Positions 1 through 64,000 of a DNA stretch of 64,000 nt are shown here, one piece after another (position 1 is the stretch's first letter; each line of letters begins with the position of its first letter). Below the pieces are notes generated by a model. That model did not search any database. It saw only the letters and a list, made by a program, of their open reading frames with translations, and was not told where the DNA came from. The stretch comes from Flavimaricola marinus. GTDB lineage: Bacteria > Pseudomonadota > Alphaproteobacteria > Rhodobacterales > Rhodobacteraceae. The position numbers and the translations under genes were made by a program. Where the stretch lies: NCBI RefSeq assembly GCF_900184895.1, contig NZ_FXZK01000012.1:1-64000 (forward strand). The letters are read 5' to 3'.

Positions 1-93
1 TACAACACCGTCAGGCCGCACAGCGCACTAGGCTATCGCCCACCCGCGCCAGAAAGCATCGTCACAATGGACCAGAGGCCCACGATGCACTAA
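1..93 (+). CDS. IS3-family transposase OrfB, C-terminal fragment cut by the window edge
   Basis: Reading frame 1 starts with YNTVRPHSALGYRPPAPES and ends at a TAA at 91-93. The NTVRPHSxLxYRPPAPES stretch is the characteristic C-terminus of IS3-family DDE transposases and matches the end of the OrfB encoded at 33423-34238. Only about 30 residues are inside the window, so whether the gene is intact upstream cannot be judged. Confidence 0.85.
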   Translation, partial: YNTVRPHSALGYRPPAPESIVTMDQRPTMH

Positions 94-130
94 CAATCAA
101 ACCGGACCACCCGATGGGGGCACGCCACCA
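1..130 (+). mobile_element. 3' end of an IS3-family element (partial)
   Basis: The window opens inside an insertion sequence. Bases 1-93 encode the last 30 residues of an IS3-family OrfB, and bases 102-130 hold the right terminal inverted repeat (a GGACCAC block followed by GATGGGGGCA). Both match the end of the complete copy at 33042-34274, but with many substitutions, so this is a related rather than identical element. It lies in the same orientation as that copy, which makes the two a direct-repeat pair bracketing the inositol island. Confidence 0.85.
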
Positions 131-174
131 TCTGCGCATTGGCGGAACCCGTCAGGAACCAGAAAAGGAGAAGG

Positions 175-558
175 CTACTTGCGGCCGCCCTTGTCGGTCG
201 CAGCCAGCTTGTGGGTCGTCCGCTGGCCTTCTTCGAGCGGGACATCGGCGTGGGAGAAACCGATCCCGATGAGGAAGGAGACCACGCCGGTGATGGTTTT
301 GAATTCGCGGATCTTGATGTCGTTATAGGTTGTCCGGGTGCGGGCCGTGACCAGCAGCTTTTCCACGCCCTCGTCAGAGACGACGCGCATGATCCAGACC
401 CCATAATAGCTGGGGCCCTTCTTGTGTGCCGACTCCTGGCACAGGATTTCAGCGCTATAGCCACTTTCCACGAGTTCGCGGAAACGTGCTTCCGTAACCA
501 CATTTGGTGCTTCGATGTCCCAGTTCATGGCCCGGCTCACGCTTTCTTCAACGCGCAA
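175..558 (-). CDS. hypothetical protein, about 127 aa
   Basis: I do not recognise this family. The reading frame is open over its whole length and the protein has ordinary soluble composition, with a central hydrophobic stretch (VVSFLIGIGF) near residue 90 that is too short to claim as a membrane segment. The start is uncertain: a TTG at 558 gives 127 residues, while an internal ATG at 528 (MNWDIEAPNVV) gives 117 and looks the more natural N-terminus. It lies between an IS end and small plasmid-type genes. An opposite-strand frame (139-579) is judged a shadow. Confidence 0.5.
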   Translation of the reverse strand: MRVEESVSRAMNWDIEAPNVVTEARFRELVESGYSAEILCQESAHKKGPSYYGVWIMRVVSDEGVEKLLVTARTRTTYNDIKIREFKTITGVVSFLIGIGFSHADVPLEEGQRTTHKLAATDKGGRK

Positions 559-588
559 CGACTAGGCATTCCCACTTGAAGCCTAGAG

Positions 589-604
589 TTACGATAGTAT
601 ATTA
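589..604 (+). promoter_or_regulatory. AT-rich promoter motif shared with 2617-2632
   Basis: TTACGATAGTATATTA lies 66 bases upstream of the TTG start of the small secreted-protein gene at 671. Nearly the same sequence (TTACGATAATATACTA) occurs at 2617-2632 upstream of the TrbM-like gene, which reads the other way. Read in the direction of each gene, both contain the core TAGTATATTAT. It may be a shared operator or promoter element for the plasmid-type genes; this is inferred from only two copies. Confidence 0.35.
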
Positions 605-670
605 TTAACCGCAAGATATAATGCGGAAGATACGGCTGTATCTCGGTTACTCAAACTCTAGGCACGGCCA

Positions 671-991
671 TTGGCGTCTATCAAGGAAAATAGGGGTTTT
701 AGAAACCTGTGGTTGAGCCGATGGGTGAAGATGCAGGCTATGGCCTTGCTGATGCTCGTTCCGGTCGCAAGCCAAGCCGGATCCTGTCTCGCCCCGATCC
801 GGCCTTTCGTACTAAGCGATTCGCAGGCCGCCCGGGATTTTGCCGACTTCATCCGGCGGGACTTTGAGGTCTACATCACGGACGTCCAGGACTACTTTCG
901 CTGCCTTGAACAGGAGCGCGCGCGTGCTTTCGAGGAAGCCCGTGAAGTCAGTCTGGACTACGGTCGGTTTCTGGAACTGGTGGGGGATTGA
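671..991 (+). CDS. small secreted hypothetical protein
   Basis: A 106-residue protein from a TTG at 671, or 86 residues from an ATG at 731. From the ATG it begins with a clear short signal peptide (MQAMALLMLVPVASQAG) with a cleavage-like AxA-type site, so an exported product is likely. The mature part is about 70 residues, rich in charged residues, with two cysteines and a predicted helical C-terminal half (EQERARAFEEAREVSLDYG). I do not recognise the family. It is followed by an XRE regulator and resembles the small periplasmic proteins found in conjugative or plasmid regions, but no function can be assigned. Confidence 0.5.
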   Translation: MASIKENRGFRNLWLSRWVKMQAMALLMLVPVASQAGSCLAPIRPFVLSDSQAARDFADFIRRDFEVYITDVQDYFRCLEQERARAFEEAREVSLDYGRFLELVGD

Positions 992-1055
992 TGGGCCACT
1001 GGGCATGCACCAGACGTGCACCCCTTGGAAACCAGACGCCGATAACACCCTCAAA

Positions 1056-1072
1056 TATCTACTTTTTAGATA
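1056..1072. promoter_or_regulatory. perfect inverted repeat upstream of the XRE regulator
   Basis: TATCTA, five bases (CTTTT), then TAGATA forms a perfect 6+6 inverted repeat ending 43 bases before the GTG start of the XRE gene at 1116. Small XRE repressors usually bind dyads of this kind in their own promoter, so this is a candidate autoregulatory operator. Confidence 0.4.
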
Positions 1073-1115
1073 ACAGATTTCATCCGCTAGCGACGTCACA
1101 AAAGGTATGTGACGC

Positions 1116-1373
1116 GTGGCGAAAACAATCAGAACAAATGGCCAGTTGGCGCTCGTCCGTGCGTTGGTCGATGCACGCCAGAATGCGGGTCTCAGCCAGC
1201 AGCAGTTGGCGGCGAAGCTCAAACGCCACCAGTCATTTGTGGCACGTCTCGAAAGCGGCGAGCGTCGTATCGACGTCGTGGAGTTTACAGTTCTGGCGAG
1301 GGTCATTGGCTTTGACAAAAATGAAGTCCTGTCGATTGTCGAAGCCGCCACGGAGCCCGACCACAAGATTTGA
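1116..1373 (+). CDS. XRE-family HTH transcriptional regulator
   Basis: An 85-residue protein consisting almost entirely of a Cro/C1-type helix-turn-helix (roughly residues 11-66). The core reads LVDARQNAGLSQQQLAAKL, then SFVARLESGERRIDVVEF, the usual pattern of this fold. The start is GTG at 1116. No ligand or protease domain is attached, so it is probably a simple dimeric repressor. The inverted repeat at 1056-1072 is a plausible own operator. It could control the flanking secreted-protein genes or be the antitoxin of a lost partner; no toxin gene is visible next to it. Confidence 0.8.
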   Translation: MAKTIRTNGQLALVRALVDARQNAGLSQQQLAAKLKRHQSFVARLESGERRIDVVEFTVLARVIGFDKNEVLSIVEAATEPDHKI

Positions 1374-1540
1374 AAACAAAGAAATTTTGGGGCGTGCCGC
1401 ATTGGACGTCCCCATGTGAAGTGAGCTCCTTCAAGGAAGAGTAGTCAGCAAACATCCACCAATTGCGTCATGCTGTGCAGGCTAGGCCTGGAAACACGAT
1501 GCCGCGGTTGCAGCGCCAGAGTGCAGGAAGTCAGTAAACA

Positions 1541-1768
1541 GTGGACGATGATAAAGGTGAAGGCGTCGCGATCGCCAATCTGATTGGGACCAATGGGTGC
1601 AGCATCGTTGGTTGGGTTTATCGCTGGAGTACGAGTGAGCTTGCGGTGATGTGGGACGACTGCGGGCCTAAGCCGGTGTCGGAAATCCGGCCGGATCTCA
1701 CTGCGGAACAGAAACAGGAAATCGACTTCGATGCGCTCACGCGGATCGAAAGAGACGAGGACGGGTGA
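1541..1768 (+). CDS. hypothetical protein, 75 aa
   Basis: A short acidic protein from a GTG at 1541. It contains IGTNGCSIVGWVYRWSTSE near its N-terminus and an acidic C-terminal tail. I do not recognise the family. It is a plausible real gene because the frame spans most of the gap between the XRE regulator and the next gene and the opposite frames are less protein-like, but short length keeps confidence modest. Nothing in the sequence shows a signal peptide or membrane segment. Confidence 0.4.
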   Translation: MDDDKGEGVAIANLIGTNGCSIVGWVYRWSTSELAVMWDDCGPKPVSEIRPDLTAEQKQEIDFDALTRIERDEDG

Positions 1769-1886
1769 GGTGAGGACCCGCAATGTTTGCCGAAATGCCA
1801 ATTTGCTTGTGGACCGCGACGGGTACGCGGTGCCGTCGTACAAGTCAAAGAAGCCGAGTTCCGTGGCAAGTCAATGCGGTGGCAGG

Positions 1887-2582
1887 TCAGTAGTTCACCT
1901 GCTCAAAGCCGTAGTTGCCCTCGTAGTCGCGCCAATCGACGAAGACGGATCGATGATAGATACCGGGGCAATTCTGGCCCCATCGTTCGAGACCGACATG
2001 GTCGGCTGGTAGGGCGGCTATGGAAGACCTCTGCCAGGCGAAGTCACCTTGCGTCCCATATGTGCCGAGGACCACGGTGGCGCTACGGTTGCAGTCGCCG
2101 TCACGTCCGGATTCGTGCTGTCGCGCATACCGGACATCGAAGACTCGGATTGATCGTACGACGTTGAACTCAGGTCCGCTGATATCGATGTCCGCGCGAT
2201 CTTGAACGAGCAGGAGGGCCCAGTCGGCTGGAACGAGATCGTAGAATGGCGAGGATTGGAGCGGTCGACGGTTGTCGGGCCGGTACAAAACTTCAAAGAT
2301 GCGCCCAGCGTTGTTTGATGGCCGATCGCGCTCGTAGGAGGCACCCATGGGACAGCGCCAGATTTGCAGCGGCGGTTCCACCGGCCAGGGCGTAATCCGC
2401 CGGATGAATTCGGCGCGGGCCCGGGCGCAAGGGACGGAAGCGGGCCAGCCACCAGACAGACACAAGAGGATCGCGCAATCGATCGGGTATGTCTGCGCAC
2501 GCGCAGGTATCGGCAGCGAAATACCTGTCACGGTCAAAGCGACTGCGACCGAGGGCAGGAGCTTCTTGAGTAGATGGCGCAT
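1887..2582 (-). CDS. secreted TrbM-like protein
   Basis: A 231-residue protein with a clear signal peptide (LLPSVAVALTVTGISLPIPARA, cleavage after about residue 29). Just after it comes a cysteine-containing segment (YPIDCAILLCLSGGWP) with further cysteines in PCARARAEF and WRCPMG. That arrangement is what I associate with TrbM-like proteins, secreted components encoded with type IV secretion or conjugation genes; the assignment is from memory of the motif. No other transfer genes are in the window, so it may be a remnant. The shared AT-rich motif at 2617-2632 lies about 35 bases upstream of its start. Confidence 0.55.
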   Translation of the reverse strand: MRHLLKKLLPSVAVALTVTGISLPIPARAQTYPIDCAILLCLSGGWPASVPCARARAEFIRRITPWPVEPPLQIWRCPMGASYERDRPSNNAGRIFEVLYRPDNRRPLQSSPFYDLVPADWALLLVQDRADIDISGPEFNVVRSIRVFDVRYARQHESGRDGDCNRSATVVLGTYGTQGDFAWQRSSIAALPADHVGLERWGQNCPGIYHRSVFVDWRDYEGNYGFEQVNY

Positions 2583-2616
2583 GCTGCGGAACCTCCGTGA
2601 GAGGAGTTCAGCATAC

Positions 2617-2632
2617 TTACGATAATATACTA
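2617..2632 (-). promoter_or_regulatory. AT-rich promoter motif, second copy
   Basis: TTACGATAATATACTA on the plus strand, just upstream of the TrbM-like gene on the minus strand. It matches the motif at 589-604 at 14 of 16 positions. See that entry for the interpretation. Confidence 0.35.
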
Positions 2633-2730
2633 ACGCAACACTAAGTATAAATACGCATAATGAAGTTTATGTTAATTACGTAATTTGGACAGCTATGTTC
2701 AGCGCCGCTCATGCGGCGCTGACATTCGTT

Positions 2731-4230
2731 TTAGCCCATTGTCGGCATTACAAATTCCGGATCGCTGCGCACACCGGACGGCCAACGTGTCGTTATAGTT
2801 TTGAGGCGTGTATAAAATCGAATACCTTCCATTCCATGCATGTGATGATCACCAAACAAGGACTGCTTCCAACCTCCAAAGGAGTGAAACGCCATCGGCA
2901 CTGGAATAGGTACATTGACTCCCACCATCCCGACCTCAATGTCATGAGCAAAGGTGCGAGCAGCATCCCCATCCCGCGTAAAAATTGCGACACCGTTGGC
3001 GTAGTCATGTTTATGGACCAGATCCACCGCATCGGCATAGTTCTTGCGACGTGCAATCGATAGCACCGGACCAAATATCTCTTCCTGCCAGACTGTCATG
3101 TCAGACGTCACTCCATCGATCAACGTCGGGCCGACGTAGTAGCCTTTCTCATAACCTTGGGGCCCTTGGAAGTCGCGCCCGTCAACCACGATTTTCGCAC
3201 CTTCCGCTTCGCCGCGGTCAATCAACCCCTTGATTTTTTCACGCGCGGCAGCGGTAATTACCGGGCCCATGTCTGATTTTCGATCAGCGGCCGGGCCAAC
3301 TTTGAGAGCCTCGATCTTTGGCACCAGTTTTTCAATCAACGCGTCAGCCACCTTGTCTGTGACCGCCACAGCCACGGAAATTGCCATGCAACGTTCTCCA
3401 GCTGAACCGTAGGCCGCTCCCATCAGCGCATTTGCAGCCATTTCAATGTCAGCATCGGGCAGAATGACCATGTGATTTTTGGCCCCCCCCAACGCTTGCA
3501 CGCGCTTGCCATTCGCAGTGCCCGTTTGGTAAATGTACTTGGCAATAGGAGTTGAGCCGACAAAGCTGACCGCTTTAACGTTTGGATGAGTCAACAGGGC
3601 GTCGACGGCTTCTTTGTCGCCCTGGATGACATTGAACACGCCGGCAGGGAGACCAGCCTCGGTCAGCCATTCCGCAATCAAGAGCGACGCAGAAGGATCA
3701 CGTTCTGATGGTTTCAAGATGAACGTGTTCCCGCAGGCAAGTGCGACAGGAAACATCCACATCGGCACCATCACGGGAAAGTTAAAAGGTGCAATACCGA
3801 CAACAACGCCAAGTGGCTGGCGCAGCGAGTGGCTGTCGACAGCAGTGCCTACATTTTCTGTCGTCTCACCTTTCAACAAATGCGGCGCCCCAACAGCGAA
3901 TTCCACCACTTCAAGCCCGCGAGTAACCTCCCCAACCGCATCATCATGGGTCTTTCCATGTTCAGCGGAAATAACTTCTGCAAGTTGATCGGCTCGATCC
4001 CATAAGATCATCTTGAAACGATCCAGAATGCGGGCGCGACGTAGCGGAGGCGTTTTTGACCAAGTCAGCCAAGCATTGTGAGCGGAGGCAACTGCGCGTT
4101 CAACTTCAACAGATGAGGCAAGGGCGACGGTGTGCTTCGTCTCACCTGTTGCTGGGTCGAAGACGGGCAGACTCCGACCTGAACTTCCTGCGACGGGTAC
4201 ATTGTCGATATAGTGAGCAATCTCGGTCAT
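2731..4230 (-). CDS. iolA: methylmalonate-semialdehyde dehydrogenase (CoA-acylating)
   Basis: A 499-residue aldehyde dehydrogenase of the MmsA/IolA type. It converts malonic semialdehyde (or methylmalonic semialdehyde) with CoA and NAD to acetyl-CoA (or propionyl-CoA) and CO2, the last step of inositol catabolism. Visible hallmarks are the NAD-binding PFNFP (N150), the LGGAKNH segment near residues 248-253 and the catalytic cysteine in GSAGERC (C281). The GERCMA context with KNH is typical of the CoA-acylating subgroup. It is transcribed divergently from a LysR regulator 93 bases away and separated from the other iol genes by the demethylase-like operon, so it may also serve valine degradation. 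Confidence 0.92.
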   Translation of the reverse strand: MTEIAHYIDNVPVAGSSGRSLPVFDPATGETKHTVALASSVEVERAVASAHNAWLTWSKTPPLRRARILDRFKMILWDRADQLAEVISAEHGKTHDDAVGEVTRGLEVVEFAVGAPHLLKGETTENVGTAVDSHSLRQPLGVVVGIAPFNFPVMVPMWMFPVALACGNTFILKPSERDPSASLLIAEWLTEAGLPAGVFNVIQGDKEAVDALLTHPNVKAVSFVGSTPIAKYIYQTGTANGKRVQALGGAKNHMVILPDADIEMAANALMGAAYGSAGERCMAISVAVAVTDKVADALIEKLVPKIEALKVGPAADRKSDMGPVITAAAREKIKGLIDRGEAEGAKIVVDGRDFQGPQGYEKGYYVGPTLIDGVTSDMTVWQEEIFGPVLSIARRKNYADAVDLVHKHDYANGVAIFTRDGDAARTFAHDIEVGMVGVNVPIPVPMAFHSFGGWKQSLFGDHHMHGMEGIRFYTRLKTITTRWPSGVRSDPEFVMPTMG

Positions 4231-4323
4231 AGTTTGATCTCCTTGGGTTTTGTGCTTTGTGGCTTAAATAAATTTGCATATAAATAGTCAGAAATGGCAA
4301 ATCGTTATGCAGAAACGTTGATA

Positions 4324-5205
4324 ATGAACTGGGATGATCTTCGCTATTTTCTTGCGGTGGCACGCGAAGGGCAGATGCTGGGCGCAGCTCGCAGATTGGG
4401 TGTCAGTCAGGCCCGCCTTAGCCGGCATATTGCATCGCTGGAACAGGCTGTCGGCACACGACTCTTTAATCGCACAACACGTGGCTGCACCCTGACGAGC
4501 GACGGTGAGATACTTATCAGCACAGCCGAACGCATGGAGGCTGAAACTCAAAGCGCAGCCCAAGACTTGCAAAAGCGAGAAGAGGTTTCAGGAACCATCC
4601 GCATCGGCGCGCCCGATGGATTCGGTAGCGCCTTTTTGGCCCCGCGTCTTGGACGGTTTCGCACCGCTTATCCTGATTTGCGCATTCAGCTTGTTCCTGC
4701 GCCGCGCAGTTTTTCACTGTCGGAACGAGAAGCAGATCTGGCCATCATGGTCGGCCGGCCTACGAAAGGGCGACTGCGTGTTCGAAAGTTGGTCGATTAT
4801 TCATTGTCGCTTTATGCTGCGAAATCATATTTGGAGCGCGCAGGAAAACCGAACGATATCAGTAATCTAATGGGGCACACCCTCATCGGATACGTAGATG
4901 ATCTTATCTACACCCCCGAACTGAACTATGTTGGGGACGTCATAAAGGACTGGCGGCGAGACATTGAAGTTTCGACGGCAATTGGTCAGTTTGAAGCTGT
5001 TCGCGCAGGAGCAGGTATTGGTATTTTACATGACTTTATGGCCGACGGCCTGCCAGACCTTGAACGGCTATTTTGCGGGGCCACCGTAAAGCGGAGCTAC
5101 TGGATGGTTTGGCACGAAAACCAAGGCGTCACGCGGCGTGTGCAAGCAGTTGCTGATCTGATCGACGCTTTTGTCCGAGAAGACCGCCAGAAATTCAACC
5201 ATTGA
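4324..5205 (+). CDS. LysR-family transcriptional regulator
   Basis: A 293-residue LysR-type regulator. The N-terminal winged HTH is visible from MNWDDLRYFLAVAREGQ through LGVSQARLSRHIASLE, followed by the linker and a substrate-binding-like effector domain (from about residue 85, SGTIRIGAPDGFGS). I chose the ATG at 4324 because MNWDDLRYF is the conserved family start; an upstream in-frame ATG at 4294 would add ten untypical residues. It is divergent from iolA and probably controls it. The effector is unknown; an intermediate of (methyl)malonate semialdehyde metabolism is a guess. Confidence 0.9.
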   Translation: MNWDDLRYFLAVAREGQMLGAARRLGVSQARLSRHIASLEQAVGTRLFNRTTRGCTLTSDGEILISTAERMEAETQSAAQDLQKREEVSGTIRIGAPDGFGSAFLAPRLGRFRTAYPDLRIQLVPAPRSFSLSEREADLAIMVGRPTKGRLRVRKLVDYSLSLYAAKSYLERAGKPNDISNLMGHTLIGYVDDLIYTPELNYVGDVIKDWRRDIEVSTAIGQFEAVRAGAGIGILHDFMADGLPDLERLFCGATVKRSYWMVWHENQGVTRRVQAVADLIDAFVREDRQKFNH

Positions 5206-5222
5206 AGTTGGGCGAAATGCAT

Positions 5223-5237
5223 CGCATCACGGATGCG
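5223..5237. terminator. small hairpin between convergent genes
   Basis: CGCATC, ACG, GATGCG forms a 6-bp stem in the 89-base gap between the stop of the LysR gene and the stop of purU, which converge here. It lacks a clear T-run, so termination is only a guess from position. Confidence 0.3.
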
Positions 5238-5294
5238 TTCCGTCGAAGCCGCCGCTGCGTGTGCCCCAATGGCATGCGCGGTGACACAGTTCGG

Positions 5295-6179
5295 TCAGCC
5301 TAGCCTTTCTGAGGCGTACCCGCCTGGGCTGGCCGGAAAGACCACGGTTTTGTCGCCATTTTGAAATACGCGGTGGTGAATATGGGCATGGATCGCCCTG
5401 GCGAATACCTGCGCTTCGACGTCACGACCAAGTGTGACGTAATCGCTTGCGCTTTGCGCATGCGTTACGCGGATTGTGTCTTGTTCAATGATCGGCCCCT
5501 CATCAAGGTCGGCCGTTACATAGTGCGCTGTTGCACCAATCAGTTTCACACCGCGTTCAAAGGCCTGCTTATAAGGGTTTGCACCTTTGAAACTCGGCAA
5601 GAAGGAGTGGTGGATATTGATAATGCGGCCTGACATTTTTCGGCACATCTGGTCGCTCAGGATCTGCATATACCGCGCTAAGACAACGAGCTCAGCATCG
5701 GACTCCTCAATTACTTGCATAATCCGCGCCTCGGCGTCTGGCTTATTCTCTTTAGTGACTTTGATGTGATGAAATGGGATGTCATGATTGACGACCAGCT
5801 TCTGATAATCGGTGTGGTTTGAAATAACGGCGACAATATCAATCGGCAGGGCACCGATGCGCCAGCGATACAGCAGATCGTTCAAACAATGCCCGAAACG
5901 CGACACCATGATCGCAACCTTCATTTTTGTGGCTTGGTCGTGGATAGCCCAGTCCATCTCAAATTGCGCGGCGGTTTCGTTGAAACGAGCGCGCAGGTCA
6001 TCCATATCCATGGCGTCGGGCGCTTTGAAGCTAACGCGCGTGAAAAACGCGCCCGTGATTGGGTCATCAAATTGGGCGCTGTCGGTGATGTTGCAATCAT
6101 GCTCTGCAAGGCATGTCGAGATTGCTGCGACAATGCCAATGGTAGAAACGCATGACACTGTAAGGGCAAAGTTGGGCAT
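5295..6179 (-). CDS. purU: formyltetrahydrofolate deformylase
   Basis: A 294-residue PurU. It hydrolyses 10-formyl-tetrahydrofolate to formate and tetrahydrofolate. The N-terminal ACT-like regulatory domain covers about residues 1-80 and the formyltransferase-fold hydrolase domain the rest. Catalytic-site landmarks are IINIHHSFLPSFKGANPY (Asn and His) and TADLDEGPIIEQD (Asp). It is the last gene of a five-gene minus-strand operon with an oxygenase, ferredoxin, reductase and PanB-like protein (40-base gap to the latter). That position suggests a job in unloading one-carbon units released by demethylation and recycling folate, rather than in purine supply. Confidence 0.93.
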   Translation of the reverse strand: MPNFALTVSCVSTIGIVAAISTCLAEHDCNITDSAQFDDPITGAFFTRVSFKAPDAMDMDDLRARFNETAAQFEMDWAIHDQATKMKVAIMVSRFGHCLNDLLYRWRIGALPIDIVAVISNHTDYQKLVVNHDIPFHHIKVTKENKPDAEARIMQVIEESDAELVVLARYMQILSDQMCRKMSGRIINIHHSFLPSFKGANPYKQAFERGVKLIGATAHYVTADLDEGPIIEQDTIRVTHAQSASDYVTLGRDVEAQVFARAIHAHIHHRVFQNGDKTVVFPASPGGYASERLG

Positions 6180-6219
6180 TATTGGCTTTCAAAATGGAGT
6201 GTGGCGGAAGGGCCGAAAT

Positions 6220-7029
6220 TCAGGACGTTCGATCACTCAATCGGGCGACGAATTTTTCAAGCTCGTCATCGCTGATTTTTATGGAGTGTTCCGCAGCGGG
6301 ATAGACAGCCTTGTCGACATCGGTCTTGAACTCGCGGAACGCGGCAATGCGTTCTTTCTGAAGCCGGTCGAATTCGCTGGCAAAATCGCGGTAGGTCTTA
6401 GCGTGGCGCGGCTTATGGCCCCTTGTGCACCCCAATACGTCTTCGGCGAAGAGGTATTGCGCGTCCGCATAGGGGCCAGCCCCCATGCCGAGCAGAACAA
6501 GGTTTGTGCGTTTCGATATCTCAAAACCGACGCGATCAGGAACAACTTCTAGTTCCACACCAAAACAGCCGATGTCTTCGAGTCTTTTGACCTGATCCAT
6601 AACCTGCATTGCGCTCTCAGCGGTTTTCCCAACCGCTTTAAAGCCGCCGGTCCAAGTTGCCTTGGACGGGATCAAACCGACGTGGCTCACAACCGGAATT
6701 CCATCATCAGCGAGCGCTTTGATCGTACCCATGGACGATGCACAATAGACGCAATCGGCCCCCGTTTGCACTGCGCGGTGCGCGGCACGTTGGTAATCTT
6801 CAAGCGTGACGAGTTGGCCGTAAAGCAGCCCGACTTGCACAAAGCAATTTCCCGCCGCCTTACGCATTTCTTCTGTCCAGACGGGGTCAATGATCGACAA
6901 CATATCAATACCCGCCTCCGCCGCCGCTGCGGCCTCATCGGGCGTTTCTACGTATAACATCGTCAGTTGACGCTTGCCCTTAAGCGCGCGAATATCCGCA
7001 ACTGTTGGCCGCTTGTGATACAGGTCCAT
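6220..7029 (-). CDS. divergent PanB-like (ketopantoate hydroxymethyltransferase family) protein
   Basis: A 269-residue TIM-barrel protein of the PanB family. Shared features are VVSHVGLIPSKATWTGGFKA, the general-base region GVELEVVP, GMGAGPYADAQYL and the C-terminal AVYPAAEHS. Compared from memory with E. coli PanB, the first metal aspartate is kept (SIIDPVW), but the region to the second ligand is about 20 residues shorter, the second aspartate is gone (VQVGLLYG) and the metal-binding glutamate is replaced (VYCASSMG). It is therefore unlikely to be the pantothenate enzyme. In an operon with purU and an oxygenase system, a role in one-carbon or formaldehyde transfer is a reasonable but unproven inference. 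Confidence 0.75.
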   Translation of the reverse strand: MDLYHKRPTVADIRALKGKRQLTMLYVETPDEAAAAAEAGIDMLSIIDPVWTEEMRKAAGNCFVQVGLLYGQLVTLEDYQRAAHRAVQTGADCVYCASSMGTIKALADDGIPVVSHVGLIPSKATWTGGFKAVGKTAESAMQVMDQVKRLEDIGCFGVELEVVPDRVGFEISKRTNLVLLGMGAGPYADAQYLFAEDVLGCTRGHKPRHAKTYRDFASEFDRLQKERIAAFREFKTDVDKAVYPAAEHSIKISDDELEKFVARLSDRTS

Positions 7030-7045
7030 GTTGTTCTCCTTAAGC

Positions 7046-8254
7046 TCAGTTCGCCGGAACGGGTCTGAGCAATTTTTTTAAATTTGTTGTAGGGTCTTCA
7101 AGGTGCGCAGCCTCTATCGCTACCTTGGCCTCAATCAGCTTGTGCGCCAACTTGATATCTTTGGCGACCGCATTGCCGACACCCAAGCCGGCCGCACCAA
7201 CCAATTGGTTGCTATTATTCAAGTAAAACAGGATCTCTGCATCATCTGAAAGCGTGCGAAGCGCAGTCGCTGTTCCATTGGTTTGCCCGACACCCTGCAA
7301 GCCAAGGTCATATTGGTCGGACCAAAACCAGACTGGAGGTTGGAAAACACCGGACGCACCTGCCAAGTTCCGACCCGCGATCTCACCTTGCAACTGAGCA
7401 TTCTGCCAAGTTTCAAATCTTTGAAGCCCAAGCCCCGAGAAGTTCACACTTGCGCAATCTCCAGCGGCAAAAATGTTGGTATCATTGGTGCGCAAAGCCT
7501 CATCAACGACGATCCCGTTACCGATATACAAACCAGCGGCCTGTGCGAGATCCGTATTTGGAACGACACCAATGGCCGCAACAACCAGATCTGCGGCAAT
7601 CGACTGACCGCCCACCAATTCGACAGCACGACCGGAAATGCGCGCGACCTCGACGTTACAGACGATATCCACGCCCTCGGCGATGTGACGTTCGACGATA
7701 CGCTGCGCGAGGGGCTGCGGAACATTGCGGCCAAGCGGCACAGGACCAGCCTCAAGAATCGTAACCTTGTTACCACGTCCAACCAGTTCAGCGGCGAGTT
7801 CAAGCCCGATAAGACCAGCCCCGATAATGACCGTGCGCGACCCGTTCACAGCCTGGCTGTAAATCCGGTTCGCATCTTCAATGGTCCGCAGCGTCACCGC
7901 GTGCTCGCTGCCCTCGCAGGTCAATCTGCGCGGGCTGGCACCTATCGCCAGAAGCAACCGCAAATACGGAAGGTCCTCCCCCGTCGACAAGCGCACACAA
8001 GAGGTATCTCTGTCAATTCGTAGCGCCCCGACACCATCGAGCAACGTGATATCTTTTGCGGCTAACATCTGCGTGGTGCAAATCGGCTTAAGGGTTGCGC
8101 CATTCGCGTCGGGTTTGGAAAGCGGCGGGCGTTCGTAGGGCAGGCCACTTTCATCGCCAACCAGTGTCACTTTACCGTCGAACCCATTGGCACGGGCGGC
8201 AAAGGCTGCACGGACACCGCACTCCCCTGCCCCGATGATCACAATACCCGACAT
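7046..8254 (-). CDS. FAD-dependent ferredoxin reductase (MocF-like)
   Basis: A 402-residue flavoprotein of the class that passes electrons from NAD(P)H to a Rieske ferredoxin. It shows an N-terminal FAD site (IVIIGAGECGVRAA), YERPPLSKP, a second dinucleotide-binding site (TVIIGAGLIGLELAAELVGRG) and the FAD-closing motif IFAAGDCA, all typical of ring-hydroxylating oxygenase reductases. Its ATG directly abuts the stop of the ferredoxin gene, so translation is likely coupled. It is the only such reductase in the window and would have to serve both ferredoxins encoded here. MocF of rhizopine catabolism is the analogue I have in mind. Confidence 0.88.
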   Translation of the reverse strand: MSGIVIIGAGECGVRAAFAARANGFDGKVTLVGDESGLPYERPPLSKPDANGATLKPICTTQMLAAKDITLLDGVGALRIDRDTSCVRLSTGEDLPYLRLLLAIGASPRRLTCEGSEHAVTLRTIEDANRIYSQAVNGSRTVIIGAGLIGLELAAELVGRGNKVTILEAGPVPLGRNVPQPLAQRIVERHIAEGVDIVCNVEVARISGRAVELVGGQSIAADLVVAAIGVVPNTDLAQAAGLYIGNGIVVDEALRTNDTNIFAAGDCASVNFSGLGLQRFETWQNAQLQGEIAGRNLAGASGVFQPPVWFWSDQYDLGLQGVGQTNGTATALRTLSDDAEILFYLNNSNQLVGAAGLGVGNAVAKDIKLAHKLIEAKVAIEAAHLEDPTTNLKKLLRPVPAN

Positions 8255-8566
8255 CTAAATTTCGATCAGGACGCGATCGCCCTCAACCTTGACGGGATAC
8301 ACTCCAAGATTGACACAGACAGGTGCGCGCGCTGCCTCGCCCGTACGATAGTCAAACTGACCGTTGTGTTTGGGGCATTCAATGGTGTGATCCATCACAA
8401 GACCATCCGCCAAATGAACGTTTTCATGGGTGCACAGACCGTCCGTGCAAAAATATTCATCATCAGGCGAGCGATAGATCGCAAATGTGCGCCCTTCGTG
8501 GTCGAAGCGGATCACGTCCTCTTCGTCGATGTCATCTGCACTACAAGCGTCAATCCAGTTTGCCAA
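8255..8566 (-). CDS. Rieske 2Fe-2S ferredoxin (MocE-like)
   Basis: A 103-residue soluble Rieske ferredoxin. The two cluster-binding motifs are CTHENVH (C-x-H) and CPKHNGQFD (C-x-x-H), about 20 residues apart. It should carry electrons between the reductase encoded directly downstream and the desaturase-type oxygenase encoded 11 bases upstream. A close paralogue lies at 23557-23871, in the unit that encodes the other hydroxylase. Its acidic N-terminal part (SADDIDEEDVIRFDHEGRTF) is almost the same in both. Confidence 0.92.
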   Translation of the reverse strand: MANWIDACSADDIDEEDVIRFDHEGRTFAIYRSPDDEYFCTDGLCTHENVHLADGLVMDHTIECPKHNGQFDYRTGEAARAPVCVNLGVYPVKVEGDRVLIEI

Positions 8567-8577
8567 TTGTCTGTTCC

Positions 8578-9681
8578 TTATTCTGCCTGAGTAGGTGTTT
8601 GTGTGACGTCGCCAAGCGCCTTTAGATGCAAATCCGTGCGGTATGGCTGCGCGCCGTCAGGGAGAGATCGCATCAGAAATTCATCATGATAAGTCAGTTG
8701 CCGCTTCAGGATTGGCCAAACCTCTTTGTAGGCATGCCAAATTGACGGATTCGGTGCCGGCAGGTCATGTTTGATCGCCGCATGCAGTTCCGGCAGCCGA
8801 TGATAGGGAACCATCGGAAACATATGGTGTTCCACGTGGTAGTTCATGTTCCAGTAGATGAACCGGCTGATCGGGTTCATGTAGACCGTGCGGCTGTTCA
8901 GGCGGTGGTCGATGACGTTATCTGCAAGACCCGCGTGCTGCAAAATGCCGGTCATAACGTGATGCCAGGCCCCGTAAAGGCGCGGCAATCCGATGATCAT
9001 GAGCGGTAGAATGGATTGCGTCGCCACCGCAAGAAGCAGGACAACTGCATAGATCGCAACCCAGATCCGCGCTGTGCGAAACACCTTGGGCTGCTCGCTT
9101 TGGGGGATGTAACTTGCGGCTTCGGGATCAAGGTGGCCAGATGCATTCTGGACCATCGTTTTCCAGCCTTGGAACGCATCCAGAATACCAAAGAAGTTCA
9201 GAAGAATGCGAAACAGCGCAGGTGGCCGCATCGCGACGATCTCGGGGTCGCGACCGACGATTACGGTATCGGTATGGTGGCGCGCATGACCCCAACGCCA
9301 CGTCACCGGATTGCGAACCATGCAGAATGACGCGATTTGGTAGACCCAGTCATTATATTTCGCAGTGCGGAATGGTGTACCATGCCCGCATTCATGCCAG
9401 CGGCTGTCCATCGCCGAGCCGTACAGAACACCATAAGCGAGCCAAAACGGAACCGACCACCATGTTGGCCAAAGCGCGACACCCAAAATAGCAAAGACCA
9501 CCATGGCTCCGAACAGGATGATCGTGTCACGGATCGCCGGCTGATCCTCGCGCTTCATCAGCGCCTTCATGTCCTTGCGGGCAATGTCGGTATGATACCA
9601 GTCAGCGGCTGCCAATCCTGTTTCAACTGCGCGCTGCGCATCCGGTCCCAGCAGTGAATAATCACGTTTTTGCATCGTCAT
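8578..9681 (-). CDS. fatty-acid-desaturase-family oxygenase (MocD-like)
   Basis: A 367-residue membrane di-iron enzyme. The three histidine boxes are HECGH (96-100), HARHH (132-136) and HVEHH (282-286), with hydrophobic membrane segments around 52-90 and 205-232. Enzymes of this fold desaturate or hydroxylate alkyl groups; with a Rieske ferredoxin and reductase in the same operon this one resembles MocD, proposed to oxidise the O-methyl group of 3-O-methyl-scyllo-inosamine. Given the inositol genes around it, O-demethylation of a methylated inositol or inosamine is the best inference. It is the first gene of its operon and divergent from a LacI regulator. Confidence 0.85.
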   Translation of the reverse strand: MTMQKRDYSLLGPDAQRAVETGLAAADWYHTDIARKDMKALMKREDQPAIRDTIILFGAMVVFAILGVALWPTWWSVPFWLAYGVLYGSAMDSRWHECGHGTPFRTAKYNDWVYQIASFCMVRNPVTWRWGHARHHTDTVIVGRDPEIVAMRPPALFRILLNFFGILDAFQGWKTMVQNASGHLDPEAASYIPQSEQPKVFRTARIWVAIYAVVLLLAVATQSILPLMIIGLPRLYGAWHHVMTGILQHAGLADNVIDHRLNSRTVYMNPISRFIYWNMNYHVEHHMFPMVPYHRLPELHAAIKHDLPAPNPSIWHAYKEVWPILKRQLTYHDEFLMRSLPDGAQPYRTDLHLKALGDVTQTPTQAE

Positions 9682-9785
9682 ATCTCGTTATCAGCAATCT
9701 AACCTATGAATATCAGACTGCGGCAGTTCTCGTCTTGTGGTGAGCATGTTTGTACATCAAAATACATCATTAGAACGCCAACAAG

Positions 9786-9801
9786 TGATGTGATTCAATC
9801 A
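9786..9801. promoter_or_regulatory. candidate LacI-type operator
   Basis: TGATGT, GATT, CAATCA. Read on the other strand it is TGATTG, AATC, ACATCA, which has the same arms as the sites at 30144 and 31242. It ends ten bases before the start of the LacI gene at 9811, the same kind of position as the site in front of the LacI gene ending at 23448, so autorepression plus control of the divergent oxygenase operon is likely. Confidence 0.6.
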
Positions 9802-9810
9802 AGGATATCC

Positions 9811-10842
9811 ATGACGAAGCGCCCGACCCTTAGAGATCTTGCGCATGCCGCTGGCGTTGGCGTTGCGACGGTTGATCGTGCGCTTAACGGGCGCTCCAAC
9901 GTGCGCCAGGAAACACTCGATCGTGTTTTGGACGCGGCCGAACGTATCGGCTACCCGAGCCGCGTGTTATCCGCACGACGCGACGAGGCCAGTCGCCCTC
10001 TGATCCGTTTTGGATTCGTACTTCATAAAGGATCGCAAGAGTTTTACCGTAATTTCGCAGCAGCCCTGCAAGATGCTGTCAATAGCCGGACCGACATCCG
10101 TGGCCGGGCAGTCATTCGCTTCGCAGCGTCGCAAGCGCCCGACGACTTCGCAAAAGAAATAGAATTCGTTGCACTGCAGACGGATGCGATTGCAACATCG
10201 GCAATCAACCACCCGTCCCTATCCGAACTGGTAAGCAACCTTGCCCGCACAGGCACGCCTGTCTTTGCGCTGTTGAACGACTTTGCCCAAAGCATCCGAC
10301 AGAACTACCTTGGGCTGGACAACGTCAAAGTCGGGCGCACTGCGGCATGGATGCTAACAACGCACGCACGCACTCCCGGTAAGTTGGCTGTATTTGTGGG
10401 CGGCAACCGGTGGCACGGACATCTGATGCGTGAGACGGGATTCCAAAGTTACATCCGCGAGTACGCGCCGGATTTCTCGATGATCGACACGGTGGTCAAT
10501 CTTGAAACCCGCCAGGTCACCTATGAAACAACGCTAGATCTCCTGGACCGCCAACCAGATCTGCGTGGCATCTACGTCGCCGGCGGCGGGATGGAAGGCG
10601 CGATCGCCGCTTTGCGCGAAAAGCGACCGCCCGGTAAGGTGGCGCTCGTTGTAAATGAGCTGACAGATGACAGCCGAAAGGCCCTTGTAGATCGCTATGC
10701 CACAATGGTTATCGCCACACCACTGCAAGAACTGTGCGAAAATGTGGTTCAGTTGATGATTGAGTCGCAGCTTAGCGGACGAACTTCCAGCCCGGGCCAG
10801 CACTTCCTGACACCTCAGTTGTATGTGCCGGAATCCTTCTAG
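9811..10842 (+). CDS. LacI-family transcriptional regulator (first of three)
   Basis: A 343-residue LacI-type repressor with an N-terminal HTH (LRDLAHAAGVGVATVDRALN) and a periplasmic-binding-protein-like effector domain. I chose ATG 9811 because the upstream in-frame start at 9706 adds residues with no LacI character. It is a close paralogue of the LacI encoded at 22417-23448; both share landmarks such as VGGNRWHGH, VNLETRQVTYE and YVAGGGMEGAIAA (or IAGGGMEGAIAA) and end in PESF. It is divergent from the oxygenase operon and convergent with iolB (4-base overlap of coding ends). The effector is probably an inositol derivative. Confidence 0.92.
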   Translation: MTKRPTLRDLAHAAGVGVATVDRALNGRSNVRQETLDRVLDAAERIGYPSRVLSARRDEASRPLIRFGFVLHKGSQEFYRNFAAALQDAVNSRTDIRGRAVIRFAASQAPDDFAKEIEFVALQTDAIATSAINHPSLSELVSNLARTGTPVFALLNDFAQSIRQNYLGLDNVKVGRTAAWMLTTHARTPGKLAVFVGGNRWHGHLMRETGFQSYIREYAPDFSMIDTVVNLETRQVTYETTLDLLDRQPDLRGIYVAGGGMEGAIAALREKRPPGKVALVVNELTDDSRKALVDRYATMVIATPLQELCENVVQLMIESQLSGRTSSPGQHFLTPQLYVPESF

Positions 10843-11645
10843 GCGTCGCGTTCCATGATCCATTCAACCTCGGCAGCCGCAACGAAACGCCACTTTCGCA
10901 GCGGCCCAGCCATGACATTGAGGTAATACATCTCGAACCCGTAGGGCGCGCCACAGGGATGATGACCGCGCGGCACGCAAACGACGTCGCCATCAGACAC
11001 CGCCATTGTTTCGTCCAACTGCCCGTCGTCAGTATAGACCCTTTGGATACCAAAGCCTGACGCAGGGTTCAGGCGGTGGTAATAGGTTTCCTCAAGGTGA
11101 GTGATGCGGGGGTAGTCGTCTTCATCGTGCCGGTGACTTGGATAGGACGACCAGTGACCGGCCGGAGTGAACACTTCTGTGACCAGTAAGCTGTCGCAGT
11201 AGTCTTCATTTTCCATCGCGATATTGTTGATGTGGCGTGTGTTGGTGCCCTTGCCGCGTTCGGTCAGCGTGATGCCATCCGGCCCGATGCGGCGCGCTTC
11301 GTGTCCGCCAACCCCCGGTGCCGAACAAACAGCGATAACACAATCGGTTTCCGCTTTGGCTGTCCAATCGGTTCCGTTTGGCAAATAGAGGCAATGCGGC
11401 GGCGTCTTTTCGAACACATCCATCCGTTCGCCCAAAACACCCCAATCCTGACCGGCCCCCGTGATAGCCGCCTTACCTTCGACCATGACCAAAATGACCT
11501 CTCGGCCCCCTGTCACCTCTGCCGCGTTGTCCCCCGTTTTCAGGCGATAAAGCGAGAATCCAACATATCGCCAGCCAGCGCTTTCTGGTGTGATTTGATG
11601 CACCTTGCCGCGGGTGCCAAACGGTTTTTTCAACAGATCAGCCAT
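10839..11645 (-). CDS. iolB: 5-deoxy-glucuronate isomerase
   Basis: A 268-residue IolB of normal length. It isomerises 5-deoxy-D-glucuronate to 2-deoxy-5-keto-D-gluconate in myo-inositol breakdown. The cupin metal site is visible in YPSHRHDEDDYPRITHLEE (two His and a Glu), with a further histidine in PRGHHPCG. It is the last gene of the ten-gene inositol operon, ten bases after iolE, and its 3' end overlaps the convergent LacI gene. Confidence 0.95.
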   Translation of the reverse strand: MADLLKKPFGTRGKVHQITPESAGWRYVGFSLYRLKTGDNAAEVTGGREVILVMVEGKAAITGAGQDWGVLGERMDVFEKTPPHCLYLPNGTDWTAKAETDCVIAVCSAPGVGGHEARRIGPDGITLTERGKGTNTRHINNIAMENEDYCDSLLVTEVFTPAGHWSSYPSHRHDEDDYPRITHLEETYYHRLNPASGFGIQRVYTDDGQLDETMAVSDGDVVCVPRGHHPCGAPYGFEMYYLNVMAGPLRKWRFVAAAEVEWIMERDA

Positions 11646-11655
11646 GCCGTTCCCT

Positions 11656-12561
11656 TCAGTTTTCGAGTGTCAGGCCAGAGCGGCCACAAATGTCGACGAT
11701 ATGATCATAGCCCAACTTTGAATACTCATACGGCGGAGCCAGTGCCGGATCTTGCTCAGCCTCGACCACGATCCAGCCGCCATAGTCCATCGCCTTAAGC
11801 CGATCTGTTATTGTCTGAAAATCAATGCAGCCTTCGGGATCGCCTGGTACTGAGTAAACCCCTGCCCGCACGCCATCTAGAAAGCTGTGGTTTTCGGTGC
11901 GAACCCATGCCATCTTGTCGGGACGCACGTCTTTGAAATGGACATGGTGCACGCGATCACCCCATCGATCGAGTACCGCCAGCGGGTCGGCCCCCGCAAA
12001 TAGCAAATGGCCTGTATCATATAGCAGCGTCACTTCGGGGCCCGACCCCTCCATGAGCCAATCTATGTCTTCGGAGTCCTCAATCATGCTGCCCATATGG
12101 TGGTGATATGACAGCGTCATCCCCTTGTCCGACATCCATTTGGCTAGTTCCGTCAGCTTTAATGCGTAGGATTTCACGTCGTCACGGCTTAACTTCGGGC
12201 GATTACGAACGGGCGTCGAAAGGTCGCCCTGCACGGTGTTCGAACATTCAGCGTAAACGATGCAAGGCGCATCAAGTGCCACGAATTGTTCTACTTGTTG
12301 ACGCACGGCAGCTTTCTCATCCTCGAGCGAGGCGGTCATCAGGCTGCCTGAACACCACCCCCCACACAGCGACACACCGTAACGGTCGAGATAGCTGCGC
12401 AGCCCATCCGTATCGGCGGGCATCCGACGGCCGCGTTCAACACCTTGATAGCCGATGCGCCCAGCATCCTCCATCGCGCCTTCGGTCGTAAAGTCGGCAG
12501 TCAGGTCCGGTAAGTCATCGTTCTGCCAAGCGATGAGGGAAATACCAATTTTGACAGCCAT
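11656..12561 (-). CDS. iolE: myo-inosose-2 dehydratase
   Basis: A 301-residue xylose-isomerase-like TIM-barrel protein that dehydrates scyllo-inosose to the cyclohexanetrione-type diketone. The start MAVKIGISLIAWQND at 12561 is typical of IolE and its ATG overlaps the TGA of iolD by one base; an earlier in-frame start at 12657 lies inside iolD and is rejected. Family landmarks are YHHHMGSMIEDSEDIDWL, LLYDTGHLLFAG and HVHFKDVRPDK, which carry the metal-binding residues. Confidence 0.95.
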   Translation of the reverse strand: MAVKIGISLIAWQNDDLPDLTADFTTEGAMEDAGRIGYQGVERGRRMPADTDGLRSYLDRYGVSLCGGWCSGSLMTASLEDEKAAVRQQVEQFVALDAPCIVYAECSNTVQGDLSTPVRNRPKLSRDDVKSYALKLTELAKWMSDKGMTLSYHHHMGSMIEDSEDIDWLMEGSGPEVTLLYDTGHLLFAGADPLAVLDRWGDRVHHVHFKDVRPDKMAWVRTENHSFLDGVRAGVYSVPGDPEGCIDFQTITDRLKAMDYGGWIVVEAEQDPALAPPYEYSKLGYDHIVDICGRSGLTLEN

Positions 12562-14390
12562 CAATCTGCCCTTTGCTGTGTCTTGTTTGTTACATAAGCC
12601 GAGCGCGCCGCGCTGACCTTTTCGCGTTGGGAAACCTCTGGCACGGCAACGTCCCACCAGGTTCCCCCGTGTTCCGTTGACGGATAAGGATCGGTGTCGA
12701 TGACCACAACATATGGCCCCGATACATCGCCCCGCTTTGCCAAGGCCTGTTCAAGATCTTCAATTGATGAGACCTTAACGCTTGTCGCCCCCATAGAGGC
12801 CGCATGGGCAGCAAAGTCGATGGCAGAGGGGTTCGCATGAACCGAATGGTCCAGCAGGTTGTTAAACTCTGCGCCACCTGTGCCCATTTGTAGCCTGTTG
12901 ATACAGCCATAGCCGCGATTGTCCGTCACCACGACAGTAAACGATATGCCCATCATCGCGGCTGTCGCCATTTCTGAGTTCGCCATCATGTAGGTGCCGT
13001 CGCCGGTAAAGCAGATTACGTCGCGCCCTGGCTGTGCCATCTTGATGCCCATTGCGCCGGCGATCTCGTAGCCCATGCAGCTGAAACCGTATTCCATGTG
13101 ATAAGACATCGGGCGGCTGGATTTCCACAACTTATGGAGCTCACCGGGCATCGTGCCCGCTGCGCACATCACCACCGTGTCGTCGGTCGCCGCCCGTTGT
13201 ACTGCGCCCACGACCTGCATATCGGTGGGCAAAGCATTGCCATCGGGCCTTTCGGTCAATGGATCGACCTTGCCAAACCAGTCAGATTTCAGGTCTTCAA
13301 TACCTGCCCTCGATTGATAGTTTTCTAGCGCGGCAGACAACTCTTCAAGCCCCGCTTTCGCATCAGCAAGCAACGGCAGAGCGTCATGCTTGGCCGCATC
13401 GTACGCAGCGACGTTCAGGCAAGCGATCTTGCGGACGGGATTAGCGAACAATCCCCATGACCCCGTCGTAAAATCCTGAAACCGAGTACCGACACCCAAC
13501 ACCAAATCAGCCTCGGCACAAACAGTATTCGCTGGCGTGCCACCCGTCACACCGATCGGCCCCAGATTGAGAGGATGGTCCCACGGCAGCGCGGATTTCC
13601 CCGCCTGTGTTTCCGCGACAGGAATGTTGTGTGTCTCTGCAAAGCTGCGCAAGGCCTCCGTTGCGCCCGAATAGTGCACCCCGCCGCCCGCAACGACGAT
13701 CGGACGCTTGGCGGCCCTGATTGCATCCGCCATCGCGGCCAATTCATCAACGTCCGGACGCATCCGGCGCGCGACCCAGACTTTGGGCGCAAAAAAGCTT
13801 TCGGGATAGTCGAAGGCCTCGGCCTGCACATCCTGGCAAAATGCCAATGTTACAGGACCGCACTCTGCAGGATCGGTCATTGTGCGAAAGGCACGCGGCA
13901 ATGCCGTCAACAATTGTTCGGGCCGGGTAATGCGATCAAAATACCGACTGACAGGTTTGAACACGTCGTTTGCGCTTACCGTGCCGTCGTTGAAGTCCTC
14001 GATCTGTTGCAACACCGGATCAGGTCCGCGATTGGCAAACACATCTCCCGGCACCAAAAGAACTGGTAGGCGATTTACGTGGGCCAAGGCCGCGGCGGTG
14101 ACCATATTGGTGGCTCCCGGCCCGATGGACGAGCTGACCATCATTGCCCGCTTGCGGCCTAATTGTTTGGCATAGGCGATCGCTGCGTGTGCCATTGTCT
14201 GTTCATTGTGCCCGCGCCACGTCGGCAGGTCGTCTTTCGCGTGGTACAGCGCCTCGCCCAATCCGGCGACGTTCCCATGACCAAAAATGGCCCAGCATCC
14301 GGCGATAAAAGGCTCTCCGGTTTCGGTTTTCTGGGCCGCAACAAATTTCACCATGGCCTGCGCCGCTGTCAGTCGAATTGTTTTAGCCAT
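12561..14390 (-). CDS. iolD: 3D-(3,5/4)-trihydroxycyclohexane-1,2-dione acylhydrolase (decyclizing)
   Basis: A 609-residue thiamine-diphosphate enzyme that opens the ring of the inositol-derived diketone to give 5-deoxy-glucuronate. The activating glutamate is in GHNEQTMAHAA near residue 60, and the ThDP-Mg motif is ICFTGDGTYMMANSEM near residue 475 followed by VVVTDNRGYGC. Length and landmarks fit IolD. It overlaps iolC upstream by eight bases and touches iolE downstream, so translation is probably coupled. Confidence 0.95.
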   Translation of the reverse strand: MAKTIRLTAAQAMVKFVAAQKTETGEPFIAGCWAIFGHGNVAGLGEALYHAKDDLPTWRGHNEQTMAHAAIAYAKQLGRKRAMMVSSSIGPGATNMVTAAALAHVNRLPVLLVPGDVFANRGPDPVLQQIEDFNDGTVSANDVFKPVSRYFDRITRPEQLLTALPRAFRTMTDPAECGPVTLAFCQDVQAEAFDYPESFFAPKVWVARRMRPDVDELAAMADAIRAAKRPIVVAGGGVHYSGATEALRSFAETHNIPVAETQAGKSALPWDHPLNLGPIGVTGGTPANTVCAEADLVLGVGTRFQDFTTGSWGLFANPVRKIACLNVAAYDAAKHDALPLLADAKAGLEELSAALENYQSRAGIEDLKSDWFGKVDPLTERPDGNALPTDMQVVGAVQRAATDDTVVMCAAGTMPGELHKLWKSSRPMSYHMEYGFSCMGYEIAGAMGIKMAQPGRDVICFTGDGTYMMANSEMATAAMMGISFTVVVTDNRGYGCINRLQMGTGGAEFNNLLDHSVHANPSAIDFAAHAASMGATSVKVSSIEDLEQALAKRGDVSGPYVVVIDTDPYPSTEHGGTWWDVAVPEVSQREKVSAARSAYVTNKTQQRAD

Positions 14391-16308
14391 TAGCCTTTTC
14401 CCTATTCAATCGGGCATCAACACGCGCCGCATCCCAGACGTCGCAAAGCCCAGCGAAGCGGGCTGCCATCTGGTCAACCGCGTCAACGTCCGATATTTCA
14501 CCTTTCATCCATGCACGCGCCGCATCACCAAAGATGGTGCGGCCAACAGCAAACCCTTTGACTAACGGCTGTCTCGCCGCGAGCGCAAAAGACGCTGCAA
14601 GCTCGCTCTCGGGGGCATCAAGACCCAGAACCACAATCCCTCGGGTGCGCGGATCGTTGCGCCCGATTGCCTTTACCGCGTTGGACCATGCGGCGTCGGT
14701 CTTGAACGGTTCAAGCTTCCACCAATCGGGATATACGCCGACATCGTAAAATTGCTGGATCAGTTTCGGCGTCGTCATATCATCAACGGGGCCAACCTTG
14801 GATGGGATCACCTCAAGCAGGAATTCCAAATCGTTGCGCCGCGCCGCCGTAAATAGGCGCTTAACCCGCTCCTCCTGAGTCTTCTTTGTATCGACGTCAT
14901 CATCTGGATGACAAAAGACCAACAGTTTCACGACATTCTCTTTCGGCCATTCTCGCAATTGGCCAAAATCCTCGCCCAACTCCGGTTCAAACTCGATCGG
15001 GCGTGATCCTGGCAATTCTGTAGGTCTGCCAATCCAAAGTCCTGATCCGCTGGCCGCATGAAGCGCCTGACGGCCAATCCGATTGTCACATAGAATTCCG
15101 AAACCCGACTGTCCGTTCTGCACCTGCAAAGCCGCATCAAGGCAGAGTCGTTTAAAGGTACTGGCTTTCTTCAGGCTGTACCCATCCATCTCTTCAAGCT
15201 GCAAACGGTGATCAAACGCGAAGGTTTTGACCGAAGACCAAGTTCCCCGACGGTTCGTAGCCCAGTGGACCTGTTCCAGTTCGACATCGTTGCGCAAATC
15301 GGGTTGCTTGATGCCGCGCTCAAAGAAAAACTGGAGTTCGTCCCAAGATGGATAAGCTGGCGTGCAACCGTGTCGCGAAACGGCAAAGGCGCCACAGGCA
15401 TTGGCATATTTCAACGTGTTTGCCCAATCCTCACCGTCCAGCCACCCCTTGAGAAGGCCGGACATAAAGCCGTCGCCCGCGCCCAAGACATTAAAGACCT
15501 CAATCGGAAAGCCCGGACCGGATTGGCCATCGTCAAGGCTCTCCGGAATGTCTCCCGTAAACGCCACCGCACCATCCGCGCCGCGCTTACACACCAAAGT
15601 TGCACCTGACACGGCGCGGACGGCCCGTAGCGCCGCGATGGTGTCAGTGGTGCCCCCAGCTATGTGGAACTCCTCTTCGGTGCCCACGATCAAATCAAAC
15701 AAATGCAAAGTGGTTTGAAGCCTGGACGTAACTTCCGCGCTTTCAACAAAACGGCTTTCGCCATCACCGTGGCCCGCAACGCCCCACAAGTTTGGACGGT
15801 AATCAATATCAAGCGCGGTCTGCATGTCATTGGTCCGCGCGATTTCTAATGCCTTCAGCGTCGCCGCCTCGACCTGCGGGTTGCTCAGATGTGTGCCTGT
15901 CGCAACCACAGCACGGGCCGACGTAACAAACTCCTCGTCGATATCATCCACCGTCAGTCCCATATCGGCGCAGTTCTCGCGATAGAATATCAACGGGAAT
16001 TGTTCGCTGTCGCGGATGCCCAACAACACCAGTGCCGTCAGGCGGTCAGGGTCAACTTTCACCCCCTGCGTGCTCACCCCTTCCCGCGCCAGTTGTTCCT
16101 TAATGAAGCGGCCCATGTGTTCATCACCAACCGCCGTGACAACCCCAGACTTCAACCCCAACCGCGCAGTCCCACAGGCGATATTCGTTGGTGAGCCACC
16201 GATATATTTATCAAACGCCCCCATGTCCTCTAGGCGCCCACCAATCTGCGCGCCGTAGAGATCAACCGAACTTCGACCTATCGTGATTAAATCAAGGTTC
16301 TTGGTCAT
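14383..16308 (-). CDS. iolC: 5-dehydro-2-deoxygluconokinase fused to a DUF2090 domain
   Basis: A 641-residue fusion. Residues 1 to about 325 are a PfkB-family kinase (GGSPTNIACGTARLG near the start; the ATP and base motif VFNVLGAGDGFMSGLLKG) that phosphorylates 2-deoxy-5-keto-gluconate. The rest is a DUF2090 domain, an aldolase-like TIM barrel, containing FAFDHRLQLEEMDGY and LEVIPSKVG. No separate iolJ aldolase is present in the window, so the second domain is the best candidate for cleaving the phosphorylated product; that is an inference. The gene overlaps iolG and iolD. Such fusions are common in proteobacterial iol clusters. Confidence 0.93.
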   Translation of the reverse strand: MTKNLDLITIGRSSVDLYGAQIGGRLEDMGAFDKYIGGSPTNIACGTARLGLKSGVVTAVGDEHMGRFIKEQLAREGVSTQGVKVDPDRLTALVLLGIRDSEQFPLIFYRENCADMGLTVDDIDEEFVTSARAVVATGTHLSNPQVEAATLKALEIARTNDMQTALDIDYRPNLWGVAGHGDGESRFVESAEVTSRLQTTLHLFDLIVGTEEEFHIAGGTTDTIAALRAVRAVSGATLVCKRGADGAVAFTGDIPESLDDGQSGPGFPIEVFNVLGAGDGFMSGLLKGWLDGEDWANTLKYANACGAFAVSRHGCTPAYPSWDELQFFFERGIKQPDLRNDVELEQVHWATNRRGTWSSVKTFAFDHRLQLEEMDGYSLKKASTFKRLCLDAALQVQNGQSGFGILCDNRIGRQALHAASGSGLWIGRPTELPGSRPIEFEPELGEDFGQLREWPKENVVKLLVFCHPDDDVDTKKTQEERVKRLFTAARRNDLEFLLEVIPSKVGPVDDMTTPKLIQQFYDVGVYPDWWKLEPFKTDAAWSNAVKAIGRNDPRTRGIVVLGLDAPESELAASFALAARQPLVKGFAVGRTIFGDAARAWMKGEISDVDAVDQMAARFAGLCDVWDAARVDARLNREKANG

Positions 16309-17315
16309 GTCGAAACCTTTAGCTCCGACAATTTCACCACGCGCTGCTCCGCCACTGACAACAAAGCCGCATCCGCCAGCGCCAGCGCAACCATTCCGTC
16401 GTGGCCGGTCGTCGGCGTTGCGGTCTTGCCCGAAACAGCCGCAACAAATCCGGCTATCTCATTGGCATAAGCAGCGATATAGCGCGTCATGAAGAAGTCG
16501 AGTAACGGCGGCTGGTGGAACCCGCTTTCGTCCGCCAACACGATATTGGCTTCGCGCATGTTTTCGGCAGAGACTGACCCCTTGGATCCCAAAACCTCAA
16601 TCCGCTGGTCGTAGCCATAGGTTGCACGACGCGAATTGGTGATGGTGCATTGTTTTCCGCTTTCCGTCGTCAGGATAACGTTGACGCTGTCGTAGTCGCC
16701 CAGCTTACCGATCTCGGAGTCGGTCAGGACAGATGCCGCCGCTTGCACGGTTGCGATTTCTTCACCCAGCAACCATCTCGCCACGTCAAAATCATGAATT
16801 GTCATGTCGCGGAAAATACCGCCCGACACCTTGATGTATTCCGCAGGTGGTGCGCCGGGATCGCGGCTGGAAATCGTGACCATCTCAACGTCACCGATCT
16901 TGCCATCGTCAATAGCTTTCTTCAACGCCATAAAATCGGGATCGAACCGACGATTGAAGCCAACCATCAAGGTCGCGTTTTCTTCGCTGACGGTCTTGAG
17001 ACATTCCTTTACCCGTTCCAGATCAAGATCGATCGGCTTCTCGCAGAACACTGCCTTTCCAGCGCGGGCGAATTGTTCGATCAAAGTGGCGTGGGTGTCT
17101 GTCGGCGTACAGATTGCCACGGCATCGACATCATCGCTGGCGGCAATTGCGTCAATTGTGCGGATGTCGCAACCATAATTAGCAGCCACTTTTTGCGCCG
17201 CAGCCGCCATAGGATCGGCGATTGCGACAAGGGACGCGCCCTCGGTTGAAGCGACAGCGCGGGCATGAACCTGGCCGATCCGACCAGCACCCAGAATTGC
17301 AAAACGAACGGTCAT
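16305..17315 (-). CDS. iolG: myo-inositol 2-dehydrogenase
   Basis: A 336-residue Gfo/Idh/MocA-family NAD-dependent dehydrogenase, the first step of inositol catabolism (myo-inositol to scyllo-inosose). It has the Rossmann motif AILGAGRIGQVHARA, the EKP motif in VFCEKPIDLD (catalytic lysine) and the D-x-x-x-H-type active-site helix MTIHDFDVARWLLG. Its ends overlap both neighbours by four bases. Two further family members lie at 17312 and 24894, so inositol stereoisomers are probably divided among the three; this one has the most typical IolG context. Confidence 0.93.
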   Translation of the reverse strand: MTVRFAILGAGRIGQVHARAVASTEGASLVAIADPMAAAAQKVAANYGCDIRTIDAIAASDDVDAVAICTPTDTHATLIEQFARAGKAVFCEKPIDLDLERVKECLKTVSEENATLMVGFNRRFDPDFMALKKAIDDGKIGDVEMVTISSRDPGAPPAEYIKVSGGIFRDMTIHDFDVARWLLGEEIATVQAAASVLTDSEIGKLGDYDSVNVILTTESGKQCTITNSRRATYGYDQRIEVLGSKGSVSAENMREANIVLADESGFHQPPLLDFFMTRYIAAYANEIAGFVAAVSGKTATPTTGHDGMVALALADAALLSVAEQRVVKLSELKVST

Positions 17316-18382
17316 AATAGTCTCCAGTCTACCGGTGTGTCGGTTTGTTGTAGTTTTGAATCGAGTTGAACAATCTGGCCTGATGCAGCGGCGATGCGCG
17401 CCGCGTCGAGCACTTCGACGGTTCGTAAAGATTGGCGCGCGGGGACCGGCCCATCTGTGCCGTCCCGAATTGCTTTGGCAAATTCGGTATAGTAATCGCT
17501 GTAGTCGGACCGAAGGGACGGAATTCTGCGCGGGCCGCTTTCACCATAAAGCGTTCCCCAAGCCGATTGCGGCTCCTCGCCCCAATTGTCGGAGGTAGCG
17601 GGTCGTTTCCCGTCAATGGCCTCGCGGGCCTGCACGTCGGTGCCATTGACAACGTAAGCGCCCTTTGTCCCGTAAACACGAATTTCCCGCGCATTGAGAT
17701 AATTGGCCTTCGTCGCAGAAATATAGCTGTGCGCACCGCTTACGTGTCGCAGGTGGATCACGAAATCTACGTCCGTGCGGCCTTCGGCAAAATTGAGATG
17801 GTTGACTTGCGCATCAACGAATTCAACTGGCCCTAACAGCCAGATCATTTGATCCACGAGATGACTTCCCAGATCGCGCAACAAACCGCCATCCGGCCCG
17901 CGCTCTAGCGTTTCTATCTGATCGAAGTCCATTCGATTGTGGACGCGCTGGATATCCCCCAACTCCCCCGCATCAATCAAGGAAGCCAGTGTCACCAAAT
18001 CGGTGTCGCGCCTGCGGTTTTGAAAAACATTCAACAAGACACCCTTTTTGACCGCCGCGTCTGCCATTTGGGCGGCATCCCGAAGGTTCATCGCGAACGG
18101 TTTGTCGCAGACCACGTGCAATCCGGCTTCAATAGCCTCAAGCGTCAAAGGCGTATGTGTCGCGGGCGGGGTTGTGATTGTCACCACGTCGAAGCTGCCA
18201 TCTGCGATCAGATCGGACAGACTCGCAAAGACCGGCACACCGGGGAGATCGAAGGCTATCTGTGCGATCTTGTCGGCGGACCGCGCCACCACGCCGCCGA
18301 TCTCGACGCCGTCAGCGGCCTGAATGAACGGCGCGTGAAAAATCCGGCCACCGAAACCGTAGCCTACAAGTCCAAGTTTCAT
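17312..18382 (-). CDS. Gfo/Idh/MocA-family oxidoreductase (IolW-like)
   Basis: A 356-residue dehydrogenase starting at MKLGLVGYGFGGRIFHAPF; a longer frame to 18424 lacks family support. The GYGxGGRxFHAP signature is what I associate with the NADP-linked scyllo-inositol dehydrogenase IolW and its relatives. The catalytic lysine lies in CDKPFAMN (DKP rather than EKP) and the active-site helix is RDLGSHLVDQMIWLLG. It is in the inositol operon between the ABC ATPase and iolG, so a role in interconverting scyllo-inositol (or a derivative) and the inosose is likely. Substrate and cofactor are not proven by the sequence. Confidence 0.85.
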   Translation of the reverse strand: MKLGLVGYGFGGRIFHAPFIQAADGVEIGGVVARSADKIAQIAFDLPGVPVFASLSDLIADGSFDVVTITTPPATHTPLTLEAIEAGLHVVCDKPFAMNLRDAAQMADAAVKKGVLLNVFQNRRRDTDLVTLASLIDAGELGDIQRVHNRMDFDQIETLERGPDGGLLRDLGSHLVDQMIWLLGPVEFVDAQVNHLNFAEGRTDVDFVIHLRHVSGAHSYISATKANYLNAREIRVYGTKGAYVVNGTDVQAREAIDGKRPATSDNWGEEPQSAWGTLYGESGPRRIPSLRSDYSDYYTEFAKAIRDGTDGPVPARQSLRTVEVLDAARIAAASGQIVQLDSKLQQTDTPVDWRLL

Positions 18383-18441
18383 GGATACCTCAAATCTAAA
18401 TGATTTTGACGGCCCGCCTCTCATGCCCGAAGGCCAAGACG

Positions 18442-19224
18442 TTAAGCCGCGTCTTCATAGCCCTCTTGTGTCTTGGCTCCGGTGATATAACCAACAACAT
18501 CCTCGCCTGTGATGTCGCCCTTGGTAATGTCTAGGTCAGCGCAAATCCGTCCACGCCGGAACACAACGACACGGTCCACAAGGTCAAACACCTGACGCAT
18601 ATTGTGGCTGACCAGAATGAGGGGCTCACCCGCTTCCTTGAGAGTTCGGATGATGTTCTCTACCTGCGCGGTTTCTTGGACGCCCAGTGCAGCCGTAGGC
18701 TCGTCCATAATCGTTAGCTTGGAGTGGAACGTCGCTGTACGGGCGATTGCCACACACTGGCGTTGCCCCCCCGACATATTGCGGATTGCATTGCGGATAT
18801 TGGGAATCTTCACCGCTGTTTTCTCAAGCCCAGCAAGGGTCGCCTCACGCATGGCGCGATAGTCGAGGAGCCGGAACGGTCCGAGAAAATTCCATTTCGT
18901 GATCTCTCGTCCAAGAAACAGGTTGTCCGGCACGTCCAAATCGTCGGCCAGCGCCAAAGTCTGGAACACGGTTTCAATACCGGCTTCACGGGCGTCCAGC
19001 GGTCCAGCGAAATGCACAGGCTTGCCGCCGAAAATGATATCGCCGCGGGTACGCTGCTCCACACCTGTGATCTGGCGCACAAAAGTCGATTTTCCGGCCC
19101 CGTTGTCGCCCATGATCGCAATGTGCTCTCCGTCGCGCAGTTTGAAATTTGCGCCTTCAAGGGCATGCACGCCACCATAGTGTTTCGTCAAATCGCGGGT
19201 TTCTAGGATGATGTTATCGGTCAT
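18442..19224 (-). CDS. sugar ABC transporter ATP-binding protein (single-domain, Frc-type)
   Basis: A 260-residue single-domain ATPase of a CUT2-type importer. Walker A is [11 protein letters not shown], the signature is MSGGQRQCVAIAR, and Walker B is [13 protein letters not shown]. Start MTDNIILETRDLTKHYGG at 19224 fits the family; the longer frame runs into the permease gene. It energises the permease encoded 13 bases upstream and the binding protein before that. The single-domain form resembles FrcA rather than the duplicated RbsA form used at 50019-51545. Inositol or an inositol derivative is the expected substrate from context. Confidence 0.92.
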   Translation of the reverse strand: MTDNIILETRDLTKHYGGVHALEGANFKLRDGEHIAIMGDNGAGKSTFVRQITGVEQRTRGDIIFGGKPVHFAGPLDAREAGIETVFQTLALADDLDVPDNLFLGREITKWNFLGPFRLLDYRAMREATLAGLEKTAVKIPNIRNAIRNMSGGQRQCVAIARTATFHSKLTIMDEPTAALGVQETAQVENIIRTLKEAGEPLILVSHNMRQVFDLVDRVVVFRRGRICADLDITKGDITGEDVVGYITGAKTQEGYEDAA

Positions 19225-19237
19225 GTGAAATTTCCTT

Positions 19238-20323
19238 TTAACCGGCCATAGACCGTTGCTGGCGATACTGATCCAGAACCACCGCACCGATAATAATCGT
19301 ACCCATTGCCATAAGTTGGTAGAATGCATCGAGCTTAATGAACGTGAAGCCCGACTGGATCACTCCAAATACCATGGCCCCAAGAACCGTGCCAACAATA
19401 GATCCACGCCCCCCGGTCAGGCTGACCCCGCCGATAACCGCCATGGCAATCGCATAAAGTTCATAAAATTGCCCCATGCCCGCCTGTGCAGTCAGGTTTT
19501 TTGAACTCAGCACAATCGCGGCAAAAGCTGCCAGCATTGACGCGATCATATAGACGAGGACCTTGTGGCGTTTTACGTTGATACCTGACATGCGCGCCGC
19601 GTCTTCGTTAGATCCGATCGCATAGGTATGTTTCCCGTAGACGGTAAATTTCATTATGAAGAACAACAGAACCGCAAGCAGAGCAAACCACACAACGGGC
19701 ATCATACCCGACCCGATTGCTGCGAATTGCTCGGTCGGGAAGGACACAGGCTGCCCCTTGGTCCACCACTGCGAAATGCCGCGACAAATCAGAAACATGC
19801 CAAGCGTCGCAATAAAAGGTGGGATGCGCGTGAACGCGATCAGACTGCCATTGACACACCCTATGAGTGCGCCAAATGACAGGCCGGCAAGTATGGGCAC
19901 GATAACAGGGAGATCAAAAGCCCAAGGCCCGAAAACCGCTTTGGGGTTGATTTGACCGTTTACAAGTTCCGTTTGACCAAACGACATCACGATCATAGCC
20001 GCCGCACCGACCAATGGGCCGGATGATAGATCAATACCACCGGAGATAATGACCTGGGTTACTCCAAGCGAAATGATCCCGATGATCGACACCTGCAGGA
20101 TCACAATCTTGATCCGCGCGACGTTCAATATTGTGCCGTCGCGGTTGGTGTTAAAGTCAAACAACATACTCTGGCTGTTCATATACGGCAGAATTTGCCC
20201 CAAGGCTTCAAACGCCAAAATAATTAGAACGAGCGCGATAAACACGTTGGCCTCGTTCGGCCATGCTCGCTTGGACTTATCGTATGTCAGCCCGCCTATC
20301 CCGTGTGATGTTTGATCTGCCAT
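19238..20323 (-). CDS. sugar ABC transporter permease (inositol-type)
   Basis: A 361-residue integral membrane protein of the RbsC/FrcC family with about ten hydrophobic segments. Family landmarks are VIISGGIDLSSGPLVGAAA and the cytoplasmic loop GSNEDAARMSGINVKRHKVL, with GGVSLTGGRGSIVGTVLGA near the C-terminus. It is encoded between the binding protein and the ATPase of the inositol operon. An intercistronic hairpin lies between it and the binding-protein gene. Confidence 0.92.
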   Translation of the reverse strand: MADQTSHGIGGLTYDKSKRAWPNEANVFIALVLIILAFEALGQILPYMNSQSMLFDFNTNRDGTILNVARIKIVILQVSIIGIISLGVTQVIISGGIDLSSGPLVGAAAMIVMSFGQTELVNGQINPKAVFGPWAFDLPVIVPILAGLSFGALIGCVNGSLIAFTRIPPFIATLGMFLICRGISQWWTKGQPVSFPTEQFAAIGSGMMPVVWFALLAVLLFFIMKFTVYGKHTYAIGSNEDAARMSGINVKRHKVLVYMIASMLAAFAAIVLSSKNLTAQAGMGQFYELYAIAMAVIGGVSLTGGRGSIVGTVLGAMVFGVIQSGFTFIKLDAFYQLMAMGTIIIGAVVLDQYRQQRSMAG

Positions 20324-20367
20324 GTTTTTCCCTCAAGCCGCTTTCGCCCGATGATACGCCGATTTGC

Positions 20368-20398
20368 CGGAGCGGCACACATTTCGCGCACCGCTCCG
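20368..20398 (-). other. intercistronic stem-loop after the binding-protein gene
   Basis: CGGAGCGG and CCGCTCCG pair as an 8-bp stem with a 15-base loop in the 95-base gap between the binding-protein stop and the permease start. There is no T-run. Such hairpins commonly protect the upstream mRNA and raise binding-protein output over the membrane components. Similar hairpins follow the other binding-protein genes here (27881, 52572, 57782). Confidence 0.65.
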
Positions 20399-20418
20399 AT
20401 CTGCTTAGCCGGTTTGGC

Positions 20419-21363
20419 CTAGTTTTGTGACAGGTAGTCGCCAATATTGGCTGGTGTCACGAGCTCAAATGGGATGTAGACTTTTTGATCCACTTCTTCG
20501 CCATTGGCGAGCGCGATAGCCGCGTTCAACGCGCCAGAACCTTGTCCACCTGCGTTCTGGAACACAGTGACATCAAGGTCTCCGGCCTGCATAGCAGCCA
20601 ATGCGTCTTGTGTCGCGTCAACACCACCGACAACAACGTCAGCCATATCAAGGCCTGCGGCTTTCATTGCCTGGATCGCACCGAGTGCCATTTCGTCATT
20701 GTTCGCGATAACTGCGTGGAAATCTTCACCGGATGCCAGCCAGTTGGTCATCAAGGAGTTTGCCTGCTCGCGCGACCAGTTGGCGGTCTGCTGGTCGATA
20801 ACCTCTATGAAGTTGCACATGTCCATGCCAAGAACGTCTTCGATGTCTTTGGTGCGTTGGACCGCCGCTTGGTTCGAAAGCTCACCCATCATGACATAGG
20901 CACGAGCGCCGCCGCCAAAACCCTGAGCGCGAAGCATCTTACAGATTTCGAATGTTTCCAGCGTGCCGGATTCGATTTCGTTGGAAGCTACGAAAGCCTG
21001 GTTGTCCGGTAGCGTATCAACGTTTACCGGCTGACGGTTCACAAATACAAGCGGGACACCCGCAGAAGATGCCGCATCGGTCATCGCCTGTGTTGCAGAC
21101 GTATCAACAGGGTTTACGATGATCGCGTCTACGCCAGACGCGATAAAGTTGTTGATCTGGTCAAGCTGGCGCGCAACGTCGTTTTGTGCGTCCTCGATCT
21201 GGACGTCGATACCGTCCATACCGTTGGCTTCCTCCTCGATGCCATTACGCAGAACTGTCAGAAAGTTGTCGTCAAAAAGCGCCATGGAAACGCCGATATT
21301 TTCGGCAATGGCTGTCGTGGACAAGAGCGAGGCTAGGCCTGCGGCAATAATAGTCTTTTTCAT
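20419..21363 (-). CDS. sugar ABC transporter substrate-binding protein (inositol-type)
   Basis: A 314-residue periplasmic binding protein of the RbsB/IbpA family. The signal peptide is MKKTIIAAGLASLLSTTAIA, then mature ENIGVSMALFDDNF. Sugar-pocket landmarks include IIVNPVDTSAT and VIANNDEMALGAIQAMKAAG. The start at 21363 is preceded by a good GGGAGGA ribosome site; the longer frame to 21543 is rejected. Its place after the IolI-like gene and before permease and ATPase, in the iol operon, makes inositol the likely ligand. Confidence 0.92.
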   Translation of the reverse strand: MKKTIIAAGLASLLSTTAIAENIGVSMALFDDNFLTVLRNGIEEEANGMDGIDVQIEDAQNDVARQLDQINNFIASGVDAIIVNPVDTSATQAMTDAASSAGVPLVFVNRQPVNVDTLPDNQAFVASNEIESGTLETFEICKMLRAQGFGGGARAYVMMGELSNQAAVQRTKDIEDVLGMDMCNFIEVIDQQTANWSREQANSLMTNWLASGEDFHAVIANNDEMALGAIQAMKAAGLDMADVVVGGVDATQDALAAMQAGDLDVTVFQNAGGQGSGALNAAIALANGEEVDQKVYIPFELVTPANIGDYLSQN

Positions 21364-21443
21364 TGGGTTCCTCCCGTTGTGGTGTCCGGCACACCATTTC
21401 TTTTGCCGGAACCCCTTAATCTTCGGGGTATTAAACCTCTTGC

Positions 21444-22259
21444 TCAGGCGGCCTCCTGCCGCAATCGCGAGGTAATAAATTCGAATGATGCTCTGATTTC
21501 TGAGTAAGGATCCGGCATCGCATGGGTTTTCGGTGAGAAACATTCATACGAAATTGGTCCATCGTATCCGTCCGCAATCAGGGCGCGGATCTGTTCGATA
21601 TTGCCAAGACGATCTCGCGCATCGACCAAGACCCTATGCTCGTCTTCCATCTCGGTTATCTTCAAGTCTGGATCGACAACTGCTGAGATATGAATAATTC
21701 CGGTGGCCTGGGTGAAAATAGCATCCTCACCGGCAAGCGTGTGGTGGAAGGTATCGTGCACCAGCTTAAAGTGATCTTTACCCTCAATATCATTAATCGT
21801 ATCGACCAAATCCGATTTTGAGCGCAGCGACGAACGTGTAAAACCAAGCGGCTCAACCAAGGCTACCATGTCCACCTTTCTAAGCATCGGCAGAATCGCC
21901 TTCATTGCGACGCGCAGGTTGGCTTGGCGTTCGCCGTTGCCCAACCCCGTTCCGTCATTACGCGGGATCAGACTAATAGTTTCGGCGCCTGCGGCCTTTG
22001 CAACTGCAATTAGATCACGCACCGCCACTTCACGTTCTGCGTCCCAGGTGTTGAACGGATAGACTTGGCTCAAACCCACGAGGCGCAGACCTTTATCCCT
22101 TGCCATCCTACCTGCTTCAGCGGGGTCCATTCCATCAAACAGTTCACGATCGATATCGTTTCGGACTTCGACCCCGACACACTCAAGCTTAGTCGCCAAA
22201 TCAAGGAAGTCGACATAGCTCAGGTTTGGAACTGTCATATGATTAAGTGCAAAGTTCAT
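21444..22259 (-). CDS. IolI-like sugar phosphate isomerase/epimerase family protein
   Basis: A 271-residue xylose-isomerase-like TIM-barrel protein. Metal-site landmarks are VALVEPLGFTRSSLRSK, FKLVHDTFHHTLAG, IIHISAVVD and ISYECFSPKTH, which place a glutamate, an aspartate-histidine pair, a histidine and a terminal glutamate as in IolI. IolI converts scyllo-inosose to 1-keto-D-chiro-inositol. The gene opens the ten-gene inositol operon, downstream of an operator at 22401-22416. D-chiro-inositol is the core of pinitol, so this enzyme fits a route for methylated chiro-inositols. The exact substrate is an inference. Confidence 0.75.
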   Translation of the reverse strand: MNFALNHMTVPNLSYVDFLDLATKLECVGVEVRNDIDRELFDGMDPAEAGRMARDKGLRLVGLSQVYPFNTWDAEREVAVRDLIAVAKAAGAETISLIPRNDGTGLGNGERQANLRVAMKAILPMLRKVDMVALVEPLGFTRSSLRSKSDLVDTINDIEGKDHFKLVHDTFHHTLAGEDAIFTQATGIIHISAVVDPDLKITEMEDEHRVLVDARDRLGNIEQIRALIADGYDGPISYECFSPKTHAMPDPYSEIRASFEFITSRLRQEAA

Positions 22260-22400
22260 TGTATCCCCCTCATCACGACACGAACGTCTTTTCGGACGGA
22301 CCGATCGCCGCGTTGCAGGACACTGAGGTCAGTCTTCGGATTTGGTCAATGCATCGAGGTGATTAATGCGTCATTCATGACGTTCCGGTTGAGGCAGAAA

Positions 22401-22416
22401 TGATGTTTTTACGTCA
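22401..22416. promoter_or_regulatory. LacI-type operator for the inositol operon
   Basis: TGATGT, TTTT, ACGTCA lies directly at the stop of the LacI gene and about 140 bases upstream of the first gene of the inositol operon. It differs at one position from the near-perfect site at 23459-23474 in front of the LacI gene, so the same repressor should bind both. Confidence 0.7.
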
Positions 22417-23448
22417 TCAAAAAGACTCTGGCAACACGATCCGGGGTTCAAGAAAAATCTGCCCCGACACACCATCGTCCGCCTCGGTAGTGGATTGAAT
22501 CATGAGATCAATTAACGTCTTACAAAGCTCTTTGAGTGGCGTAGAAATCACCATGGTGACATAGCCGTCAATCAGTCCAGCCCGACTTTCGGCGGTTAGT
22601 TCGTTGACTATCAACGCGACTTTCGGGGTGGAATGAACCTCTCGCACTGCAGCAATCGCACCCTCCATGCCACCGCCCGCTATATAGATGCCGCACAGAT
22701 CCGGATGACGCTGCAATAAGTCCAGCGTAGCTTCATATGTTACTTGCCTCGTTTCGAGGTTCACGAGGGTATCAAGGACAGTAAATCCGTGATCGCTTTC
22801 TCGTACAAATGAGCGATACCCTACTTCGCGCAAATCGTGTCCATGCCAACGGTTACCGCCAACAAAGATAGCAAGCTTCCCGGGTTGATGCACCGTTTTC
22901 GTTATCATCCAGCCAGCTAGCCGCCCAATTTTCATATTGTTGAGGCCAATGTAATTCTTCCGGATACCTTGAGCGAAATCATTGAGGAGGGACACGACGG
23001 CTACATTCTTGTCCTTCAAGTCTTGCACCACGCGGTTTAGCCGAGGGTCGTTCACGGCAGTGCAAGCAAGCGCATCGCAGCGACGGCCCAGAGTTTTCAA
23101 CAGATCGGTAAACTCATCCGGTGACTGCGACGATGAAAACCTAATATCGGAGGTAATCCGGTAATCATTTCGTTCTGAAATGGCCGCTTCGATGTGGGTG
23201 GCGAAATCACTGTAAAATTGCTGGCTCTTTTTCAGTAGGACAAAGCCAAGCCGTAATTCCGGCAACGGCTTGTCCAATCGGCTCAAAAAGATACCCTTGC
23301 TGTGGTAGCCTACTTTTTGTGCTGCATCAGCAATTTTTCGCATCGTTTCTTCGCGTACGACCGACCGCCCGTTCAACGCACGGTCAACGGTTGTCGGACT
23401 GACACCTGCCTCTCGCGCCACATCTTTGATCGTCGGTCTGTTTGCCAT
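22417..23448 (-). CDS. LacI-family transcriptional regulator (second of three)
   Basis: A 343-residue LacI-type repressor with HTH IKDVAREAGVSPTTVDRALN and a sugar-binding effector domain, closely similar along its length to the LacI at 9811-10842. It lies on the same strand as, and immediately upstream of, the inositol operon. A near-perfect palindromic operator sits ten bases before its start codon and a second copy lies at its stop, upstream of the operon. It is therefore very probably the autoregulated inositol repressor, released by inositol or an early intermediate. Confidence 0.93.
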   Translation of the reverse strand: MANRPTIKDVAREAGVSPTTVDRALNGRSVVREETMRKIADAAQKVGYHSKGIFLSRLDKPLPELRLGFVLLKKSQQFYSDFATHIEAAISERNDYRITSDIRFSSSQSPDEFTDLLKTLGRRCDALACTAVNDPRLNRVVQDLKDKNVAVVSLLNDFAQGIRKNYIGLNNMKIGRLAGWMITKTVHQPGKLAIFVGGNRWHGHDLREVGYRSFVRESDHGFTVLDTLVNLETRQVTYEATLDLLQRHPDLCGIYIAGGGMEGAIAAVREVHSTPKVALIVNELTAESRAGLIDGYVTMVISTPLKELCKTLIDLMIQSTTEADDGVSGQIFLEPRIVLPESF

Positions 23449-23458
23449 TTGGCCTCCA

Positions 23459-23474
23459 TGACGTTTTTACGTCA
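23459..23474. promoter_or_regulatory. palindromic LacI-type operator (autoregulatory)
   Basis: TGACGT, TTTT, ACGTCA; with one more base each side it is an 18-base dyad with perfect arms. It starts about ten bases upstream of the LacI start codon at 23448, where a bound repressor would block its own transcription. Confidence 0.75.
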
Positions 23475-23556
23475 TAGTTTTCTAACAAGCGCGCCGACAC
23501 CGAGTCCAGCGAGATTATGTGTCTTTGGTGGGGCCCTAGGCCGCAAAAGCCCCGCC

Positions 23557-23871
23557 TTAAATCTCGACAAAGACCCGTCCGTTCTCAAGCTTGGTCGGAT
23601 AGGTATGCAAGTTCTCGCAGGCGGGCGGCGTTTCCACCTCACCGTTAGTGCAATCAAAAATTGACGAATGCTTGGGACATTCAATGGTGGCTTCAATGAC
23701 CAAGCCATCACTCAGGTGGACTTCCTCATGGGTACACAGCCCATCAGAGCAATAATAATTATCCTCGTGATCGCGAACGATGATGAACGTGCGCTCCCCG
23801 TGATCGAAACGGATCACGTCTTCTTGGTCGATGTCATCTTGTGCGCAGGCATTGATCCATTGGGCCATCAC
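23557..23871 (-). CDS. second Rieske 2Fe-2S ferredoxin (MocE-like)
   Basis: A 104-residue soluble Rieske ferredoxin with cluster motifs CTHEEVH and CPKHSSIFD. It is a paralogue of the one at 8255-8566 (both share the DDID-EDVIRFDH type N-terminus and the CTHE-VHL-DGLV block). It is the last gene of the operon that starts with the sterol-desaturase-type hydroxylase at 30027, which makes that hydroxylase its natural partner. No reductase is encoded in this operon; the one at 7046-8254 is the only candidate in the window. The start may be the second ATG, one codon later. Confidence 0.92.
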   Translation of the reverse strand: MMAQWINACAQDDIDQEDVIRFDHGERTFIIVRDHEDNYYCSDGLCTHEEVHLSDGLVIEATIECPKHSSIFDCTNGEVETPPACENLHTYPTKLENGRVFVEI

Positions 23872-23937
23872 TCGCTCCTTTTCTTTTGTTTAATAACCGC
23901 CCTGTTTGGGCAATTCACTCAGGCGCACGCCCGGGCC

Positions 23938-24897
23938 TCAAATGTCCTGTGGCCTATAATCTGCCGGGCGATCAGGCATAACACCTTGAAGAAGCGTCAC
24001 GGACTTCTCCAATCCTTCTAACGAGTTCAGCAAAACGTCTTCATGCTCGATCGAAAGCCAACCATCGTAATTTGCCATTTTGAGTCGGTAGCAGAACTGT
24101 CGCCACCATTCTTCACCGTGGCCAAACCCGAGCGTGATATAAGACCAGCTGCGGGCCGGAACATCCATAAGAGAGCCATTCTCCAGTAAGCTGGTGGTTG
24201 CCTGCACAGGTGCATTAAGCATCGTGTCCTTTGCATGCACGTGATAAATTGCATGCCCTAATGCCTGCGCCGCCATCAGCGGATCAGCCCCCATCCAAAA
24301 TAGGTGGCTTGGATCAAGGTTAGCGCCGACAATCGAACCTACTGCTTCGCGCAGTTTCAACAGCGACGGGACGTTGTAGACGCATTGGTTACCGTGCATT
24401 TCCAATGCAATCTTCTCGACCCCGTTTTCTTGTGCCAGCGCAACAATTTCGGTCCAAAACGGGATCAGTTTCTCGTTCCATTGATAGCGCAAAACATCTT
24501 GCGTTTCAGGTGGCCAAGAGGAAACGATCCAGTTGGGCATGGTATCATTGGCGGATCCTGCCGGTAGGCCCGACATGGTGCAAACCGTCTTGATGCCCAT
24601 TTCACCCGCGACGCGGATGGTGTCGCGCAGCCCCTGTCCTTGTGTCGGGTCAGTCGGATGCAGCGGATTTCCGTTAGCATTCAAGCTGATGATCTCAAGG
24701 TTGCGATCAGAAAACTCTTTCAGATATGCGGCTTGGGCCGTCTTGTTGCCCAACAGTCCTTTTAGGTCGAAATGTGGTGCCGTGGACCACCCGCAAGTGT
24801 TTACCTCAACCCCCGAAACGCCCACGCGCTGCGCATGATCGAGCATGTCGGTCAGGGACATGCCACCAAGACTATCAGATACGAAGCCCAGTTTCAT
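23938..24897 (-). CDS. MocC-like sugar isomerase/dehydratase (xylose-isomerase-like TIM barrel)
   Basis: A 319-residue TIM-barrel protein of the IolE/MocC superfamily. It begins MKLGFVSDSLGGMSLTDML and carries metal-site landmarks KIALEMHGNQCVYN, GANLDPSHLFWMGAD, HVHAKDTMLN and WLSIEHEDVLLN. MocC is an essential rhizopine catabolism protein of the same superfamily. It overlaps the MocA-like dehydrogenase gene by four bases, so the two probably act in sequence on one cyclitol: oxidation, then isomerisation or dehydration. Exact chemistry is not evident. Confidence 0.8.
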   Translation of the reverse strand: MKLGFVSDSLGGMSLTDMLDHAQRVGVSGVEVNTCGWSTAPHFDLKGLLGNKTAQAAYLKEFSDRNLEIISLNANGNPLHPTDPTQGQGLRDTIRVAGEMGIKTVCTMSGLPAGSANDTMPNWIVSSWPPETQDVLRYQWNEKLIPFWTEIVALAQENGVEKIALEMHGNQCVYNVPSLLKLREAVGSIVGANLDPSHLFWMGADPLMAAQALGHAIYHVHAKDTMLNAPVQATTSLLENGSLMDVPARSWSYITLGFGHGEEWWRQFCYRLKMANYDGWLSIEHEDVLLNSLEGLEKSVTLLQGVMPDRPADYRPQDI

Positions 24898-25898
24898 GCG
24901 TAAAACTCCGGTTTGGGGGCCATCTCGACCTGTGTTTTCATGCCCGAAACCAAGGCTTCAACACCAGCTTGCGCCACAGTCGCGGCGCAGTATCCATCCC
25001 AGCAATCCGATGCAATGTCAGGGAACTTTCCTGTTTCAACAAAGGCCTGAAAGTCGCGGTTTTGGCGGACATAAGCCGCATGATAACGGCCACGCCAATC
25101 GGTTTCATAGCGGGTGGAACTTGACAACTTCATGTCAGTGCGGCTGTAGGCCACGGTGTTCGTGGCTATCGTACCTGACTCACCCACCAATTCGCCGCGC
25201 ACATCATATCCGTAGGCGGCGTTGTTGTTGATCTCGATTGTCACCAGGTGGCCATCTGTCGTTTCCAGAACCATGATTACAGGGGCCACCAGCGCGTCAG
25301 AACGCTGTGGCTGAAAGGCCGTGATCGACGCATATTCTGTTCCCAGCACATGGCGAACCACGTCAAATTCATGCGGCGCAGAGTTTGTGATCGCCATGGC
25401 GCCCGTGAAATCAGCGGCAGGCGTTTCCACGTTGCGGTGGAAATTGTGCATCATCAACGCCCGACCCAAAGTGCCGCCGACAAGCGCCTGCTTCATCTCG
25501 ATGTAGGATTGATCATATCGGCGCATGAAACCTAACATGACATGCTTCGCACCTGAGGCCTGTTCAGCGGCCATGACAGCAAGACATTCATCGGGCAGCT
25601 GCGACAAAGGCTTTTCACACAGCACCCGCTTACCCGCCTTGATGCAGGCCAATGACAGAGGCGTATGTGTGAAATCCGGGCTAGCCACGATCACTGCATC
25701 CACGTCATCGCGCGCAATCACGCTGTCCGGGTGGATGGCAACATCGACCGCTCCATAGCGATCCGCCAGGCCTTGTGCGCGGGCGACGTCCATATCGCAC
25801 ACAATTTGCAACTGTGCGCCCGGCAAGTCCTCGGCGATGATTTTGGCGTGGTCCGCGCCCATCAACCCTGCTCCGATAACAGCAATTCTAACGGTCAT
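24894..25898 (-). CDS. Gfo/Idh/MocA-family dehydrogenase (MocA-like)
   Basis: A 334-residue NAD(P)-dependent oxidoreductase. The Rossmann motif is IAVIGAGLMGADHAKII, the catalytic lysine lies in VLCEKPLSQLP, and the active-site helix is NSAPHEFDVVRHVLG. It is distinct from iolG and from the IolW-like protein, and its genetic partners (MocC-like protein, binding protein, hydroxylase, ferredoxin) match a rhizopine or methyl-inositol route, so MocA is the nearest named analogue. It starts just after a long-stem hairpin (25922-25981) that separates it from the ABC genes of the same transcript. Confidence 0.85.
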   Translation of the reverse strand: MTVRIAVIGAGLMGADHAKIIAEDLPGAQLQIVCDMDVARAQGLADRYGAVDVAIHPDSVIARDDVDAVIVASPDFTHTPLSLACIKAGKRVLCEKPLSQLPDECLAVMAAEQASGAKHVMLGFMRRYDQSYIEMKQALVGGTLGRALMMHNFHRNVETPAADFTGAMAITNSAPHEFDVVRHVLGTEYASITAFQPQRSDALVAPVIMVLETTDGHLVTIEINNNAAYGYDVRGELVGESGTIATNTVAYSRTDMKLSSSTRYETDWRGRYHAAYVRQNRDFQAFVETGKFPDIASDCWDGYCAATVAQAGVEALVSGMKTQVEMAPKPEFYA

Positions 25899-25921
25899 TC
25901 AGGTTTTCCAAATCATAAAAA

Positions 25922-25981
25922 GGGGAGCGCGTTTCAGAGCGGGAGACCAGGAGACAACCTCCGGACTGGCCCGCGCTCCCC
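25922..25981 (-). other. long-range hairpin between transporter and enzyme genes
   Basis: GGGGAGCGCG and CGCGCTCCCC pair as a perfect 10-bp stem around a 40-base loop, in the 122-base gap between the ATPase gene and the MocA-like gene. It has no T-run, so it is more likely an RNA-stability or processing element, or a partial attenuator, that sets the ratio of transport to enzyme expression. Confidence 0.5.
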
Positions 25982-26020
25982 GACCGACACCTTGGGAGCT
26001 CGGCGCGTCGGGTTGTTAGC

Positions 26021-26809
26021 TTAAGCATCGGCATAGCCTTCGATTTGCCTTTCGAGGTCTGCCATCGTTTCGCCGCCAGCCATCAAATCGGTGATCTCTT
26101 CGCGGGTCCGTTCGCCTTTGCGGAAATCCGCAGCAATCGCGCCACGAATCAACACGGCGAAATGATCGCCCACAGCCATGGCATGCATGACCTGATGCGT
26201 GATGAAGATCACGGCCAATCCTCGGCGTTTTGCCTCGTTCACGATACGAAGAACGTGTGCGGCCTGTTTGACCCCGAGCGCGGCTGTTGGTTCATCAAGG
26301 ATAAGGACACGCGCGCCGAAATGGACCGCTCGGGCGATAGCCAGCGACTGACGTTCACCGCCTGACAAGCCGCCTATCAGGCGATCACCGTCATCGACGC
26401 GCGTGATGCCAAAGTTCTGCACAGCCTCGACCGCGATCTTATTGGCTTTCTTACGATCGTAGATCTTAAACGGACCCCAGCCTTTGGTGGGCTCCACACC
26501 CACGAAGAAACTGCGCCCAATGCTCATCAACGGAAATGTGCCGCCAAATTGGTGCACGGTGGCGATGCCTTTATCTTGGGCCTCCCGCGGGGTGGAGAAT
26601 GTCACCTCTGCGCCATCCATAAGGATGGAACCCCGTGTCGGCTTGTGGACACCACATAGCGTCTTGATAAGCGTTGATTTACCCGCACCGTTATCTCCGA
26701 GCAGGCAAAGCACCTCGCCTTCATTCATCTTGAGGGAAATATCATGCAGCACGTCGATCGGCCCAAAGGATTTATCAACACTTCGGAGTTCCAGAACTGG
26801 AGAAGTCAT
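26021..26809 (-). CDS. sugar ABC transporter ATP-binding protein (single-domain, Frc-type)
   Basis: A 262-residue ATPase with Walker [17 protein letters not shown], signature [15 protein letters not shown] and Walker [13 protein letters not shown]. The start [16 protein letters not shown] at 26809 is chosen over a longer frame that overlaps the permease gene. It is a paralogue of the ATPase at 18442-19224 and belongs with the permease and binding protein encoded upstream. From its partners it imports the cyclitol handled by the hydroxylase, MocA-like and MocC-like proteins. Confidence 0.92.
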
Positions 26810-26819
26810 CAGTGAGCCC

Positions 26820-27815
26820 TCATTTCTTCTTTGGCGCATAAGACAGCGCCATGGAGCGGAAGGTGTTGTTCATCAGGACGGCGGCCAACAGCATCACGCC
26901 GATAATCAAACTTGACCAGTTGCGATCAAAACTTGTGAAATAGATGCCTTGATTGACCACCGCAAAAGTAATGGTGCCAAACACGATCCCGACGACTGAC
27001 CCAAATCCACCCGTCAGGACAACCCCCCCGACGACAACTGAAATTATGACGTTAAAGATATAAGACATCCCCGCAGACACTTGCGCCGAGTTGAACAACA
27101 GAGCCTGACACATGCCCACAAACGCCGCACTACACGCCGATAGGATGAACAAGATGATTGTCAGTTTCGTAGTCGGAATACCGGCATTGCGTGCGCTTTC
27201 ACGGTCGCCCCCAATGGCGAAAATCCAATTGCCGTACTTTGTATAATGGATGTAGAAAACATAAACGGCCGTCACAGCAAACCACCACAAGATGATAACT
27301 TGATAGGTGCCACCAATAAATTGCCCGAAAACGGCTTTGTAAAAGTCCGGTGCCTTGATCGATACGCTGGTCGTTCCAGTGATTAGCACCGATAGGCCAA
27401 GCACGAGACCCGCTACTGCGAACAAAGTACCAAGCGTTACAATCAACGAAGGGACGGCTGTGTGAACGACCAAGAAGCCGTTGATAAACCCGACAACCAC
27501 GCCAAACCCGAGCACCACAATGATCGACATCCAAATCGGGAAGTCATAGTGGCCGGACATGATTGCCACGATCATCGACCCCGCGGGGATCATTGACCCG
27601 ATGGAAATGTCTAATTCACCTGCGATCATCAACAACCCGACCGGTATTGCAATAATCCCAATGTTGGCGGCAACGTTTAGCCAACTCGCGATACCTGACG
27701 GTTTCAAAAAATTTATGCCGCCGAAAATTAGAAAGAAGGCAATGACTGCGACCATTCCCAGAAAGGCTCCGGCCTCTGGTCGGCGAAATAGACTGCCGAT
27801 TGATAAACGACTCAT
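26820..27815 (-). CDS. sugar ABC transporter permease
   Basis: A 331-residue RbsC-family permease with about ten hydrophobic segments. Landmarks are [19 protein letters not shown], the loop [18 protein letters not shown] and [16 protein letters not shown]. It is encoded between its binding protein (hairpin in the gap) and its ATPase (10-base gap). The GELDIS version of the family motif is typical of this transporter subgroup. Confidence 0.92.
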
Positions 27816-27880
27816 TGGAAATGTCCCTGTGTTTGTTCGGTGGCTGGTGGCAACCAGATCGTTAGGTCATGCCGATGTAA

Positions 27881-27906
27881 CGGCCCGCAGAAACGTCTAC
27901 GGGCCG
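27881..27906 (-). other. intercistronic stem-loop after the binding-protein gene
   Basis: CGGCCCG and CGGGCCG form a 7-bp GC-only stem with a 12-base loop in the 104-base gap between the binding-protein stop and the permease start. Same placement as the hairpins at 20368, 52572 and 57782. Confidence 0.65.
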
Positions 27907-27919
27907 AACAAATCCAGTC

Positions 27920-28897
27920 TTAGCGATAGCCGAGTTCTCCGCCCTTAAGCGTGGCTTCGATGTTGGATGCATCCACGATGCCCGGCCCTGTCAGCAACGG
28001 CGACGTCGCCATCGCTAGACCATAGTTCACGTATCCATCGGCTAGCGTTACCGCCAGAAAGCCCTGCAACCAGGGCTGCTGGTCTATCGCAAAAAGCTGT
28101 TCACCGTCACGGATACGCTCAAGGCCAGCCACGTTCATGTCGAATGAACCAAGGGCGACGGTTTCCACCCGTCCCGCCTGCTGCATCCCGATGTACGCAC
28201 TGTCTGCATCCGCAGAGGAAATCGTAAAGATACCATCGATAGTTTCATCGCCAAGCAATGTCGCTTTGATCGCTTCGGCAACCGCGGTTGGATCTCCAAA
28301 TGCGCTTGCTGGTAGGGGAAGCTGTTCCGAAACGCCACCAGACTCGGCCATCCCATCACGGATGCCATCGCAGCGCGCTTCGAGATTTCCTGCGCCGGGC
28401 ACCGTATTTACGCAAATTACGTTCGTCGCGCCATGTTCGGCAAAGTATTTCCCACCAGCAAGGCCAGCAGGGTATTCTTCGTTGCCAATATAGTTGATCG
28501 CGCCGAGTTCTGCCGCCTTATCCCCGCCGCCAGCATTGTAGAGCATAACGGGAATGCCCGCAGCCATAGCTGCCTCGATCGCCTCGTCTTGTGCGTCCGG
28601 AACCCAATTTGGAACCGCAATGATGTCGACACCTTGGCTGATTGCTGTTCGGATAAGGTTTGCAGCGTCACCACCAATGTTATCATACGTTTGCAACTGC
28701 AAATAATTGACGGTGCCCCCGTGAGCTTCGACAACAAGCGTTGCATCATCAATGCCACGACCAATTTTCGCGAAGAACGCATCATCCGCACGACCCCCGA
28801 TTATCGCGATGGTTGCGCCATCTTGAGCCATTACCGGTGCAACGCCTAGCGTAGCTGTCGCCAGCAGTGCCCCCATTACATTCTTAAAGATACTCAT
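27920..28897 (-). CDS. sugar ABC transporter substrate-binding protein (MocB-like)
   Basis: A 325-residue RbsB-type periplasmic binding protein. The signal peptide is MSIFKNVMGALLATATLGVAPVMA, followed by QDGATIAIIGGRADDAFF. Pocket landmarks include DIIAVPNWVPDAQDEAIEAA and IFTISSADADSAYIGMQQAG. The start at 28897 has a GGAGGAAAC ribosome site; the longer frame to 28963 is rejected. MocB, the rhizopine-binding protein, belongs to this family and its neighbours here match; the ligand is therefore probably a cyclitol, perhaps methylated or aminated. Confidence 0.88.
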   Translation of the reverse strand: MSIFKNVMGALLATATLGVAPVMAQDGATIAIIGGRADDAFFAKIGRGIDDATLVVEAHGGTVNYLQLQTYDNIGGDAANLIRTAISQGVDIIAVPNWVPDAQDEAIEAAMAAGIPVMLYNAGGGDKAAELGAINYIGNEEYPAGLAGGKYFAEHGATNVICVNTVPGAGNLEARCDGIRDGMAESGGVSEQLPLPASAFGDPTAVAEAIKATLLGDETIDGIFTISSADADSAYIGMQQAGRVETVALGSFDMNVAGLERIRDGEQLFAIDQQPWLQGFLAVTLADGYVNYGLAMATSPLLTGPGIVDASNIEATLKGGELGYR

Positions 28898-29013
28898 TGT
28901 AGTTTCCTCCCTTTGCGCCGTCACAATTGACGACATTCGTTGTGGGTCAATCGGACCCGGCATTTGCTAGAACGTCCGACCTGCGAACAACCTAGACTTG
29001 CAAGCAACGGCCA

Positions 29014-30027
29014 TTAGGCCTCTCCTTTGCGCGCGTTTGCTTTTTCTTTCTTCTTGCGAAATCGATCTTGCATGATCTTGTCACCGGCTTTCGAACCGTC
29101 ATGCCAAGTGCCCATCCAACGATCCAATGGCATCATCCCATCGGCGTAGTTCACTTCGAAGTACTTGTGGTGCAGGTAGTGGGCATAGGCATGTGTATCG
29201 AATGCGCCATCCTCACCTGTCTCTATCTTGTCGAAGCCGACATGCCCGACCACAGCTCCCGTTCCCGCAATATTGAGGTGATAGATCATGAGCAGTGGGT
29301 GCGATGGCAAAACCAGATGGATCAGGCTGCCAGACCAGTACAGCAGATGTTCAACGGGGTGCATTGACAACGATGACCATGGCGACGGGTTAACCGAATT
29401 GTGGTGCACAGAATGGATCCACTTATACAGCACCGGGATATGGATCAGCCGATGAATACAATAGAAATGGAACTCGTGCAGGATGGGAAGAATCAGACCA
29501 AAGCAAATCAACCAAATCGGATGTTCAGAAAAGGTGGCCCAAGGTCCCCAGCCGTTGGCCCAGGCCCACAGCATTCCGACCTCATAGGCGGTCCAAATCG
29601 GCAATCCGGTGCCAAATGTGCGGATGATGTTGTCCACGTTTTGGCTTTTGAACATGAATACATCGGACGGATGTTCCGACGGAAACTTACCGTTATATTT
29701 GAAATGTGTCCCCTGACGCCGCTTCACATACAATCGTAGTTCTAGCGCCCCGTAAAACAGGATCACAATCGCGGAGTTGCGTGCAAACAGGTAAATCACC
29801 CATCCCCACTCAATCGTTTCGAGTGCCTCACGGGACGGTGTCAACAGAAACCAGAACACTGCACTGATAGCAAAAAAAATAATGTTCCACGGCAGGAAAT
29901 AGCTTGGCAACCAGCGCAGGAATTTCATCGGGCGAATGGGCCAGACAAAGACCGGTGCGTTTTCAATCGCGTCGTTGGGGCGCCAATTGCCGCGCTTGTC
30001 CCGCGTGCCACTCGTCAAGTCGTCCAT
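29014..30027 (-). CDS. sterol-desaturase-family hydroxylase
   Basis: A 337-residue membrane di-iron hydroxylase of the fatty acid hydroxylase/sterol desaturase family. Histidine boxes are HEFHFYCIH (184-192), HSVHH (205-209) and HAYAHYLHH (279-287); hydrophobic segments lie near 43-62, 77-95 and 171-184. It is the first gene of a seven-gene operon (hydroxylase, binding protein, permease, ATPase, MocA-like, MocC-like, Rieske ferredoxin). A hydroxylase of this type sharing an operon with a cyclitol importer and a ferredoxin suggests oxidative removal of an alkyl group from the imported compound. A paralogue's C-terminus lies at 63872-64000. Confidence 0.85.
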   Translation of the reverse strand: MDDLTSGTRDKRGNWRPNDAIENAPVFVWPIRPMKFLRWLPSYFLPWNIIFFAISAVFWFLLTPSREALETIEWGWVIYLFARNSAIVILFYGALELRLYVKRRQGTHFKYNGKFPSEHPSDVFMFKSQNVDNIIRTFGTGLPIWTAYEVGMLWAWANGWGPWATFSEHPIWLICFGLILPILHEFHFYCIHRLIHIPVLYKWIHSVHHNSVNPSPWSSLSMHPVEHLLYWSGSLIHLVLPSHPLLMIYHLNIAGTGAVVGHVGFDKIETGEDGAFDTHAYAHYLHHKYFEVNYADGMMPLDRWMGTWHDGSKAGDKIMQDRFRKKKEKANARKGEA

Positions 30028-30143
30028 CGCTACAGCCCCCTGACAGTCTGAACAGTGAATTTGTGCCGATCCAGCGATCGAAACTCGGTTCGGTTGATCA
30101 GAACCATCATGCCCGCTGGACCAGTTTGTCGCATGTCGGAAAC

Positions 30144-30159
30144 TGATTGATTTACATCA
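30144..30159. promoter_or_regulatory. LacI-type operator in the divergent promoter region
   Basis: TGATTG, ATTT, ACATCA lies between the hydroxylase operon (start 30027) and the LacI gene (start 30207). It has the same arms as the sites at 31242 and, reversed, at 9786. Confidence 0.65.
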
Positions 30160-30206
30160 ACTGCAGAAAAACTATGCTTCTTCGCAACGCAAGTTCAGAG
30201 GGCAAA

Positions 30207-31244
30207 ATGGCAGAAAAGCGCGACTCACGACCAAGATTACAAGACGTAGCGCATCGTGCCGGAGTTGGCACTGCTACCGTTGATCGCGTGTTAAATGAAC
30301 GTGGCAACGTCAGCGAAGACGTCCGCCGCAAGGTCATTGACGCGGCCCGCGCGCTCGGACTTCGTCGTCAATTGCCGCCGTCCTATAAGCCACTTATCCG
30401 ACTCAATCTGATCCTTGCACGTCCTGATCTACCCCTTATCGCCCGCATTGCGTTGGAGTTTCGGAACCTTGCCAAAACAATCGACAGGCGCATCAGCCTT
30501 CACATCACCACCCTTCCCCATGAAACCCCCGAGGCCCTCGCAGCAGCCATAAGGGCGACGGATTGCGATGCAGTGATTGCTTATGCCCAGAACGATGCCC
30601 TGATCCACGATGCGATAGATGATGTCGGCAAACGAAACATTCCTGTGATCTCGATTATCTCGGACCTGTCGGGTTCTAAACAACTCGCCTATGCTGGAAC
30701 TAATCATCATACCGCTGGACGAACCGCAGGCTTCTTCGTCTCGCGCATGGTGCCGCTTGGTGGCCCTGTCATGGTTTTATGCAGTCACCTCGGTTTCCAA
30801 TCCCACGCAGATCGTATCGCCGGATTCAAGGAGTACCTGACGGAACATGCCCAAAAGTTGACGATTGTAGGTGTGGTTGAGGGGCTGGACGAACGTGACC
30901 GGTCTCGGGAAAAGCTCATTGCGGCATTCCGCGAGCGTCCAGATATCGCGGCGATATATAATGTCGGCGGCGCTAATCTTGGGGTCCGGGCAGCAATCGA
31001 AGCCGACGTACTCCATGAACGCCCGTTGTTCGTCGGCCATGAACTTACCCAATATACGACCCAGATGCTCCGCGATGGGATAATGACCCTCACGCTAGAC
31101 CAAAACCCGCGCCTCCAAGCCCAGTTCTCTCTGGATGTCCTGATGGATCACTTTGGTTACGAAGGCAGACCAGTCGCGCGCCCTTATGTCTCAAACGTCC
31201 CTATTGTGCTGTATGGACCAGAGAACATTCCGCCCGCGCCCTGA
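30207..31244 (+). CDS. LacI-family transcriptional regulator (third of three)
   Basis: A 345-residue LacI-type repressor with HTH LQDVAHRAGVGTATVDRVLN and a sugar-binding effector domain (VFFxGHELT-like pocket in FVGHELTQYT). I chose ATG 30207 because it has an AGAGGG ribosome site and gives the family N-terminus; a TTG at 30147 and an ATG at 30174 are less likely. It is more distant from the other two LacI proteins than they are from each other. Divergent from the hydroxylase operon and upstream of two co-oriented genes, with matching operators on both sides, it probably controls both transcripts. Confidence 0.92.
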   Translation: MAEKRDSRPRLQDVAHRAGVGTATVDRVLNERGNVSEDVRRKVIDAARALGLRRQLPPSYKPLIRLNLILARPDLPLIARIALEFRNLAKTIDRRISLHITTLPHETPEALAAAIRATDCDAVIAYAQNDALIHDAIDDVGKRNIPVISIISDLSGSKQLAYAGTNHHTAGRTAGFFVSRMVPLGGPVMVLCSHLGFQSHADRIAGFKEYLTEHAQKLTIVGVVEGLDERDRSREKLIAAFRERPDIAAIYNVGGANLGVRAAIEADVLHERPLFVGHELTQYTTQMLRDGIMTLTLDQNPRLQAQFSLDVLMDHFGYEGRPVARPYVSNVPIVLYGPENIPPAP

Positions 31245-31257
31245 TTGTTTCACATCA
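31242..31257. promoter_or_regulatory. LacI-type operator downstream of the third LacI gene
   Basis: TGATTG, TTTC, ACATCA begins at the TGA stop of the LacI gene and precedes the aldo/keto reductase gene by about 124 bases. Arms are identical to the site at 30144-30159, so the aldo/keto reductase and creatininase genes probably belong to the same regulon. Confidence 0.65.
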
Positions 31258-31380
31258 GCTTCGTGTCTGCACAAAGCATGACCGCACCGATAGGTTTGCC
31301 CAAAAGCAATTAGTCCGCACACCTGCGGCGGCCACACCCAAGGAGGCGCTGGTGAACAAAATCAAAGCGAACTTGCCCAC

Positions 31381-32355
31381 ATGAAGTATCGCGATTTTGG
31401 TCGCACAGGTTGGATGGTTTCGGAAATTGGTTTCGGCGGCTGGCAAATTGGCGGCGCTTGGGGCCCGGTTGACGATGACGTATCCGTATACACACTGCTG
31501 CACGCCTTTGAACGTGGCATAAATTTCGTGGATACCGCGCAGCTCTATGGGGCGGGACATTCCGAAAAAATAATTGGACGGGCGCTGCGAGAATGGAACG
31601 GCGCCAAGATTTATGTCGCGACTAAGGCCCAACCAACTGTCTGGCCAAACGCAAGTGACAACGCACCTGCTTTTCGCGGACGTTTCCCCGATTGGCATCT
31701 TCGTGAGAACGTCGAAAACTCGCTGCGCCGCCTTGGCGTGGAACGCCTTGATCTGTTTCAATTGCACACTTGGGCGCCAAACGGTCATCTGGAATTGGAT
31801 TGGCTTGAAACCCTGAATGATTTGCGCCGTGAAGGCAAAATTGACCAAATCGGCGTTTCGCTGCGCGACAATCGCCCCGACGAAGGCGTAAACTTGGCGC
31901 ACCTTGGGCTGGTAAGCTCGCAACAGGTCATTTTTAACCTGTTCGAACAACAGCCCCGCGACGCATTGTTCGGAGCCGCCAAAGCCAGCGACACCGCGAT
32001 CATCGCACGGGTGCCATTGGACAGCGGGTCGCTGGTTGGACACTGGACTAAAGACAGCTACGCCACTTGGGAAACCGGTTCACAACAACACGAAATGTTT
32101 CGCGGAGATCGGTTCGCGCAAACCTTGATGCGGCTTGATGCGCTTAAGGGCGAACTCGGCGACGCTTTCCCGACTCTCGCCGAAGCCGCAATGCGATACG
32201 TCTTGTCGCACGATGCCGTTAGCGTTTTGATTCCGGGTATGAAAACCCCACAGGAGGTCGATATGAACATCGCCTATTCAGACGGAAATCACCTGCCGGA
32301 TGCGCTGCTCGAACGATTAGAAAAGCACGCCTGGGCAAGGAATTTTTACACATGA
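31381..32355 (+). CDS. aldo/keto reductase family oxidoreductase
   Basis: A 324-residue NADPH-dependent aldo/keto reductase (beta/alpha barrel). Catalytic-tetrad positions are seen in FVDTAQLYGAGHSE (Asp and Tyr), VATKAQ (Lys) and LFQLHTW (His). It overlaps the next gene by four bases and is preceded by a LacI-type operator. In this setting it may reduce or oxidise an inosose, or act on an aldehyde from the demethylation route; IolS-type proteins of other inositol clusters are in the same family. Substrate unknown. Confidence 0.9.
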   Translation: MKYRDFGRTGWMVSEIGFGGWQIGGAWGPVDDDVSVYTLLHAFERGINFVDTAQLYGAGHSEKIIGRALREWNGAKIYVATKAQPTVWPNASDNAPAFRGRFPDWHLRENVENSLRRLGVERLDLFQLHTWAPNGHLELDWLETLNDLRREGKIDQIGVSLRDNRPDEGVNLAHLGLVSSQQVIFNLFEQQPRDALFGAAKASDTAIIARVPLDSGSLVGHWTKDSYATWETGSQQHEMFRGDRFAQTLMRLDALKGELGDAFPTLAEAAMRYVLSHDAVSVLIPGMKTPQEVDMNIAYSDGNHLPDALLERLEKHAWARNFYT

Positions 32356-33038
32356 CAAGGCAAATTGAACGCCTGCGCCCGCATCAAATTCGCACCGCTT
32401 TGGCGGAAAAATCCACTATCTGGATGCCACTCGGCACGATCGAATGGCATTGCGAACATCTGCCAGTCGGGCTGGACGCCCTCACGGCGCACGGCCTGTG
32501 CCTTCGTGCTGCTGAACAAGGTGGCGGGCTTGTCATGCCGCCACTTTATTTCGGAACAGGTGGCGGACATAGTGCATACCCATGGACGATTATGATGGAA
32601 GACTCCGCCGAAATTGAAGCCATGTTAGCTCGAACTGCCGAACGCCTTTGCGCGATGCATGTTGAGCGGTTGATCATTTTCAGCGGCCATTTTGCAGATG
32701 AACAATTGGTGATGATTGACCGCTTCGCTGCGGATTGGAATGCCAAAAGCAACCGTCTCAACATCATTGCCACGGCAGTAAACCGCTGTGTGGCTGCGAA
32801 TATTGAACCGGATCACGCAGGGGCCTTCGAGACGAATTTAATGCATGCTATCGCGCCGGAAACCGTCGACATGTCACAACTTCCAAGTCTTGACAAAACA
32901 CTGGACGCAATCGATCGGCATGACAAGAAAAGCCCAATCTGGGGTGTGATAGGAACGGACCCTCGTACTACCGACTTTTCCGAAGCCGATAGTCTCGTCG
33001 AGACCCTGACAGCGTGGTTAGTGCGACAACCGCTCTAG
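32352..33038 (+). CDS. creatininase-family amidohydrolase
   Basis: A 228-residue metal-dependent C-N hydrolase. Metal ligands typical of the family can be placed in PLGTIEWHCEHLPVGLD (Glu, His, Asp), IIFSGHFADEQL (His, where the family usually has NGHGGN) and HAGAFETNLM (Glu). Creatininase relatives open cyclic amides or cleave formamide-type C-N bonds. Encoded in one transcript with an aldo/keto reductase under a LacI-type operator, it hints that the compound handled by this island carries nitrogen, as an inosamine would. The chemistry is an inference. The gene stops four bases before the left end of the IS3 element. Confidence 0.85.
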   Translation: MTRQIERLRPHQIRTALAEKSTIWMPLGTIEWHCEHLPVGLDALTAHGLCLRAAEQGGGLVMPPLYFGTGGGHSAYPWTIMMEDSAEIEAMLARTAERLCAMHVERLIIFSGHFADEQLVMIDRFAADWNAKSNRLNIIATAVNRCVAANIEPDHAGAFETNLMHAIAPETVDMSQLPSLDKTLDAIDRHDKKSPIWGVIGTDPRTTDFSEADSLVETLTAWLVRQPL

Positions 33039-33111
33039 CTCTGTGGAGTGCCCCCACTGAAGTGGTCCACCAACTGGGATAGATTTATCCCCAAACCAGG
33101 AGGACCAAGAG

Positions 33112-33390
33112 ATGGCTGGAAAGCGAGACAAACCCGAAGAGATCGTTCTGAAGCTGCGGCAGGTTGAAGTGCTGCAAGGTCAAGGCAAGTCGATTGCAGA
33201 CGCGGTCAGACAGATCGGTGTGACGCAGCAGACCTATTATCGGTGGCGCAAGGAATTTGGTGGCATGAGCCGTGATCAGCTCAAACGGCTGAAGGAGCTG
33301 GAGACCGAGAATACCCGGCTCAGGCGTGCCGTGTCGGATCTGACACTGGACAAGATGATCCTGACCGAGGCCGCCCGGGGAAACTTCTAA
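33112..33390 (+). CDS. IS3-family transposase OrfA
   Basis: A 92-residue OrfA: helix-turn-helix (KSIADAVRQIGVTQQTYYRW) followed by a leucine-zipper-like helix (LKRLKELETENTRLRRAVS). It binds the element's ends. As in other IS3 members, programmed frameshifting into orfB would give the full OrfAB transposase. An AGGAGG-type ribosome site precedes the ATG. Confidence 0.93.
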   Translation: MAGKRDKPEEIVLKLRQVEVLQGQGKSIADAVRQIGVTQQTYYRWRKEFGGMSRDQLKRLKELETENTRLRRAVSDLTLDKMILTEAARGNF

Positions 33391-33422
33391 GCCCCTCCCG
33401 CCGCCGTCAGTGCATAGATCAT

Positions 33423-34238
33423 GTGCGGCAGGCTCTTGGCGTATCTGAGCGCCGTGCCTGCCGCACCCTCGGTCAACATCGTTCCACGCAGCGCAAGGTT
33501 CCCTGCGGCCTGCCGGACGAGGAGCGACTGACCGATGACATCATTGAGCTGGCGAGAGAGTTTGGGCGCTATGGATATCGCATGGTCACTGGGATGCTGA
33601 ACAACAGCGGCTGGCATGTGAACCATAAGAGGGTCGAACGGATCTGGCGGCAGGAGGGGCTAAAAGTCCCACAAAAACAACCCAAGAAGGGACGGCTCTG
33701 GCTGAATGATGGGTCGTGCGTCCGGTTGCGGCCGGAACGCCCGAACCATGTCTGGTCCTATGACTTCGTCCAGAATCGGACGCATGACGGGCGGATCTTC
33801 CGCACCCTGAATATCATCGATGAGTTCACGAAGGAGGCGCTGGTGATCCGCGTCAAACGAAAGCTCAATTCTGTCGACGTGGTCGATGCCTTGACCGACC
33901 TGTTCATCCTGCGCGGCCCGCCGGAATACATAAGATCCGACAATGGCGCCGAATTTATCGCCAAGAAGGTGCGGGCATGGATCGGAGCTGTGGGCGCAAA
34001 GACCGCTTTCATCGCGCCTGGTTCGCCATGGGAGAACGGTTATTGCGAGAGCTTCAATGCTCGGTTCCGGGACGAGCTGCTGAACGGTGAGGTCTTCTCA
34101 ACGCTGCGTGAGGCCCAAATCCTGATCGAGCGATGGCGCCGCCACTACAACACTGTCAGACCGCACAGCTCCCTCAGATATCGCCCGCCAGCGCCAGAAA
34201 GCTTCATGCCGATGGACCACAGACCGACCATGCACTAA
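33423..34238 (+). CDS. IS3-family transposase OrfB (DDE integrase domain)
   Basis: A 271-residue OrfB with the retroviral-integrase-type catalytic core. The DDE residues can be placed in VWSYDFVQNRTHDG (D), IRSDNGAEFIAKKV (D) and GSPWENGYCESFNARFRDE (E). It lies in a different frame from orfA and is expected to be made mainly as an OrfAB frameshift fusion. It is the intact relative of the fragments at 1-93 and 59935-60352. Confidence 0.95.
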   Translation: MRQALGVSERRACRTLGQHRSTQRKVPCGLPDEERLTDDIIELAREFGRYGYRMVTGMLNNSGWHVNHKRVERIWRQEGLKVPQKQPKKGRLWLNDGSCVRLRPERPNHVWSYDFVQNRTHDGRIFRTLNIIDEFTKEALVIRVKRKLNSVDVVDALTDLFILRGPPEYIRSDNGAEFIAKKVRAWIGAVGAKTAFIAPGSPWENGYCESFNARFRDELLNGEVFSTLREAQILIERWRRHYNTVRPHSSLRYRPPAPESFMPMDHRPTMH

Positions 34239-34312
34239 CATTCCAAATGGACCACTCGATGGGGGCAGACCATAAACGTAGGCCTGTCCGCCGCCCCTCC
34301 AACGAGGCGCCG

Positions 34313-35347
34313 CTAAAGCTGCAGCAAGGCGACAGGCGCCGGGACGTCGCATGTCGCCGCGACCTCTTCGAGATGTCCCGCGCCGTCGTCGCGCTTCTTT
34401 GCGCATAGTGTCCCGCTTTCCTGGTTGGCGCAAATAGCCCAACCCCCATCGCTCGTCAGGATGAACTCTCGAGGACAGTTACCACCGGTAGAGTAATCGC
34501 CGATGCGCGTTAGGACTCCATCAACGGAAAAGCATACGATCCGCGACTGCCGCCGCCCTGAAACGTAAATGAACCGCTCGTCCGGAGACAGCCGGATGGC
34601 AGCTGCCGATCCTTCCGCGTCCGCAGGACAGTCAAAGGCCGGGACGGCCTCTTGCAGCCGCCACCCCAGACCGTCGCGATGCAGAACAGCCAGATACTCG
34701 GTCAGTTCGCAGATGACGTAGGCCCGTGTCTCGGCCTTGTTGATAACAAAGTGGCGCGGCCCAGCGCCTGACGGCAGAGACAGGCTGCTCGTCTCGATGT
34801 TTTTTCCATCCGAAGCGAGCCTGTGGCTGACGATGCAGTCCGCTCCGAGATCGGCCAAATGCAGAACGTCGCCTTTATCAGTGAACTGTACACAGTGAGC
34901 ATGTGGCCCCTCCTGCCTAGTCGCATTGGGGCCGGTCCCGCTGCGTTCTAGACGAGCAAGTTCACAGAGCCTGTCGTCGGCGTCGAAAACGGTAACCTCG
35001 CCAGTCCAGTATTGAGCCGACGCCAGACGCCGGTTGGTCGGATCGAAGGCAAGGTGGCATGGTAGTTCACCGGCAAAGTCTAACCTTCCGATGGGGGATA
35101 ACCTACCGTCTGGCTCCAGTCGAAATGCTGAAACGCCGGGATGGCGGTCACGAAACACCTCGCGGACGCTGTAGACCACGCGCCCTGCCCGGTCGATCGT
35201 CAGGGCGGACGCGTTCTCGAGCCCTATCGCGAGGGTTGGAGTGCCGAAGGAGACCGCATCCGGATCGAAGGAAACGCGGTAGATGCCCTTTCCCAGTGTC
35301 GAGGGATCACCAAACCCGTGCGTGTAGGTTCCGATCAGAAAGTCCAT
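34313..35347 (-). CDS. lactonase-family beta-propeller protein (YbhE/Pgl type)
   Basis: A 344-residue seven-bladed-propeller protein of the 6-phosphogluconolactonase (YbhE-type) family. Visible repeat landmarks are FLIGTYTHGFGDPSTLGKGIY, GPNATRQEGPHAHCVQF, LPSGAGPRHFVIN, IRLSPDERFIYVSGR and GGNCPREFILTSDGGW. The ATG at 35347 gives the family start MDFLIGTY. It ends 38 bases from the right end of the IS3 element and probably opens a sugar lactone to the acid used by the downstream dehydratase route. A second, unrelated propeller lactonase is at 43337. Confidence 0.85.
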   Translation of the reverse strand: MDFLIGTYTHGFGDPSTLGKGIYRVSFDPDAVSFGTPTLAIGLENASALTIDRAGRVVYSVREVFRDRHPGVSAFRLEPDGRLSPIGRLDFAGELPCHLAFDPTNRRLASAQYWTGEVTVFDADDRLCELARLERSGTGPNATRQEGPHAHCVQFTDKGDVLHLADLGADCIVSHRLASDGKNIETSSLSLPSGAGPRHFVINKAETRAYVICELTEYLAVLHRDGLGWRLQEAVPAFDCPADAEGSAAAIRLSPDERFIYVSGRRQSRIVCFSVDGVLTRIGDYSTGGNCPREFILTSDGGWAICANQESGTLCAKKRDDGAGHLEEVAATCDVPAPVALLQL

Positions 35348-35542
35348 GAAAACTCCATATAAAGCTACCGAAACGAAACTGGTGCGTTGGCCTAAGCACA
35401 CGTCCACACTAGACGAAGGTTTCCCTTCCCTGAAAGTCAGACCTCAATAGACACCTTGTAAGCTGGGCGCTGCCACCCTCGCAGCATCCCTGTTGACGTA
35501 TCTCTGGGTGACGCTAACGGTGCTGACAGTCGACTATATCGG

Positions 35543-35899
35543 ATGCCTCGTCCCGGCCCAACGTCGCGCAAAATCTTCTTTGCGCAGCAAGCCGGACCTG
35601 GCCGACCCATCAAGATCGACGCCTTTATGGCTTTGGACGTGGACTACACCCCGCGCTTCGCCGAGGCCGCTCGCGACCTGCAGCTGAAGTGGATCGAGGA
35701 CCGGGTCCCCGCAAACGACATCGCGGGGCTCATCCGGCTGCGGACCGAGATGGATCCGGCCATTGCGCTGGCGCTTGGGAACTTTGCCCATTCCGAAGCC
35801 GATTGCGCCGAACTCGGCGGTTCCTTGAGCACATGCTCGCAGCCGTGCCTGACCAATCATCACTATTTTTACTCCCCAGTGAGATTAAGCATCGCGTAA
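35543..35899 (+). pseudogene. fragment of an enolase-superfamily sugar-acid dehydratase
   Basis: In the 830-base gap between the lactonase and the dehydratase gene, one plus-strand frame contains MALDVDYTPRFAEAARDLQ, then KWIEDRVPANDIAGLIRLRTE and ALALGNFAHSEADCAEL. This follows the barrel order of mandelate-racemase-type enzymes: metal Asp strand, WIED(E) strand, GN/GE strand. Only about 70 residues of a protein normally near 380 residues are recognisable and the flanks show no homology, so it is a degraded remnant, inferred from pattern. The rest of the gap (to 36178) shows nothing I can name. Confidence 0.5.
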
Positions 35900-36178
35900 C
35901 ACTGTCGTGTTCAAGACACTCGAAGACCGATGGAAGCTCGGTTCATTAGAGCAAGGAGCAAGGTATTCGTCCGAGCCCAGCAAATGATCGAAACATTTGA
36001 TCCGTAGAATCGAATTATTTCGGAAAATACAGCCCTGCGCCTAGAAAATACCGACTTCAATGTGATGAAGTGCCTGGTCTTTTGAAAGATTGGTGAGCCG
36101 TCGCCTAGGCTGGACCTTGATGACGGTCACTATCTGCCTTGGGCCAATGTCGAGACCAACTGTGCAACGGTTCAGTCC

Positions 36179-37414
36179 TTAGAAAACACCCGGCAGAGAT
36201 TTCACTTTAGGATCGGCATAGTTGCGCTCTGGCCATATCGAGAACCAGTTCGGTCGACCGGGGTCGCGGTCATAGGTATACCCACCGGCTTCGCGGAAAT
36301 ACTCGGCATATTGCGCAAGCTTTTCGCGGCTGACCTCAACCCCCAGACCGGGACCCGTGGGCACATCGATGCAGCCGTCGCGGTAAAGCAACTTGCCCCC
36401 GGTCAGGATGTCATCCTTGAGGTGGTGATAATGGGCGTCCGCAGCGAAGTTCAGGTTCGGGAGTACCGCCCCCAGATGCAGCATCGACGCGAGTTGGATA
36501 CCCAACTCCCCGGAGGAGTGAACGGCGGCTGACCGCTGGAACGTCTCCATCACTTGGCCCGCCTTTACGGTCTGCCTCAATCCGCCCCAAAAAGTTGTGT
36601 CAAGCAGGATAACGTCGACCAGATCGTGGCGAATACACTGCGCCAACTGCTCAAAATTCACCACGACCATATTCGTCGCAGTCGGGATTGGTTGCCCTTC
36701 CCGCACGCGACGCATGCCATCCAGACCCCAAGTCGGATCTTCAAAATAATCGTTGTTGAAAGGGGCTATAGCCCGCCCCACTCGGATCGCTTCTTCAACT
36801 GACCAAACACCATTGGGGTCGAGCCGCACACCGTCTTTTGGAAAAGCATCGGCCAAGGCGGCGAACACTTCTACATCATGATCTGGCGCGAAATGCCCGC
36901 CCTTCAGCTTATGTGTCCGAAAACCATATGCATCGCGCAGGGCTTTGGCGTGGGCCACGATCTCGTCGGGCATCGTCTCGCCGCCCGCGCCGTCGTGCTC
37001 GTAGCGATAAAAGAGATAGGAGGCGAATTCTACCCGGTCGCGGATCGCGCCCCCCAAGAGGGCATGGGCCGGAACGCCCAGACGCTTGCCCGCTAGATCG
37101 AGGCAGGCCATTTCCAGAGCCGCGTGGATTTGCAGTCTGTTGTTATAGAGCGTCGCCGTCGGGTTCATGATCTTCCAGCGCAATTGCTCAAGGTTCAGCG
37201 GATCGTGCCCCTTCAGATAGGGCAGCATCGACAAAACCGCCGTCTCGGCACTTTCTCCGCCGCCGCCCAGTTCACCCCAGCCAGAAAGCCCGTCGTCGCC
37301 GATCACCTCAATGATTGTGCGCACGAACCGGCCCCAATGTGCCCCGGCAGAGTGCCGCAGCGGCGCTTCCAGCGGGACGGCAACCGTTGTTACCTTAATA
37401 TCTGCGATGCTCAT
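36179..37414 (-). CDS. enolase-superfamily sugar-acid dehydratase (glucarate-dehydratase-like)
   Basis: A 411-residue protein of the mandelate racemase/enolase superfamily, glucarate-dehydratase-like subgroup. The KxK catalytic motif is in HKLKGG near residue 184, metal ligands in [18 protein letters not shown] and PTATNMVVV, and the His-type region in [11 protein letters not shown]. The barrel order fits dehydration of a hexarate or aldonate to a 2-keto-3-deoxy acid. It is the last gene of the operon running down from the kinase at 42269. The downstream enzymes encoded with it (SDR, FAH hydrolase) match a diketo-acid route. Exact substrate is unknown. Confidence 0.85.
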
Positions 37415-37426
37415 TTGTCGCTCTTT

Positions 37427-38176
37427 CTATTTGGGCGATCCGCCGAGGCGCGCCATCAGCCCACCGTCCACCTTAATGACCTCGCCGGTGATAAAGGACG
37501 CCTTCTCGGACAGTAGGAACGCCACGACATCGGCGACCTCGCGCGCTTCGGCTGGGCGGCCCAAGGGGTGCATGCCGTTGATTTCTTTCCAGACGGCATC
37601 AGGGTCGTCGGCCAGCCCCACCGCCCAGTCCAGCATTGGGGTCTTGACTGATCCCGGTGCCACTGCATTCGAGCGCACCCCTTGCGCCGCAAAATCGATG
37701 GCAATCGATTTTGCCAGACCGATCAACCCGTGTTTCGATACCGTATAGGCCGCAACGTTCTGTTGCGTGGCCAGACCCTGCACAGAAGCCATGAACACAC
37801 ATGCGCCGCGATGCTGGATGATTTGCGGTAAAAGCGCGCGGGCCATCAGATATGCGCCACGCAGATTAACGCTCATGACCTCGTCCCACAACGCGGGATC
37901 GGTATCCGTCACCGATCCATAGCGCTGGACTCCGGCATTGTAAGATAACCCTTTGGCCCCGCCGAGCCTTGTCGCAGCCTCCGCGACTTCAGCCGCGGTA
38001 GCCACATCCGCGACGGAGCCTTCGACACATATATGACCCTCTCCAAGATCAGCCGCCAGTTTGCGCAGGGCGGCACCATCCACGTCCACTAGGACGAGTA
38101 GCGCGCCTTCATCCTTAAGACACCGCGCGACCGACTCACCGATGCCCTTGGCGGCTCCGGTTACAACGATGCACAT
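37427..38176 (-). CDS. SDR-family oxidoreductase
   Basis: A 249-residue classical short-chain dehydrogenase. The cofactor motif is CIVVTGAAKGIGESVAR, the structural motif is SYNAGVQRYG (NAG) and the active site is YTVSKHG (Tyr and Lys). The C-terminus SFITGEVIKVDGGL is typical. It lies 12 bases upstream of the dehydratase gene in the same operon and probably oxidises or reduces a hydroxyl of the same sugar acid. Substrate not determinable. Confidence 0.92.
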   Translation of the reverse strand: MCIVVTGAAKGIGESVARCLKDEGALLVLVDVDGAALRKLAADLGEGHICVEGSVADVATAAEVAEAATRLGGAKGLSYNAGVQRYGSVTDTDPALWDEVMSVNLRGAYLMARALLPQIIQHRGACVFMASVQGLATQQNVAAYTVSKHGLIGLAKSIAIDFAAQGVRSNAVAPGSVKTPMLDWAVGLADDPDAVWKEINGMHPLGRPAEAREVADVVAFLLSEKASFITGEVIKVDGGLMARLGGSPK

Positions 38177-38313
38177 ATGATCCTCCCAGATCTGACCCTG
38201 CCGGTGTTGCGCCGGCGATGGTCTTTTGCAAGTTTAACACTCCAGCAGGAACCGCAGGCGTACTCCAAATATGACTGGAGGATAGCCGCAGCGCCCCGTC
38301 ACCGTTGCCCCTC

Positions 38314-39060
38314 CTAGATCGTGATCCCGCCGTCGATGTTGATCGCCTGTCCCGTCACAAAAGCACCGTCGGCCGACGCGAGGAAGGCACATAGTCCAGC
38401 GATTTCATCAGGTGTGCCGAAGCGTCGGGCAGGTTGCCGGTCAATGAAGAACTTCATCGCAGCGTCATGGCTACCCATCTGGTCGGCCAGATCATCGATG
38501 CGGCCCCGAAGGCTTGGGCTATCGACTGTGCCCGGGCAAATGGAGTTGCACCGGATCCCAAAGGGCAGATAATCCGCCGCCACCGATTTGGTCAGTCCTA
38601 TTACGCCGCCTTTCGTCGCCCCGTAGGCCGCGCGCTTGGGGAACCCCTTGATGGAGCTTGCGACGGAGCCAATCGTGACGATGCTGCCGCCGTGATCCTT
38701 CATCTTCGGAATGGCCGCCCCCAGCACATTGAACGCACTATCGAGCGTGATGGAGCACGACCGACGCCAATCCTCCAGAGTGCATTCCTCTATGGTGCCC
38801 TGATGAACGTAGCCCACGCCGTGAACGAGGACGTCGATCCGATCGAACCCGGCGAAATATGCGTCGACTGCACTTGCGTCCGTGGCGTCCAGCGCCGCCG
38901 TCACAGTACTTGTCAGGTCTTCCAGCAATGCCGCGTTAATATCCGAGGCATGAACCTCTGCCCCCTCGGCCACTAGGCGCTCGGCGATGGCCCGCCCAAT
39001 GCCCTGTCCCGCAGCGGTAACAACAGCGACCTTGCCTGACAATCTGTTCGTCAGATCCAT
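38314..39060 (-). CDS. SDR-family oxidoreductase (2-keto-3-deoxy-sugar-acid dehydrogenase-like)
   Basis: A 248-residue SDR. It begins MDLTNRLSGKVAVVTAAGQ with cofactor motif TAAGQGIGRAIAE and active site YGATKGG. I chose ATG 39060 because the longer frame to 39177 overlaps the FAH gene. The TAAGQGIG variant of the glycine motif is one I associate with 2-keto-3-deoxy-L-fuconate and L-rhamnonate dehydrogenases. The adjacent FAH-family hydrolase (one base upstream) is the next step of exactly that route, which supports oxidation of a 2-keto-3-deoxy acid at C4. Confidence 0.85.
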   Translation of the reverse strand: MDLTNRLSGKVAVVTAAGQGIGRAIAERLVAEGAEVHASDINAALLEDLTSTVTAALDATDASAVDAYFAGFDRIDVLVHGVGYVHQGTIEECTLEDWRRSCSITLDSAFNVLGAAIPKMKDHGGSIVTIGSVASSIKGFPKRAAYGATKGGVIGLTKSVAADYLPFGIRCNSICPGTVDSPSLRGRIDDLADQMGSHDAAMKFFIDRQPARRFGTPDEIAGLCAFLASADGAFVTGQAINIDGGITI

Positions 39061-39061
39061 C

Positions 39062-39913
39062 TCATTGCTCCTCAATCGCGATGACAGTCTGAGACTGGCT
39101 CCCCAACCCCTCGATGCCAAGTCTGACTTCATCGCCGATGCTGAGATAGGTTGGAGGCTTTTTGCCCATACCGACACCGGGCGGCGTGCCAGTGCAGATC
39201 AGATCGCCGGGTTCCAGCACCATGAATTCGGACAGATAGCTCACGATCGTTGCAGTATCGAAGATCATCGTATTGGTGTTTCCGGTCTGCATCCTCTGCC
39301 CATTCACATCGAGCCACATAGGCAGAGCCAGCGCGTCGGCCACCTCATCCGGTGTCACGATCCACGGCCCCGTGGGGCAGAAGTTTGGAAAGCTCTTCCC
39401 CTTCGCCCACTGGCCTCCACGGTCGAGTTGCCATGCTCGTTCCGACACGTCGTTGACGACGCAGAACCCCAGCACATGGTCGAGCGCGTCCTCCTTAGAG
39501 ATATTCAGTGCCCGACGGCCGATCACCACACCCAATTCCACTTCCCAGTCGAGTTTGGTCATTTTGGGCGAATGAAGGATGGGATCGTGGGGTGCGCAAT
39601 AGGTCGCTGCGGACTTGTTGAACAGGATCGGCTCTAGCGGGATGTCCATGCCCGCCTCGGCTGCGTGGTCGGAATAGTTCAGGCCAATGCAATAGATGTT
39701 GCGCGGCTGGGTCATCGGTGCACCGATCCGTGTCCCGTCCTGCGCGACTTCCGGCAATGCAGACAAGTCGACGTTCACCAGCGACTGCCGCAGGACAGCG
39801 ATGGTTTCGGGGGAGATATCAGTGACAATGCCGGACACATCCCGCGCGACACCCTCTGCGTCCAGCACACACGGCGTTTCCGCTCCTGCGGCCCCTAACC
39901 TAAGAAGTTTCAA
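39062..39913 (-). CDS. fumarylacetoacetate-hydrolase-family protein (2,4-diketo-3-deoxy acid hydrolase-like)
   Basis: A 283-residue FAH-family enzyme. The family core is CIGLNYSDHAAEAGM, LFNKSAATYCAPHDPI, DWEVELGVVIGR (Glu metal ligands) and GDLICTGTPPGVGMG. It resembles hydrolases that split 2,4-diketo-3-deoxy-L-rhamnonate or -fuconate into pyruvate and a hydroxy acid. The start is probably a TTG at 39913 that overlaps the TGA of the upstream enolase paralogue and yields the usual N-terminus (KLLRLGAAG); an ATG at 39946 would lie inside that gene. Confidence 0.87.
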   Translation of the reverse strand: MKLLRLGAAGAETPCVLDAEGVARDVSGIVTDISPETIAVLRQSLVNVDLSALPEVAQDGTRIGAPMTQPRNIYCIGLNYSDHAAEAGMDIPLEPILFNKSAATYCAPHDPILHSPKMTKLDWEVELGVVIGRRALNISKEDALDHVLGFCVVNDVSERAWQLDRGGQWAKGKSFPNFCPTGPWIVTPDEVADALALPMWLDVNGQRMQTGNTNTMIFDTATIVSYLSEFMVLEPGDLICTGTPPGVGMGKKPPTYLSIGDEVRLGIEGLGSQSQTVIAIEEQ

Positions 39914-41235
39914 GACTTTTCTCCCATGTTCTGGTCGCCCCACCACGTTGCGGAAAGCGGACTGCCTCCGACGAACGCCTTGGCACCCAGTTCATCCTGA
40001 ATACGTAGGCATTCGTTCCATTTCGCCATGCGTTCCGAACGGGTAAACGATCCAACCTTCAGTTGCCCCGTGCCCAGCCCCGCTGCCAGATGGCTGATTG
40101 TGACGTCCTCAGTCTCACCCGAGCGGGCCGAAACCACGCACCGGTAACCCGTCTCGGTCGCCGCACGGAACGTGTCGATCGCCTCTGAGATGGTCCCGGC
40201 CTGGTTCACCTTGATCAGGACGGCATTGCATGCCCCCTGCGATGCAGCCTCGCGCACCAATGACGCGTTGGTAACGAGATAATCGTCCCCGATGATCTGC
40301 AGCTTCTTTCCAAACCGCCGGGTGAACTCCGCCATGCCGGAAGGGTCCGCTTCGCTCAGCGGATCCTCGATCGACACGATCGGATAGGCGTCGATCCAGC
40401 GTCCCAGAAGATCGATCATCTCGCCTGTGTCGAGTTCCCGATCCTCAAGTGCCAACCGATAGCGCCCGTCTACACAAAACTCTGACGCTGCAACATCTAG
40501 CGAAATCACCACATTCTTGCCCGGCGTCTCCCCAGCAGCGTTGATGGCGTTGGTCAGCGTCTCGAGCGCTTCTTCGTTGTTGTCGAACGCTGGCCACCAA
40601 CCGCCCTCGTCGGCGACACCGGCCAGCTTTCCCTTTCGCTTCATGATGTCTCCTGCGGCGAAGTAGACTTCGTTGGTAATTTCCAACACCTCGTCGAAAC
40701 TGCCCGCGCCGGGAACCATGATCATGAAGTCTTGGATATCGACGCGCCTCCCCGCATGGGCGCCGCCGCCGAATATCTGGACCTCCGGCAATGGGATCGA
40801 CGGGGCGGCGCCATAGGTGTCCGAGATATGTAGCCACAGTGGCTTGCCCGCCGCCGTTGCCACCGCATGCAGAACGGCCATCGACACTGCGACGGTCGCG
40901 TTACCGCCAAGGCTGTCCTTCAACGGGGATGGATCAAGTGACAGCAAGACCGCGTCCACTGCAGCCTGATCTGAAGCATCGCGCCCGATCAATGCAGGGG
41001 CGACAACGTCATCGACCGAGGCCAAGGCCCTGCCCACCCCCATGCCACGCAATGCCGGACCGCCGTCGCGCAGGTCCATTGCCTCGCGTGTCCCGCGGGA
41101 TGCCCCGGCAGGCGCGATGCCGTGTCCCACGTGTCCGCCCTCGAGGGTCACGTCGACCTCCACAGTCGGATTTCCGCGAGAGTCCCAAATCCTGCGGCTG
41201 CGTATCGCCTCGATGATCATTGATGATTGCGTCAC
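39910..41235 (-). CDS. enolase paralogue in a catabolic operon
   Basis: A 441-residue enolase by length and order: AIRSRRIWDSRGNPTVEVDV at the start, GGGAHAGRRVDIQDFM, GVADEGGWWPAF (catalytic Glu), IKVNQAGTISEA (catalytic Lys) and GQLKVGSFTRSER (second Lys). Compared from memory with canonical enolase, the mobile active-site loop reads PAGASRGTREA instead of PSGASTG, and the phosphate/substrate histidine in SHRSGETED is alanine (SARSGETED). It is therefore probably not the glycolytic enzyme but a dehydratase acting on a related phosphorylated acid. The upstream APH-type kinase gene overlaps it by four bases and may make that substrate. Confidence 0.85.
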   Translation of the reverse strand: MTQSSMIIEAIRSRRIWDSRGNPTVEVDVTLEGGHVGHGIAPAGASRGTREAMDLRDGGPALRGMGVGRALASVDDVVAPALIGRDASDQAAVDAVLLSLDPSPLKDSLGGNATVAVSMAVLHAVATAAGKPLWLHISDTYGAAPSIPLPEVQIFGGGAHAGRRVDIQDFMIMVPGAGSFDEVLEITNEVYFAAGDIMKRKGKLAGVADEGGWWPAFDNNEEALETLTNAINAAGETPGKNVVISLDVAASEFCVDGRYRLALEDRELDTGEMIDLLGRWIDAYPIVSIEDPLSEADPSGMAEFTRRFGKKLQIIGDDYLVTNASLVREAASQGACNAVLIKVNQAGTISEAIDTFRAATETGYRCVVSARSGETEDVTISHLAAGLGTGQLKVGSFTRSERMAKWNECLRIQDELGAKAFVGGSPLSATWWGDQNMGEKS

Positions 41236-42269
41236 TCGTGCTGCCTTTCGAATTGGTCGGTGATCTGGTCCAGAAATTCCGCGATGGTCTTCGGGGGCCT
41301 ATGGATCAGGTCGAGCGCGACCGAGCGGACGTGTTCGGTCTGTGCATTCGTCAGATATTCGACCGGTGATTTCCCATCGACCCGGGCAAGCATCAGCATC
41401 GGGACCAAAATGGCCACCCGACTCGCTAGAGCAGCGGGGTCTTCCCAATCGATCTGGTCACGGTAGTGATCCCAAAAGTCAGCGGCCTCCTCCAGCAAGG
41501 TTCGCCGCGCATCGGACCGGTAAAGTGCCTTTAGAACGAGATGGTTGAGGCAGAACGCAGGGTCAAAGCTTGCATCTCCCATCGTCGCACATTCCGCGTC
41601 GAGAATGACAGGCACGCTCCCGCGCATGATGATGTTCTTCGGGCTGACGTCTCCGTGGACAAGCACGGTCTCCGCCTCATAGAGGCCGTCGAGCACCTGC
41701 ATGATACGACCGGCGGCGGCAGGGTGACGCGCAGCAGTGAACCGCAAATAAGGATCAAGCCGCAGAGCGTCGAAATCGGCGCGGTTCGCGAAGGCCGTCC
41801 TATCGAACCCGGGCTTGGCGGACGTCGCATGGATGCGGCCCACCAGACCCCCTACCGAAGCCGCTGCACCCAAAGGCACCGGCCCCTGCATCAGCGCGTC
41901 CTTTAATAAAAACTGGTTAGGCCCGTCTAGAAATTCCATCGCGAAGCCGTTTCGGGCCTCCGACCGTCCGTGAAGCTGCAAAGCGGCTTCGGGTGCAATC
42001 GCTGCAGCGGCACTCAACCACGCGTATTCAGCCTTGTTGCGATGCACAGGCGCAAACCAATCCTCCTCGACCTTTAGCTTGCGGAGGGCGAACTTCACGC
42101 AAATAGTCCTGTCCTTCAATATGACCTTGGCGATATCGGACGCGACTCCACCGGTCAGTTGTTCGACAAGCACGACATCGTCCGCTCGCCCCAATCCAAG
42201 TTCTGTCACCAGAGCCGCGCATTGTGTCTCGAGGTTGAAATCCGGATTGCTCACGCCACTCCTCCTCAA
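41232..42269 (-). CDS. APH/methylthioribose-kinase-like phosphotransferase
   Basis: A 345-residue kinase of the aminoglycoside phosphotransferase superfamily. The catalytic loop is VLVHGDVSPKNIIM (HGD...N) and the metal aspartate follows in VILDAECATMGD. The N-terminal lobe has GGVASDIAKV and ICVKFAL (ATP lysine). It opens the operon that runs kinase, enolase paralogue, FAH hydrolase, SDR, SDR, dehydratase. In that position a small sugar acid or polyol is a more likely substrate than an antibiotic. The start may be a few codons further in. Confidence 0.85.
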   Translation of the reverse strand: MRRSGVSNPDFNLETQCAALVTELGLGRADDVVLVEQLTGGVASDIAKVILKDRTICVKFALRKLKVEEDWFAPVHRNKAEYAWLSAAAAIAPEAALQLHGRSEARNGFAMEFLDGPNQFLLKDALMQGPVPLGAAASVGGLVGRIHATSAKPGFDRTAFANRADFDALRLDPYLRFTAARHPAAAGRIMQVLDGLYEAETVLVHGDVSPKNIIMRGSVPVILDAECATMGDASFDPAFCLNHLVLKALYRSDARRTLLEEAADFWDHYRDQIDWEDPAALASRVAILVPMLMLARVDGKSPVEYLTNAQTEHVRSVALDLIHRPPKTIAEFLDQITDQFERQHE

Positions 42270-42297
42270 ATGCCAGCGCCTTGCAGGGACAACCTTA

Positions 42298-42340
42298 GCA
42301 AAGTATTTCGCTCATGCAAAACATTTTTTATTCGCGAAAT
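42298..42340. promoter_or_regulatory. AT-rich tandem motif, candidate IclR-regulator sites
   Basis: Two similar stretches begin at 42298 (GCAAAGTATTTCGC) and 42316 (GCAAAACATTTTTTATTCGC, then GAAAT). The second matches 54875-54899 at about 20 of 25 positions. Lying between the kinase operon and the IclR gene, they are candidate binding sites for that regulator. The rest of the 260-base gap shows no gene. Confidence 0.45.
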
Positions 42341-42529
42341 TTTTTTTGTGCGCTATAGTTTCGATCATCTTGACGTCAGACGGGACCGTTGAGGAACGAT
42401 TTGTCCGGTTTAGCGGCTCATGCTATCGATACGGTCACTTGGCCACCGATGCGGACCGAAGGCCTAGCCAGTGCAGTCGTCAGGGCTCCGGCGCAGAGGC
42501 AACGAAGAATTTCGATTGGGGAAGAAACA

Positions 42530-43309
42530 TTGAACGATACCGCAGCCAGCACTGCCAAGCCGAAGAAATCGGCCGCGCGCGCCGAATACAGCTCCCCCGC
42601 CGTAGACAAGGCCGTGGATATCATCGAGTTTCTGGCTTCGATGGAAGAGAGCGTTTCGATCACCGCGATCGCCGACGGCCTGAACCGCACTGTCGGAGAG
42701 ATCTACCGCATTGTCCTCGCTCTCGAACGCCGCAGCATCGTCAGCCGGGATCAATCAACCGACCGGTTTCGCCTGTCGCTGCGGCTATATGATCTTGCCA
42801 ACCGGTTCCCTCCCGTGGAACGCCTCGTGCAGGTCGCCCGTCCAGAGATGGATGCCCTTAGTAAACGCACCAACCAATCGTGCCATCTCGCCGTCGCGGA
42901 AGAGACGTTGATCACCATCGTGACGATGCGCGAAAGCCCCCTACCGATGCGCTACAGCGTGCGCATGGGATCGAGCTTCGACATGTTCGAAACCAGTTCC
43001 GGGGTGGTAATCGCGGCATTCTCACCCAAGGAGCAACGCGACAGGTGGCTCAAGGCCGAAAAACCCGCCACACGCGCGCTCTTGCACGAACGCTTCGAGA
43101 AAGCCCGCGAGAACGGCTACGAGATCAGGCCCAGTGCTACAGTATCGGGCCTCGACAATATCTCGGTGCCGGTCCACTCGCAGCAGGGCAAGGTTCTTGC
43201 AGCCTTGACTGTGCCCTATCTGGCGCAGAACAAGGCAATGCTCGACCCGCAGGCCGTGCTCGATCTGCAGCTTAAGGCGAGTGCGCGGATGATGAAGCTA
43301 TTGGGCTAA
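42530..43309 (+). CDS. IclR-family transcriptional regulator
   Basis: A 259-residue IclR-type regulator. The N-terminal winged HTH spans about residues 25-80 (AVDKAVDIIEFLASMEESV, then ITAIADGLNRTVGEIYRIV), followed by the effector domain (from about 95) with ETLITIVTMRESPLPMRYSV and ISVPVHSQQGKVLAALTVP. I chose a TTG at 42530, preceded by GGGGAAG, giving LNDTAAST; the open frame continues to 42389 but without regulator character. It sits between two divergent or convergent catabolic operons on the opposite strand and is the only regulator of the second island, so it probably controls all three operons there. Confidence 0.9.
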   Translation: MNDTAASTAKPKKSAARAEYSSPAVDKAVDIIEFLASMEESVSITAIADGLNRTVGEIYRIVLALERRSIVSRDQSTDRFRLSLRLYDLANRFPPVERLVQVARPEMDALSKRTNQSCHLAVAEETLITIVTMRESPLPMRYSVRMGSSFDMFETSSGVVIAAFSPKEQRDRWLKAEKPATRALLHERFEKARENGYEIRPSATVSGLDNISVPVHSQQGKVLAALTVPYLAQNKAMLDPQAVLDLQLKASARMMKLLG

Positions 43310-43336
43310 GTGCCGCAACGGACCATGATTGGACCG

Positions 43337-44164
43337 TCATTCCGGCAGGAGGGACAGGTCAATTACCGATACATGCCAGCGCCCAAGGTTTGCAGTATAG
43401 AGCTTGTCACCCTTCAGCGCGATATTGGTCGGATGTGCGAGGGTCGTTGCCACCGGGTCCTCGATCAACAGCTCCAGTCCAGATTGCTGTGACCAGCGCC
43501 AGATGCGGGAAGGCTCGTAGTTGGAAATCAGGATGTCTCCGTTCGCCATAGCCAGAACTCCGTCCGGAACGGTCTCCAACCCTTCCGTCACGACACGTGC
43601 CGCACCAGCAGAACCATCAGGGGCTATCGGCACGAAACTTAGCCGTGCCTTCATGCTTTCAACGACATAGAGCCCGCTATTGTCCGGCGCCATGGCCATG
43701 CCATTGGCAAAGCACAGCGGTTCGTTCGTCCAGCGTCCTCCCTTTCCCGTCGCGAGATCATAGCGGAAAATCGACCCATCCGGGTCGAGCGAATCCGACA
43801 CGAAGAGAAACCCGCCGGTATCGTCGACGACAGCGTAATTCGGCACTGTAATACCGCTGTCAGCAAAACGGTCACAGGCGCCGGTGACCGCGTCATATCG
43901 GAACACCGCCTTGTGCTTCATGTCGCAAGCAAAGCAGTTCCCGGCCGCGTCGAAAGCGATACCCAGCAGAAAGCCCCCCGTCGACGTTATCCGCTCGATC
44001 CCTGAACCATCTGCGGCAATTCGGACGATGTCCCCCCTTTCAGTGCCAGCCCAGATCGACCCATCCGCGTGGATCGCCACACCCTCGGGGTGCGCGAGAC
44101 ATGGATCGGTAAAGATACCGTCGAAAAAGACAGTCGCGGCAGAGGCGGGCAAGAGGGCTTTCAT
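43337..44164 (-). CDS. SMP-30/gluconolactonase-family lactonase
   Basis: A 275-residue six-bladed-propeller lactonase. Metal-site regions are HPEGVAIHADGSIWAGTERG (Glu), VPNYAVVDDTGGFLFVSD (Asn), CFANGMAMAPDN and ETVPDGVLAMANGD (Asp). These enzymes open sugar lactones to aldonic acids. It is the last gene of the ten-gene operon from 54827 and converges with the IclR gene. Its presence beside the YbhE-type lactonase at 34313 supports a lactone or lactonisable sugar as substrate for the island. Confidence 0.88.
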   Translation of the reverse strand: MKALLPASAATVFFDGIFTDPCLAHPEGVAIHADGSIWAGTERGDIVRIAADGSGIERITSTGGFLLGIAFDAAGNCFACDMKHKAVFRYDAVTGACDRFADSGITVPNYAVVDDTGGFLFVSDSLDPDGSIFRYDLATGKGGRWTNEPLCFANGMAMAPDNSGLYVVESMKARLSFVPIAPDGSAGAARVVTEGLETVPDGVLAMANGDILISNYEPSRIWRWSQQSGLELLIEDPVATTLAHPTNIALKGDKLYTANLGRWHVSVIDLSLLPE

Positions 44165-44176
44165 GTTGGTGGGCTC

Positions 44177-45940
44177 CTATGAAGGTCGGACATCTCCAGC
44201 AATGTGCTGAAGGGCTGCTGCGTCGCGGGCCAAAACGTCATCGATCACGGCAACACGATCCCGCGCGCTTACGAATTCCAATCGGCGCAATCCAATTGGG
44301 TCGACGTGATGACGCAGGATGTAGAGGTCGTCTTGCGTCGGTTCCGCGACAGGGCCGCAATCGTCGTGAAACACGACTTTGAAACCGGTGTTCTGCACGA
44401 TGTCCTCGCGCGTCACGTCCGGCATGATCTCCGTTACGACAAGCTGGCCTGCGGAATCGTCGTATCGGAACACGCAAAGATTGGTAAACACCATTACGTC
44501 CCCCGGCCTGTAACCCGCGGCGATGCGCGCCGCTTTGTCATGAATGCCGCGCGCCGCACTCACAACCTCGACCGTTTCAACCAATGCTGAAGCACTATGG
44601 CGCGGAACATAGACGACAAAATCGCGGTGCATATTAGCGACATCCGACATGCCACCCTGCCCCGGCAGCCGTAGTAAGCCCCCAGAAGGTTTAGTGATCT
44701 CGAGGGTGTTGGTCCGGCCTTGAGCGTCGATCTGAGCGGTGCCGACGATTTCACTTGTGACGAAACCGCCTTGATAGGCGACCCAATAGGTGTCCTCGCC
44801 CCCCGTAAGTTGCACTGCTGAGTCCACGTCCATCGCCTCAACCAGCGAGAGCGACATCGGACCTGCGGCGATGTCTACATGACCACCACTGAGCGTCGTG
44901 ATGATCATGTCGGGCGCGTGTGTCATCTTGGCGAAACGGTAGGCCACGTTGCCCAAGGGCGAAACCGCGCCCGCGCTGGCATAGCTGTCGTTGTCGAGAG
45001 TGCGGGCGATGCGCACGGCCATTATTTCATCTACCGTCGCTGGCGCATCCATCGACACGGCGGCGGGAAGAAACTTGTCGGCGCTGATCGCTGCGCGCGG
45101 TGCCTTTGCCGCCAGCCGCAGCCTGTCCGGCACGGCGTTGCCGAGCGCGTCTGCGGCGTCGCGAAGGACTTTTGCCTCCACCAGCTTCCGCAAGGCGGCC
45201 CAGTCGTTGGTATAATACGGCAGACAAGAACAGGGGTAGGCCCCGCCCGGCACCGTGGCAATTGCGCTGACCTTGTTGCGCGGAATCACGACACCGCGTC
45301 CGTCACGGTTCAACTGCCCGACGGGGACGATTTCCTCGACCGTCACCAGCACCTTTCGCGCGGCCCCTGCCTGCACCTTATCGAGTGCATGCGCGCCGTA
45401 GATTTCGATGTTGCCAGAAGTATCAGCGCGAGCGGCGTGCATTAGGAAGACGTCAATCTCGCGCGCTTCGACCAGCATCAGGTCGCGGCCCGAGACAGGG
45501 TCCGTCCACGGTCGCAAGGCAGGGCACCTTTCCGACACCGCAGACCCTTCGGGTTTTTGCATCGGTAGGAAAGGCAGGTTCTGTTCTCGTGCCCGGAAGG
45601 CGTTGATCAGCGCCAGCGCGGGCCAGTCATTCATCGGCACCGTGCCGCCTTCGACGGCTTTGCGGAACCGGGGCGCTAGGCCAAAGATGTCGAGGCTGGA
45701 AAAGCAGATATCGATCTGCGAAACCGCCCCCGCTTCGAGCAGGAATTCCAGCGGCAGCCCCCCCGCCCAGCTGAGGTAATGCAGGTCCTTGAGATTGCGC
45801 GCCGCGAGCGTGCGGATCATCGCCATCGGCAGTCGCGCGAAATGGTGGCCACCGATGGAAATGCAGTCGCCGGAATGGACCTCGTCCATCATCGCGTCGA
45901 GGGAAAGAAACTGCGGTCGGTTAGGCTTTACGAGGGTCAT
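44177..45940 (-). CDS. fused alpha-beta CoA-transferase-family protein (GctAB-like)
   Basis: A 587-residue protein that carries both halves of a family I CoA-transferase. The alpha-like half starts with GDCISIGGHHFARLP and LHYLSWAGG; the beta-like half runs from about residue 330 with VGTAQIDAQGRTNT, LRLPGQGGMSDVANM and IVQNTGFKV. The order matches glutaconate CoA-transferase A then B. Where GctB has its catalytic Glu (IVESG) this protein reads ITTLSGG, so the residue seems missing, as in IpdAB-type enzymes that hydrolyse C-C bonds of CoA esters. ATG 45940 overlaps the upstream gene by four bases. Function: CoA transfer or CoA-ester cleavage. Confidence 0.82.
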   Translation of the reverse strand: MTLVKPNRPQFLSLDAMMDEVHSGDCISIGGHHFARLPMAMIRTLAARNLKDLHYLSWAGGLPLEFLLEAGAVSQIDICFSSLDIFGLAPRFRKAVEGGTVPMNDWPALALINAFRAREQNLPFLPMQKPEGSAVSERCPALRPWTDPVSGRDLMLVEAREIDVFLMHAARADTSGNIEIYGAHALDKVQAGAARKVLVTVEEIVPVGQLNRDGRGVVIPRNKVSAIATVPGGAYPCSCLPYYTNDWAALRKLVEAKVLRDAADALGNAVPDRLRLAAKAPRAAISADKFLPAAVSMDAPATVDEIMAVRIARTLDNDSYASAGAVSPLGNVAYRFAKMTHAPDMIITTLSGGHVDIAAGPMSLSLVEAMDVDSAVQLTGGEDTYWVAYQGGFVTSEIVGTAQIDAQGRTNTLEITKPSGGLLRLPGQGGMSDVANMHRDFVVYVPRHSASALVETVEVVSAARGIHDKAARIAAGYRPGDVMVFTNLCVFRYDDSAGQLVVTEIMPDVTREDIVQNTGFKVVFHDDCGPVAEPTQDDLYILRHHVDPIGLRRLEFVSARDRVAVIDDVLARDAAALQHIAGDVRPS

Positions 45941-46986
45941 GTCAAATCTTTCACACCGATCCGGTAGCGGATCGTCAGGGGCGTCTGGGGGGTCAGGTTC
46001 AGGCACGTCGGCGTGCCGCCGGCGGAGATCGGGGTGTCGCTGCGGGACAGGTCAGGCGACAGGCCGAACGCCGAACAAGCGGGTTCAATGCCGATGCAAA
46101 GGTGGCGGTTCTTCCATGGTGGGGCCGAGCGGCCCCGGTTCGAATACCACAGCACGACGCTGGGCAGCAGGTCCGCATCCCAGTCGAAGGTGACACGATA
46201 TCCCCCATCTGGACCGTCTCCCCCGACGGCCATCGCGAAATGCCCGTCGCTGCCGTCGAGTTGCAGAAGGTCTTCGCCGTTCGCAGCAAATGGCAGAAGG
46301 CGCGCGTCGATATGGCCACCGCCCCGCGCCGCCACCGCGTCCAGGCTGTCGAAGGTCGTGTCCGGAGCAAAGATCGGTGCCTCCGGCTCGACCGTCAACG
46401 GGTGCGTGCGACCGACCCGGAAGCGGCCGGGCTCCAGCACGGCGGCGCCGGTCAGTGGCGGCAGGCGAAAGCAGCCGTGCAGGCCGACAGGCTCGCATGT
46501 GACGCGGCGCGCGTGGATGACGAGGTCGATGTCCAAGGCCGGCGCATCCGGCACCGGGCGCACGACGCGCTCCAGCCGGGCGATTGCGTGGTCGTCCGGA
46601 TAGTCGACATGCATCGAAATCGCATTGCTACCGCTCTCGTCGAAAGTCCAGCGCGCGGCGGAACCGTATCCGTGCACATCGGAGACCTGCGCCGCCGCCT
46701 CGATGTCTCCGGGCCAGCCTGTGGGCCAGCTTTCTGGCCCGTCCGGCGCGGGCATTGGATAGCCGAAGGGCACGCAGGGCCACTCTCCCTGCAACCCGGC
46801 CAGCAGACCGTCCGCGCCGTCGTCGTCTCCTTGCGTCAACCACGGCGCGCTATGAAAGGGGCGCACGGTTCTGCCACCGGGCAGTGCAAAGGCACTGGGT
46901 CCGATCATGCCGCCAAAGGCGCTGACGCTGACCTCCCCATGCGCCCACGCCATATGACGTAGCTCGTTGTGAACGGTGCGACCCAT
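45937..46986 (-). CDS. hypothetical protein, aldose-epimerase-like beta-sandwich
   Basis: A 349-residue protein starting at MGRTVHNELRHMAWAHGEV; a longer frame to 47178 lies inside the CaiB gene. I do not recognise it firmly. Pattern features such as FGGMIGPSAFALPGGRTVRPFH, segments rich in alternating beta-type residues, a histidine-containing MHVDYPDDHA and the closing TPQTPLTIRYRIG resemble galactose-mutarotase-fold proteins. Embedded with four-base and five-base junctions between two CoA-transferase genes, it is surely part of the pathway; mutarotation of the sugar substrate is a guess. Confidence 0.6.
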   Translation of the reverse strand: MGRTVHNELRHMAWAHGEVSVSAFGGMIGPSAFALPGGRTVRPFHSAPWLTQGDDDGADGLLAGLQGEWPCVPFGYPMPAPDGPESWPTGWPGDIEAAAQVSDVHGYGSAARWTFDESGSNAISMHVDYPDDHAIARLERVVRPVPDAPALDIDLVIHARRVTCEPVGLHGCFRLPPLTGAAVLEPGRFRVGRTHPLTVEPEAPIFAPDTTFDSLDAVAARGGGHIDARLLPFAANGEDLLQLDGSDGHFAMAVGGDGPDGGYRVTFDWDADLLPSVVLWYSNRGRSAPPWKNRHLCIGIEPACSAFGLSPDLSRSDTPISAGGTPTCLNLTPQTPLTIRYRIGVKDLT

Positions 46987-46991
46987 GACGT

Positions 46992-48218
46992 TCAGCTCCG
47001 CGCCTTGGTGTTTTCCTTGGTCTGGATGGTCATATCGCCCGATGCGATCAGCGCTTCGATCTCGGCTGCGTCGATGCCGTGTTCGGCAAGGATATCCTGC
47101 CCGTGCTGACCGATCATCGGCGCGGGACGGCTGATTTCCGCAGGCGTCTCGCTCATCCTGACGGCGGGACCGACGCATTTGACCGTCCCCGCGATCGGGT
47201 GCTCATAACTGGTCATCAGCCCAAGGTGAACGACCTGCGGGTCCTGCGTCGCGCTACGGAAATCCTTGACCTCGGCGGTCCAGACGTCCGCCTCCAGAAG
47301 GATCTCGAGCAGCGGATCGCAGTCAAATGTCAGGGTGACCTTGTTGACCTCTTCCCAAATCTCGTCGCGCTTGGAATACAGCTGATCGCGACTGTCGTAG
47401 CGCAGCAGCTCTTCGGCCCCGAGGGTGCGCATCAGGTGGCCGAATGGGCTCATTGCGATGGACACATAGCGCCCGTCCTTGGTGGCGTAGATGCCAAAAG
47501 GGGCCTCGGCACCCGGATGACCGATGCCCGAATTGGGACGTTCGAAATCCTGATCGAGGTTCAGAACCGAGACGTATTCCTGATTGAGGTGCGCCATCAT
47601 GCCGGCCATTAGGTTGACCTCGATCTTTTGCCCCTTGCCCGATTTGTGCCGCCAGATGATCGCGGACAAGATCGCATAGACCATATTCATCGCGCCAAGC
47701 TGATCGGGCATCCCTGCCCCCAATGGCACCGGCGGCTGATCGGCTCGGCCCGTCGCTGCCGCCACGCCGGTCAGACCCTGGATCAGCATGTCCTGACCGG
47801 GGCGCGACACATAGGGGCCGCTTTCGCCGTAGCCAGAGCCCGAGCAATAGATGATCCGCTCGTTGACCGCCCGGAAATCCTCATATCCGTAGCCGAGTTT
47901 TTCCATCACGCCGGGGCGGAAATTCTGCACCACCACGTCGGCATCCTTGGCCATCTCCATGATGATCTCGCGCACGCGGGGCGATTTGAGGTTCAGCGCA
48001 ATGGACCGCTTGTTACGGTTCCACGACAGGAACGACGGGCTTTCACTGCCGCCGACCCATTTGTTGAAGAACGTCATGCCGCGGAACATGTCGCCCGTTC
48101 CCGCACGTTCGATCTTGACGATGTCAGCACCCATATCGCCCAGCAACTGCGTCGCGAAGGGGCCTTGCAGCAGATGACTGAAATCGAGGACTTTGATGCC
48201 TTCGAGGGCCTTTTCCAT
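46992..48218 (-). CDS. CaiB/BaiF-family CoA-transferase
   Basis: A 408-residue family III CoA-transferase. It begins ALEGIKVLDFSHLLQGPFA, has NRNKRSIALNLKS and the conserved catalytic aspartate in RPGQDMLIQGLTG (D143). These enzymes move CoA between carboxylic acids, for example from an acyl-CoA to a substrate acid. It is in the operon with the ABC transporter, two SDR-type or unknown proteins and the GctAB-like protein. Having two unrelated CoA-transferase types in a sugar operon is unusual and points to a CoA-activated sugar-derived acid. Confidence 0.92.
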   Translation of the reverse strand: MEKALEGIKVLDFSHLLQGPFATQLLGDMGADIVKIERAGTGDMFRGMTFFNKWVGGSESPSFLSWNRNKRSIALNLKSPRVREIIMEMAKDADVVVQNFRPGVMEKLGYGYEDFRAVNERIIYCSGSGYGESGPYVSRPGQDMLIQGLTGVAAATGRADQPPVPLGAGMPDQLGAMNMVYAILSAIIWRHKSGKGQKIEVNLMAGMMAHLNQEYVSVLNLDQDFERPNSGIGHPGAEAPFGIYATKDGRYVSIAMSPFGHLMRTLGAEELLRYDSRDQLYSKRDEIWEEVNKVTLTFDCDPLLEILLEADVWTAEVKDFRSATQDPQVVHLGLMTSYEHPIAGTVKCVGPAVRMSETPAEISRPAPMIGQHGQDILAEHGIDAAEIEALIASGDMTIQTKENTKARS

Positions 48219-48237
48219 TTTTTAGATCTCCGCGGGG

Positions 48238-49038
48238 TTATTTGGCGTCTGGTTGAAAGAATTCAGGGACGTATCGAGGTGCGTTCGTCAGCCCTCCGTC
48301 CACCTTGAGATCGATGCCGGTGGTGAAACCTGCAAGATCAGATGCGAGGTAGACCGCCGCCTCGGCCACTTCCTCGGCCCGGCCGATCCGGCCGATGGGA
48401 TGCATCTTGACCCAGGTCTTCGACAGGTGCTCGCCCAAGTCGGCAACGACCTGTAAGTTCATCGGGGTGTCGATGGTGCCGGGCGAGATCGAGTTGACCC
48501 GCACGTTGCTGGGGCCGAACTCTACCGACATTTGGCGTGTCATCGCCATGATCGCCCCCTTGGCACCGGCATAGGCCGTCCACCCATCAAGGCCGATGTG
48601 GCCCTGCGCAGAGGCGATATTGATGATCGAGCCGGATTTCTGAGCGATCATCGCAGGCAGGACGGCCTTACAGCATCTGAAGACGGACGTCAGGTTTACC
48701 GACATGAGCCGGTCCCACTGGGCGTCTTCCATCTCGTGCAGGGGCATGCCGCCGATGGCGATGGCGGCGTTATTCACAAGAACGTCGACGCGGCCGTGCG
48801 CGGCGAGCACCTCGTCGAACAGCGCCGTGACGTCCCCCGCCATGGCAACATCGCAACGGTGATAGGTCGCGGCACCGGGGCCGGCGTTCAGCCTCTCGGC
48901 GGCAGCCTTTCCCTTGGCGTCGTCGATATCCGACAGCCAGACATGCGCGCCCTCAGCGGCCATGGCAGAGGCGATGGCGTAGCCAATGCCGTCGGCGGCA
49001 CCGGTCACGACGCAGATCTTATCCTGCAATCTATTCAT
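48238..49038 (-). CDS. SDR-family oxidoreductase
   Basis: A 266-residue classical SDR with cofactor motif CVVTGAADGIGYAIASAM, NNAAIAIGG and active site YAGAKGA; the C-terminus is TGIDLKVDGGLTNAP. It is encoded between the ABC transporter genes (4-base gap) and the CaiB-type gene (19-base gap). Probably oxidises a hydroxyl group of the imported compound as an early step. Substrate unknown. Confidence 0.92.
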   Translation of the reverse strand: MNRLQDKICVVTGAADGIGYAIASAMAAEGAHVWLSDIDDAKGKAAAERLNAGPGAATYHRCDVAMAGDVTALFDEVLAAHGRVDVLVNNAAIAIGGMPLHEMEDAQWDRLMSVNLTSVFRCCKAVLPAMIAQKSGSIINIASAQGHIGLDGWTAYAGAKGAIMAMTRQMSVEFGPSNVRVNSISPGTIDTPMNLQVVADLGEHLSKTWVKMHPIGRIGRAEEVAEAAVYLASDLAGFTTGIDLKVDGGLTNAPRYVPEFFQPDAK

Positions 49039-49042
49039 GACC

Positions 49043-50035
49043 CTACTCCTTGCTTTTTTTGTAGCTGTCGAGGCTGACGGCGGCGACGATCACGATACCT
49101 GTGATAACGAGTTGCCACTCTGTCGGCGCATTGATCATACCCAAACCGTTCGACAAATAGGCGAGGATCAGCACACCGAGTGCAGCGCCAAGAATGTTCC
49201 CGCGCCCACCCGCCAGACTTACCCCGCCCAGAACGACGGCGGCAATCGCCTGAAACTCGTAACCCTGCCCCGAGGTATGCACCGCGGCGCCAAGCCGCGA
49301 CGCCAGCAGGATGCCGGCAATCGTGGCCAGCGTCGAACTGATGAGAAAGCAGATAAACTTGATCCGTCGCACGTCATAGCCGACCATGCGGGCGACCTCT
49401 GCACTGCCACCGGCCGCATAAATGCGCCGGCCGAAGCGGGTCTTATGCATGATGAACATGACCATCAGGACGATCACCCCCGCGATGATCGCGGGAATCG
49501 GCATGATACCAAAGGCCTTGCCGTTGCCGATGGCGAAAAAGCTGTCGAGGTAGGCGGTATCCGCCTGCGCGCGCTTGTTCGTCCACAAATACACGCCGCC
49601 CCGGATCAGGAACAGCATGCCAAGCGTCACGATCAGCGAATTGATCCTCAGGTAGGCCGACAGATAGCCGTTGATTGCGCCAATCATCAGTCCTAGGACC
49701 AGCGCGCCCAGAATGCCGAGGCTCAGTGACCCAGTCGCATTCATGATCTCGACCAGCGGCAGAGCCACCGCCGCGACCAGAGAGCCCACTGAGATATCGA
49801 CCTCGCCCCCGATCAGCGCAACTGCGACGCCAGTTGCGATCAACAGGATGATCGACGCCTGACCCAATACGTTGGTCAGGTTGCGGGTAGTAAGGAAATA
49901 CTCGGACAAAGACGAGAAAACGATGACGATCAGCACCAAGCTCACGAACAACGCGATCTCGCTCTGCCCCGCCACCTTGCGGAGCGTGCGCGACAGCATA
50001 TTTTGCGGCAGGGCGGGATTAGCGGATAGCGGCAT
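49043..50035 (-). CDS. sugar ABC transporter permease
   Basis: A 330-residue RbsC-family permease with about ten membrane segments. Landmarks are VALIGGEVDISVGSLVAA, the loop AAGGSAEVARMVGYDVRRIK and LGGVSLAGGRGNILGAALG. The ATG at 50035 overlaps the ATPase gene by 17 bases, which suggests coupled translation. It forms a heterodimeric pore with the second permease encoded at 51538. Confidence 0.92.
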   Translation of the reverse strand: MPLSANPALPQNMLSRTLRKVAGQSEIALFVSLVLIVIVFSSLSEYFLTTRNLTNVLGQASIILLIATGVAVALIGGEVDISVGSLVAAVALPLVEIMNATGSLSLGILGALVLGLMIGAINGYLSAYLRINSLIVTLGMLFLIRGGVYLWTNKRAQADTAYLDSFFAIGNGKAFGIMPIPAIIAGVIVLMVMFIMHKTRFGRRIYAAGGSAEVARMVGYDVRRIKFICFLISSTLATIAGILLASRLGAAVHTSGQGYEFQAIAAVVLGGVSLAGGRGNILGAALGVLILAYLSNGLGMINAPTEWQLVITGIVIVAAVSLDSYKKSKE

Positions 50036-51545
50036 CGAGGATCTCCTCCTGGGTCGCGTTCTCACGGGTGAATTCGCCGGTCATGCGGCCCTCTGACAGC
50101 ACATAGATCCGGTCGCTGAGGCCAAGCAGTTCGGGCATTTCCGACGTCATCAGAATGACTGCCAGCCCTTGCGCCGCCAGCTCGTCGATCAGGGCGAAGA
50201 TCTCGGCCTTGGCGCCTACGTCGATACCGCGCGTCGGCTCGTCCAGCACCACGGCTTTCAGGCCGAACATCAGCCAGCGCGACAACAGCACCTTTTGCTG
50301 ATTGCCCCCCGAGAGGTTGCGAATGGGTTGCCCCAACCGTGCCAGCTTGATCGCAAACCGGTCGACGAACCCCTCTGCCTGCTTCGTCTCGGCACGGTGA
50401 TCCATCAGTCCGTTCCTGGTGAACTGGTCGAGTGCCGCCAGCGTCATGTTGCGCGTCACGCTTCCATCGAGCATCAGACCTTCGGTCTTTCGATCCTCGG
50501 ACAGAAGGCCAATGCCCAGTGCCTTGCTCCGGACGGTGCTGTGCGGCTTTAGGTCTTCTCCGTCGATACGAATACGGCCCTTGGTGATCGGATCGAACCC
50601 GACGATCGCCTTTGCCACCTCCGTCCGCCCGGCCCCCATCAGCCCGAAGAAGCCTACGACCTCGCCCGCGCGCACGTGAAAGCTGATGTCGTCGAGCCGT
50701 TTGCTGGACAGGTCCTCGACCTGCACGATCTCGCGTCCCACCGTGCGGTCGGAATGCGGGAACAAACTGGTGATTTCGCGCCCGACCATGTCCTTAACGA
50801 GGCTTGCGGGCGTATGCTCAGACGTCGGTTTGGTCGATACCCAGCGCCCGTCGCGCAGCACCACGCAGGTGTCGGCGATCTCGAAGATCTCTTCGAGCTT
50901 GTGGCTGACGTAGACGATGGCGATGCCAAGCTTGCGCAACCGGTTGATCACCCCGAACAGGTGGGTGACCTCTGCGGGCGTGAGCGACGACGTAGGCTCG
51001 TCCATGATGACGATCCGCGCGTCCCGCGCCATCGCACGGGAAATCTCGACGAGCTGCTGTTCGCTGACCGAGAGGTCCTTGACCTTTGCGCGGGTGTTCA
51101 GGGCAAAACCCGCGCGGTCGAATATCTCCTGAGCCCGGCGATGGATCTCGCGCCAGTTGACGAGGTTCGCTTTGCCGGCGAGATGGTCTTCGAGGAACAT
51201 GTTCTCGGCCACGGAAAACTCGGGGATCAGGGCGATCTCCTGAAACACCACCTTGATCCCGGCATCGAGCGCATCTGCCGGATTGGTAAAGTCCTGCGGC
51301 ACGCCGTCGATCTCTATCTGCCCGCTGTCGGCCTTGTGGATGCCGGCCAGAACCTTGATCAGCGTCGATTTTCCGGCACCGTTCTCCCCCAGCAGCGCGA
51401 GGACCTCTCCCGGTCGTACTGAAAGGCTCACATCGTCGAGCGCCTTGACGCCCGGAAAGCTCTTGCTTAGGCCCGTGACGGCGAGCGCCGGTGCCAGATC
51501 GTGAAAGTCGGCGGCCCCTGCGGTTGCCACGTCTGACTTACCCAT
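50019..51545 (-). CDS. sugar ABC transporter ATP-binding protein (duplicated, RbsA-type)
   Basis: A 508-residue tandem ATPase. The first domain has Walker [17 protein letters not shown], signature LSVSEQQLVEISRAM and Walker B IVIMDEPTSSLTP. The second has the altered Walker A GLMGAGRTEVAKAI, signature LSGGNQQKVLLSRW and AVVLDEPTRGIDVG. That asymmetry is normal for RbsA/MglA proteins. It serves the two flanking permeases and the binding protein at 52608. The two inositol-island transporters use single-domain ATPases instead, so this one has a different origin. Confidence 0.95.
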   Translation of the reverse strand: MGKSDVATAGAADFHDLAPALAVTGLSKSFPGVKALDDVSLSVRPGEVLALLGENGAGKSTLIKVLAGIHKADSGQIEIDGVPQDFTNPADALDAGIKVVFQEIALIPEFSVAENMFLEDHLAGKANLVNWREIHRRAQEIFDRAGFALNTRAKVKDLSVSEQQLVEISRAMARDARIVIMDEPTSSLTPAEVTHLFGVINRLRKLGIAIVYVSHKLEEIFEIADTCVVLRDGRWVSTKPTSEHTPASLVKDMVGREITSLFPHSDRTVGREIVQVEDLSSKRLDDISFHVRAGEVVGFFGLMGAGRTEVAKAIVGFDPITKGRIRIDGEDLKPHSTVRSKALGIGLLSEDRKTEGLMLDGSVTRNMTLAALDQFTRNGLMDHRAETKQAEGFVDRFAIKLARLGQPIRNLSGGNQQKVLLSRWLMFGLKAVVLDEPTRGIDVGAKAEIFALIDELAAQGLAVILMTSEMPELLGLSDRIYVLSEGRMTGEFTRENATQEEILDAAIR

Positions 51546-52518
51546 GTGCGGGCCCCCGCTTCTTCTGGTCCATGTAGAGCGCGAGGATCAGCACCAGCCC
51601 CGGCACGATGATCTGCAGGTCCTGATTCCAGCGCAGCATGATGATCCCATTGTCGATGATCTTGAGGATGAGCACCGCAAGGACGGTGCCGAGGATCGTG
51701 CCGCGCCCGCCCATCAGGCTCGTACCGCCCAGCAGAACCGCAGCTATCACGGTCAGCTCGAATCCCGTGCCCGCCGTCGGTTGGCCCGCATTGAGAAGGG
51801 AGGCAAGGATGACGGCCGCAAGACCTACCAGCGCACCGGTCATTACGAAGGCGCCGAATTTGACGCGTGCCGGGGAATATCCTGACAGCCGCACTGCCGC
51901 CTCGTTGGCCCCGCTGGCAAAGACGAGCCGTCCGCCCCGTGTGCGCGCGAGATAGAACCAACCAGCCAAAGCAACAACGGCTGCGAAGACCACCGGCACC
52001 GGGATGCCCAATATGAACCCTGTCGCGATCTTAGGGAAGATTTCGATCTGATGATGGTTCTGAACGGCTTCGCGGGTGTAAAGATACACCCCGCCTTGAA
52101 GAGCCATCATCATCGCGATTGTCCCGATCAGCGAATTCACCTTAAGGACGAGCGTTACGAAAGCATTGATCAGTCCGACCCCCGCTCCGAAAGCGATGCC
52201 CGCCAACGCACCGAGCGCGACCGAGTTTGTCTGGTTGATTACATCCATCACGACGCAGGACGCGAAGGCGAGGTTCGCCCCAACAGAGATGTCGACCTCG
52301 GCCGTGATCAGCAGAAATGTCATGCCTACCGCGACGATCAGGACCAGCGAGCTTTGGTGAAGGATCGCGACCGCATTGCTAGGAGTGAGAAAATTCGTGG
52401 CCGCGAGGCTCAGGCCCACGACCAGAAGTGTCAGAACAACGACGAGAAAGCCGTATTCGGAATTGAACACTCGCCGGAGCAGCGCACCCGAACGGTCGTC
52501 GTCCGTCAAATCACGCAT
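51538..52518 (-). CDS. sugar ABC transporter permease
   Basis: A 326-residue RbsC-family permease. Landmarks are FLLITAEVDISVGANLAFAS, the loop ASGANEAAVRLSGYSPARVK and LGGTSLMGGRGTILGTVLA. It overlaps the ATPase gene by eight bases and is separated from the binding-protein gene by a strong hairpin. It is the second, non-identical permease of the same transporter. Confidence 0.92.
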   Translation of the reverse strand: MRDLTDDDRSGALLRRVFNSEYGFLVVVLTLLVVGLSLAATNFLTPSNAVAILHQSSLVLIVAVGMTFLLITAEVDISVGANLAFASCVVMDVINQTNSVALGALAGIAFGAGVGLINAFVTLVLKVNSLIGTIAMMMALQGGVYLYTREAVQNHHQIEIFPKIATGFILGIPVPVVFAAVVALAGWFYLARTRGGRLVFASGANEAAVRLSGYSPARVKFGAFVMTGALVGLAAVILASLLNAGQPTAGTGFELTVIAAVLLGGTSLMGGRGTILGTVLAVLILKIIDNGIIMLRWNQDLQIIVPGLVLILALYMDQKKRGPAHG

Positions 52519-52571
52519 CGAGAGCCCCCTTGAAGGATGGTTGGGGAACGCGCTGCGCGTCCCGGTCTAGT

Positions 52572-52600
52572 GCCCCTGCGCCCGAACCGGGCGCAGGGGC
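52572..52600 (-). other. strong intercistronic stem-loop after the binding-protein gene
   Basis: GCCCCTGCGCCCG and CGGGCGCAGGGGC pair perfectly over 13 bp with a 3-base loop (AAC), directly after the binding-protein stop and before the permease. There is no T-run. It is probably an mRNA-stabilising or attenuating hairpin that favours binding-protein synthesis. Confidence 0.75.
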
Positions 52601-52607
52601 GATAAGA

Positions 52608-53630
52608 TCAAAGGTCCGAAGCGTACATCATGCACTGCTCGGGTGCTTCCAGCGCGTTGACCGCATCCCACTGAATCTCGCGGCTTTCACCGTCGTAGCT
52701 GTAGTAGGACGACACCTCGCCGAGAGTGAGCGCCGTCGTCGGGCTAATAACATATTCGGGCACCTCTTCGCCGTTGAACAGAGCGACAGCCGTGTCGATG
52801 GCCGTGAAGCCGATCTTCTCGGGGAACATCGCGGCCTCAAGCTGATAAGGCCCTTCTGTCTGCATCTCGTTGAGGAACGCTAGCCCTTCAGCGCCGGTGC
52901 CGACGACCATTAGATCATCCTCGGGCAGACCAGCCGCGCGCCATGCCTGCAGCGCGCCAAGCGCAGAGGAGTCGTTAATGCCGTAGATCACGTCGATATC
53001 GGAATCCGCAGCAAGTGCCGCTGCCGACACTTCCTGCGAGCGATCCGGGTTGCCGCCACCGTCGAGGTCATGGACCATCTCGGCAGAAGGGATGACAGTC
53101 TGCAGACCATCCATGAAACCCCGGCTGCGCAGGATCGTCGCAGACAGTAGCGGCAGGCCGACGTTCATTACCCGAATGCCTTCGGCATCCGCACCAAGTG
53201 CTTCGCCAGCGGCGACACCGGCGAGATACCCTGTGTCATAGTCACAGATTGCCACGACGGTCTGCATGCCCGGCGCGGGGTTGCCCTCGAGCACGATCGG
53301 CACACCGTCAGCACGAGCGCGGCGCAGGATCGGCACAACGCCTTCTTCGTTTACCGGCGTCATGATGATCACGTCCATCTCCCGCGCCATGAAATCCTCG
53401 GCGGCGGCGACCTGGCGGGCCATATCGAGGTTGGCGTCGATCACTTCGACGGTATGGCCCAGCTGTTCGGCGCGCTGTTCCATGCCGAGGATGACGTTCT
53501 GATACCACTCGTGGGTGGCGTAGTTGACAATATAGCCGATCCGCAGCCCCTCGCCGTCCTGCGCCAGCGCAGTCGTTCCTGAAAGAGCCGCTGCTATCGC
53601 AACCGCCGATAGAACATGTGTCGATTTCAT
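52608..53630 (-). CDS. sugar ABC transporter substrate-binding protein
   Basis: A 340-residue RbsB-type periplasmic binding protein. The signal peptide is MKSTHVLSAVAIAAALSGTTALA, then QDGEGLRIGYIVNYATHEWY. Pocket landmarks are VIIMTPVNEEGVVPIL and VIYGINDSSALGALQAWRAAG. The ATG at 53630 has an AGGAGAAT ribosome site. It delivers its ligand to the two permeases encoded downstream. Ligand unknown; the pathway genes suggest a sugar, sugar acid or lactone. Confidence 0.92.
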   Translation of the reverse strand: MKSTHVLSAVAIAAALSGTTALAQDGEGLRIGYIVNYATHEWYQNVILGMEQRAEQLGHTVEVIDANLDMARQVAAAEDFMAREMDVIIMTPVNEEGVVPILRRARADGVPIVLEGNPAPGMQTVVAICDYDTGYLAGVAAGEALGADAEGIRVMNVGLPLLSATILRSRGFMDGLQTVIPSAEMVHDLDGGGNPDRSQEVSAAALAADSDIDVIYGINDSSALGALQAWRAAGLPEDDLMVVGTGAEGLAFLNEMQTEGPYQLEAAMFPEKIGFTAIDTAVALFNGEEVPEYVISPTTALTLGEVSSYYSYDGESREIQWDAVNALEAPEQCMMYASDL

Positions 53631-53678
53631 TTTGATTCTCCTCCTGAATTTGTCGAAATCCCGATTGCCCTCCTGCAA

Positions 53679-54827
53679 TCAGGCCGAGATTGTCACCCTT
53701 TTTGCATTGTCTGCACGAAGGGCGTCGTAGGTCGTCGTCTGCCAAGACCAGAACGCTTCATGCGTGATCTCGCCGGTGACGGCTTTGGTAATTTCGTGGG
53801 TCGCATCGTGAAAGAACGGGACGAAGCCGGGGATATTGGGCCTCAGGAAGGCCGCATCCATCGCAGGCAGACATCCCGACAGGAACCCGTTCGTCGCCGC
53901 ATCCGCCTCGCGCGAGACCCAGGCGGACCGCATCCCGGGTTGCCCCCCCTTGCGCACGTAGTCACCGGCCTGAAAGGCCGGGTCGACCAGACGTAGCGCT
54001 TGTGCCACCGCCGCTTCGGGATTCTTACTCTGCGCGCTTACCGCGATGCCGGCGCCACCCAAGAGACCCCGCGCCTGCAGCCCGGCGGCGGCCCGTGGAA
54101 CGGACGCGAAGCGCAGCTGCCTTTCCGATGCCGTGGCGTAGTTTACATAGTTGAAGGCAAATGGCGTGTAGACGATATCGTCGCTCGCCGACATGTAATC
54201 GAACAGCTGAATAGGGTTCCACGTCATCGAACTGGGATGGGCGACCTCGGCAAGTCGCCGCATAAGCTCAACCACTTGCAAGCTGATCTCGCGCGACAAG
54301 AACGGCCCGTCGTCCTGACCCGGCGCAGCACCGAGGCTCGCGGCAATCGTCACGTAGCTGCACATCAGATCAGTAGGCTTTGCCGCCCACCCGACCCATT
54401 TACTCTTGGCTTTCGCTTCAATGCCGAGAGACACGACATCATCGAGCGTATCTGGAACATCCGCATTAATCTCGGCCAACAAATCCGGTCGCCAAGCCGC
54501 AGTCACCGCCGCCGCATCAATCGGCAGCGCGTAGAGCCCGCCCTCAAAGAAATAAGATTTGTAGGACTGGCCGACCTGATTGTTCTCGAGCATCTCGATA
54601 TCCTCAGCCGACAAATACGGCAGCAGGTCCAGCATCAGACCGTCCCGCGCGATGTCTCCGGTGAACGGATGGTCGTAGATGATCAGATCGTTCTCGGGAG
54701 TGAACTCGGACAGGTCCCCCTCCCCGAAACTGTAAAGTGACCGGCGCGACCACTGCACGACCGGGTCATCCACGAGCGGCCCCCAGCATCGCCGATGATC
54801 CCACGCTACTCCACAAAGCTCTGTCAT
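53679..54827 (-). CDS. solute-binding-protein-like protein without a signal peptide
   Basis: A 382-residue protein of the family 1 extracellular solute-binding fold. It starts MTELCGVAWDHRRCWGPLVDD and contains LIIYDHPFTGDIARDG, GLYALPIDAAAVTAAWRPDLL and VYTPFAFNYVNYA, as in carbohydrate-binding proteins. No hydrophobic export signal precedes the domain, even if the frame is extended upstream to 54986. It may therefore act in the cytoplasm as a sensor or chaperone-like binder. It is the first gene of the ten-gene operon that encodes a separate, exported binding protein. I recall similar proteins next to CaiB-type genes elsewhere. Function open. Confidence 0.75.
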   Translation of the reverse strand: MTELCGVAWDHRRCWGPLVDDPVVQWSRRSLYSFGEGDLSEFTPENDLIIYDHPFTGDIARDGLMLDLLPYLSAEDIEMLENNQVGQSYKSYFFEGGLYALPIDAAAVTAAWRPDLLAEINADVPDTLDDVVSLGIEAKAKSKWVGWAAKPTDLMCSYVTIAASLGAAPGQDDGPFLSREISLQVVELMRRLAEVAHPSSMTWNPIQLFDYMSASDDIVYTPFAFNYVNYATASERQLRFASVPRAAAGLQARGLLGGAGIAVSAQSKNPEAAVAQALRLVDPAFQAGDYVRKGGQPGMRSAWVSREADAATNGFLSGCLPAMDAAFLRPNIPGFVPFFHDATHEITKAVTGEITHEAFWSWQTTTYDALRADNAKRVTISA

Positions 54828-55198
54828 AATCGAATCGTCTCCTTTCGAGAAAGATAGCCATATTTGGCGTATGCGCAAAGTATTTTTTATTATTGAAATC
54901 TTGCGAAATCCGAGAGTACGCCGATAGCGTCGCAGTTCCGAAATATTTTCATGCGGCCAGTCCTGTTCCGGCACCGAAGACGGCAATTATCGACGCGGCA
55001 AATTTCAGACCAATGGGTTGCCGTTCCTCGACAACGCCCCGTCCTTCCCAAGTTCTCCGACTTGGTAGATGACCGGCCGCAAAGGCGAAGAAACCTGGCT
55101 TTCGTGAAGACATCCACCAGACGATCTGTCGTCGCGTGAAACTCAATACGGCGTCAAAGCAACTCACGGGAAAAGCGCCCGACTGAGGTCACCAAAAC
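54828..55198. other. 371-base intergenic region with promoter of the ABC/CoA-transferase operon
   Basis: No convincing gene. The left part (54840-54915) is strikingly AT-rich against its surroundings, contains the IclR-type motif at 54875-54899 and must hold the promoter for the operon reading left from 54827. The right part receives transcription from the TRAP/RraA operon, whose last stop is at 55199; I see no clear terminator there. Short frames in this stretch are judged accidental. Confidence 0.6.
54875..54899. promoter_or_regulatory. candidate IclR-regulator site before the ABC/CoA-transferase operon
   Basis: GCAAAGTATTTTTTATTATT followed by GAAAT, about 50 bases upstream of the first gene. 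It matches 42316-42340 at about 20 of 25 positions and the 42298 copy over its first 11 bases. Confidence 0.5.
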
Positions 55199-55906
55199 TT
55201 ACATCACGCCGAACTTCTCGAAGGCTTCGACAGTCCCCATCCCGCCCGCCAGAGCTTTCCTGACGGCGCTCTCGGTGCGTACCTTCTCCAAAGCGCGCCG
55301 GATGACTTCCGCCTCGCGGTCGCGAGGAACGATGACGATTCCATCGCAATCGGCAAAGACGATGTCGCCGGGACGCACGTCCACACCGCCGATCCGCAAC
55401 GGCACGTTATAGTCGAGCACTTTGCCGCGCGGCCCCTGATCCTGCGCGTAGCACCCGCGCGAGGCTACCGGCAGACCGATTTCCAGAATCTCATTGCTGT
55501 CGCGGACATAGCCGTCGAGCACGGCCCCTGCCGCCTTGAGGTAATGCGCCCGCGTTGACATCAGCCCGCCCCACAGCGCAAAATCCGGCGAAGCCCCGGT
55601 GCATATGTAAACGTCGTCCTGCGTCAGACTATCGAGCGCCTCGAACATCAGACCAAAAGGTTTTGCCATCAGTGGGTTTGCGCTGTTATCGATCCTTTCG
55701 GCGAAAACGTCTGCTTCAAGCACAGTCACCGCCCTGCCCGCGATGATCATGCCGCGGTCCAGCACGCGAAGATAAGGTGGAAGGAATTGCTTCTGCAGGC
55801 CGATCTTGTCCATGACATCGCCGATGACGGCGGTGAACAATTCCCGCCGCATCAAATCGAAGAGATCGGCATCAGTGGTCCATTCAGCAACAGGCTCTTG
55901 GGTCAT
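55199..55906 (-). CDS. RraA/HMG-aldolase-family protein
   Basis: A 235-residue protein of the RraA-like family, which includes 4-hydroxy-4-methyl-2-oxoglutarate and oxaloacetate-type pyruvate aldolases. Landmarks are ADVFAERIDNSANPLM, LWGGLMSTRAHYLKAAGAVLDG, GYVRDSNEI and VRPGDIVFADCDGIVIVP; the YVRD and DCDG residues are those that bind metal and pyruvate in the aldolases. It is the last gene of the TRAP operon, so a sugar-acid-derived 4-hydroxy-2-oxo acid is a plausible substrate. The RNase E-inhibitor role of E. coli RraA is unlikely here. Confidence 0.85.
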   Translation of the reverse strand: MTQEPVAEWTTDADLFDLMRRELFTAVIGDVMDKIGLQKQFLPPYLRVLDRGMIIAGRAVTVLEADVFAERIDNSANPLMAKPFGLMFEALDSLTQDDVYICTGASPDFALWGGLMSTRAHYLKAAGAVLDGYVRDSNEILEIGLPVASRGCYAQDQGPRGKVLDYNVPLRIGGVDVRPGDIVFADCDGIVIVPRDREAEVIRRALEKVRTESAVRKALAGGMGTVEAFEKFGVM

Positions 55907-55952
55907 TGGACATTCCTTGCGTTAGAAGATGTTCGAGCTGAGGTCTCGCCGG

Positions 55953-57230
55953 TCAACCGCTCCCGCCTAGAAGCGTCGAGACTGCGGGCACGAAAATGAG
56001 GATCAGCGCGACGAGCAAAAAGACCAAAAGAAACGGAATGATCGCCTTGCTGAACTGTCCGATGGACACGCCAGTGATGGCGCATGTCGTAAACATCACT
56101 GTTCCGACAGGTGGGGTGATGCCACCCATATGAATCATGAAGACGAATACGATCCCAAAATGGACTGGGCTCACCCCGAGTGCCTCGGCCACGGGCATCA
56201 GCATCGGCGCCAGAACCAGGATGAGCGCTGTGCCCTCGATGAAGATTCCCGCAACAAGAAGCAGCAAGGACAGCAGGATCAGCATCACTGTCCGGTCATC
56301 CGTGACAGACAAAAGGCTTTCCCCGATTGCTTGCGGCACATGGTTGAACGTCAAAACCCAAGTCAGTGTCGCAGAAGCAGCGAGGATCAAGATAATCGCA
56401 GCGCTTGTCACGATTGTGGAACGCAGCGCTTCGACCAATTCGCCTAGGCTGGTCTCGCGGTAGAAAACAAGAAAGACCAGCGTGTAGGCGACGGCCAGTC
56501 CGCCCGCCTCCGACGGCGTGAAGACGCCGCCGCGAATTCCGACGATGATGAGAACGGGCATCAGGATCGCAGGAAGCGAATGAAGAAACGCGACACCAAG
56601 TGGCACGTCGTCCTCTATTGTCTCCCGCGCCGGGTCCCAGCCATTTCGGCGGCATTGGAAATGCACGAGCACCAAGAGCGCCGACGCCAATAGAAACCCC
56701 GGCAGGATTGCGGCGGCGAAAAGCGCGCCGATTGATGTGTCGGTGACAAACCCGAACAGGATGAGCCCGATGCCGGGCGGAATGAGTGGCGCTATCAGTG
56801 CAGATGAGGCCGTCACAGCCGCCGAAAACGCCGCCGGATAGCCGTTGCGTATCATCTGCGGCACGAGGATTTTTGACTGCATGGCTGCGTCGCCATTTGC
56901 AGAGCCCGACATGCCCGATAGCAGTGTCGAAAGCACGACGTTGGTCTTGGCGAGGCCACCCGAATAGTTTCGCGTGAGCGCCAGAGCAAAGCGCGTTACC
57001 CGGTGCGATATGCCCGAGATGTTCATCAATTCGCCTGTCAGGATAAAGAGCGGCACCGCCAGGAGCGGAAAGCTCTGCGTCCCCATGACCAGACGCTGCG
57101 CCGCGACGACGTCGAGGATAGCGGGGTCGGCCACGACCCATGCGGCGATGATCGCCAGAAAGATCAGCGCGACCGGGACTCCCGCCAGTGCGAGGATGAC
57201 AAACAGCCCTGCGGAGATCCAGCCCATCAC
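55953..57230 (-). CDS. TRAP transporter large permease (DctM type)
   Basis: A 425-residue integral membrane protein with about 12 hydrophobic segments, the ion-coupled channel of a TRAP importer. Family landmarks are FPLLAVPLFILTGELMNISG, SGSANGDAAMQSKILVPQMI and LIPPGIGLILFG, and the later HMGGITPPVGTVMFTTCA. It overlaps the small permease gene by four bases. TRAP systems usually import organic or sugar acids with sodium, which fits the acid-metabolising genes around it. Confidence 0.93.
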   Translation of the reverse strand: MMGWISAGLFVILALAGVPVALIFLAIIAAWVVADPAILDVVAAQRLVMGTQSFPLLAVPLFILTGELMNISGISHRVTRFALALTRNYSGGLAKTNVVLSTLLSGMSGSANGDAAMQSKILVPQMIRNGYPAAFSAAVTASSALIAPLIPPGIGLILFGFVTDTSIGALFAAAILPGFLLASALLVLVHFQCRRNGWDPARETIEDDVPLGVAFLHSLPAILMPVLIIVGIRGGVFTPSEAGGLAVAYTLVFLVFYRETSLGELVEALRSTIVTSAAIILILAASATLTWVLTFNHVPQAIGESLLSVTDDRTVMLILLSLLLLVAGIFIEGTALILVLAPMLMPVAEALGVSPVHFGIVFVFMIHMGGITPPVGTVMFTTCAITGVSIGQFSKAIIPFLLVFLLVALILIFVPAVSTLLGGSG

Positions 57231-57757
57231 TTGCTGTCCTTGAATAGGGTTGCGTGGCCGGTTTGCGGTGCGGCCAAGGCCCGTGGAGCGCCCCCGCGTT
57301 TGCTAAAGGCAATGAGCAGCTTGAGGAAATATTCGATCGACAGCAGCCCAAAGCCGATCGGAAGGCTGGCGTAGAGCCACCCTATGGAGATGCGCATGGA
57401 GGGAATGACCATGACCGCTCGCCCGAGCAGCTTTACCCCGAACCACAGCGTCCCGAGCGAAATCGCCAGCAAGGCGGTCAGACGCACGATCTCGATCGCG
57501 CGTCCGGTGCGCGGCCCGACGAAATCCTCGGGCCTGATGATCGAAAGATGCGCGCCCTTGTGCTCGGCCAGCGACAGCCCCAGAAAGACTGTCCATGCAA
57601 ACAGAAGCGTTGACAGATCGTATGAATAGACCAGCGGCTGCCCGATCGCATAGCGCATGACGACCGCCAGAATGACCAATGCTACCAGAAAGATCAGTAA
57701 CAGCGCCGCAACGAAGAAGGTGGCCCTATTGATCCAGTCGGAGATCGTTCCGATCAT
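57227..57757 (-). CDS. TRAP transporter small permease (DctQ type)
   Basis: A 176-residue protein with four membrane segments and the family core VVMRYAIGQPLVYSYDLST, LFAWTVFLGLSLAEHKGAH and SIGWLYASLPIGFG. It bridges the binding protein and the large permease. A strong hairpin lies between it and the DctP gene upstream. Confidence 0.9.
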   Translation of the reverse strand: MIGTISDWINRATFFVAALLLIFLVALVILAVVMRYAIGQPLVYSYDLSTLLFAWTVFLGLSLAEHKGAHLSIIRPEDFVGPRTGRAIEIVRLTALLAISLGTLWFGVKLLGRAVMVIPSMRISIGWLYASLPIGFGLLSIEYFLKLLIAFSKRGGAPRALAAPQTGHATLFKDSK

Positions 57758-57781
57758 GCGCGTCCCTCCTCGAACCTAGGC

Positions 57782-57816
57782 GTCGCGCGCCGCTACGCCA
57801 AGCGGCGGCGCGCGAC
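57782..57816 (-). other. strong intercistronic stem-loop after the TRAP binding-protein gene
   Basis: GTCGCGCGCCGC and GCGGCGCGCGAC pair perfectly over 12 bp with an 11-base loop, in the 77-base gap between the DctP stop and the DctQ start. Same placement as the hairpins after the three ABC binding-protein genes. Confidence 0.72.
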
Positions 57817-57834
57817 CGACAGACCTGCGGTCAA

Positions 57835-58812
57835 TCAGCCGTCGATGGCAGCGCGGGCGCGCTCGAACAGGCCTTCGGACCAGTTCGGGAAGGAGTCCGC
57901 GATACCCGCGGCCCGGGCCGAGAATGCCGCGCGGTCGATGTCGGAGATGATCGTCATGCCGTTGGCACGCAGCTCTTCGATACCGGCCTCGTAGCCCCCC
58001 AGGGCCGCAGCGGTCATCTCGTCGCAGGCGACTTGCGCTTCCTCAAGGACGATGGCTTGCTGGTCTTCAGCCAGACCGTTGAACGTCGATGCCGCGATTA
58101 TGATGGGCGAGATATCGAGGATGTGGTTGGTCTGGATCAGATAGCGGGCGCTTTCGTAATGGCGCTGGTCCAGAATGGCCGCCGGCGGGGCCTCTGCCGC
58201 GTCGATCACGCCCTGGGCAAGCGCGGAATAGACATCCGGCCATGGCATCGGCGTGGGCGCTGCCCCGAAAACCTGCTTGACGAGCTCGGTGTACATGGTG
58301 ACCGGCTGAACCCGGACCGACAGGCCCGCCATATCCTCGGGAGCGTGGACTTCGGTTTCGCGCGTGTAAAGGTCGCGAATGCCGAAGGCGAAATAGCACA
58401 TCACCTTGATGTTCGCCTCTGCCTCCGCCCGCGCCTCGAGTTCTGCGATCACGTCGCTATCCAGAAGGCGCTGCGCGTCCTCCATCCCGTCGTACATGAA
58501 GGGAAAGGCGATGATGTCGAAGTCGGGAACGAAGTTTGCGATGCTGCCCGGTCCGACCTGGCTTGCCATGTCGCTGCCCAGTGCGATCTGCTCGACGACC
58601 TGCGAGGTCTCACCAAGCTGGCCCGAGGGGAACATCTCGAACACCACTTCGCCGTCGGTGCGTGTCGAAATGGCCTCTGCCATGCTGCTGATCGCCGTGT
58701 TCACGAAGTGTGTGGGCGAATTCATGTGGCCGAAGCGGATCGTTGTTTCCGCCTGCGCAGCCCCCGCCATGGCGGCGACACCGGCGACAGTAAGGTTCAG
58801 AATCGTTTTCAT
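57835..58812 (-). CDS. TRAP transporter substrate-binding protein (DctP type)
   Basis: A 325-residue exported binding protein. The signal peptide is MKTILNLTVAGVAAMAGAAQA, then ETTIRFGHMNSPTHFVN. The family signature is FEMFPSGQLGETSQVVEQI, and the carboxylate-binding arginine is expected in GLSVRVQPVTMYTELVKQ. It opens the operon DctP-DctQ-DctM-RraA. Ligands of this family are mostly carboxylates or sugar acids. Confidence 0.93.
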   Translation of the reverse strand: MKTILNLTVAGVAAMAGAAQAETTIRFGHMNSPTHFVNTAISSMAEAISTRTDGEVVFEMFPSGQLGETSQVVEQIALGSDMASQVGPGSIANFVPDFDIIAFPFMYDGMEDAQRLLDSDVIAELEARAEAEANIKVMCYFAFGIRDLYTRETEVHAPEDMAGLSVRVQPVTMYTELVKQVFGAAPTPMPWPDVYSALAQGVIDAAEAPPAAILDQRHYESARYLIQTNHILDISPIIIAASTFNGLAEDQQAIVLEEAQVACDEMTAAALGGYEAGIEELRANGMTIISDIDRAAFSARAAGIADSFPNWSEGLFERARAAIDG

Positions 58813-58836
58813 TGTATCCTCCCTGATATTTCACAA

Positions 58837-58861
58837 TTCAAAAACCTTTTTCATTTTTAAG
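58837..58861. promoter_or_regulatory. weak match to the IclR-type motif before the TRAP operon
   Basis: TTCAAAAACCTTTTTCATTT followed by TTAAG lies about 25 bases upstream of the DctP start. It resembles the motifs at 42316 and 54875 (CAAAA, C/A, T-run, ATT) but less closely than those resemble each other. Confidence 0.3.
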
Positions 58862-58961
58862 TCAAGCGGCATTATCCGCCAAGTTTAGAAATGGGCAGCT
58901 GCCTAGGGAGACACGGCGCAGGTCACACGACGCACCCTGCCGGTCGCTTGACACTTCGGTC

Positions 58962-59880
58962 GGGCCTTGTTGCACAAAGCGGCTGCTGACGGGACCTCCC
59001 CCTTCCCCAGACACACTTAGCCCACGGCCTTTGTGACGGGTATTCCGAGTGCGGTATATCCGTTCATGATAGCAATGCGGACCTGGACCTCGGCCACCTG
59101 GCGGTCAAAGTCTCGCGCCATGAGGCGCTGCCCCAGCAGCTTCATGCAGTCTATCTTTGTCTCCGCCCGGCTTCGGCGGTGGTATCCACTCCAGTCTCGC
59201 CAGATCGTCCGCCCCAGGGATTTCGACGCTCGAAGAGCTTCGTTACGTGCCACCGCACCGGCCGTGGTCGGCTTCCAGGGTTTGGCATTCTTGCGGGGCG
59301 GAATGACGGCGTGGGCGCCTCTATCCGCAATGGCATCGTGGCAATTGCGCGTGTCGTAGGCGCCATCTACGGTCACGCTGCCGATCTCCTGCTCAGGTGC
59401 GATCTGGCTGAGCAAATCGGGCAGCACTGGCGCGTCGCCGATGTGGTTCCCGGTGACCTCGACCGCCCGGATCTCGCGCACGCTCATCCCCCGCGCATAC
59501 ATCGAGATCACCTTGTCATCGAAATCAGGAAATCGCCGCTGATACTTCGCGATCAGCTTCGGGTCGAACGTGCCGTTTCGGTCCCGAGGAAAGTCCAGCG
59601 TCACCTTCGACGTGCCGGTCAGCATCGTCTTTCGGAACTTGCCGTTGCGGTGATTGCCGACGCTGCGGCCGGCGTCGCCGACAAGATGCTCATCCAGCTC
59701 AGTGTTCAGTAGCCGCTCCGACAGCGCCTTCTTCAGCTCATCGACCAGCCCGTTCTTCGCAAACAACTCTTGCGGGTCGCGGCCAGCCAGAAGCTAGTCC
59801 AGTAGGTCCTTCTCGATCGCCATGTGATGCTCCTCTTAATTCCATTATCATGGCCCCGCACACGGGATTCCTGACAGTCC
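58962..59880 (-). mobile_element. IS5/IS256 chimeric insertion-sequence remnant
   Basis: The left boundary carries an IS5-type terminal repeat (GGGCCTTGTTGCACAAA, 58962-58978). The right boundary (59851-59880) read inward is GGACTGTCAGGAATCCCGTG followed by TGCGGGGCCA, which is an IS256-type end. So two different IS families are joined, each keeping its outer end. The junction falls inside the transposase frame near 59466. Confidence 0.75.
59017..59823 (-). pseudogene. chimeric IS256 (N-terminal) / IS5 (C-terminal) transposase with an in-frame stop
   Basis: From ATG 59823 the frame reads MAIEKDLLD, then a TAG stop, then LLAGRDPQELFAKNGLVDE and onward to 59017. Up to about residue 100 after the stop (ending MSVREIR) it is the N-terminus of an IS256-family transposase (ISMYARGMSVREI). 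From AVEVTGNHIGDAPVLPDLL on it is the C-terminal half of an IS5-family transposase (SVTVDGAYDTRNCHDAI, GYHRRSRAETKIDCMKLLGQ). The switch is at about 59466. With half of each catalytic core missing and a nonsense codon, it cannot be functional. Confidence 0.85.
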
Positions 59881-59899
59881 CATGGTTTTCAGCTCCGAA

Positions 59900-60352
59900 C
59901 GCACCAGCTCTTCTAAGCCCTTCCCGCCGCAGGCAGTGCATCGACCATGTGCGCCAGACCCTCAGCGTTTCCGAGCGCCGGGTTTGCCGCACATTGGGTC
60001 AGCATCGCTCTACGCAGCGCAAGGTGCCCTGTGGTCTGCCGGACGAAGCCCGGCTGACCGAGGACATCATCGCGCTGGCCGAAGAGTATGGGCGCTATGG
60101 ATACCGCATGATTACGGGGATGCTGAAGTACAGCGGGTGGCCATAACCTACCAGCAGCCCTTCTTCTTGACGTGCTATGACGCGGAGTTCATTGCCAAGA
60201 GAGTGCGGGCCTGGATCGGGGCCGTTGGCGCAAAGACGGCCTTCATCGCGCCGGTATCACCGTGGGGAAACGGTTATTGCGAAAGCTTAAATGCCGGCTT
60301 CCGGGATGAACTGCTGAACGGCGAAATCTTCACCACGCTGCGCGAAGCCCAG
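59900..60352 (+). pseudogene. IS3-family OrfB remnant with internal deletion
   Basis: A second, degraded relative of the IS3 element at 33042. It starts near the end of orfA, runs through VSERRVCRTLGQHRSTQRK and YGRYGYRMITGMLKYSGW, then loses about 90 codons of OrfB and resumes in another frame with AEFIAKRVRAWIGAVGAKTA and LNAGFRDELLNGEIFTTLRE. It is cut on the left by the IS256-type end and on the right, after LREAQ, by the left end of the Tn7-like transposon at 60353. The 3' remainder is not found beyond that transposon. Confidence 0.85.
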
Positions 60353-60360
60353 TGTCGCGT

Positions 60361-60419
60361 TGCCTTTAAATCTGAGACACGGCGCGTTTCCCGGCTTTTC
60401 TTGCCTTTAAATATGAGAT
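60361..60419. repeat. left-end transposase-binding-type repeats
   Basis: Two copies of the motif, at 60361-60378 (TGCCTTTAAATCTGAGAC) and 60401-60419 (TTGCCTTTAAATATGAGAT), about 40 bases apart. The inner copy overlaps the 3' end of the tniQ gene and encodes its last residues (SHI). Confidence 0.8.
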
Positions 60420-61198
60420 GAGATGGCTGAGACGTCGGCCCGTAGTCGCATTCGCTGAGCTATCTGGTCGACGATTGCAAGCAGCCGGGGCTCCTTTTCG
60501 TAGGCGCGCAGCAGTGCAATTCGTGCGTAGACGTCGATGTCCACGCTGCACAACGCTGCCTTTACCAGTGGACGTGATTGGCCGGAGGCAATGGCTGCCA
60601 GGCAGAACAGCCTTATGTTGGGTTTGGGCCTTTGAAGCGCGAAGAACGGATCTCCACGTAAGGCTTTCAATCCCATCGCGAAGGTGACCGCTCGCATTGA
60701 TCGGCGTAGTTGACGCGCGCTGCCAGACATCGCGACGCGCTCCAACACCGCTGCCCCATGTCGGGCACGCTCAATCAGCTTTTCGGAGACAGCTGCGCCC
60801 TTCTGCCTGTCTGCCTTGGGAAGAAGCCGGTCACCACACATCTGGCAGTCGAACGCCCAAGCCCTACGCCAGTGCCTGAGCTCAAGGCCGCCATCAGCGC
60901 AGTTTGGGCAAGCTTGAAACGGCACCTGTGCGGTTAACCGCATCTCTGCCTCCGGCATCGCCGCGAAAGTCATGGATTGCACGAACGCGGGGTCGATACG
61001 CGCCGCAGCAGAAATCCTATCCGCAGCCAGCATGTCGATATCATGATCGAGGGCTGCGGCATATTTTCCGTCGATACCGATATGGTTGAGGAGATCTGCC
61101 ACCTCGCAATGATTGGAAGCGGCCAGTCGCGACAACCAACCAGAAAGCAACTCGTCCGGCACCGGCGCCACCGATTTGGGCAGTGGGCGACACTTCAC
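60407..61198 (-). CDS. tniQ: TniQ-family transposition protein
   Basis: A 263-residue TniQ-type target-selection adaptor. It has an N-terminal LPKSVAPVPDELLSGWLSRLA motif (typical TniQ start: P-x-P-x-E-x-x-x-S-W-L), then a zinc-binding region FQACPNCADGGLELRHWRR and FDCQMCGDRLLP (two CxxC pairs). I chose the GTG at 61198, whose GTGA overlaps the TGA of tniB; the ATG at 61258 lies well inside tniB. The C-terminal residues are encoded by the inner terminal repeat. In Tn7-like systems TniQ links target recognition to the ATPase. Confidence 0.85.
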   Translation of the reverse strand: MKCRPLPKSVAPVPDELLSGWLSRLAASNHCEVADLLNHIGIDGKYAAALDHDIDMLAADRISAAARIDPAFVQSMTFAAMPEAEMRLTAQVPFQACPNCADGGLELRHWRRAWAFDCQMCGDRLLPKADRQKGAAVSEKLIERARHGAAVLERVAMSGSARQLRRSMRAVTFAMGLKALRGDPFFALQRPKPNIRLFCLAAIASGQSRPLVKAALCSVDIDVYARIALLRAYEKEPRLLAIVDQIAQRMRLRADVSAISSHI

Positions 61199-62154
61199 GC
61201 CCGCGACCTCTCGAGCCGTCGCTGGGCGTTTGCATGGCGCGACCAGACCGGTGTCCACTTTGCGATGGCATCATCAGTGACGCACTCGTCACCGCTGATG
61301 ATAGCGTCGATGGACAGATCCTTGACCAAGGCAAAGATGCGGGACGTAACCCCGCCGGTTAATGCGAGGATCTGCTTGAGCGACCGCACTTTCAGATTGG
61401 ACTTCCTCTCCAGCGGCATGGCCGCGATCAAGGTCTGGATCATATCCGAGAACTCGGCATCATCGCGCCAATTTGGCAAGTGGTGTTCATCAAGCCGACG
61501 GGCCAGTTGGATATCACCGCGAATGGCATCGACGGCTTCACTGACGCCGAAGCAGACCAAGGATGCCTCCAGTTCGTTGCTGAGATACCTCAAGACATTG
61601 AGGAACCGGCGCTGTTCCCGGTGCGTGCCTGCCAGAAGGTTGTGAACTTCGTCGATCATGATCATCCGCAACCCGAGGTCACGTAAAAGGCCCACGACCC
61701 GAACTTCCAGCGAAGCAACACTCTGGGCCTTCATGCTCAGCGTCGACGAAGGGGCACCGACGGCAGCGAGGATGTGCAGATAGAACCGCCGCTCGTCCGG
61801 GGCTGGTGGCGCCTGCAAAAGAAGGAGCGGTGTGTGCGTGATACCTGATTCCGGATCATACTCCGGTGCGTACCTGCGTGATAGATTGCGGGCGATCATC
61901 GTCTTGCCGATGCCGGACGCCCCATGCACCAGAAGGCCAGGCATGCGGGTCTGCCGCGGCATCTCAATCAGACCATGCAGCCGGTCCAGCACTTGTTCCG
62001 CTCGAGGAAAGCCTATCCAGATGTCCGATTGAATGAGGGCACTGCGGCCGTCTTCTTCAGTTTCTGCCCTCAATTCACCATCGCTCCACCTTGAACATGG
62101 GGCGCGATGTATCACCGGTGTCGACTGGACGCAGCCCCTCCGATCCCCGATCAT
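61195..62154 (-). CDS. tniB: TniB/TnsC-type AAA+ ATPase
   Basis: A 293-319 residue AAA+ ATPase that regulates target choice by the transposase. It opens with GFPRAEQVLDRLHGLIEMPR, then Walker A LVHGASGIGKTMIARNL, Walker B LRMIMIDEVHNLLAG and a sensor region QRRFLNVLRYLSNELEAS. The frame is open from 62154, but this would overlap tniA by 80 bases; a TTG at 62073, just past the tniA stop, is an equally likely start and fits the family length better. Confidence 0.9.
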   Translation of the reverse strand: MIGDRRGCVQSTPVIHRAPCSRWSDGELRAETEEDGRSALIQSDIWIGFPRAEQVLDRLHGLIEMPRQTRMPGLLVHGASGIGKTMIARNLSRRYAPEYDPESGITHTPLLLLQAPPAPDERRFYLHILAAVGAPSSTLSMKAQSVASLEVRVVGLLRDLGLRMIMIDEVHNLLAGTHREQRRFLNVLRYLSNELEASLVCFGVSEAVDAIRGDIQLARRLDEHHLPNWRDDAEFSDMIQTLIAAMPLERKSNLKVRSLKQILALTGGVTSRIFALVKDLSIDAIISGDECVTDDAIAKWTPVWSRHANAQRRLERSRA

Positions 62155-63715
62155 CGGCAGCCAGACCCTTCATCGAAGAATTCCTTTCACGGGACCTGCG
62201 CTCAGCCTTGGTCAGCGCGCGGCTTTCACCCTCGATCTGGCGTTGCTGCCGGATCAATTCGGCGAGGACCAGTTCATTCGTGCCCACCTTCCCCATGGCC
62301 CGTGCCTTTTGCATGGCTTCGCGGTATTCCCAGAGCGACACAGGCGGGATTTCTAGGTTGCGATACCGGGCCTCAACGCATCTGCCGCCATCCAGTTCGA
62401 CCCAGACGGCCGAAAGATTGCGAGGATCGTACCGGACAACTACCTTTCCGTCCCGACGACCGACATAACCCGCGAGAGCGTCGGACCAGTAGCGCAAGTC
62501 GAACAGGTGGATGCCGTCGCGCCGAACCTGCCGATGCGCACTTGGCAGGAAACTCACTCGAAACGCCTCGATGTCGAAAGGGATGTCGTCGGACATTTCT
62601 CCGGCGAGCGCGTCCCACTTGGCAACGGGTGTGCAGTTGAGGCTTGAGTGAATGCTGTTGTTGTAACGACAGATCTCGAGGGCAAACCACCGATCGAACT
62701 CTCGCAGGGTCATCGCCGCATTGGCCTCTGCATCGTAGCCGCCCTTGGCCGCAACGGACGACTGGGTGGTTCCCGGCAGGAGATGCACTGCGCCCATCAT
62801 CGTGCCGATCAGCCGTTCGATATGCCCCCCAAAATGAGGGCTTCCTGGCGGTCGGTAGACCAGGTTGATCCCCCATTCCGCACAAGCTGACTGAAAGGCC
62901 TGGGACCGGAAATCGCGGCCATTGTCGACATGGATGCTGCGCGGTTTGCCTTGGGCAGGCCAAGGCACGGCGCATTCAAGGTCAGCCAACAGTTCTGCTT
63001 TGGGGGCGACAGCCTGCGTAAGGCACAAGGCCACCGAAAGGCGAGATGGCGCCTCGAAGCTCACGTGGTATCCCGTCACCATGCGTGAGGTGATGTCGAT
63101 CGCGAGGGTCACCCAAGGCCGGCCGATGGGTTTACGCTCGAAACTGTCGACAAGGATGACGTCCGCCGGTGTGTGATCAATCTGCACTACGTCCAGCGGC
63201 CGTTCCGCCGCGTTCTGCCCTGTCACCGGCGCGAAACGCTGCCGTGCAGCCTTCGCCCCCTCGCGCGCTTTCATGACCTCGCGCGCATCCATCGCATCGA
63301 GTCGGCGCTGAACTGTCCGGCGCGTCGGCTGCTGAAAACCTTGCTGACCGCACGCACTGCGGATTTCGCTAACCACCCGCGCCAAACTGGGACGCTCCCG
63401 GCGCAAGTAGTATCGCATTAGGTGATCTTCGATGATGGCTTCAACCTCGTCGGGCACCATGGCGGTTCCCGATGGACGGCCACGTTTTCGAGGAACAATC
63501 GCACTGGTTCGGCCGCCGCCCTCGGCAAGCCTCTGGATCCACCGCCAGACCGTCGCTCGGCTTACTCCCAGCTCCCAGACAGCGTCACGGACCCCGCTCT
63601 CCAAACTGCCGGACCCTGACAAATAGGCCTGAACCAAGGGTCGCAAGACAGATGCTCGGCGCTGATCCTCTGCGCCGATACCTCCGACTTCTTCGCTATC
63701 GGCTTGCATCGTCAC
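62075..63715 (-). CDS. tniA: TniA/TnsB-type DDE transposase
   Basis: A 546-residue Mu/TniA-type transposase. It has N-terminal helix-turn-helix DNA-binding domains (ELGVSRATVWRWIQRLAEGG near residue 50), an integrase core with catalytic residues in DVVQIDHTPADVILVD (D), SIHVDNGRDFRSQ (D) and SPHFGGHIERLIGTM (E), and a C-terminal beta-barrel (Mu-C) with VRYDPRNLSAVWVEL. It should bind the end repeats and join the strands. The start is a GTG at 63715 or an ATG two codons later. Confidence 0.93.
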   Translation of the reverse strand: MTMQADSEEVGGIGAEDQRRASVLRPLVQAYLSGSGSLESGVRDAVWELGVSRATVWRWIQRLAEGGGRTSAIVPRKRGRPSGTAMVPDEVEAIIEDHLMRYYLRRERPSLARVVSEIRSACGQQGFQQPTRRTVQRRLDAMDAREVMKAREGAKAARQRFAPVTGQNAAERPLDVVQIDHTPADVILVDSFERKPIGRPWVTLAIDITSRMVTGYHVSFEAPSRLSVALCLTQAVAPKAELLADLECAVPWPAQGKPRSIHVDNGRDFRSQAFQSACAEWGINLVYRPPGSPHFGGHIERLIGTMMGAVHLLPGTTQSSVAAKGGYDAEANAAMTLREFDRWFALEICRYNNSIHSSLNCTPVAKWDALAGEMSDDIPFDIEAFRVSFLPSAHRQVRRDGIHLFDLRYWSDALAGYVGRRDGKVVVRYDPRNLSAVWVELDGGRCVEARYRNLEIPPVSLWEYREAMQKARAMGKVGTNELVLAELIRQQRQIEGESRALTKAERRSRERNSSMKGLAADDRGSEGLRPVDTGDTSRPMFKVERW

Positions 63716-63740
63716 TTATAGACCAGCCCTGTGAACCCTG

Positions 63741-63806
63741 TCTCACCTTTAACGGCAAGAATCTCAGAATAAAAGGCAACATCTCACATTTAAAGGCTAC
63801 GCGACA
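63741..63806. repeat. right-end transposase-binding-type repeats
   Basis: Three copies in inverse orientation at exact 20-base spacing: 63741-63759 (TCTCACCTTTAACGGCAAG), 63761-63780 (ATCTCAGAATAAAAGGCAAC) and 63781-63799 (ATCTCACATTTAAAGGCTA). Three tightly packed sites on one end and two spaced sites on the other is the asymmetry known from Tn7-type elements. Confidence 0.8.
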
Positions 63807-63871
63807 GTAGCCTACTATGGGGAAAGAAGCGGCGGATGCACCCAGCACCCATAGACAGCCGGCCCCGGCGA

Positions 63872-64000
63872 TTAGCTATTCAACTTAGCGCGCCGACGCC
63901 TAAAACGCTCCTTCATCAACCTATCACCGTCCTCTGAGCCATCGTGAAAGGTACCAAACATCTGATCAAGCGCGACCAAACCTTCCGAATAATTCACCTC
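63872..64000 (-). CDS. C-terminus of a second sterol-desaturase-family hydroxylase (cut by window edge)
   Basis: Reading left from the window edge, the frame gives EVNYSEGLVALDQMFGTFHD, then GSEDGDRLMKERFRRRRAKLNS and a TAA at 63872-63874. This aligns without gaps with the C-terminus of the hydroxylase at 29014-30027 (EVNYADGMMPLDRWMGTWHD, GSKAGDKIMQDRFRKKKEK). Only 42 residues are inside the window, so the gene's state is unknown, but it shows a second copy of this enzyme type close to the mobile-element cluster. Confidence 0.8.
   Translation of the reverse strand, partial: EVNYSEGLVALDQMFGTFHDGSEDGDRLMKERFRRRRAKLNS

Follow-up and report, generated by a model that had tools for sequence, protein, structure and literature searches.

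A putative moc-type O-demethylation operon with a PanB-like gene in an inositol cluster of Flavimaricola marinus

The window is a 64,000-nucleotide stretch of Flavimaricola marinus DNA (contig NZ_FXZK01000012.1). It contains five genes in the order mocD, mocE, mocF, panBL, and purU, all on the minus strand and separated by gaps of 11, 0, 16, and 40 bases based on the ORFs of the window (Table 1). A preliminary description of this DNA had reported five closely spaced genes on a single strand, divergent from a LacI gene and surrounded by an inositol cluster, with an oxygenase carrying three His boxes. All of this was borne out; in the translation, the His boxes read HECGH, HARHH, and HVEHH. The order mocD-mocE-mocF is that of a mocDEF-type O-demethylase operon, and the ferredoxin and the PurU protein score above the cut-offs of the MocE family model and the PurU equivalog model, respectively. 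The ORF of the LacI-family regulator opens at 9706, but an ATG at 9811 better matches where LacI proteins normally begin, and a start there would leave ~129 bases between the two operons.

Table 1. Features annotated in the window, with the model score or other basis for each.
Feature	Positions	Strand	Basis
Methylmalonate-semialdehyde dehydrogenase (iolA-type/mmsA-type)	2731..4230	-	TIGR01722, 684.9 bits
purU, 10-formyl-THF deformylase	5295..6179	-	TIGR00655, 334.5 bits (cut-off 285.95)
panBL, KPHMT/PanB-fold protein, proposed C1 (formaldehyde/hydroxymethyl) step	6220..7029	-	PF02548, 134.3 bits
mocF-like FAD ferredoxin reductase	7046..8254	-	Pfam Pyr_redox_2 and Reductase_C; equal place in rhizopine loci
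mocE, Rieske [2Fe-2S] ferredoxin	8255..8566	-	TIGR02377 (MocE family), 181.5 bits (cut-off 136.15)
mocD-like membrane oxygenase, presumed diiron, presumed O-methyl hydroxylase	8578..9681	-	PF00487, 124.6 bits (cut-off 29.7)
Divergent LacI-family regulator	9706..10842	+	Pfam; start probably ATG 9811
Operator-like palindrome, mocD/lacI intergenic	9786..9801	.	2-3 mismatches to motif
iolB	10839..11645	-	TIGR04378
iolE	11656..12657	-	TIGR04379
iolD	12561..14390	-	TIGR04377
iolC fused to aldolase	14383..16308	-	NF047869, 702.8 bits (cut-off 600)
iolG, inositol 2-dehydrogenase	16305..17315	-	TIGR04380, 417.6 bits (cut-off 355)
Second Gfo/Idh/MocA dehydrogenase	17312..18424	-	Pfam
Sugar-type ABC transporter 1	18442..21543	-	Permease by eye
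TIM-barrel (AP_endonuc_2) gene	21444..22259	-	Pfam
Second operator-like palindrome, upstream of TIM-barrel/ABC transporter 1 genes	22401..22416	.	3 mismatches
Second MocE-family ferredoxin	23557..23868	-	TIGR02377, 147.5 bits (cut-off 136.15)
Second catabolic unit: TIM barrel, Gfo/Idh dehydrogenase, ABC transporter 2 (permease by eye)	23938..28963	-	Domain matches
FA_hydroxylase-type membrane oxygenase of second unit	29014..30027	-	PF04116, 68.4 bits (cut-off 31)
Third operator-like palindrome, upstream of second oxygenase	30144..30159	.	3 mismatches

The inositol cluster is complete, with iolG, iolE, iolD, iolB, iolC, and the semialdehyde dehydrogenase gene all present. Within it also lie the second ferredoxin and the FA_hydroxylase-type oxygenase, which the preliminary description did not mention.

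The database search for a conserved five-gene order that had been proposed was run, and the order recurs. The five genes occur in order on one strand at 12 loci among 80 panBL placements. These placements come from loci of other genomes apart from 23 short ones (L100-L122), most of them chosen for encoding panBL or mocD. Three of the loci have a pair of panBL genes, and one broken gene (L099) enters the count twice. The filter considered the named genes only, and others may intervene, as at L038, where panBL and purU are separated by two dehydrogenase genes; in another of the 12, L098, mocD is split across two frames. The same order is found in Litoreibacter, Agrobacterium, and Mesorhizobium, and it lies downstream of mocR at all seven rhizopine loci of rhizobia that were fetched, two of which have broken genes. 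The coupling of these five functions, for which the preliminary description was aware of no described operon, is also found in the moc operon. The seven loci were drawn from 14 records encoding MocR at ≥86% identity. L089 was identified as a rhizopine locus by the MocR equivalog model (NF052281, 763.9 bits; cut-off 650) together with an exact moc-box pair before mocD; the others were recognized by MocR at ≥86% identity. At rhizopine loci purU is often followed by folD. Across the loci examined, folD comes after purU intact in L087 and L091 and at full length in L094, and it is truncated or interrupted in L095-L097 and in L099. Two Caballeronia plasmid loci carry mocD/mocE, partly with mocF, without panBL.

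The mocDEF operon of rhizopine catabolism was reportedly described by Bahar in 1998 in Sinorhizobium meliloti L5-30 and Rhizobium leguminosarum. The window operon is of this known kind. In passages of one publication, the moc gene list is given as mocCABRDEF, ending at mocF (PMC6668481), and passages of another place the mocDEF genes of P. syringae next to a xylA gene, without mocCABR (PMC5132102). Among open-licence PMC papers, covered as listings and text passages without figures, we found no description of a moc operon that includes a panB-like gene or purU.

Pfam names the window oxygenase FA_desaturase, and on that name the protein could desaturate lipids, or be a hydroxylase of some unrelated sort, with the one-carbon genes as chance neighbors. 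We consider this highly improbable, given a gene order common to many genera and the placement of the protein in a quick tree of 47 sequences. In that tree, 44 sequences, including the window oxygenase and the L089 MocD, form one branch (SH-aLRT 100), outside of which lie L078 and two FA_desaturase-family paralogs of the genome, four further paralogs being outside the tree. The grouping with lipid desaturases that the preliminary description had raised against its own reading is disfavored by this tree. The window oxygenase is 67% identical to a rhizopine-locus MocD; among solved structures, none was convincingly related to MocD by sequence (best E, 0.9). A separate question is whether the operon demethylates rhizopine (3-O-methyl-scyllo-inosamine) itself. 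Relatives of MocD, MocE, MocF, PanBL, and PurU are all present in rhizopine loci, with the first three in equal order and panBL and purU next in the seven sequenced loci. In addition, the binding protein of ABC transporter 1 (20419-21543) is 62% identical to the one encoded divergently from mocR in L089, and that of ABC transporter 2 resembles the rhizopine-binding protein model, albeit below cut-off (NF052284, 157.9 bits vs. 420). However, the window operon adjoins the iol cluster, its neighboring regulator is LacI, with no MocR beside mocD at the locus, and the window contains no match to the moc-box pair at ≤3 mismatches; rhizopine is less likely as the substrate because of the LacI gene and the missing moc-box pair. 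Five annotated rhizobial plasmid records also have LacI divergent from mocDEF-panBL without an adjacent moc regulator. Passages of PMC3538637 describe FixV-adjacent clusters of rhizobia with LacI and mocDEF. Shared with the window are the divergent LacI gene, mocDEF, and an adjacent TIM-barrel gene, as annotated in sequence records; the window operon differs in adding purU, in adjoining iol genes, and in its Rhodobacterales-type genome. The terms “panB” and “purU” are absent from the text of that paper, figures aside. Taken together, we regard rhizopine itself as an unlikely substrate. The claim that the operon removes a methyl group from a methylated inositol or a rhizopine is thus supported as to a MocDEF-type O-demethylase that feeds the inositol pathway, on the basis of the MocD clade and the gene order after mocR, whereas its rhizopine part has become less likely. 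Judged from its genes, the operon is probably a moc-type unit for O-methyl-inositol, standing beside LacI and not MocR.

The PanB-like protein scores below the panB equivalog cut-off (TIGR00222, 99.6 vs. 207.55). Its structure model (pLDDT 82.3), made from an alignment without seven plasmid rows and L051, matches the ketopantoate hydroxymethyltransferase (KPHMT) structure 3vav with Z 24.3 over 211 residues at 2.8 Å, and the best row outside KPHMT has Z 15.6. As modeled, PanBL shares the TIM-barrel KPHMT fold with PanB. We aligned 78 PanBL rows, one identical pair among them, after removing four redundant loci of the genome itself (L004, L009-L011). D84, K112, and E114, which we take to be the Mg/keto-acid residues of PanB (E. 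coli numbering), occur in 13/13 standard PanB rows, whereas none is kept in any of the 78 PanBL rows. At the other PanB positions compared, presumably D45, H136, and E181 in E. coli numbering, the residues aligned with H136 and E181 are kept in 78/78, and the aspartate at D45 is kept in 17, the window's included; ~20 residues after D45 are missing. A standard PanB is encoded elsewhere in the genome (C16:128209; 344.7 bits to PF02548), whereas a PF02548 search identified none in 10 of 37 panBL genomes. Because this genome has a normal PanB and panBL lacks the PanB residues, a role in pantothenate synthesis is disfavored here; in the 10 genomes without a standard PanB, panBL may still act like PanB despite the lost residues. 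Passages of PMC3891541 involve the PanB of Pseudomonas putida J5 in nicotine metabolism.

Among the matches listed, panBL lies ≤10 kb from a FA_desaturase- or FA_hydroxylase-type membrane oxygenase at no fewer than 35 of 42 loci (at least 35; matches with E up to 1e-40), compared with 0/29 loci of other PF02548 matches (27 standard PanB by score and two divergent, G084 C2 and G076 C9). Fisher values for these counts take related genomes to be independent. Three further panBL loci have a PhyH-type oxygenase, and the G047 panBL locus has mocE and none of the three oxygenase kinds in the 15 kb checked. Among 244 genomes of the order sample, panBL is present in 37, MocE in 41, and both in 30; the remaining 11 MocE-bearing genomes are without panBL. 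By name, the neighbors of panBL include inositol genes, other sugar-acid-like genes, and ribose-like genes. According to passages of PMC12709175, the PhyH family includes 2'-O-methyl-nucleoside (ribose) demethylases, with formaldehyde release shown for one. The PhyH-type demethylase FJS, as described there in part, resembles the proposed system in demethylating a sugar-ring O-methyl group with formaldehyde release, and PhyH genes share rows with three distant panBL genes. It differs in being an Fe(II)/2-oxoglutarate enzyme without a ferredoxin; the window encodes no such protein, and the PhyH proteins here were matched by family only.

A partner common to three unrelated oxygenase types suggests that PanBL handles their shared one-carbon product. 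The PanB-like protein is the new element of the operon and looks like an unrecognized one-carbon enzyme. We tentatively propose, as a possibility somewhat short of even, that it is a dedicated capture enzyme that would transfer the carbon of sugar-ether demethylation (formaldehyde or an O-hydroxymethyl hemiacetal) to tetrahydrofolate. In this reading it is a PanB in which the keto-acid half is gone and the hydroxymethyl chemistry survives. Across Alphaproteobacteria, such an enzyme would do for tetrahydrofolate what Fae and Gfa do for tetrahydromethanopterin and glutathione, in the service of demethylases of the MocD, FA_hydroxylase, and PhyH types, and the rhizopine pathway would contain it as a component not yet reported. 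PanBL could instead act on the cyclitol or sugar. With an isocitrate-lyase/PEP-mutase-like fold, it would then process the oxygenase product as an aldolase, isomerase, or lyase, for example by cleaving a hydroxymethyl group off a C-methylated cyclitol in a retro-aldol reaction. Consistent with this, lyases and mutases of that superfamily come next after KPHMT among its fold neighbors (Z about 15), panBL is found alongside ribose-type genes, with a PfkB kinase (L072, L076) and RbsD (L076), and the conserved residues at H136 and E181 would fit as well. However, the neighbors of panBL vary in substrate class, by name, and in oxygenase type, with oxidative demethylation as the plausible common element. 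Because rhizopine operons carry panBL and rhizopine is itself an O-methyl ether, a C-methyl retro-aldol reaction is unnecessary there and is kept only as a rival. We judge action on the sugar to be rather unlikely.

One-carbon capture by PanBL would plausibly precede FolD and PurU. The window operon contains no folD, and the single FolD of the genome lies at C16:726132. Only 10 of 37 panBL genomes encode PurU, within 1.2 kb of panBL in three, so the PurU route is optional. Passages of PMC8879981 state that formaldehyde and tetrahydrofolate can condense without an enzyme; there, Fae speeds the condensation with tetrahydromethanopterin and Gfa that with glutathione, and the tetrahydrofolate reaction is given as spontaneous. 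The nicotine purU-mabO-folD operon of pAO1, as covered in passages of PMC6214936 and PMC3891541, provides a precedent, since FolD and PurU there convert the methyl-derived carbon of methylene-THF to formate; however, its demethylase is an oxidase that yields methylene-THF, whereas the window encodes an oxygenase and a separate PanB-like protein. The preliminary description had assigned carbon disposal to two folate-type proteins. PurU, with FolD in relatives, fits folate-linked disposal, whereas PanBL is at most a candidate folate protein, since it lacks three of the PanB residues and accompanies oxygenases of three kinds in several contexts.

We consider it fairly likely that the operon as a whole is a LacI-controlled, moc-type oxidative O-demethylation module that delivers an O-methyl cyclitol to the iol pathway and its methyl carbon, via tetrahydrofolate, to formate. 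After import of an O-methylated cyclitol, for which O-methyl-inositols such as pinitol, ononitol, and sequoyitol are the most likely choices, MocD would hydroxylate the O-methyl group with NADH electrons that pass through MocF and MocE. The hemiacetal would collapse to, or be held as, the free cyclitol and a carbon at the formaldehyde level. The cyclitol would enter the iol pathway encoded alongside, and the carbon would be placed on tetrahydrofolate with the help of PanBL; FolD would convert methylene-THF to 10-formyl-THF, and PurU would release formate and regenerate THF. As a PanB-derived protein that accompanies likely sugar demethylases of three unrelated kinds, PanBL is a direct candidate to fill the missing tetrahydrofolate place beside Fae and Gfa. 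If this is true, PanBL would complete the rhizopine pathway, would account for genes annotated as pantothenate enzymes in the sugar operons of many genomes, and would be a marker for bacteria that consume O-methylated cyclitols.

The LacI-family regulator would control the operon, perhaps through palindromes ahead of mocD, the ABC-transporter genes, and the second oxygenase unit. Exact copies of the consensus arms occur in only 3 of 122 loci, so regulation via the palindrome stays a suggestion. Palindromes of four among the 22 relatives examined (L024, L031, L033, L036) supplied the operator consensus TGATGTAATYACATCA. In the window it occurs at three places (six strand matches vs. 0.38 expected), and none of 100 shuffles had six.

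Gene calls and family searches confirmed the arrangement given in the preliminary description, in which five genes (mocD, mocE, mocF, panBL and purU) lie on one strand within an inositol cluster. Based on family searches, the inositol pathway beside the operon is complete (semialdehyde dehydrogenase, iolB, iolE, iolD, an iolC-aldolase fusion and iolG). The cluster also contains a pair of ABC transporters whose permeases were called by eye, a pair of TIM-barrel genes, another two Gfo/Idh dehydrogenases and three LacI genes (all but the first called by eye).

Features of the window and related loci of the same genome (G000)
Feature	Coordinates	Strand	Basis or remarks
Five-gene operon	5295-9681	-	gaps of 11, 0, 16 and 40 bases
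Gene 1, FA_desaturase-type oxygenase (mocD)	within 5295-9681	-	family search
Gene 2, MocE-family ferredoxin (mocE)	within 5295-9681	-	TIGR02377, above cut-off
Gene 3, FAD ferredoxin reductase (mocF)	within 5295-9681	-	family search
Gene 4, PF02548 protein (panBL)	within 5295-9681	-	scores just half the panB equivalog cut-off
Gene 5, PurU	within 5295-9681	-	equivalog score above cut-off
Operator-like palindrome	9786-9801		before the mocD operon
Operator-like palindrome	22401-22416		before TIM-barrel/ABC1 genes
Operator-like palindrome	30144-30159		before the second oxygenase unit
Second oxygenase unit	23557-30027		within the inositol cluster
Second MocE-family ferredoxin	23557-23868		second unit; profile search
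FA_hydroxylase-type membrane oxygenase	29014-30027		second unit; profile search
IS3-type transposase-like ORF	33423-34238		by eye; separates the inositol cluster from the catabolic genes beyond it
Three ORFs resembling TniQ, TniB and TniA transposition proteins	60407-63715		by eye, from translations
Third oxygenase/MocE pair (L084)	C44:63950-65266		FA_hydroxylase-type gene and MocE ferredoxin; across the window end
Second mocE-panBL pair (L012)	C30:1943-3039		among sugar-type genes near the contig edge

A connection with rhizopine catabolism came from a MocD match on pSymA of S. meliloti KH35c (locus L089). Upstream of its mocD lies a MocR gene whose product passes the rhizopine_MocR equivalog (763.9 bits against a cut-off of 650), together with a divergent binding-protein gene and with Gfo/Idh and IolE-like genes, which fit the rhizopine set mocCABRDEF in excerpts of PMC6668481. 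A moc-box pair, a feature of rhizopine promoters in excerpts of PMC10107442, occurs directly before mocD as an exact copy (0 mismatches, 0.00 expected), and panBL and purU follow mocF. The L089 MocR is matched at ≥86% identity in 14 plasmid records; among these, all seven rhizopine loci fetched contain mocD-mocE-mocF-panBL-purU, two of them with breaks (mocD divided over two frames in L098; panBL and purU each so divided in L099). A folD match follows purU at full length in L094, shortened in L095 and L099, and split between two frames in L096 and L097. Because the rhizopine loci carry the same order, the window operon reads, at the level of sequence, as a moc demethylation module next to another regulator, whereas rhizopine loci have MocR. 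The earlier proposal, that the operon demethylates a methylated inositol and that two folate-type proteins dispose of the C1 unit, is supported in part and is sharpened to a variant of the moc demethylation operon.

In a MocD tree built with a quick method and showing long branches, the window protein and L089 MocD fall inside a 44-row group (SH-aLRT 100), and L078 and the two other desaturase-family paralogs of the window's genome that the tree covered fall outside it; the genome has four further such paralogs. A lone second mocD (60%) is present on contig C31 of the same genome.

The gene order recurs elsewhere. We surveyed 80 panBL placements in other genomes, most of them fetched through panBL or mocD, and looked within 7 kb of panBL: mocE is present at 64 of them, an oxygenase of the mocD or FA_hydroxylase type at 62 and purU at 21. 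All five genes occur in order on a single strand at 12 loci: four Rhodobacterales relatives (L021, L022, L025 and L038, the last with two dehydrogenase genes inserted between panBL and purU), Mesorhizobium huakuii (L087), Agrobacterium tumefaciens (L091) and six rhizopine loci. A folD match comes next in 6 of the 12. Annotated records give mocD-mocE-mocF-panBL, with purU-folD then following in two.

PanBL is the surprising part of the operon. Its predicted structure (pLDDT 82.3) best matches KPHMT (Z 24.3 over 211 residues, 2.8 A), with isocitrate-lyase/PEP-mutase relatives far below at Z about 15, and the model thus assigns it the PanB fold. We aligned 78 PanBL with 15 other PF02548 rows, with positions given in E. 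coli PanB numbering. The positions of D84, K112 and E114 are D, K and E in 13/13 standard PanB rows. None of these three residues survives in any PanBL row, where G (67/78), Y (74/78) and A (46/78) are commonest instead. PanBL also lacks some 20 residues following D45 in the alignment, and D45 itself is D in 17/78 rows, including the window's. H136 and E181 are conserved in 78/78 rows, and PanBL has invariants of its own (E159, R208 and H209 in 78/78; R227 in 77/78). A normal PanB is encoded elsewhere in the window's genome, and PanBL is unlikely to catalyze the ketopantoate reaction; however, 10 of 37 panBL genomes lack a standard PanB. PanBL is an uncharacterised family that goes along with likely oxidative O-demethylation; it is annotated as a vitamin enzyme, yet three key residues of that enzyme are absent from it.

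Of 244 genomes of the host's order, 37 have panBL, 41 have MocE and 30 have both; among 398 sampled Pseudomonadota genomes, panBL occurs in 18, every one of the same class. An FA_desaturase or FA_hydroxylase oxygenase lies ≤10 kb from panBL at at least 35 of 42 loci (≤2 kb at at least 31) and, among the matches listed, at 0 of the 29 loci where these genomes encode another PF02548 protein (Fisher 1.5e-13, genome relatedness ignored). Three of the remaining seven panBL loci (L072, L075 and L076) have a same-strand PhyH-family Fe(II)/2-oxoglutarate oxygenase within about 5 kb, based on PF05721 for L076, to which the others are 88% (L072) and 72% (L075) identical. There, panBL lies among ribose-type ABC genes; L072 and L076 also have a PfkB kinase, and L076 has RbsD as well. 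According to excerpts of PMC12709175 (2025), PhyH-family enzymes remove the nucleoside 2'-O-methyl group, with formaldehyde shown for one. These gene rows with a distant panBL are a candidate 2-O-methyl-ribose or 2'-O-methyl-nucleoside catabolic pathway. The last four loci are all near a mocE: 18 bases away on C30 of the window's genome, at a contig edge and beside a Zn-dehydrogenase, a 2-hydroxyacid dehydrogenase and a kinase-like protein; 12 bases away in G047, where no oxygenase of the three kinds was found in the 15 kb examined; and 7.4 kb away in G015 and G114, with an FA_hydroxylase gene at about 13 kb.

PanBL thus accompanies likely oxidative demethylases of three kinds. Because neighbours and oxygenases vary, what they have in common would most simply be the one-carbon product. 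This speaks for PanBL having a C1 role, although it possibly acts on the sugar instead. As for the one-carbon route, PurU is encoded in the window and FolD elsewhere in its genome, and purU-folD adjoin panBL in relatives, so the cheapest reading would run from formaldehyde through methylene-THF and formyl-THF to formate, with PanBL loading the C1 unit onto folate. A comparable THF route to formate is described for the nicotine operon purU-mabO-folD in excerpts of PMC6214936 and PMC3891541. Against this reading, PurU occurs in only 10 of 37 panBL genomes (≤1.2 kb from panBL in three), 11 of 41 MocE genomes and two Caballeronia loci with mocD/mocE(/mocF) lack panBL, and the THF-formaldehyde reaction is described as spontaneous in part of a review (PMC8879981).

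A palindrome in the mocD promoters of 4/22 relatives, picked after the fact and rare in the other loci, is matched at just three places of the window, each time with two or three mismatches (0.38 matches expected). Their positions suggest a putative LacI regulon uniting uptake with both oxygenases. The second unit has its own MocE ferredoxin, an FA_hydroxylase-type oxygenase and a transporter resembling the rhizopine-SBP; related genes adjoin panBL and iol genes in many fetched Rhodobacterales loci.
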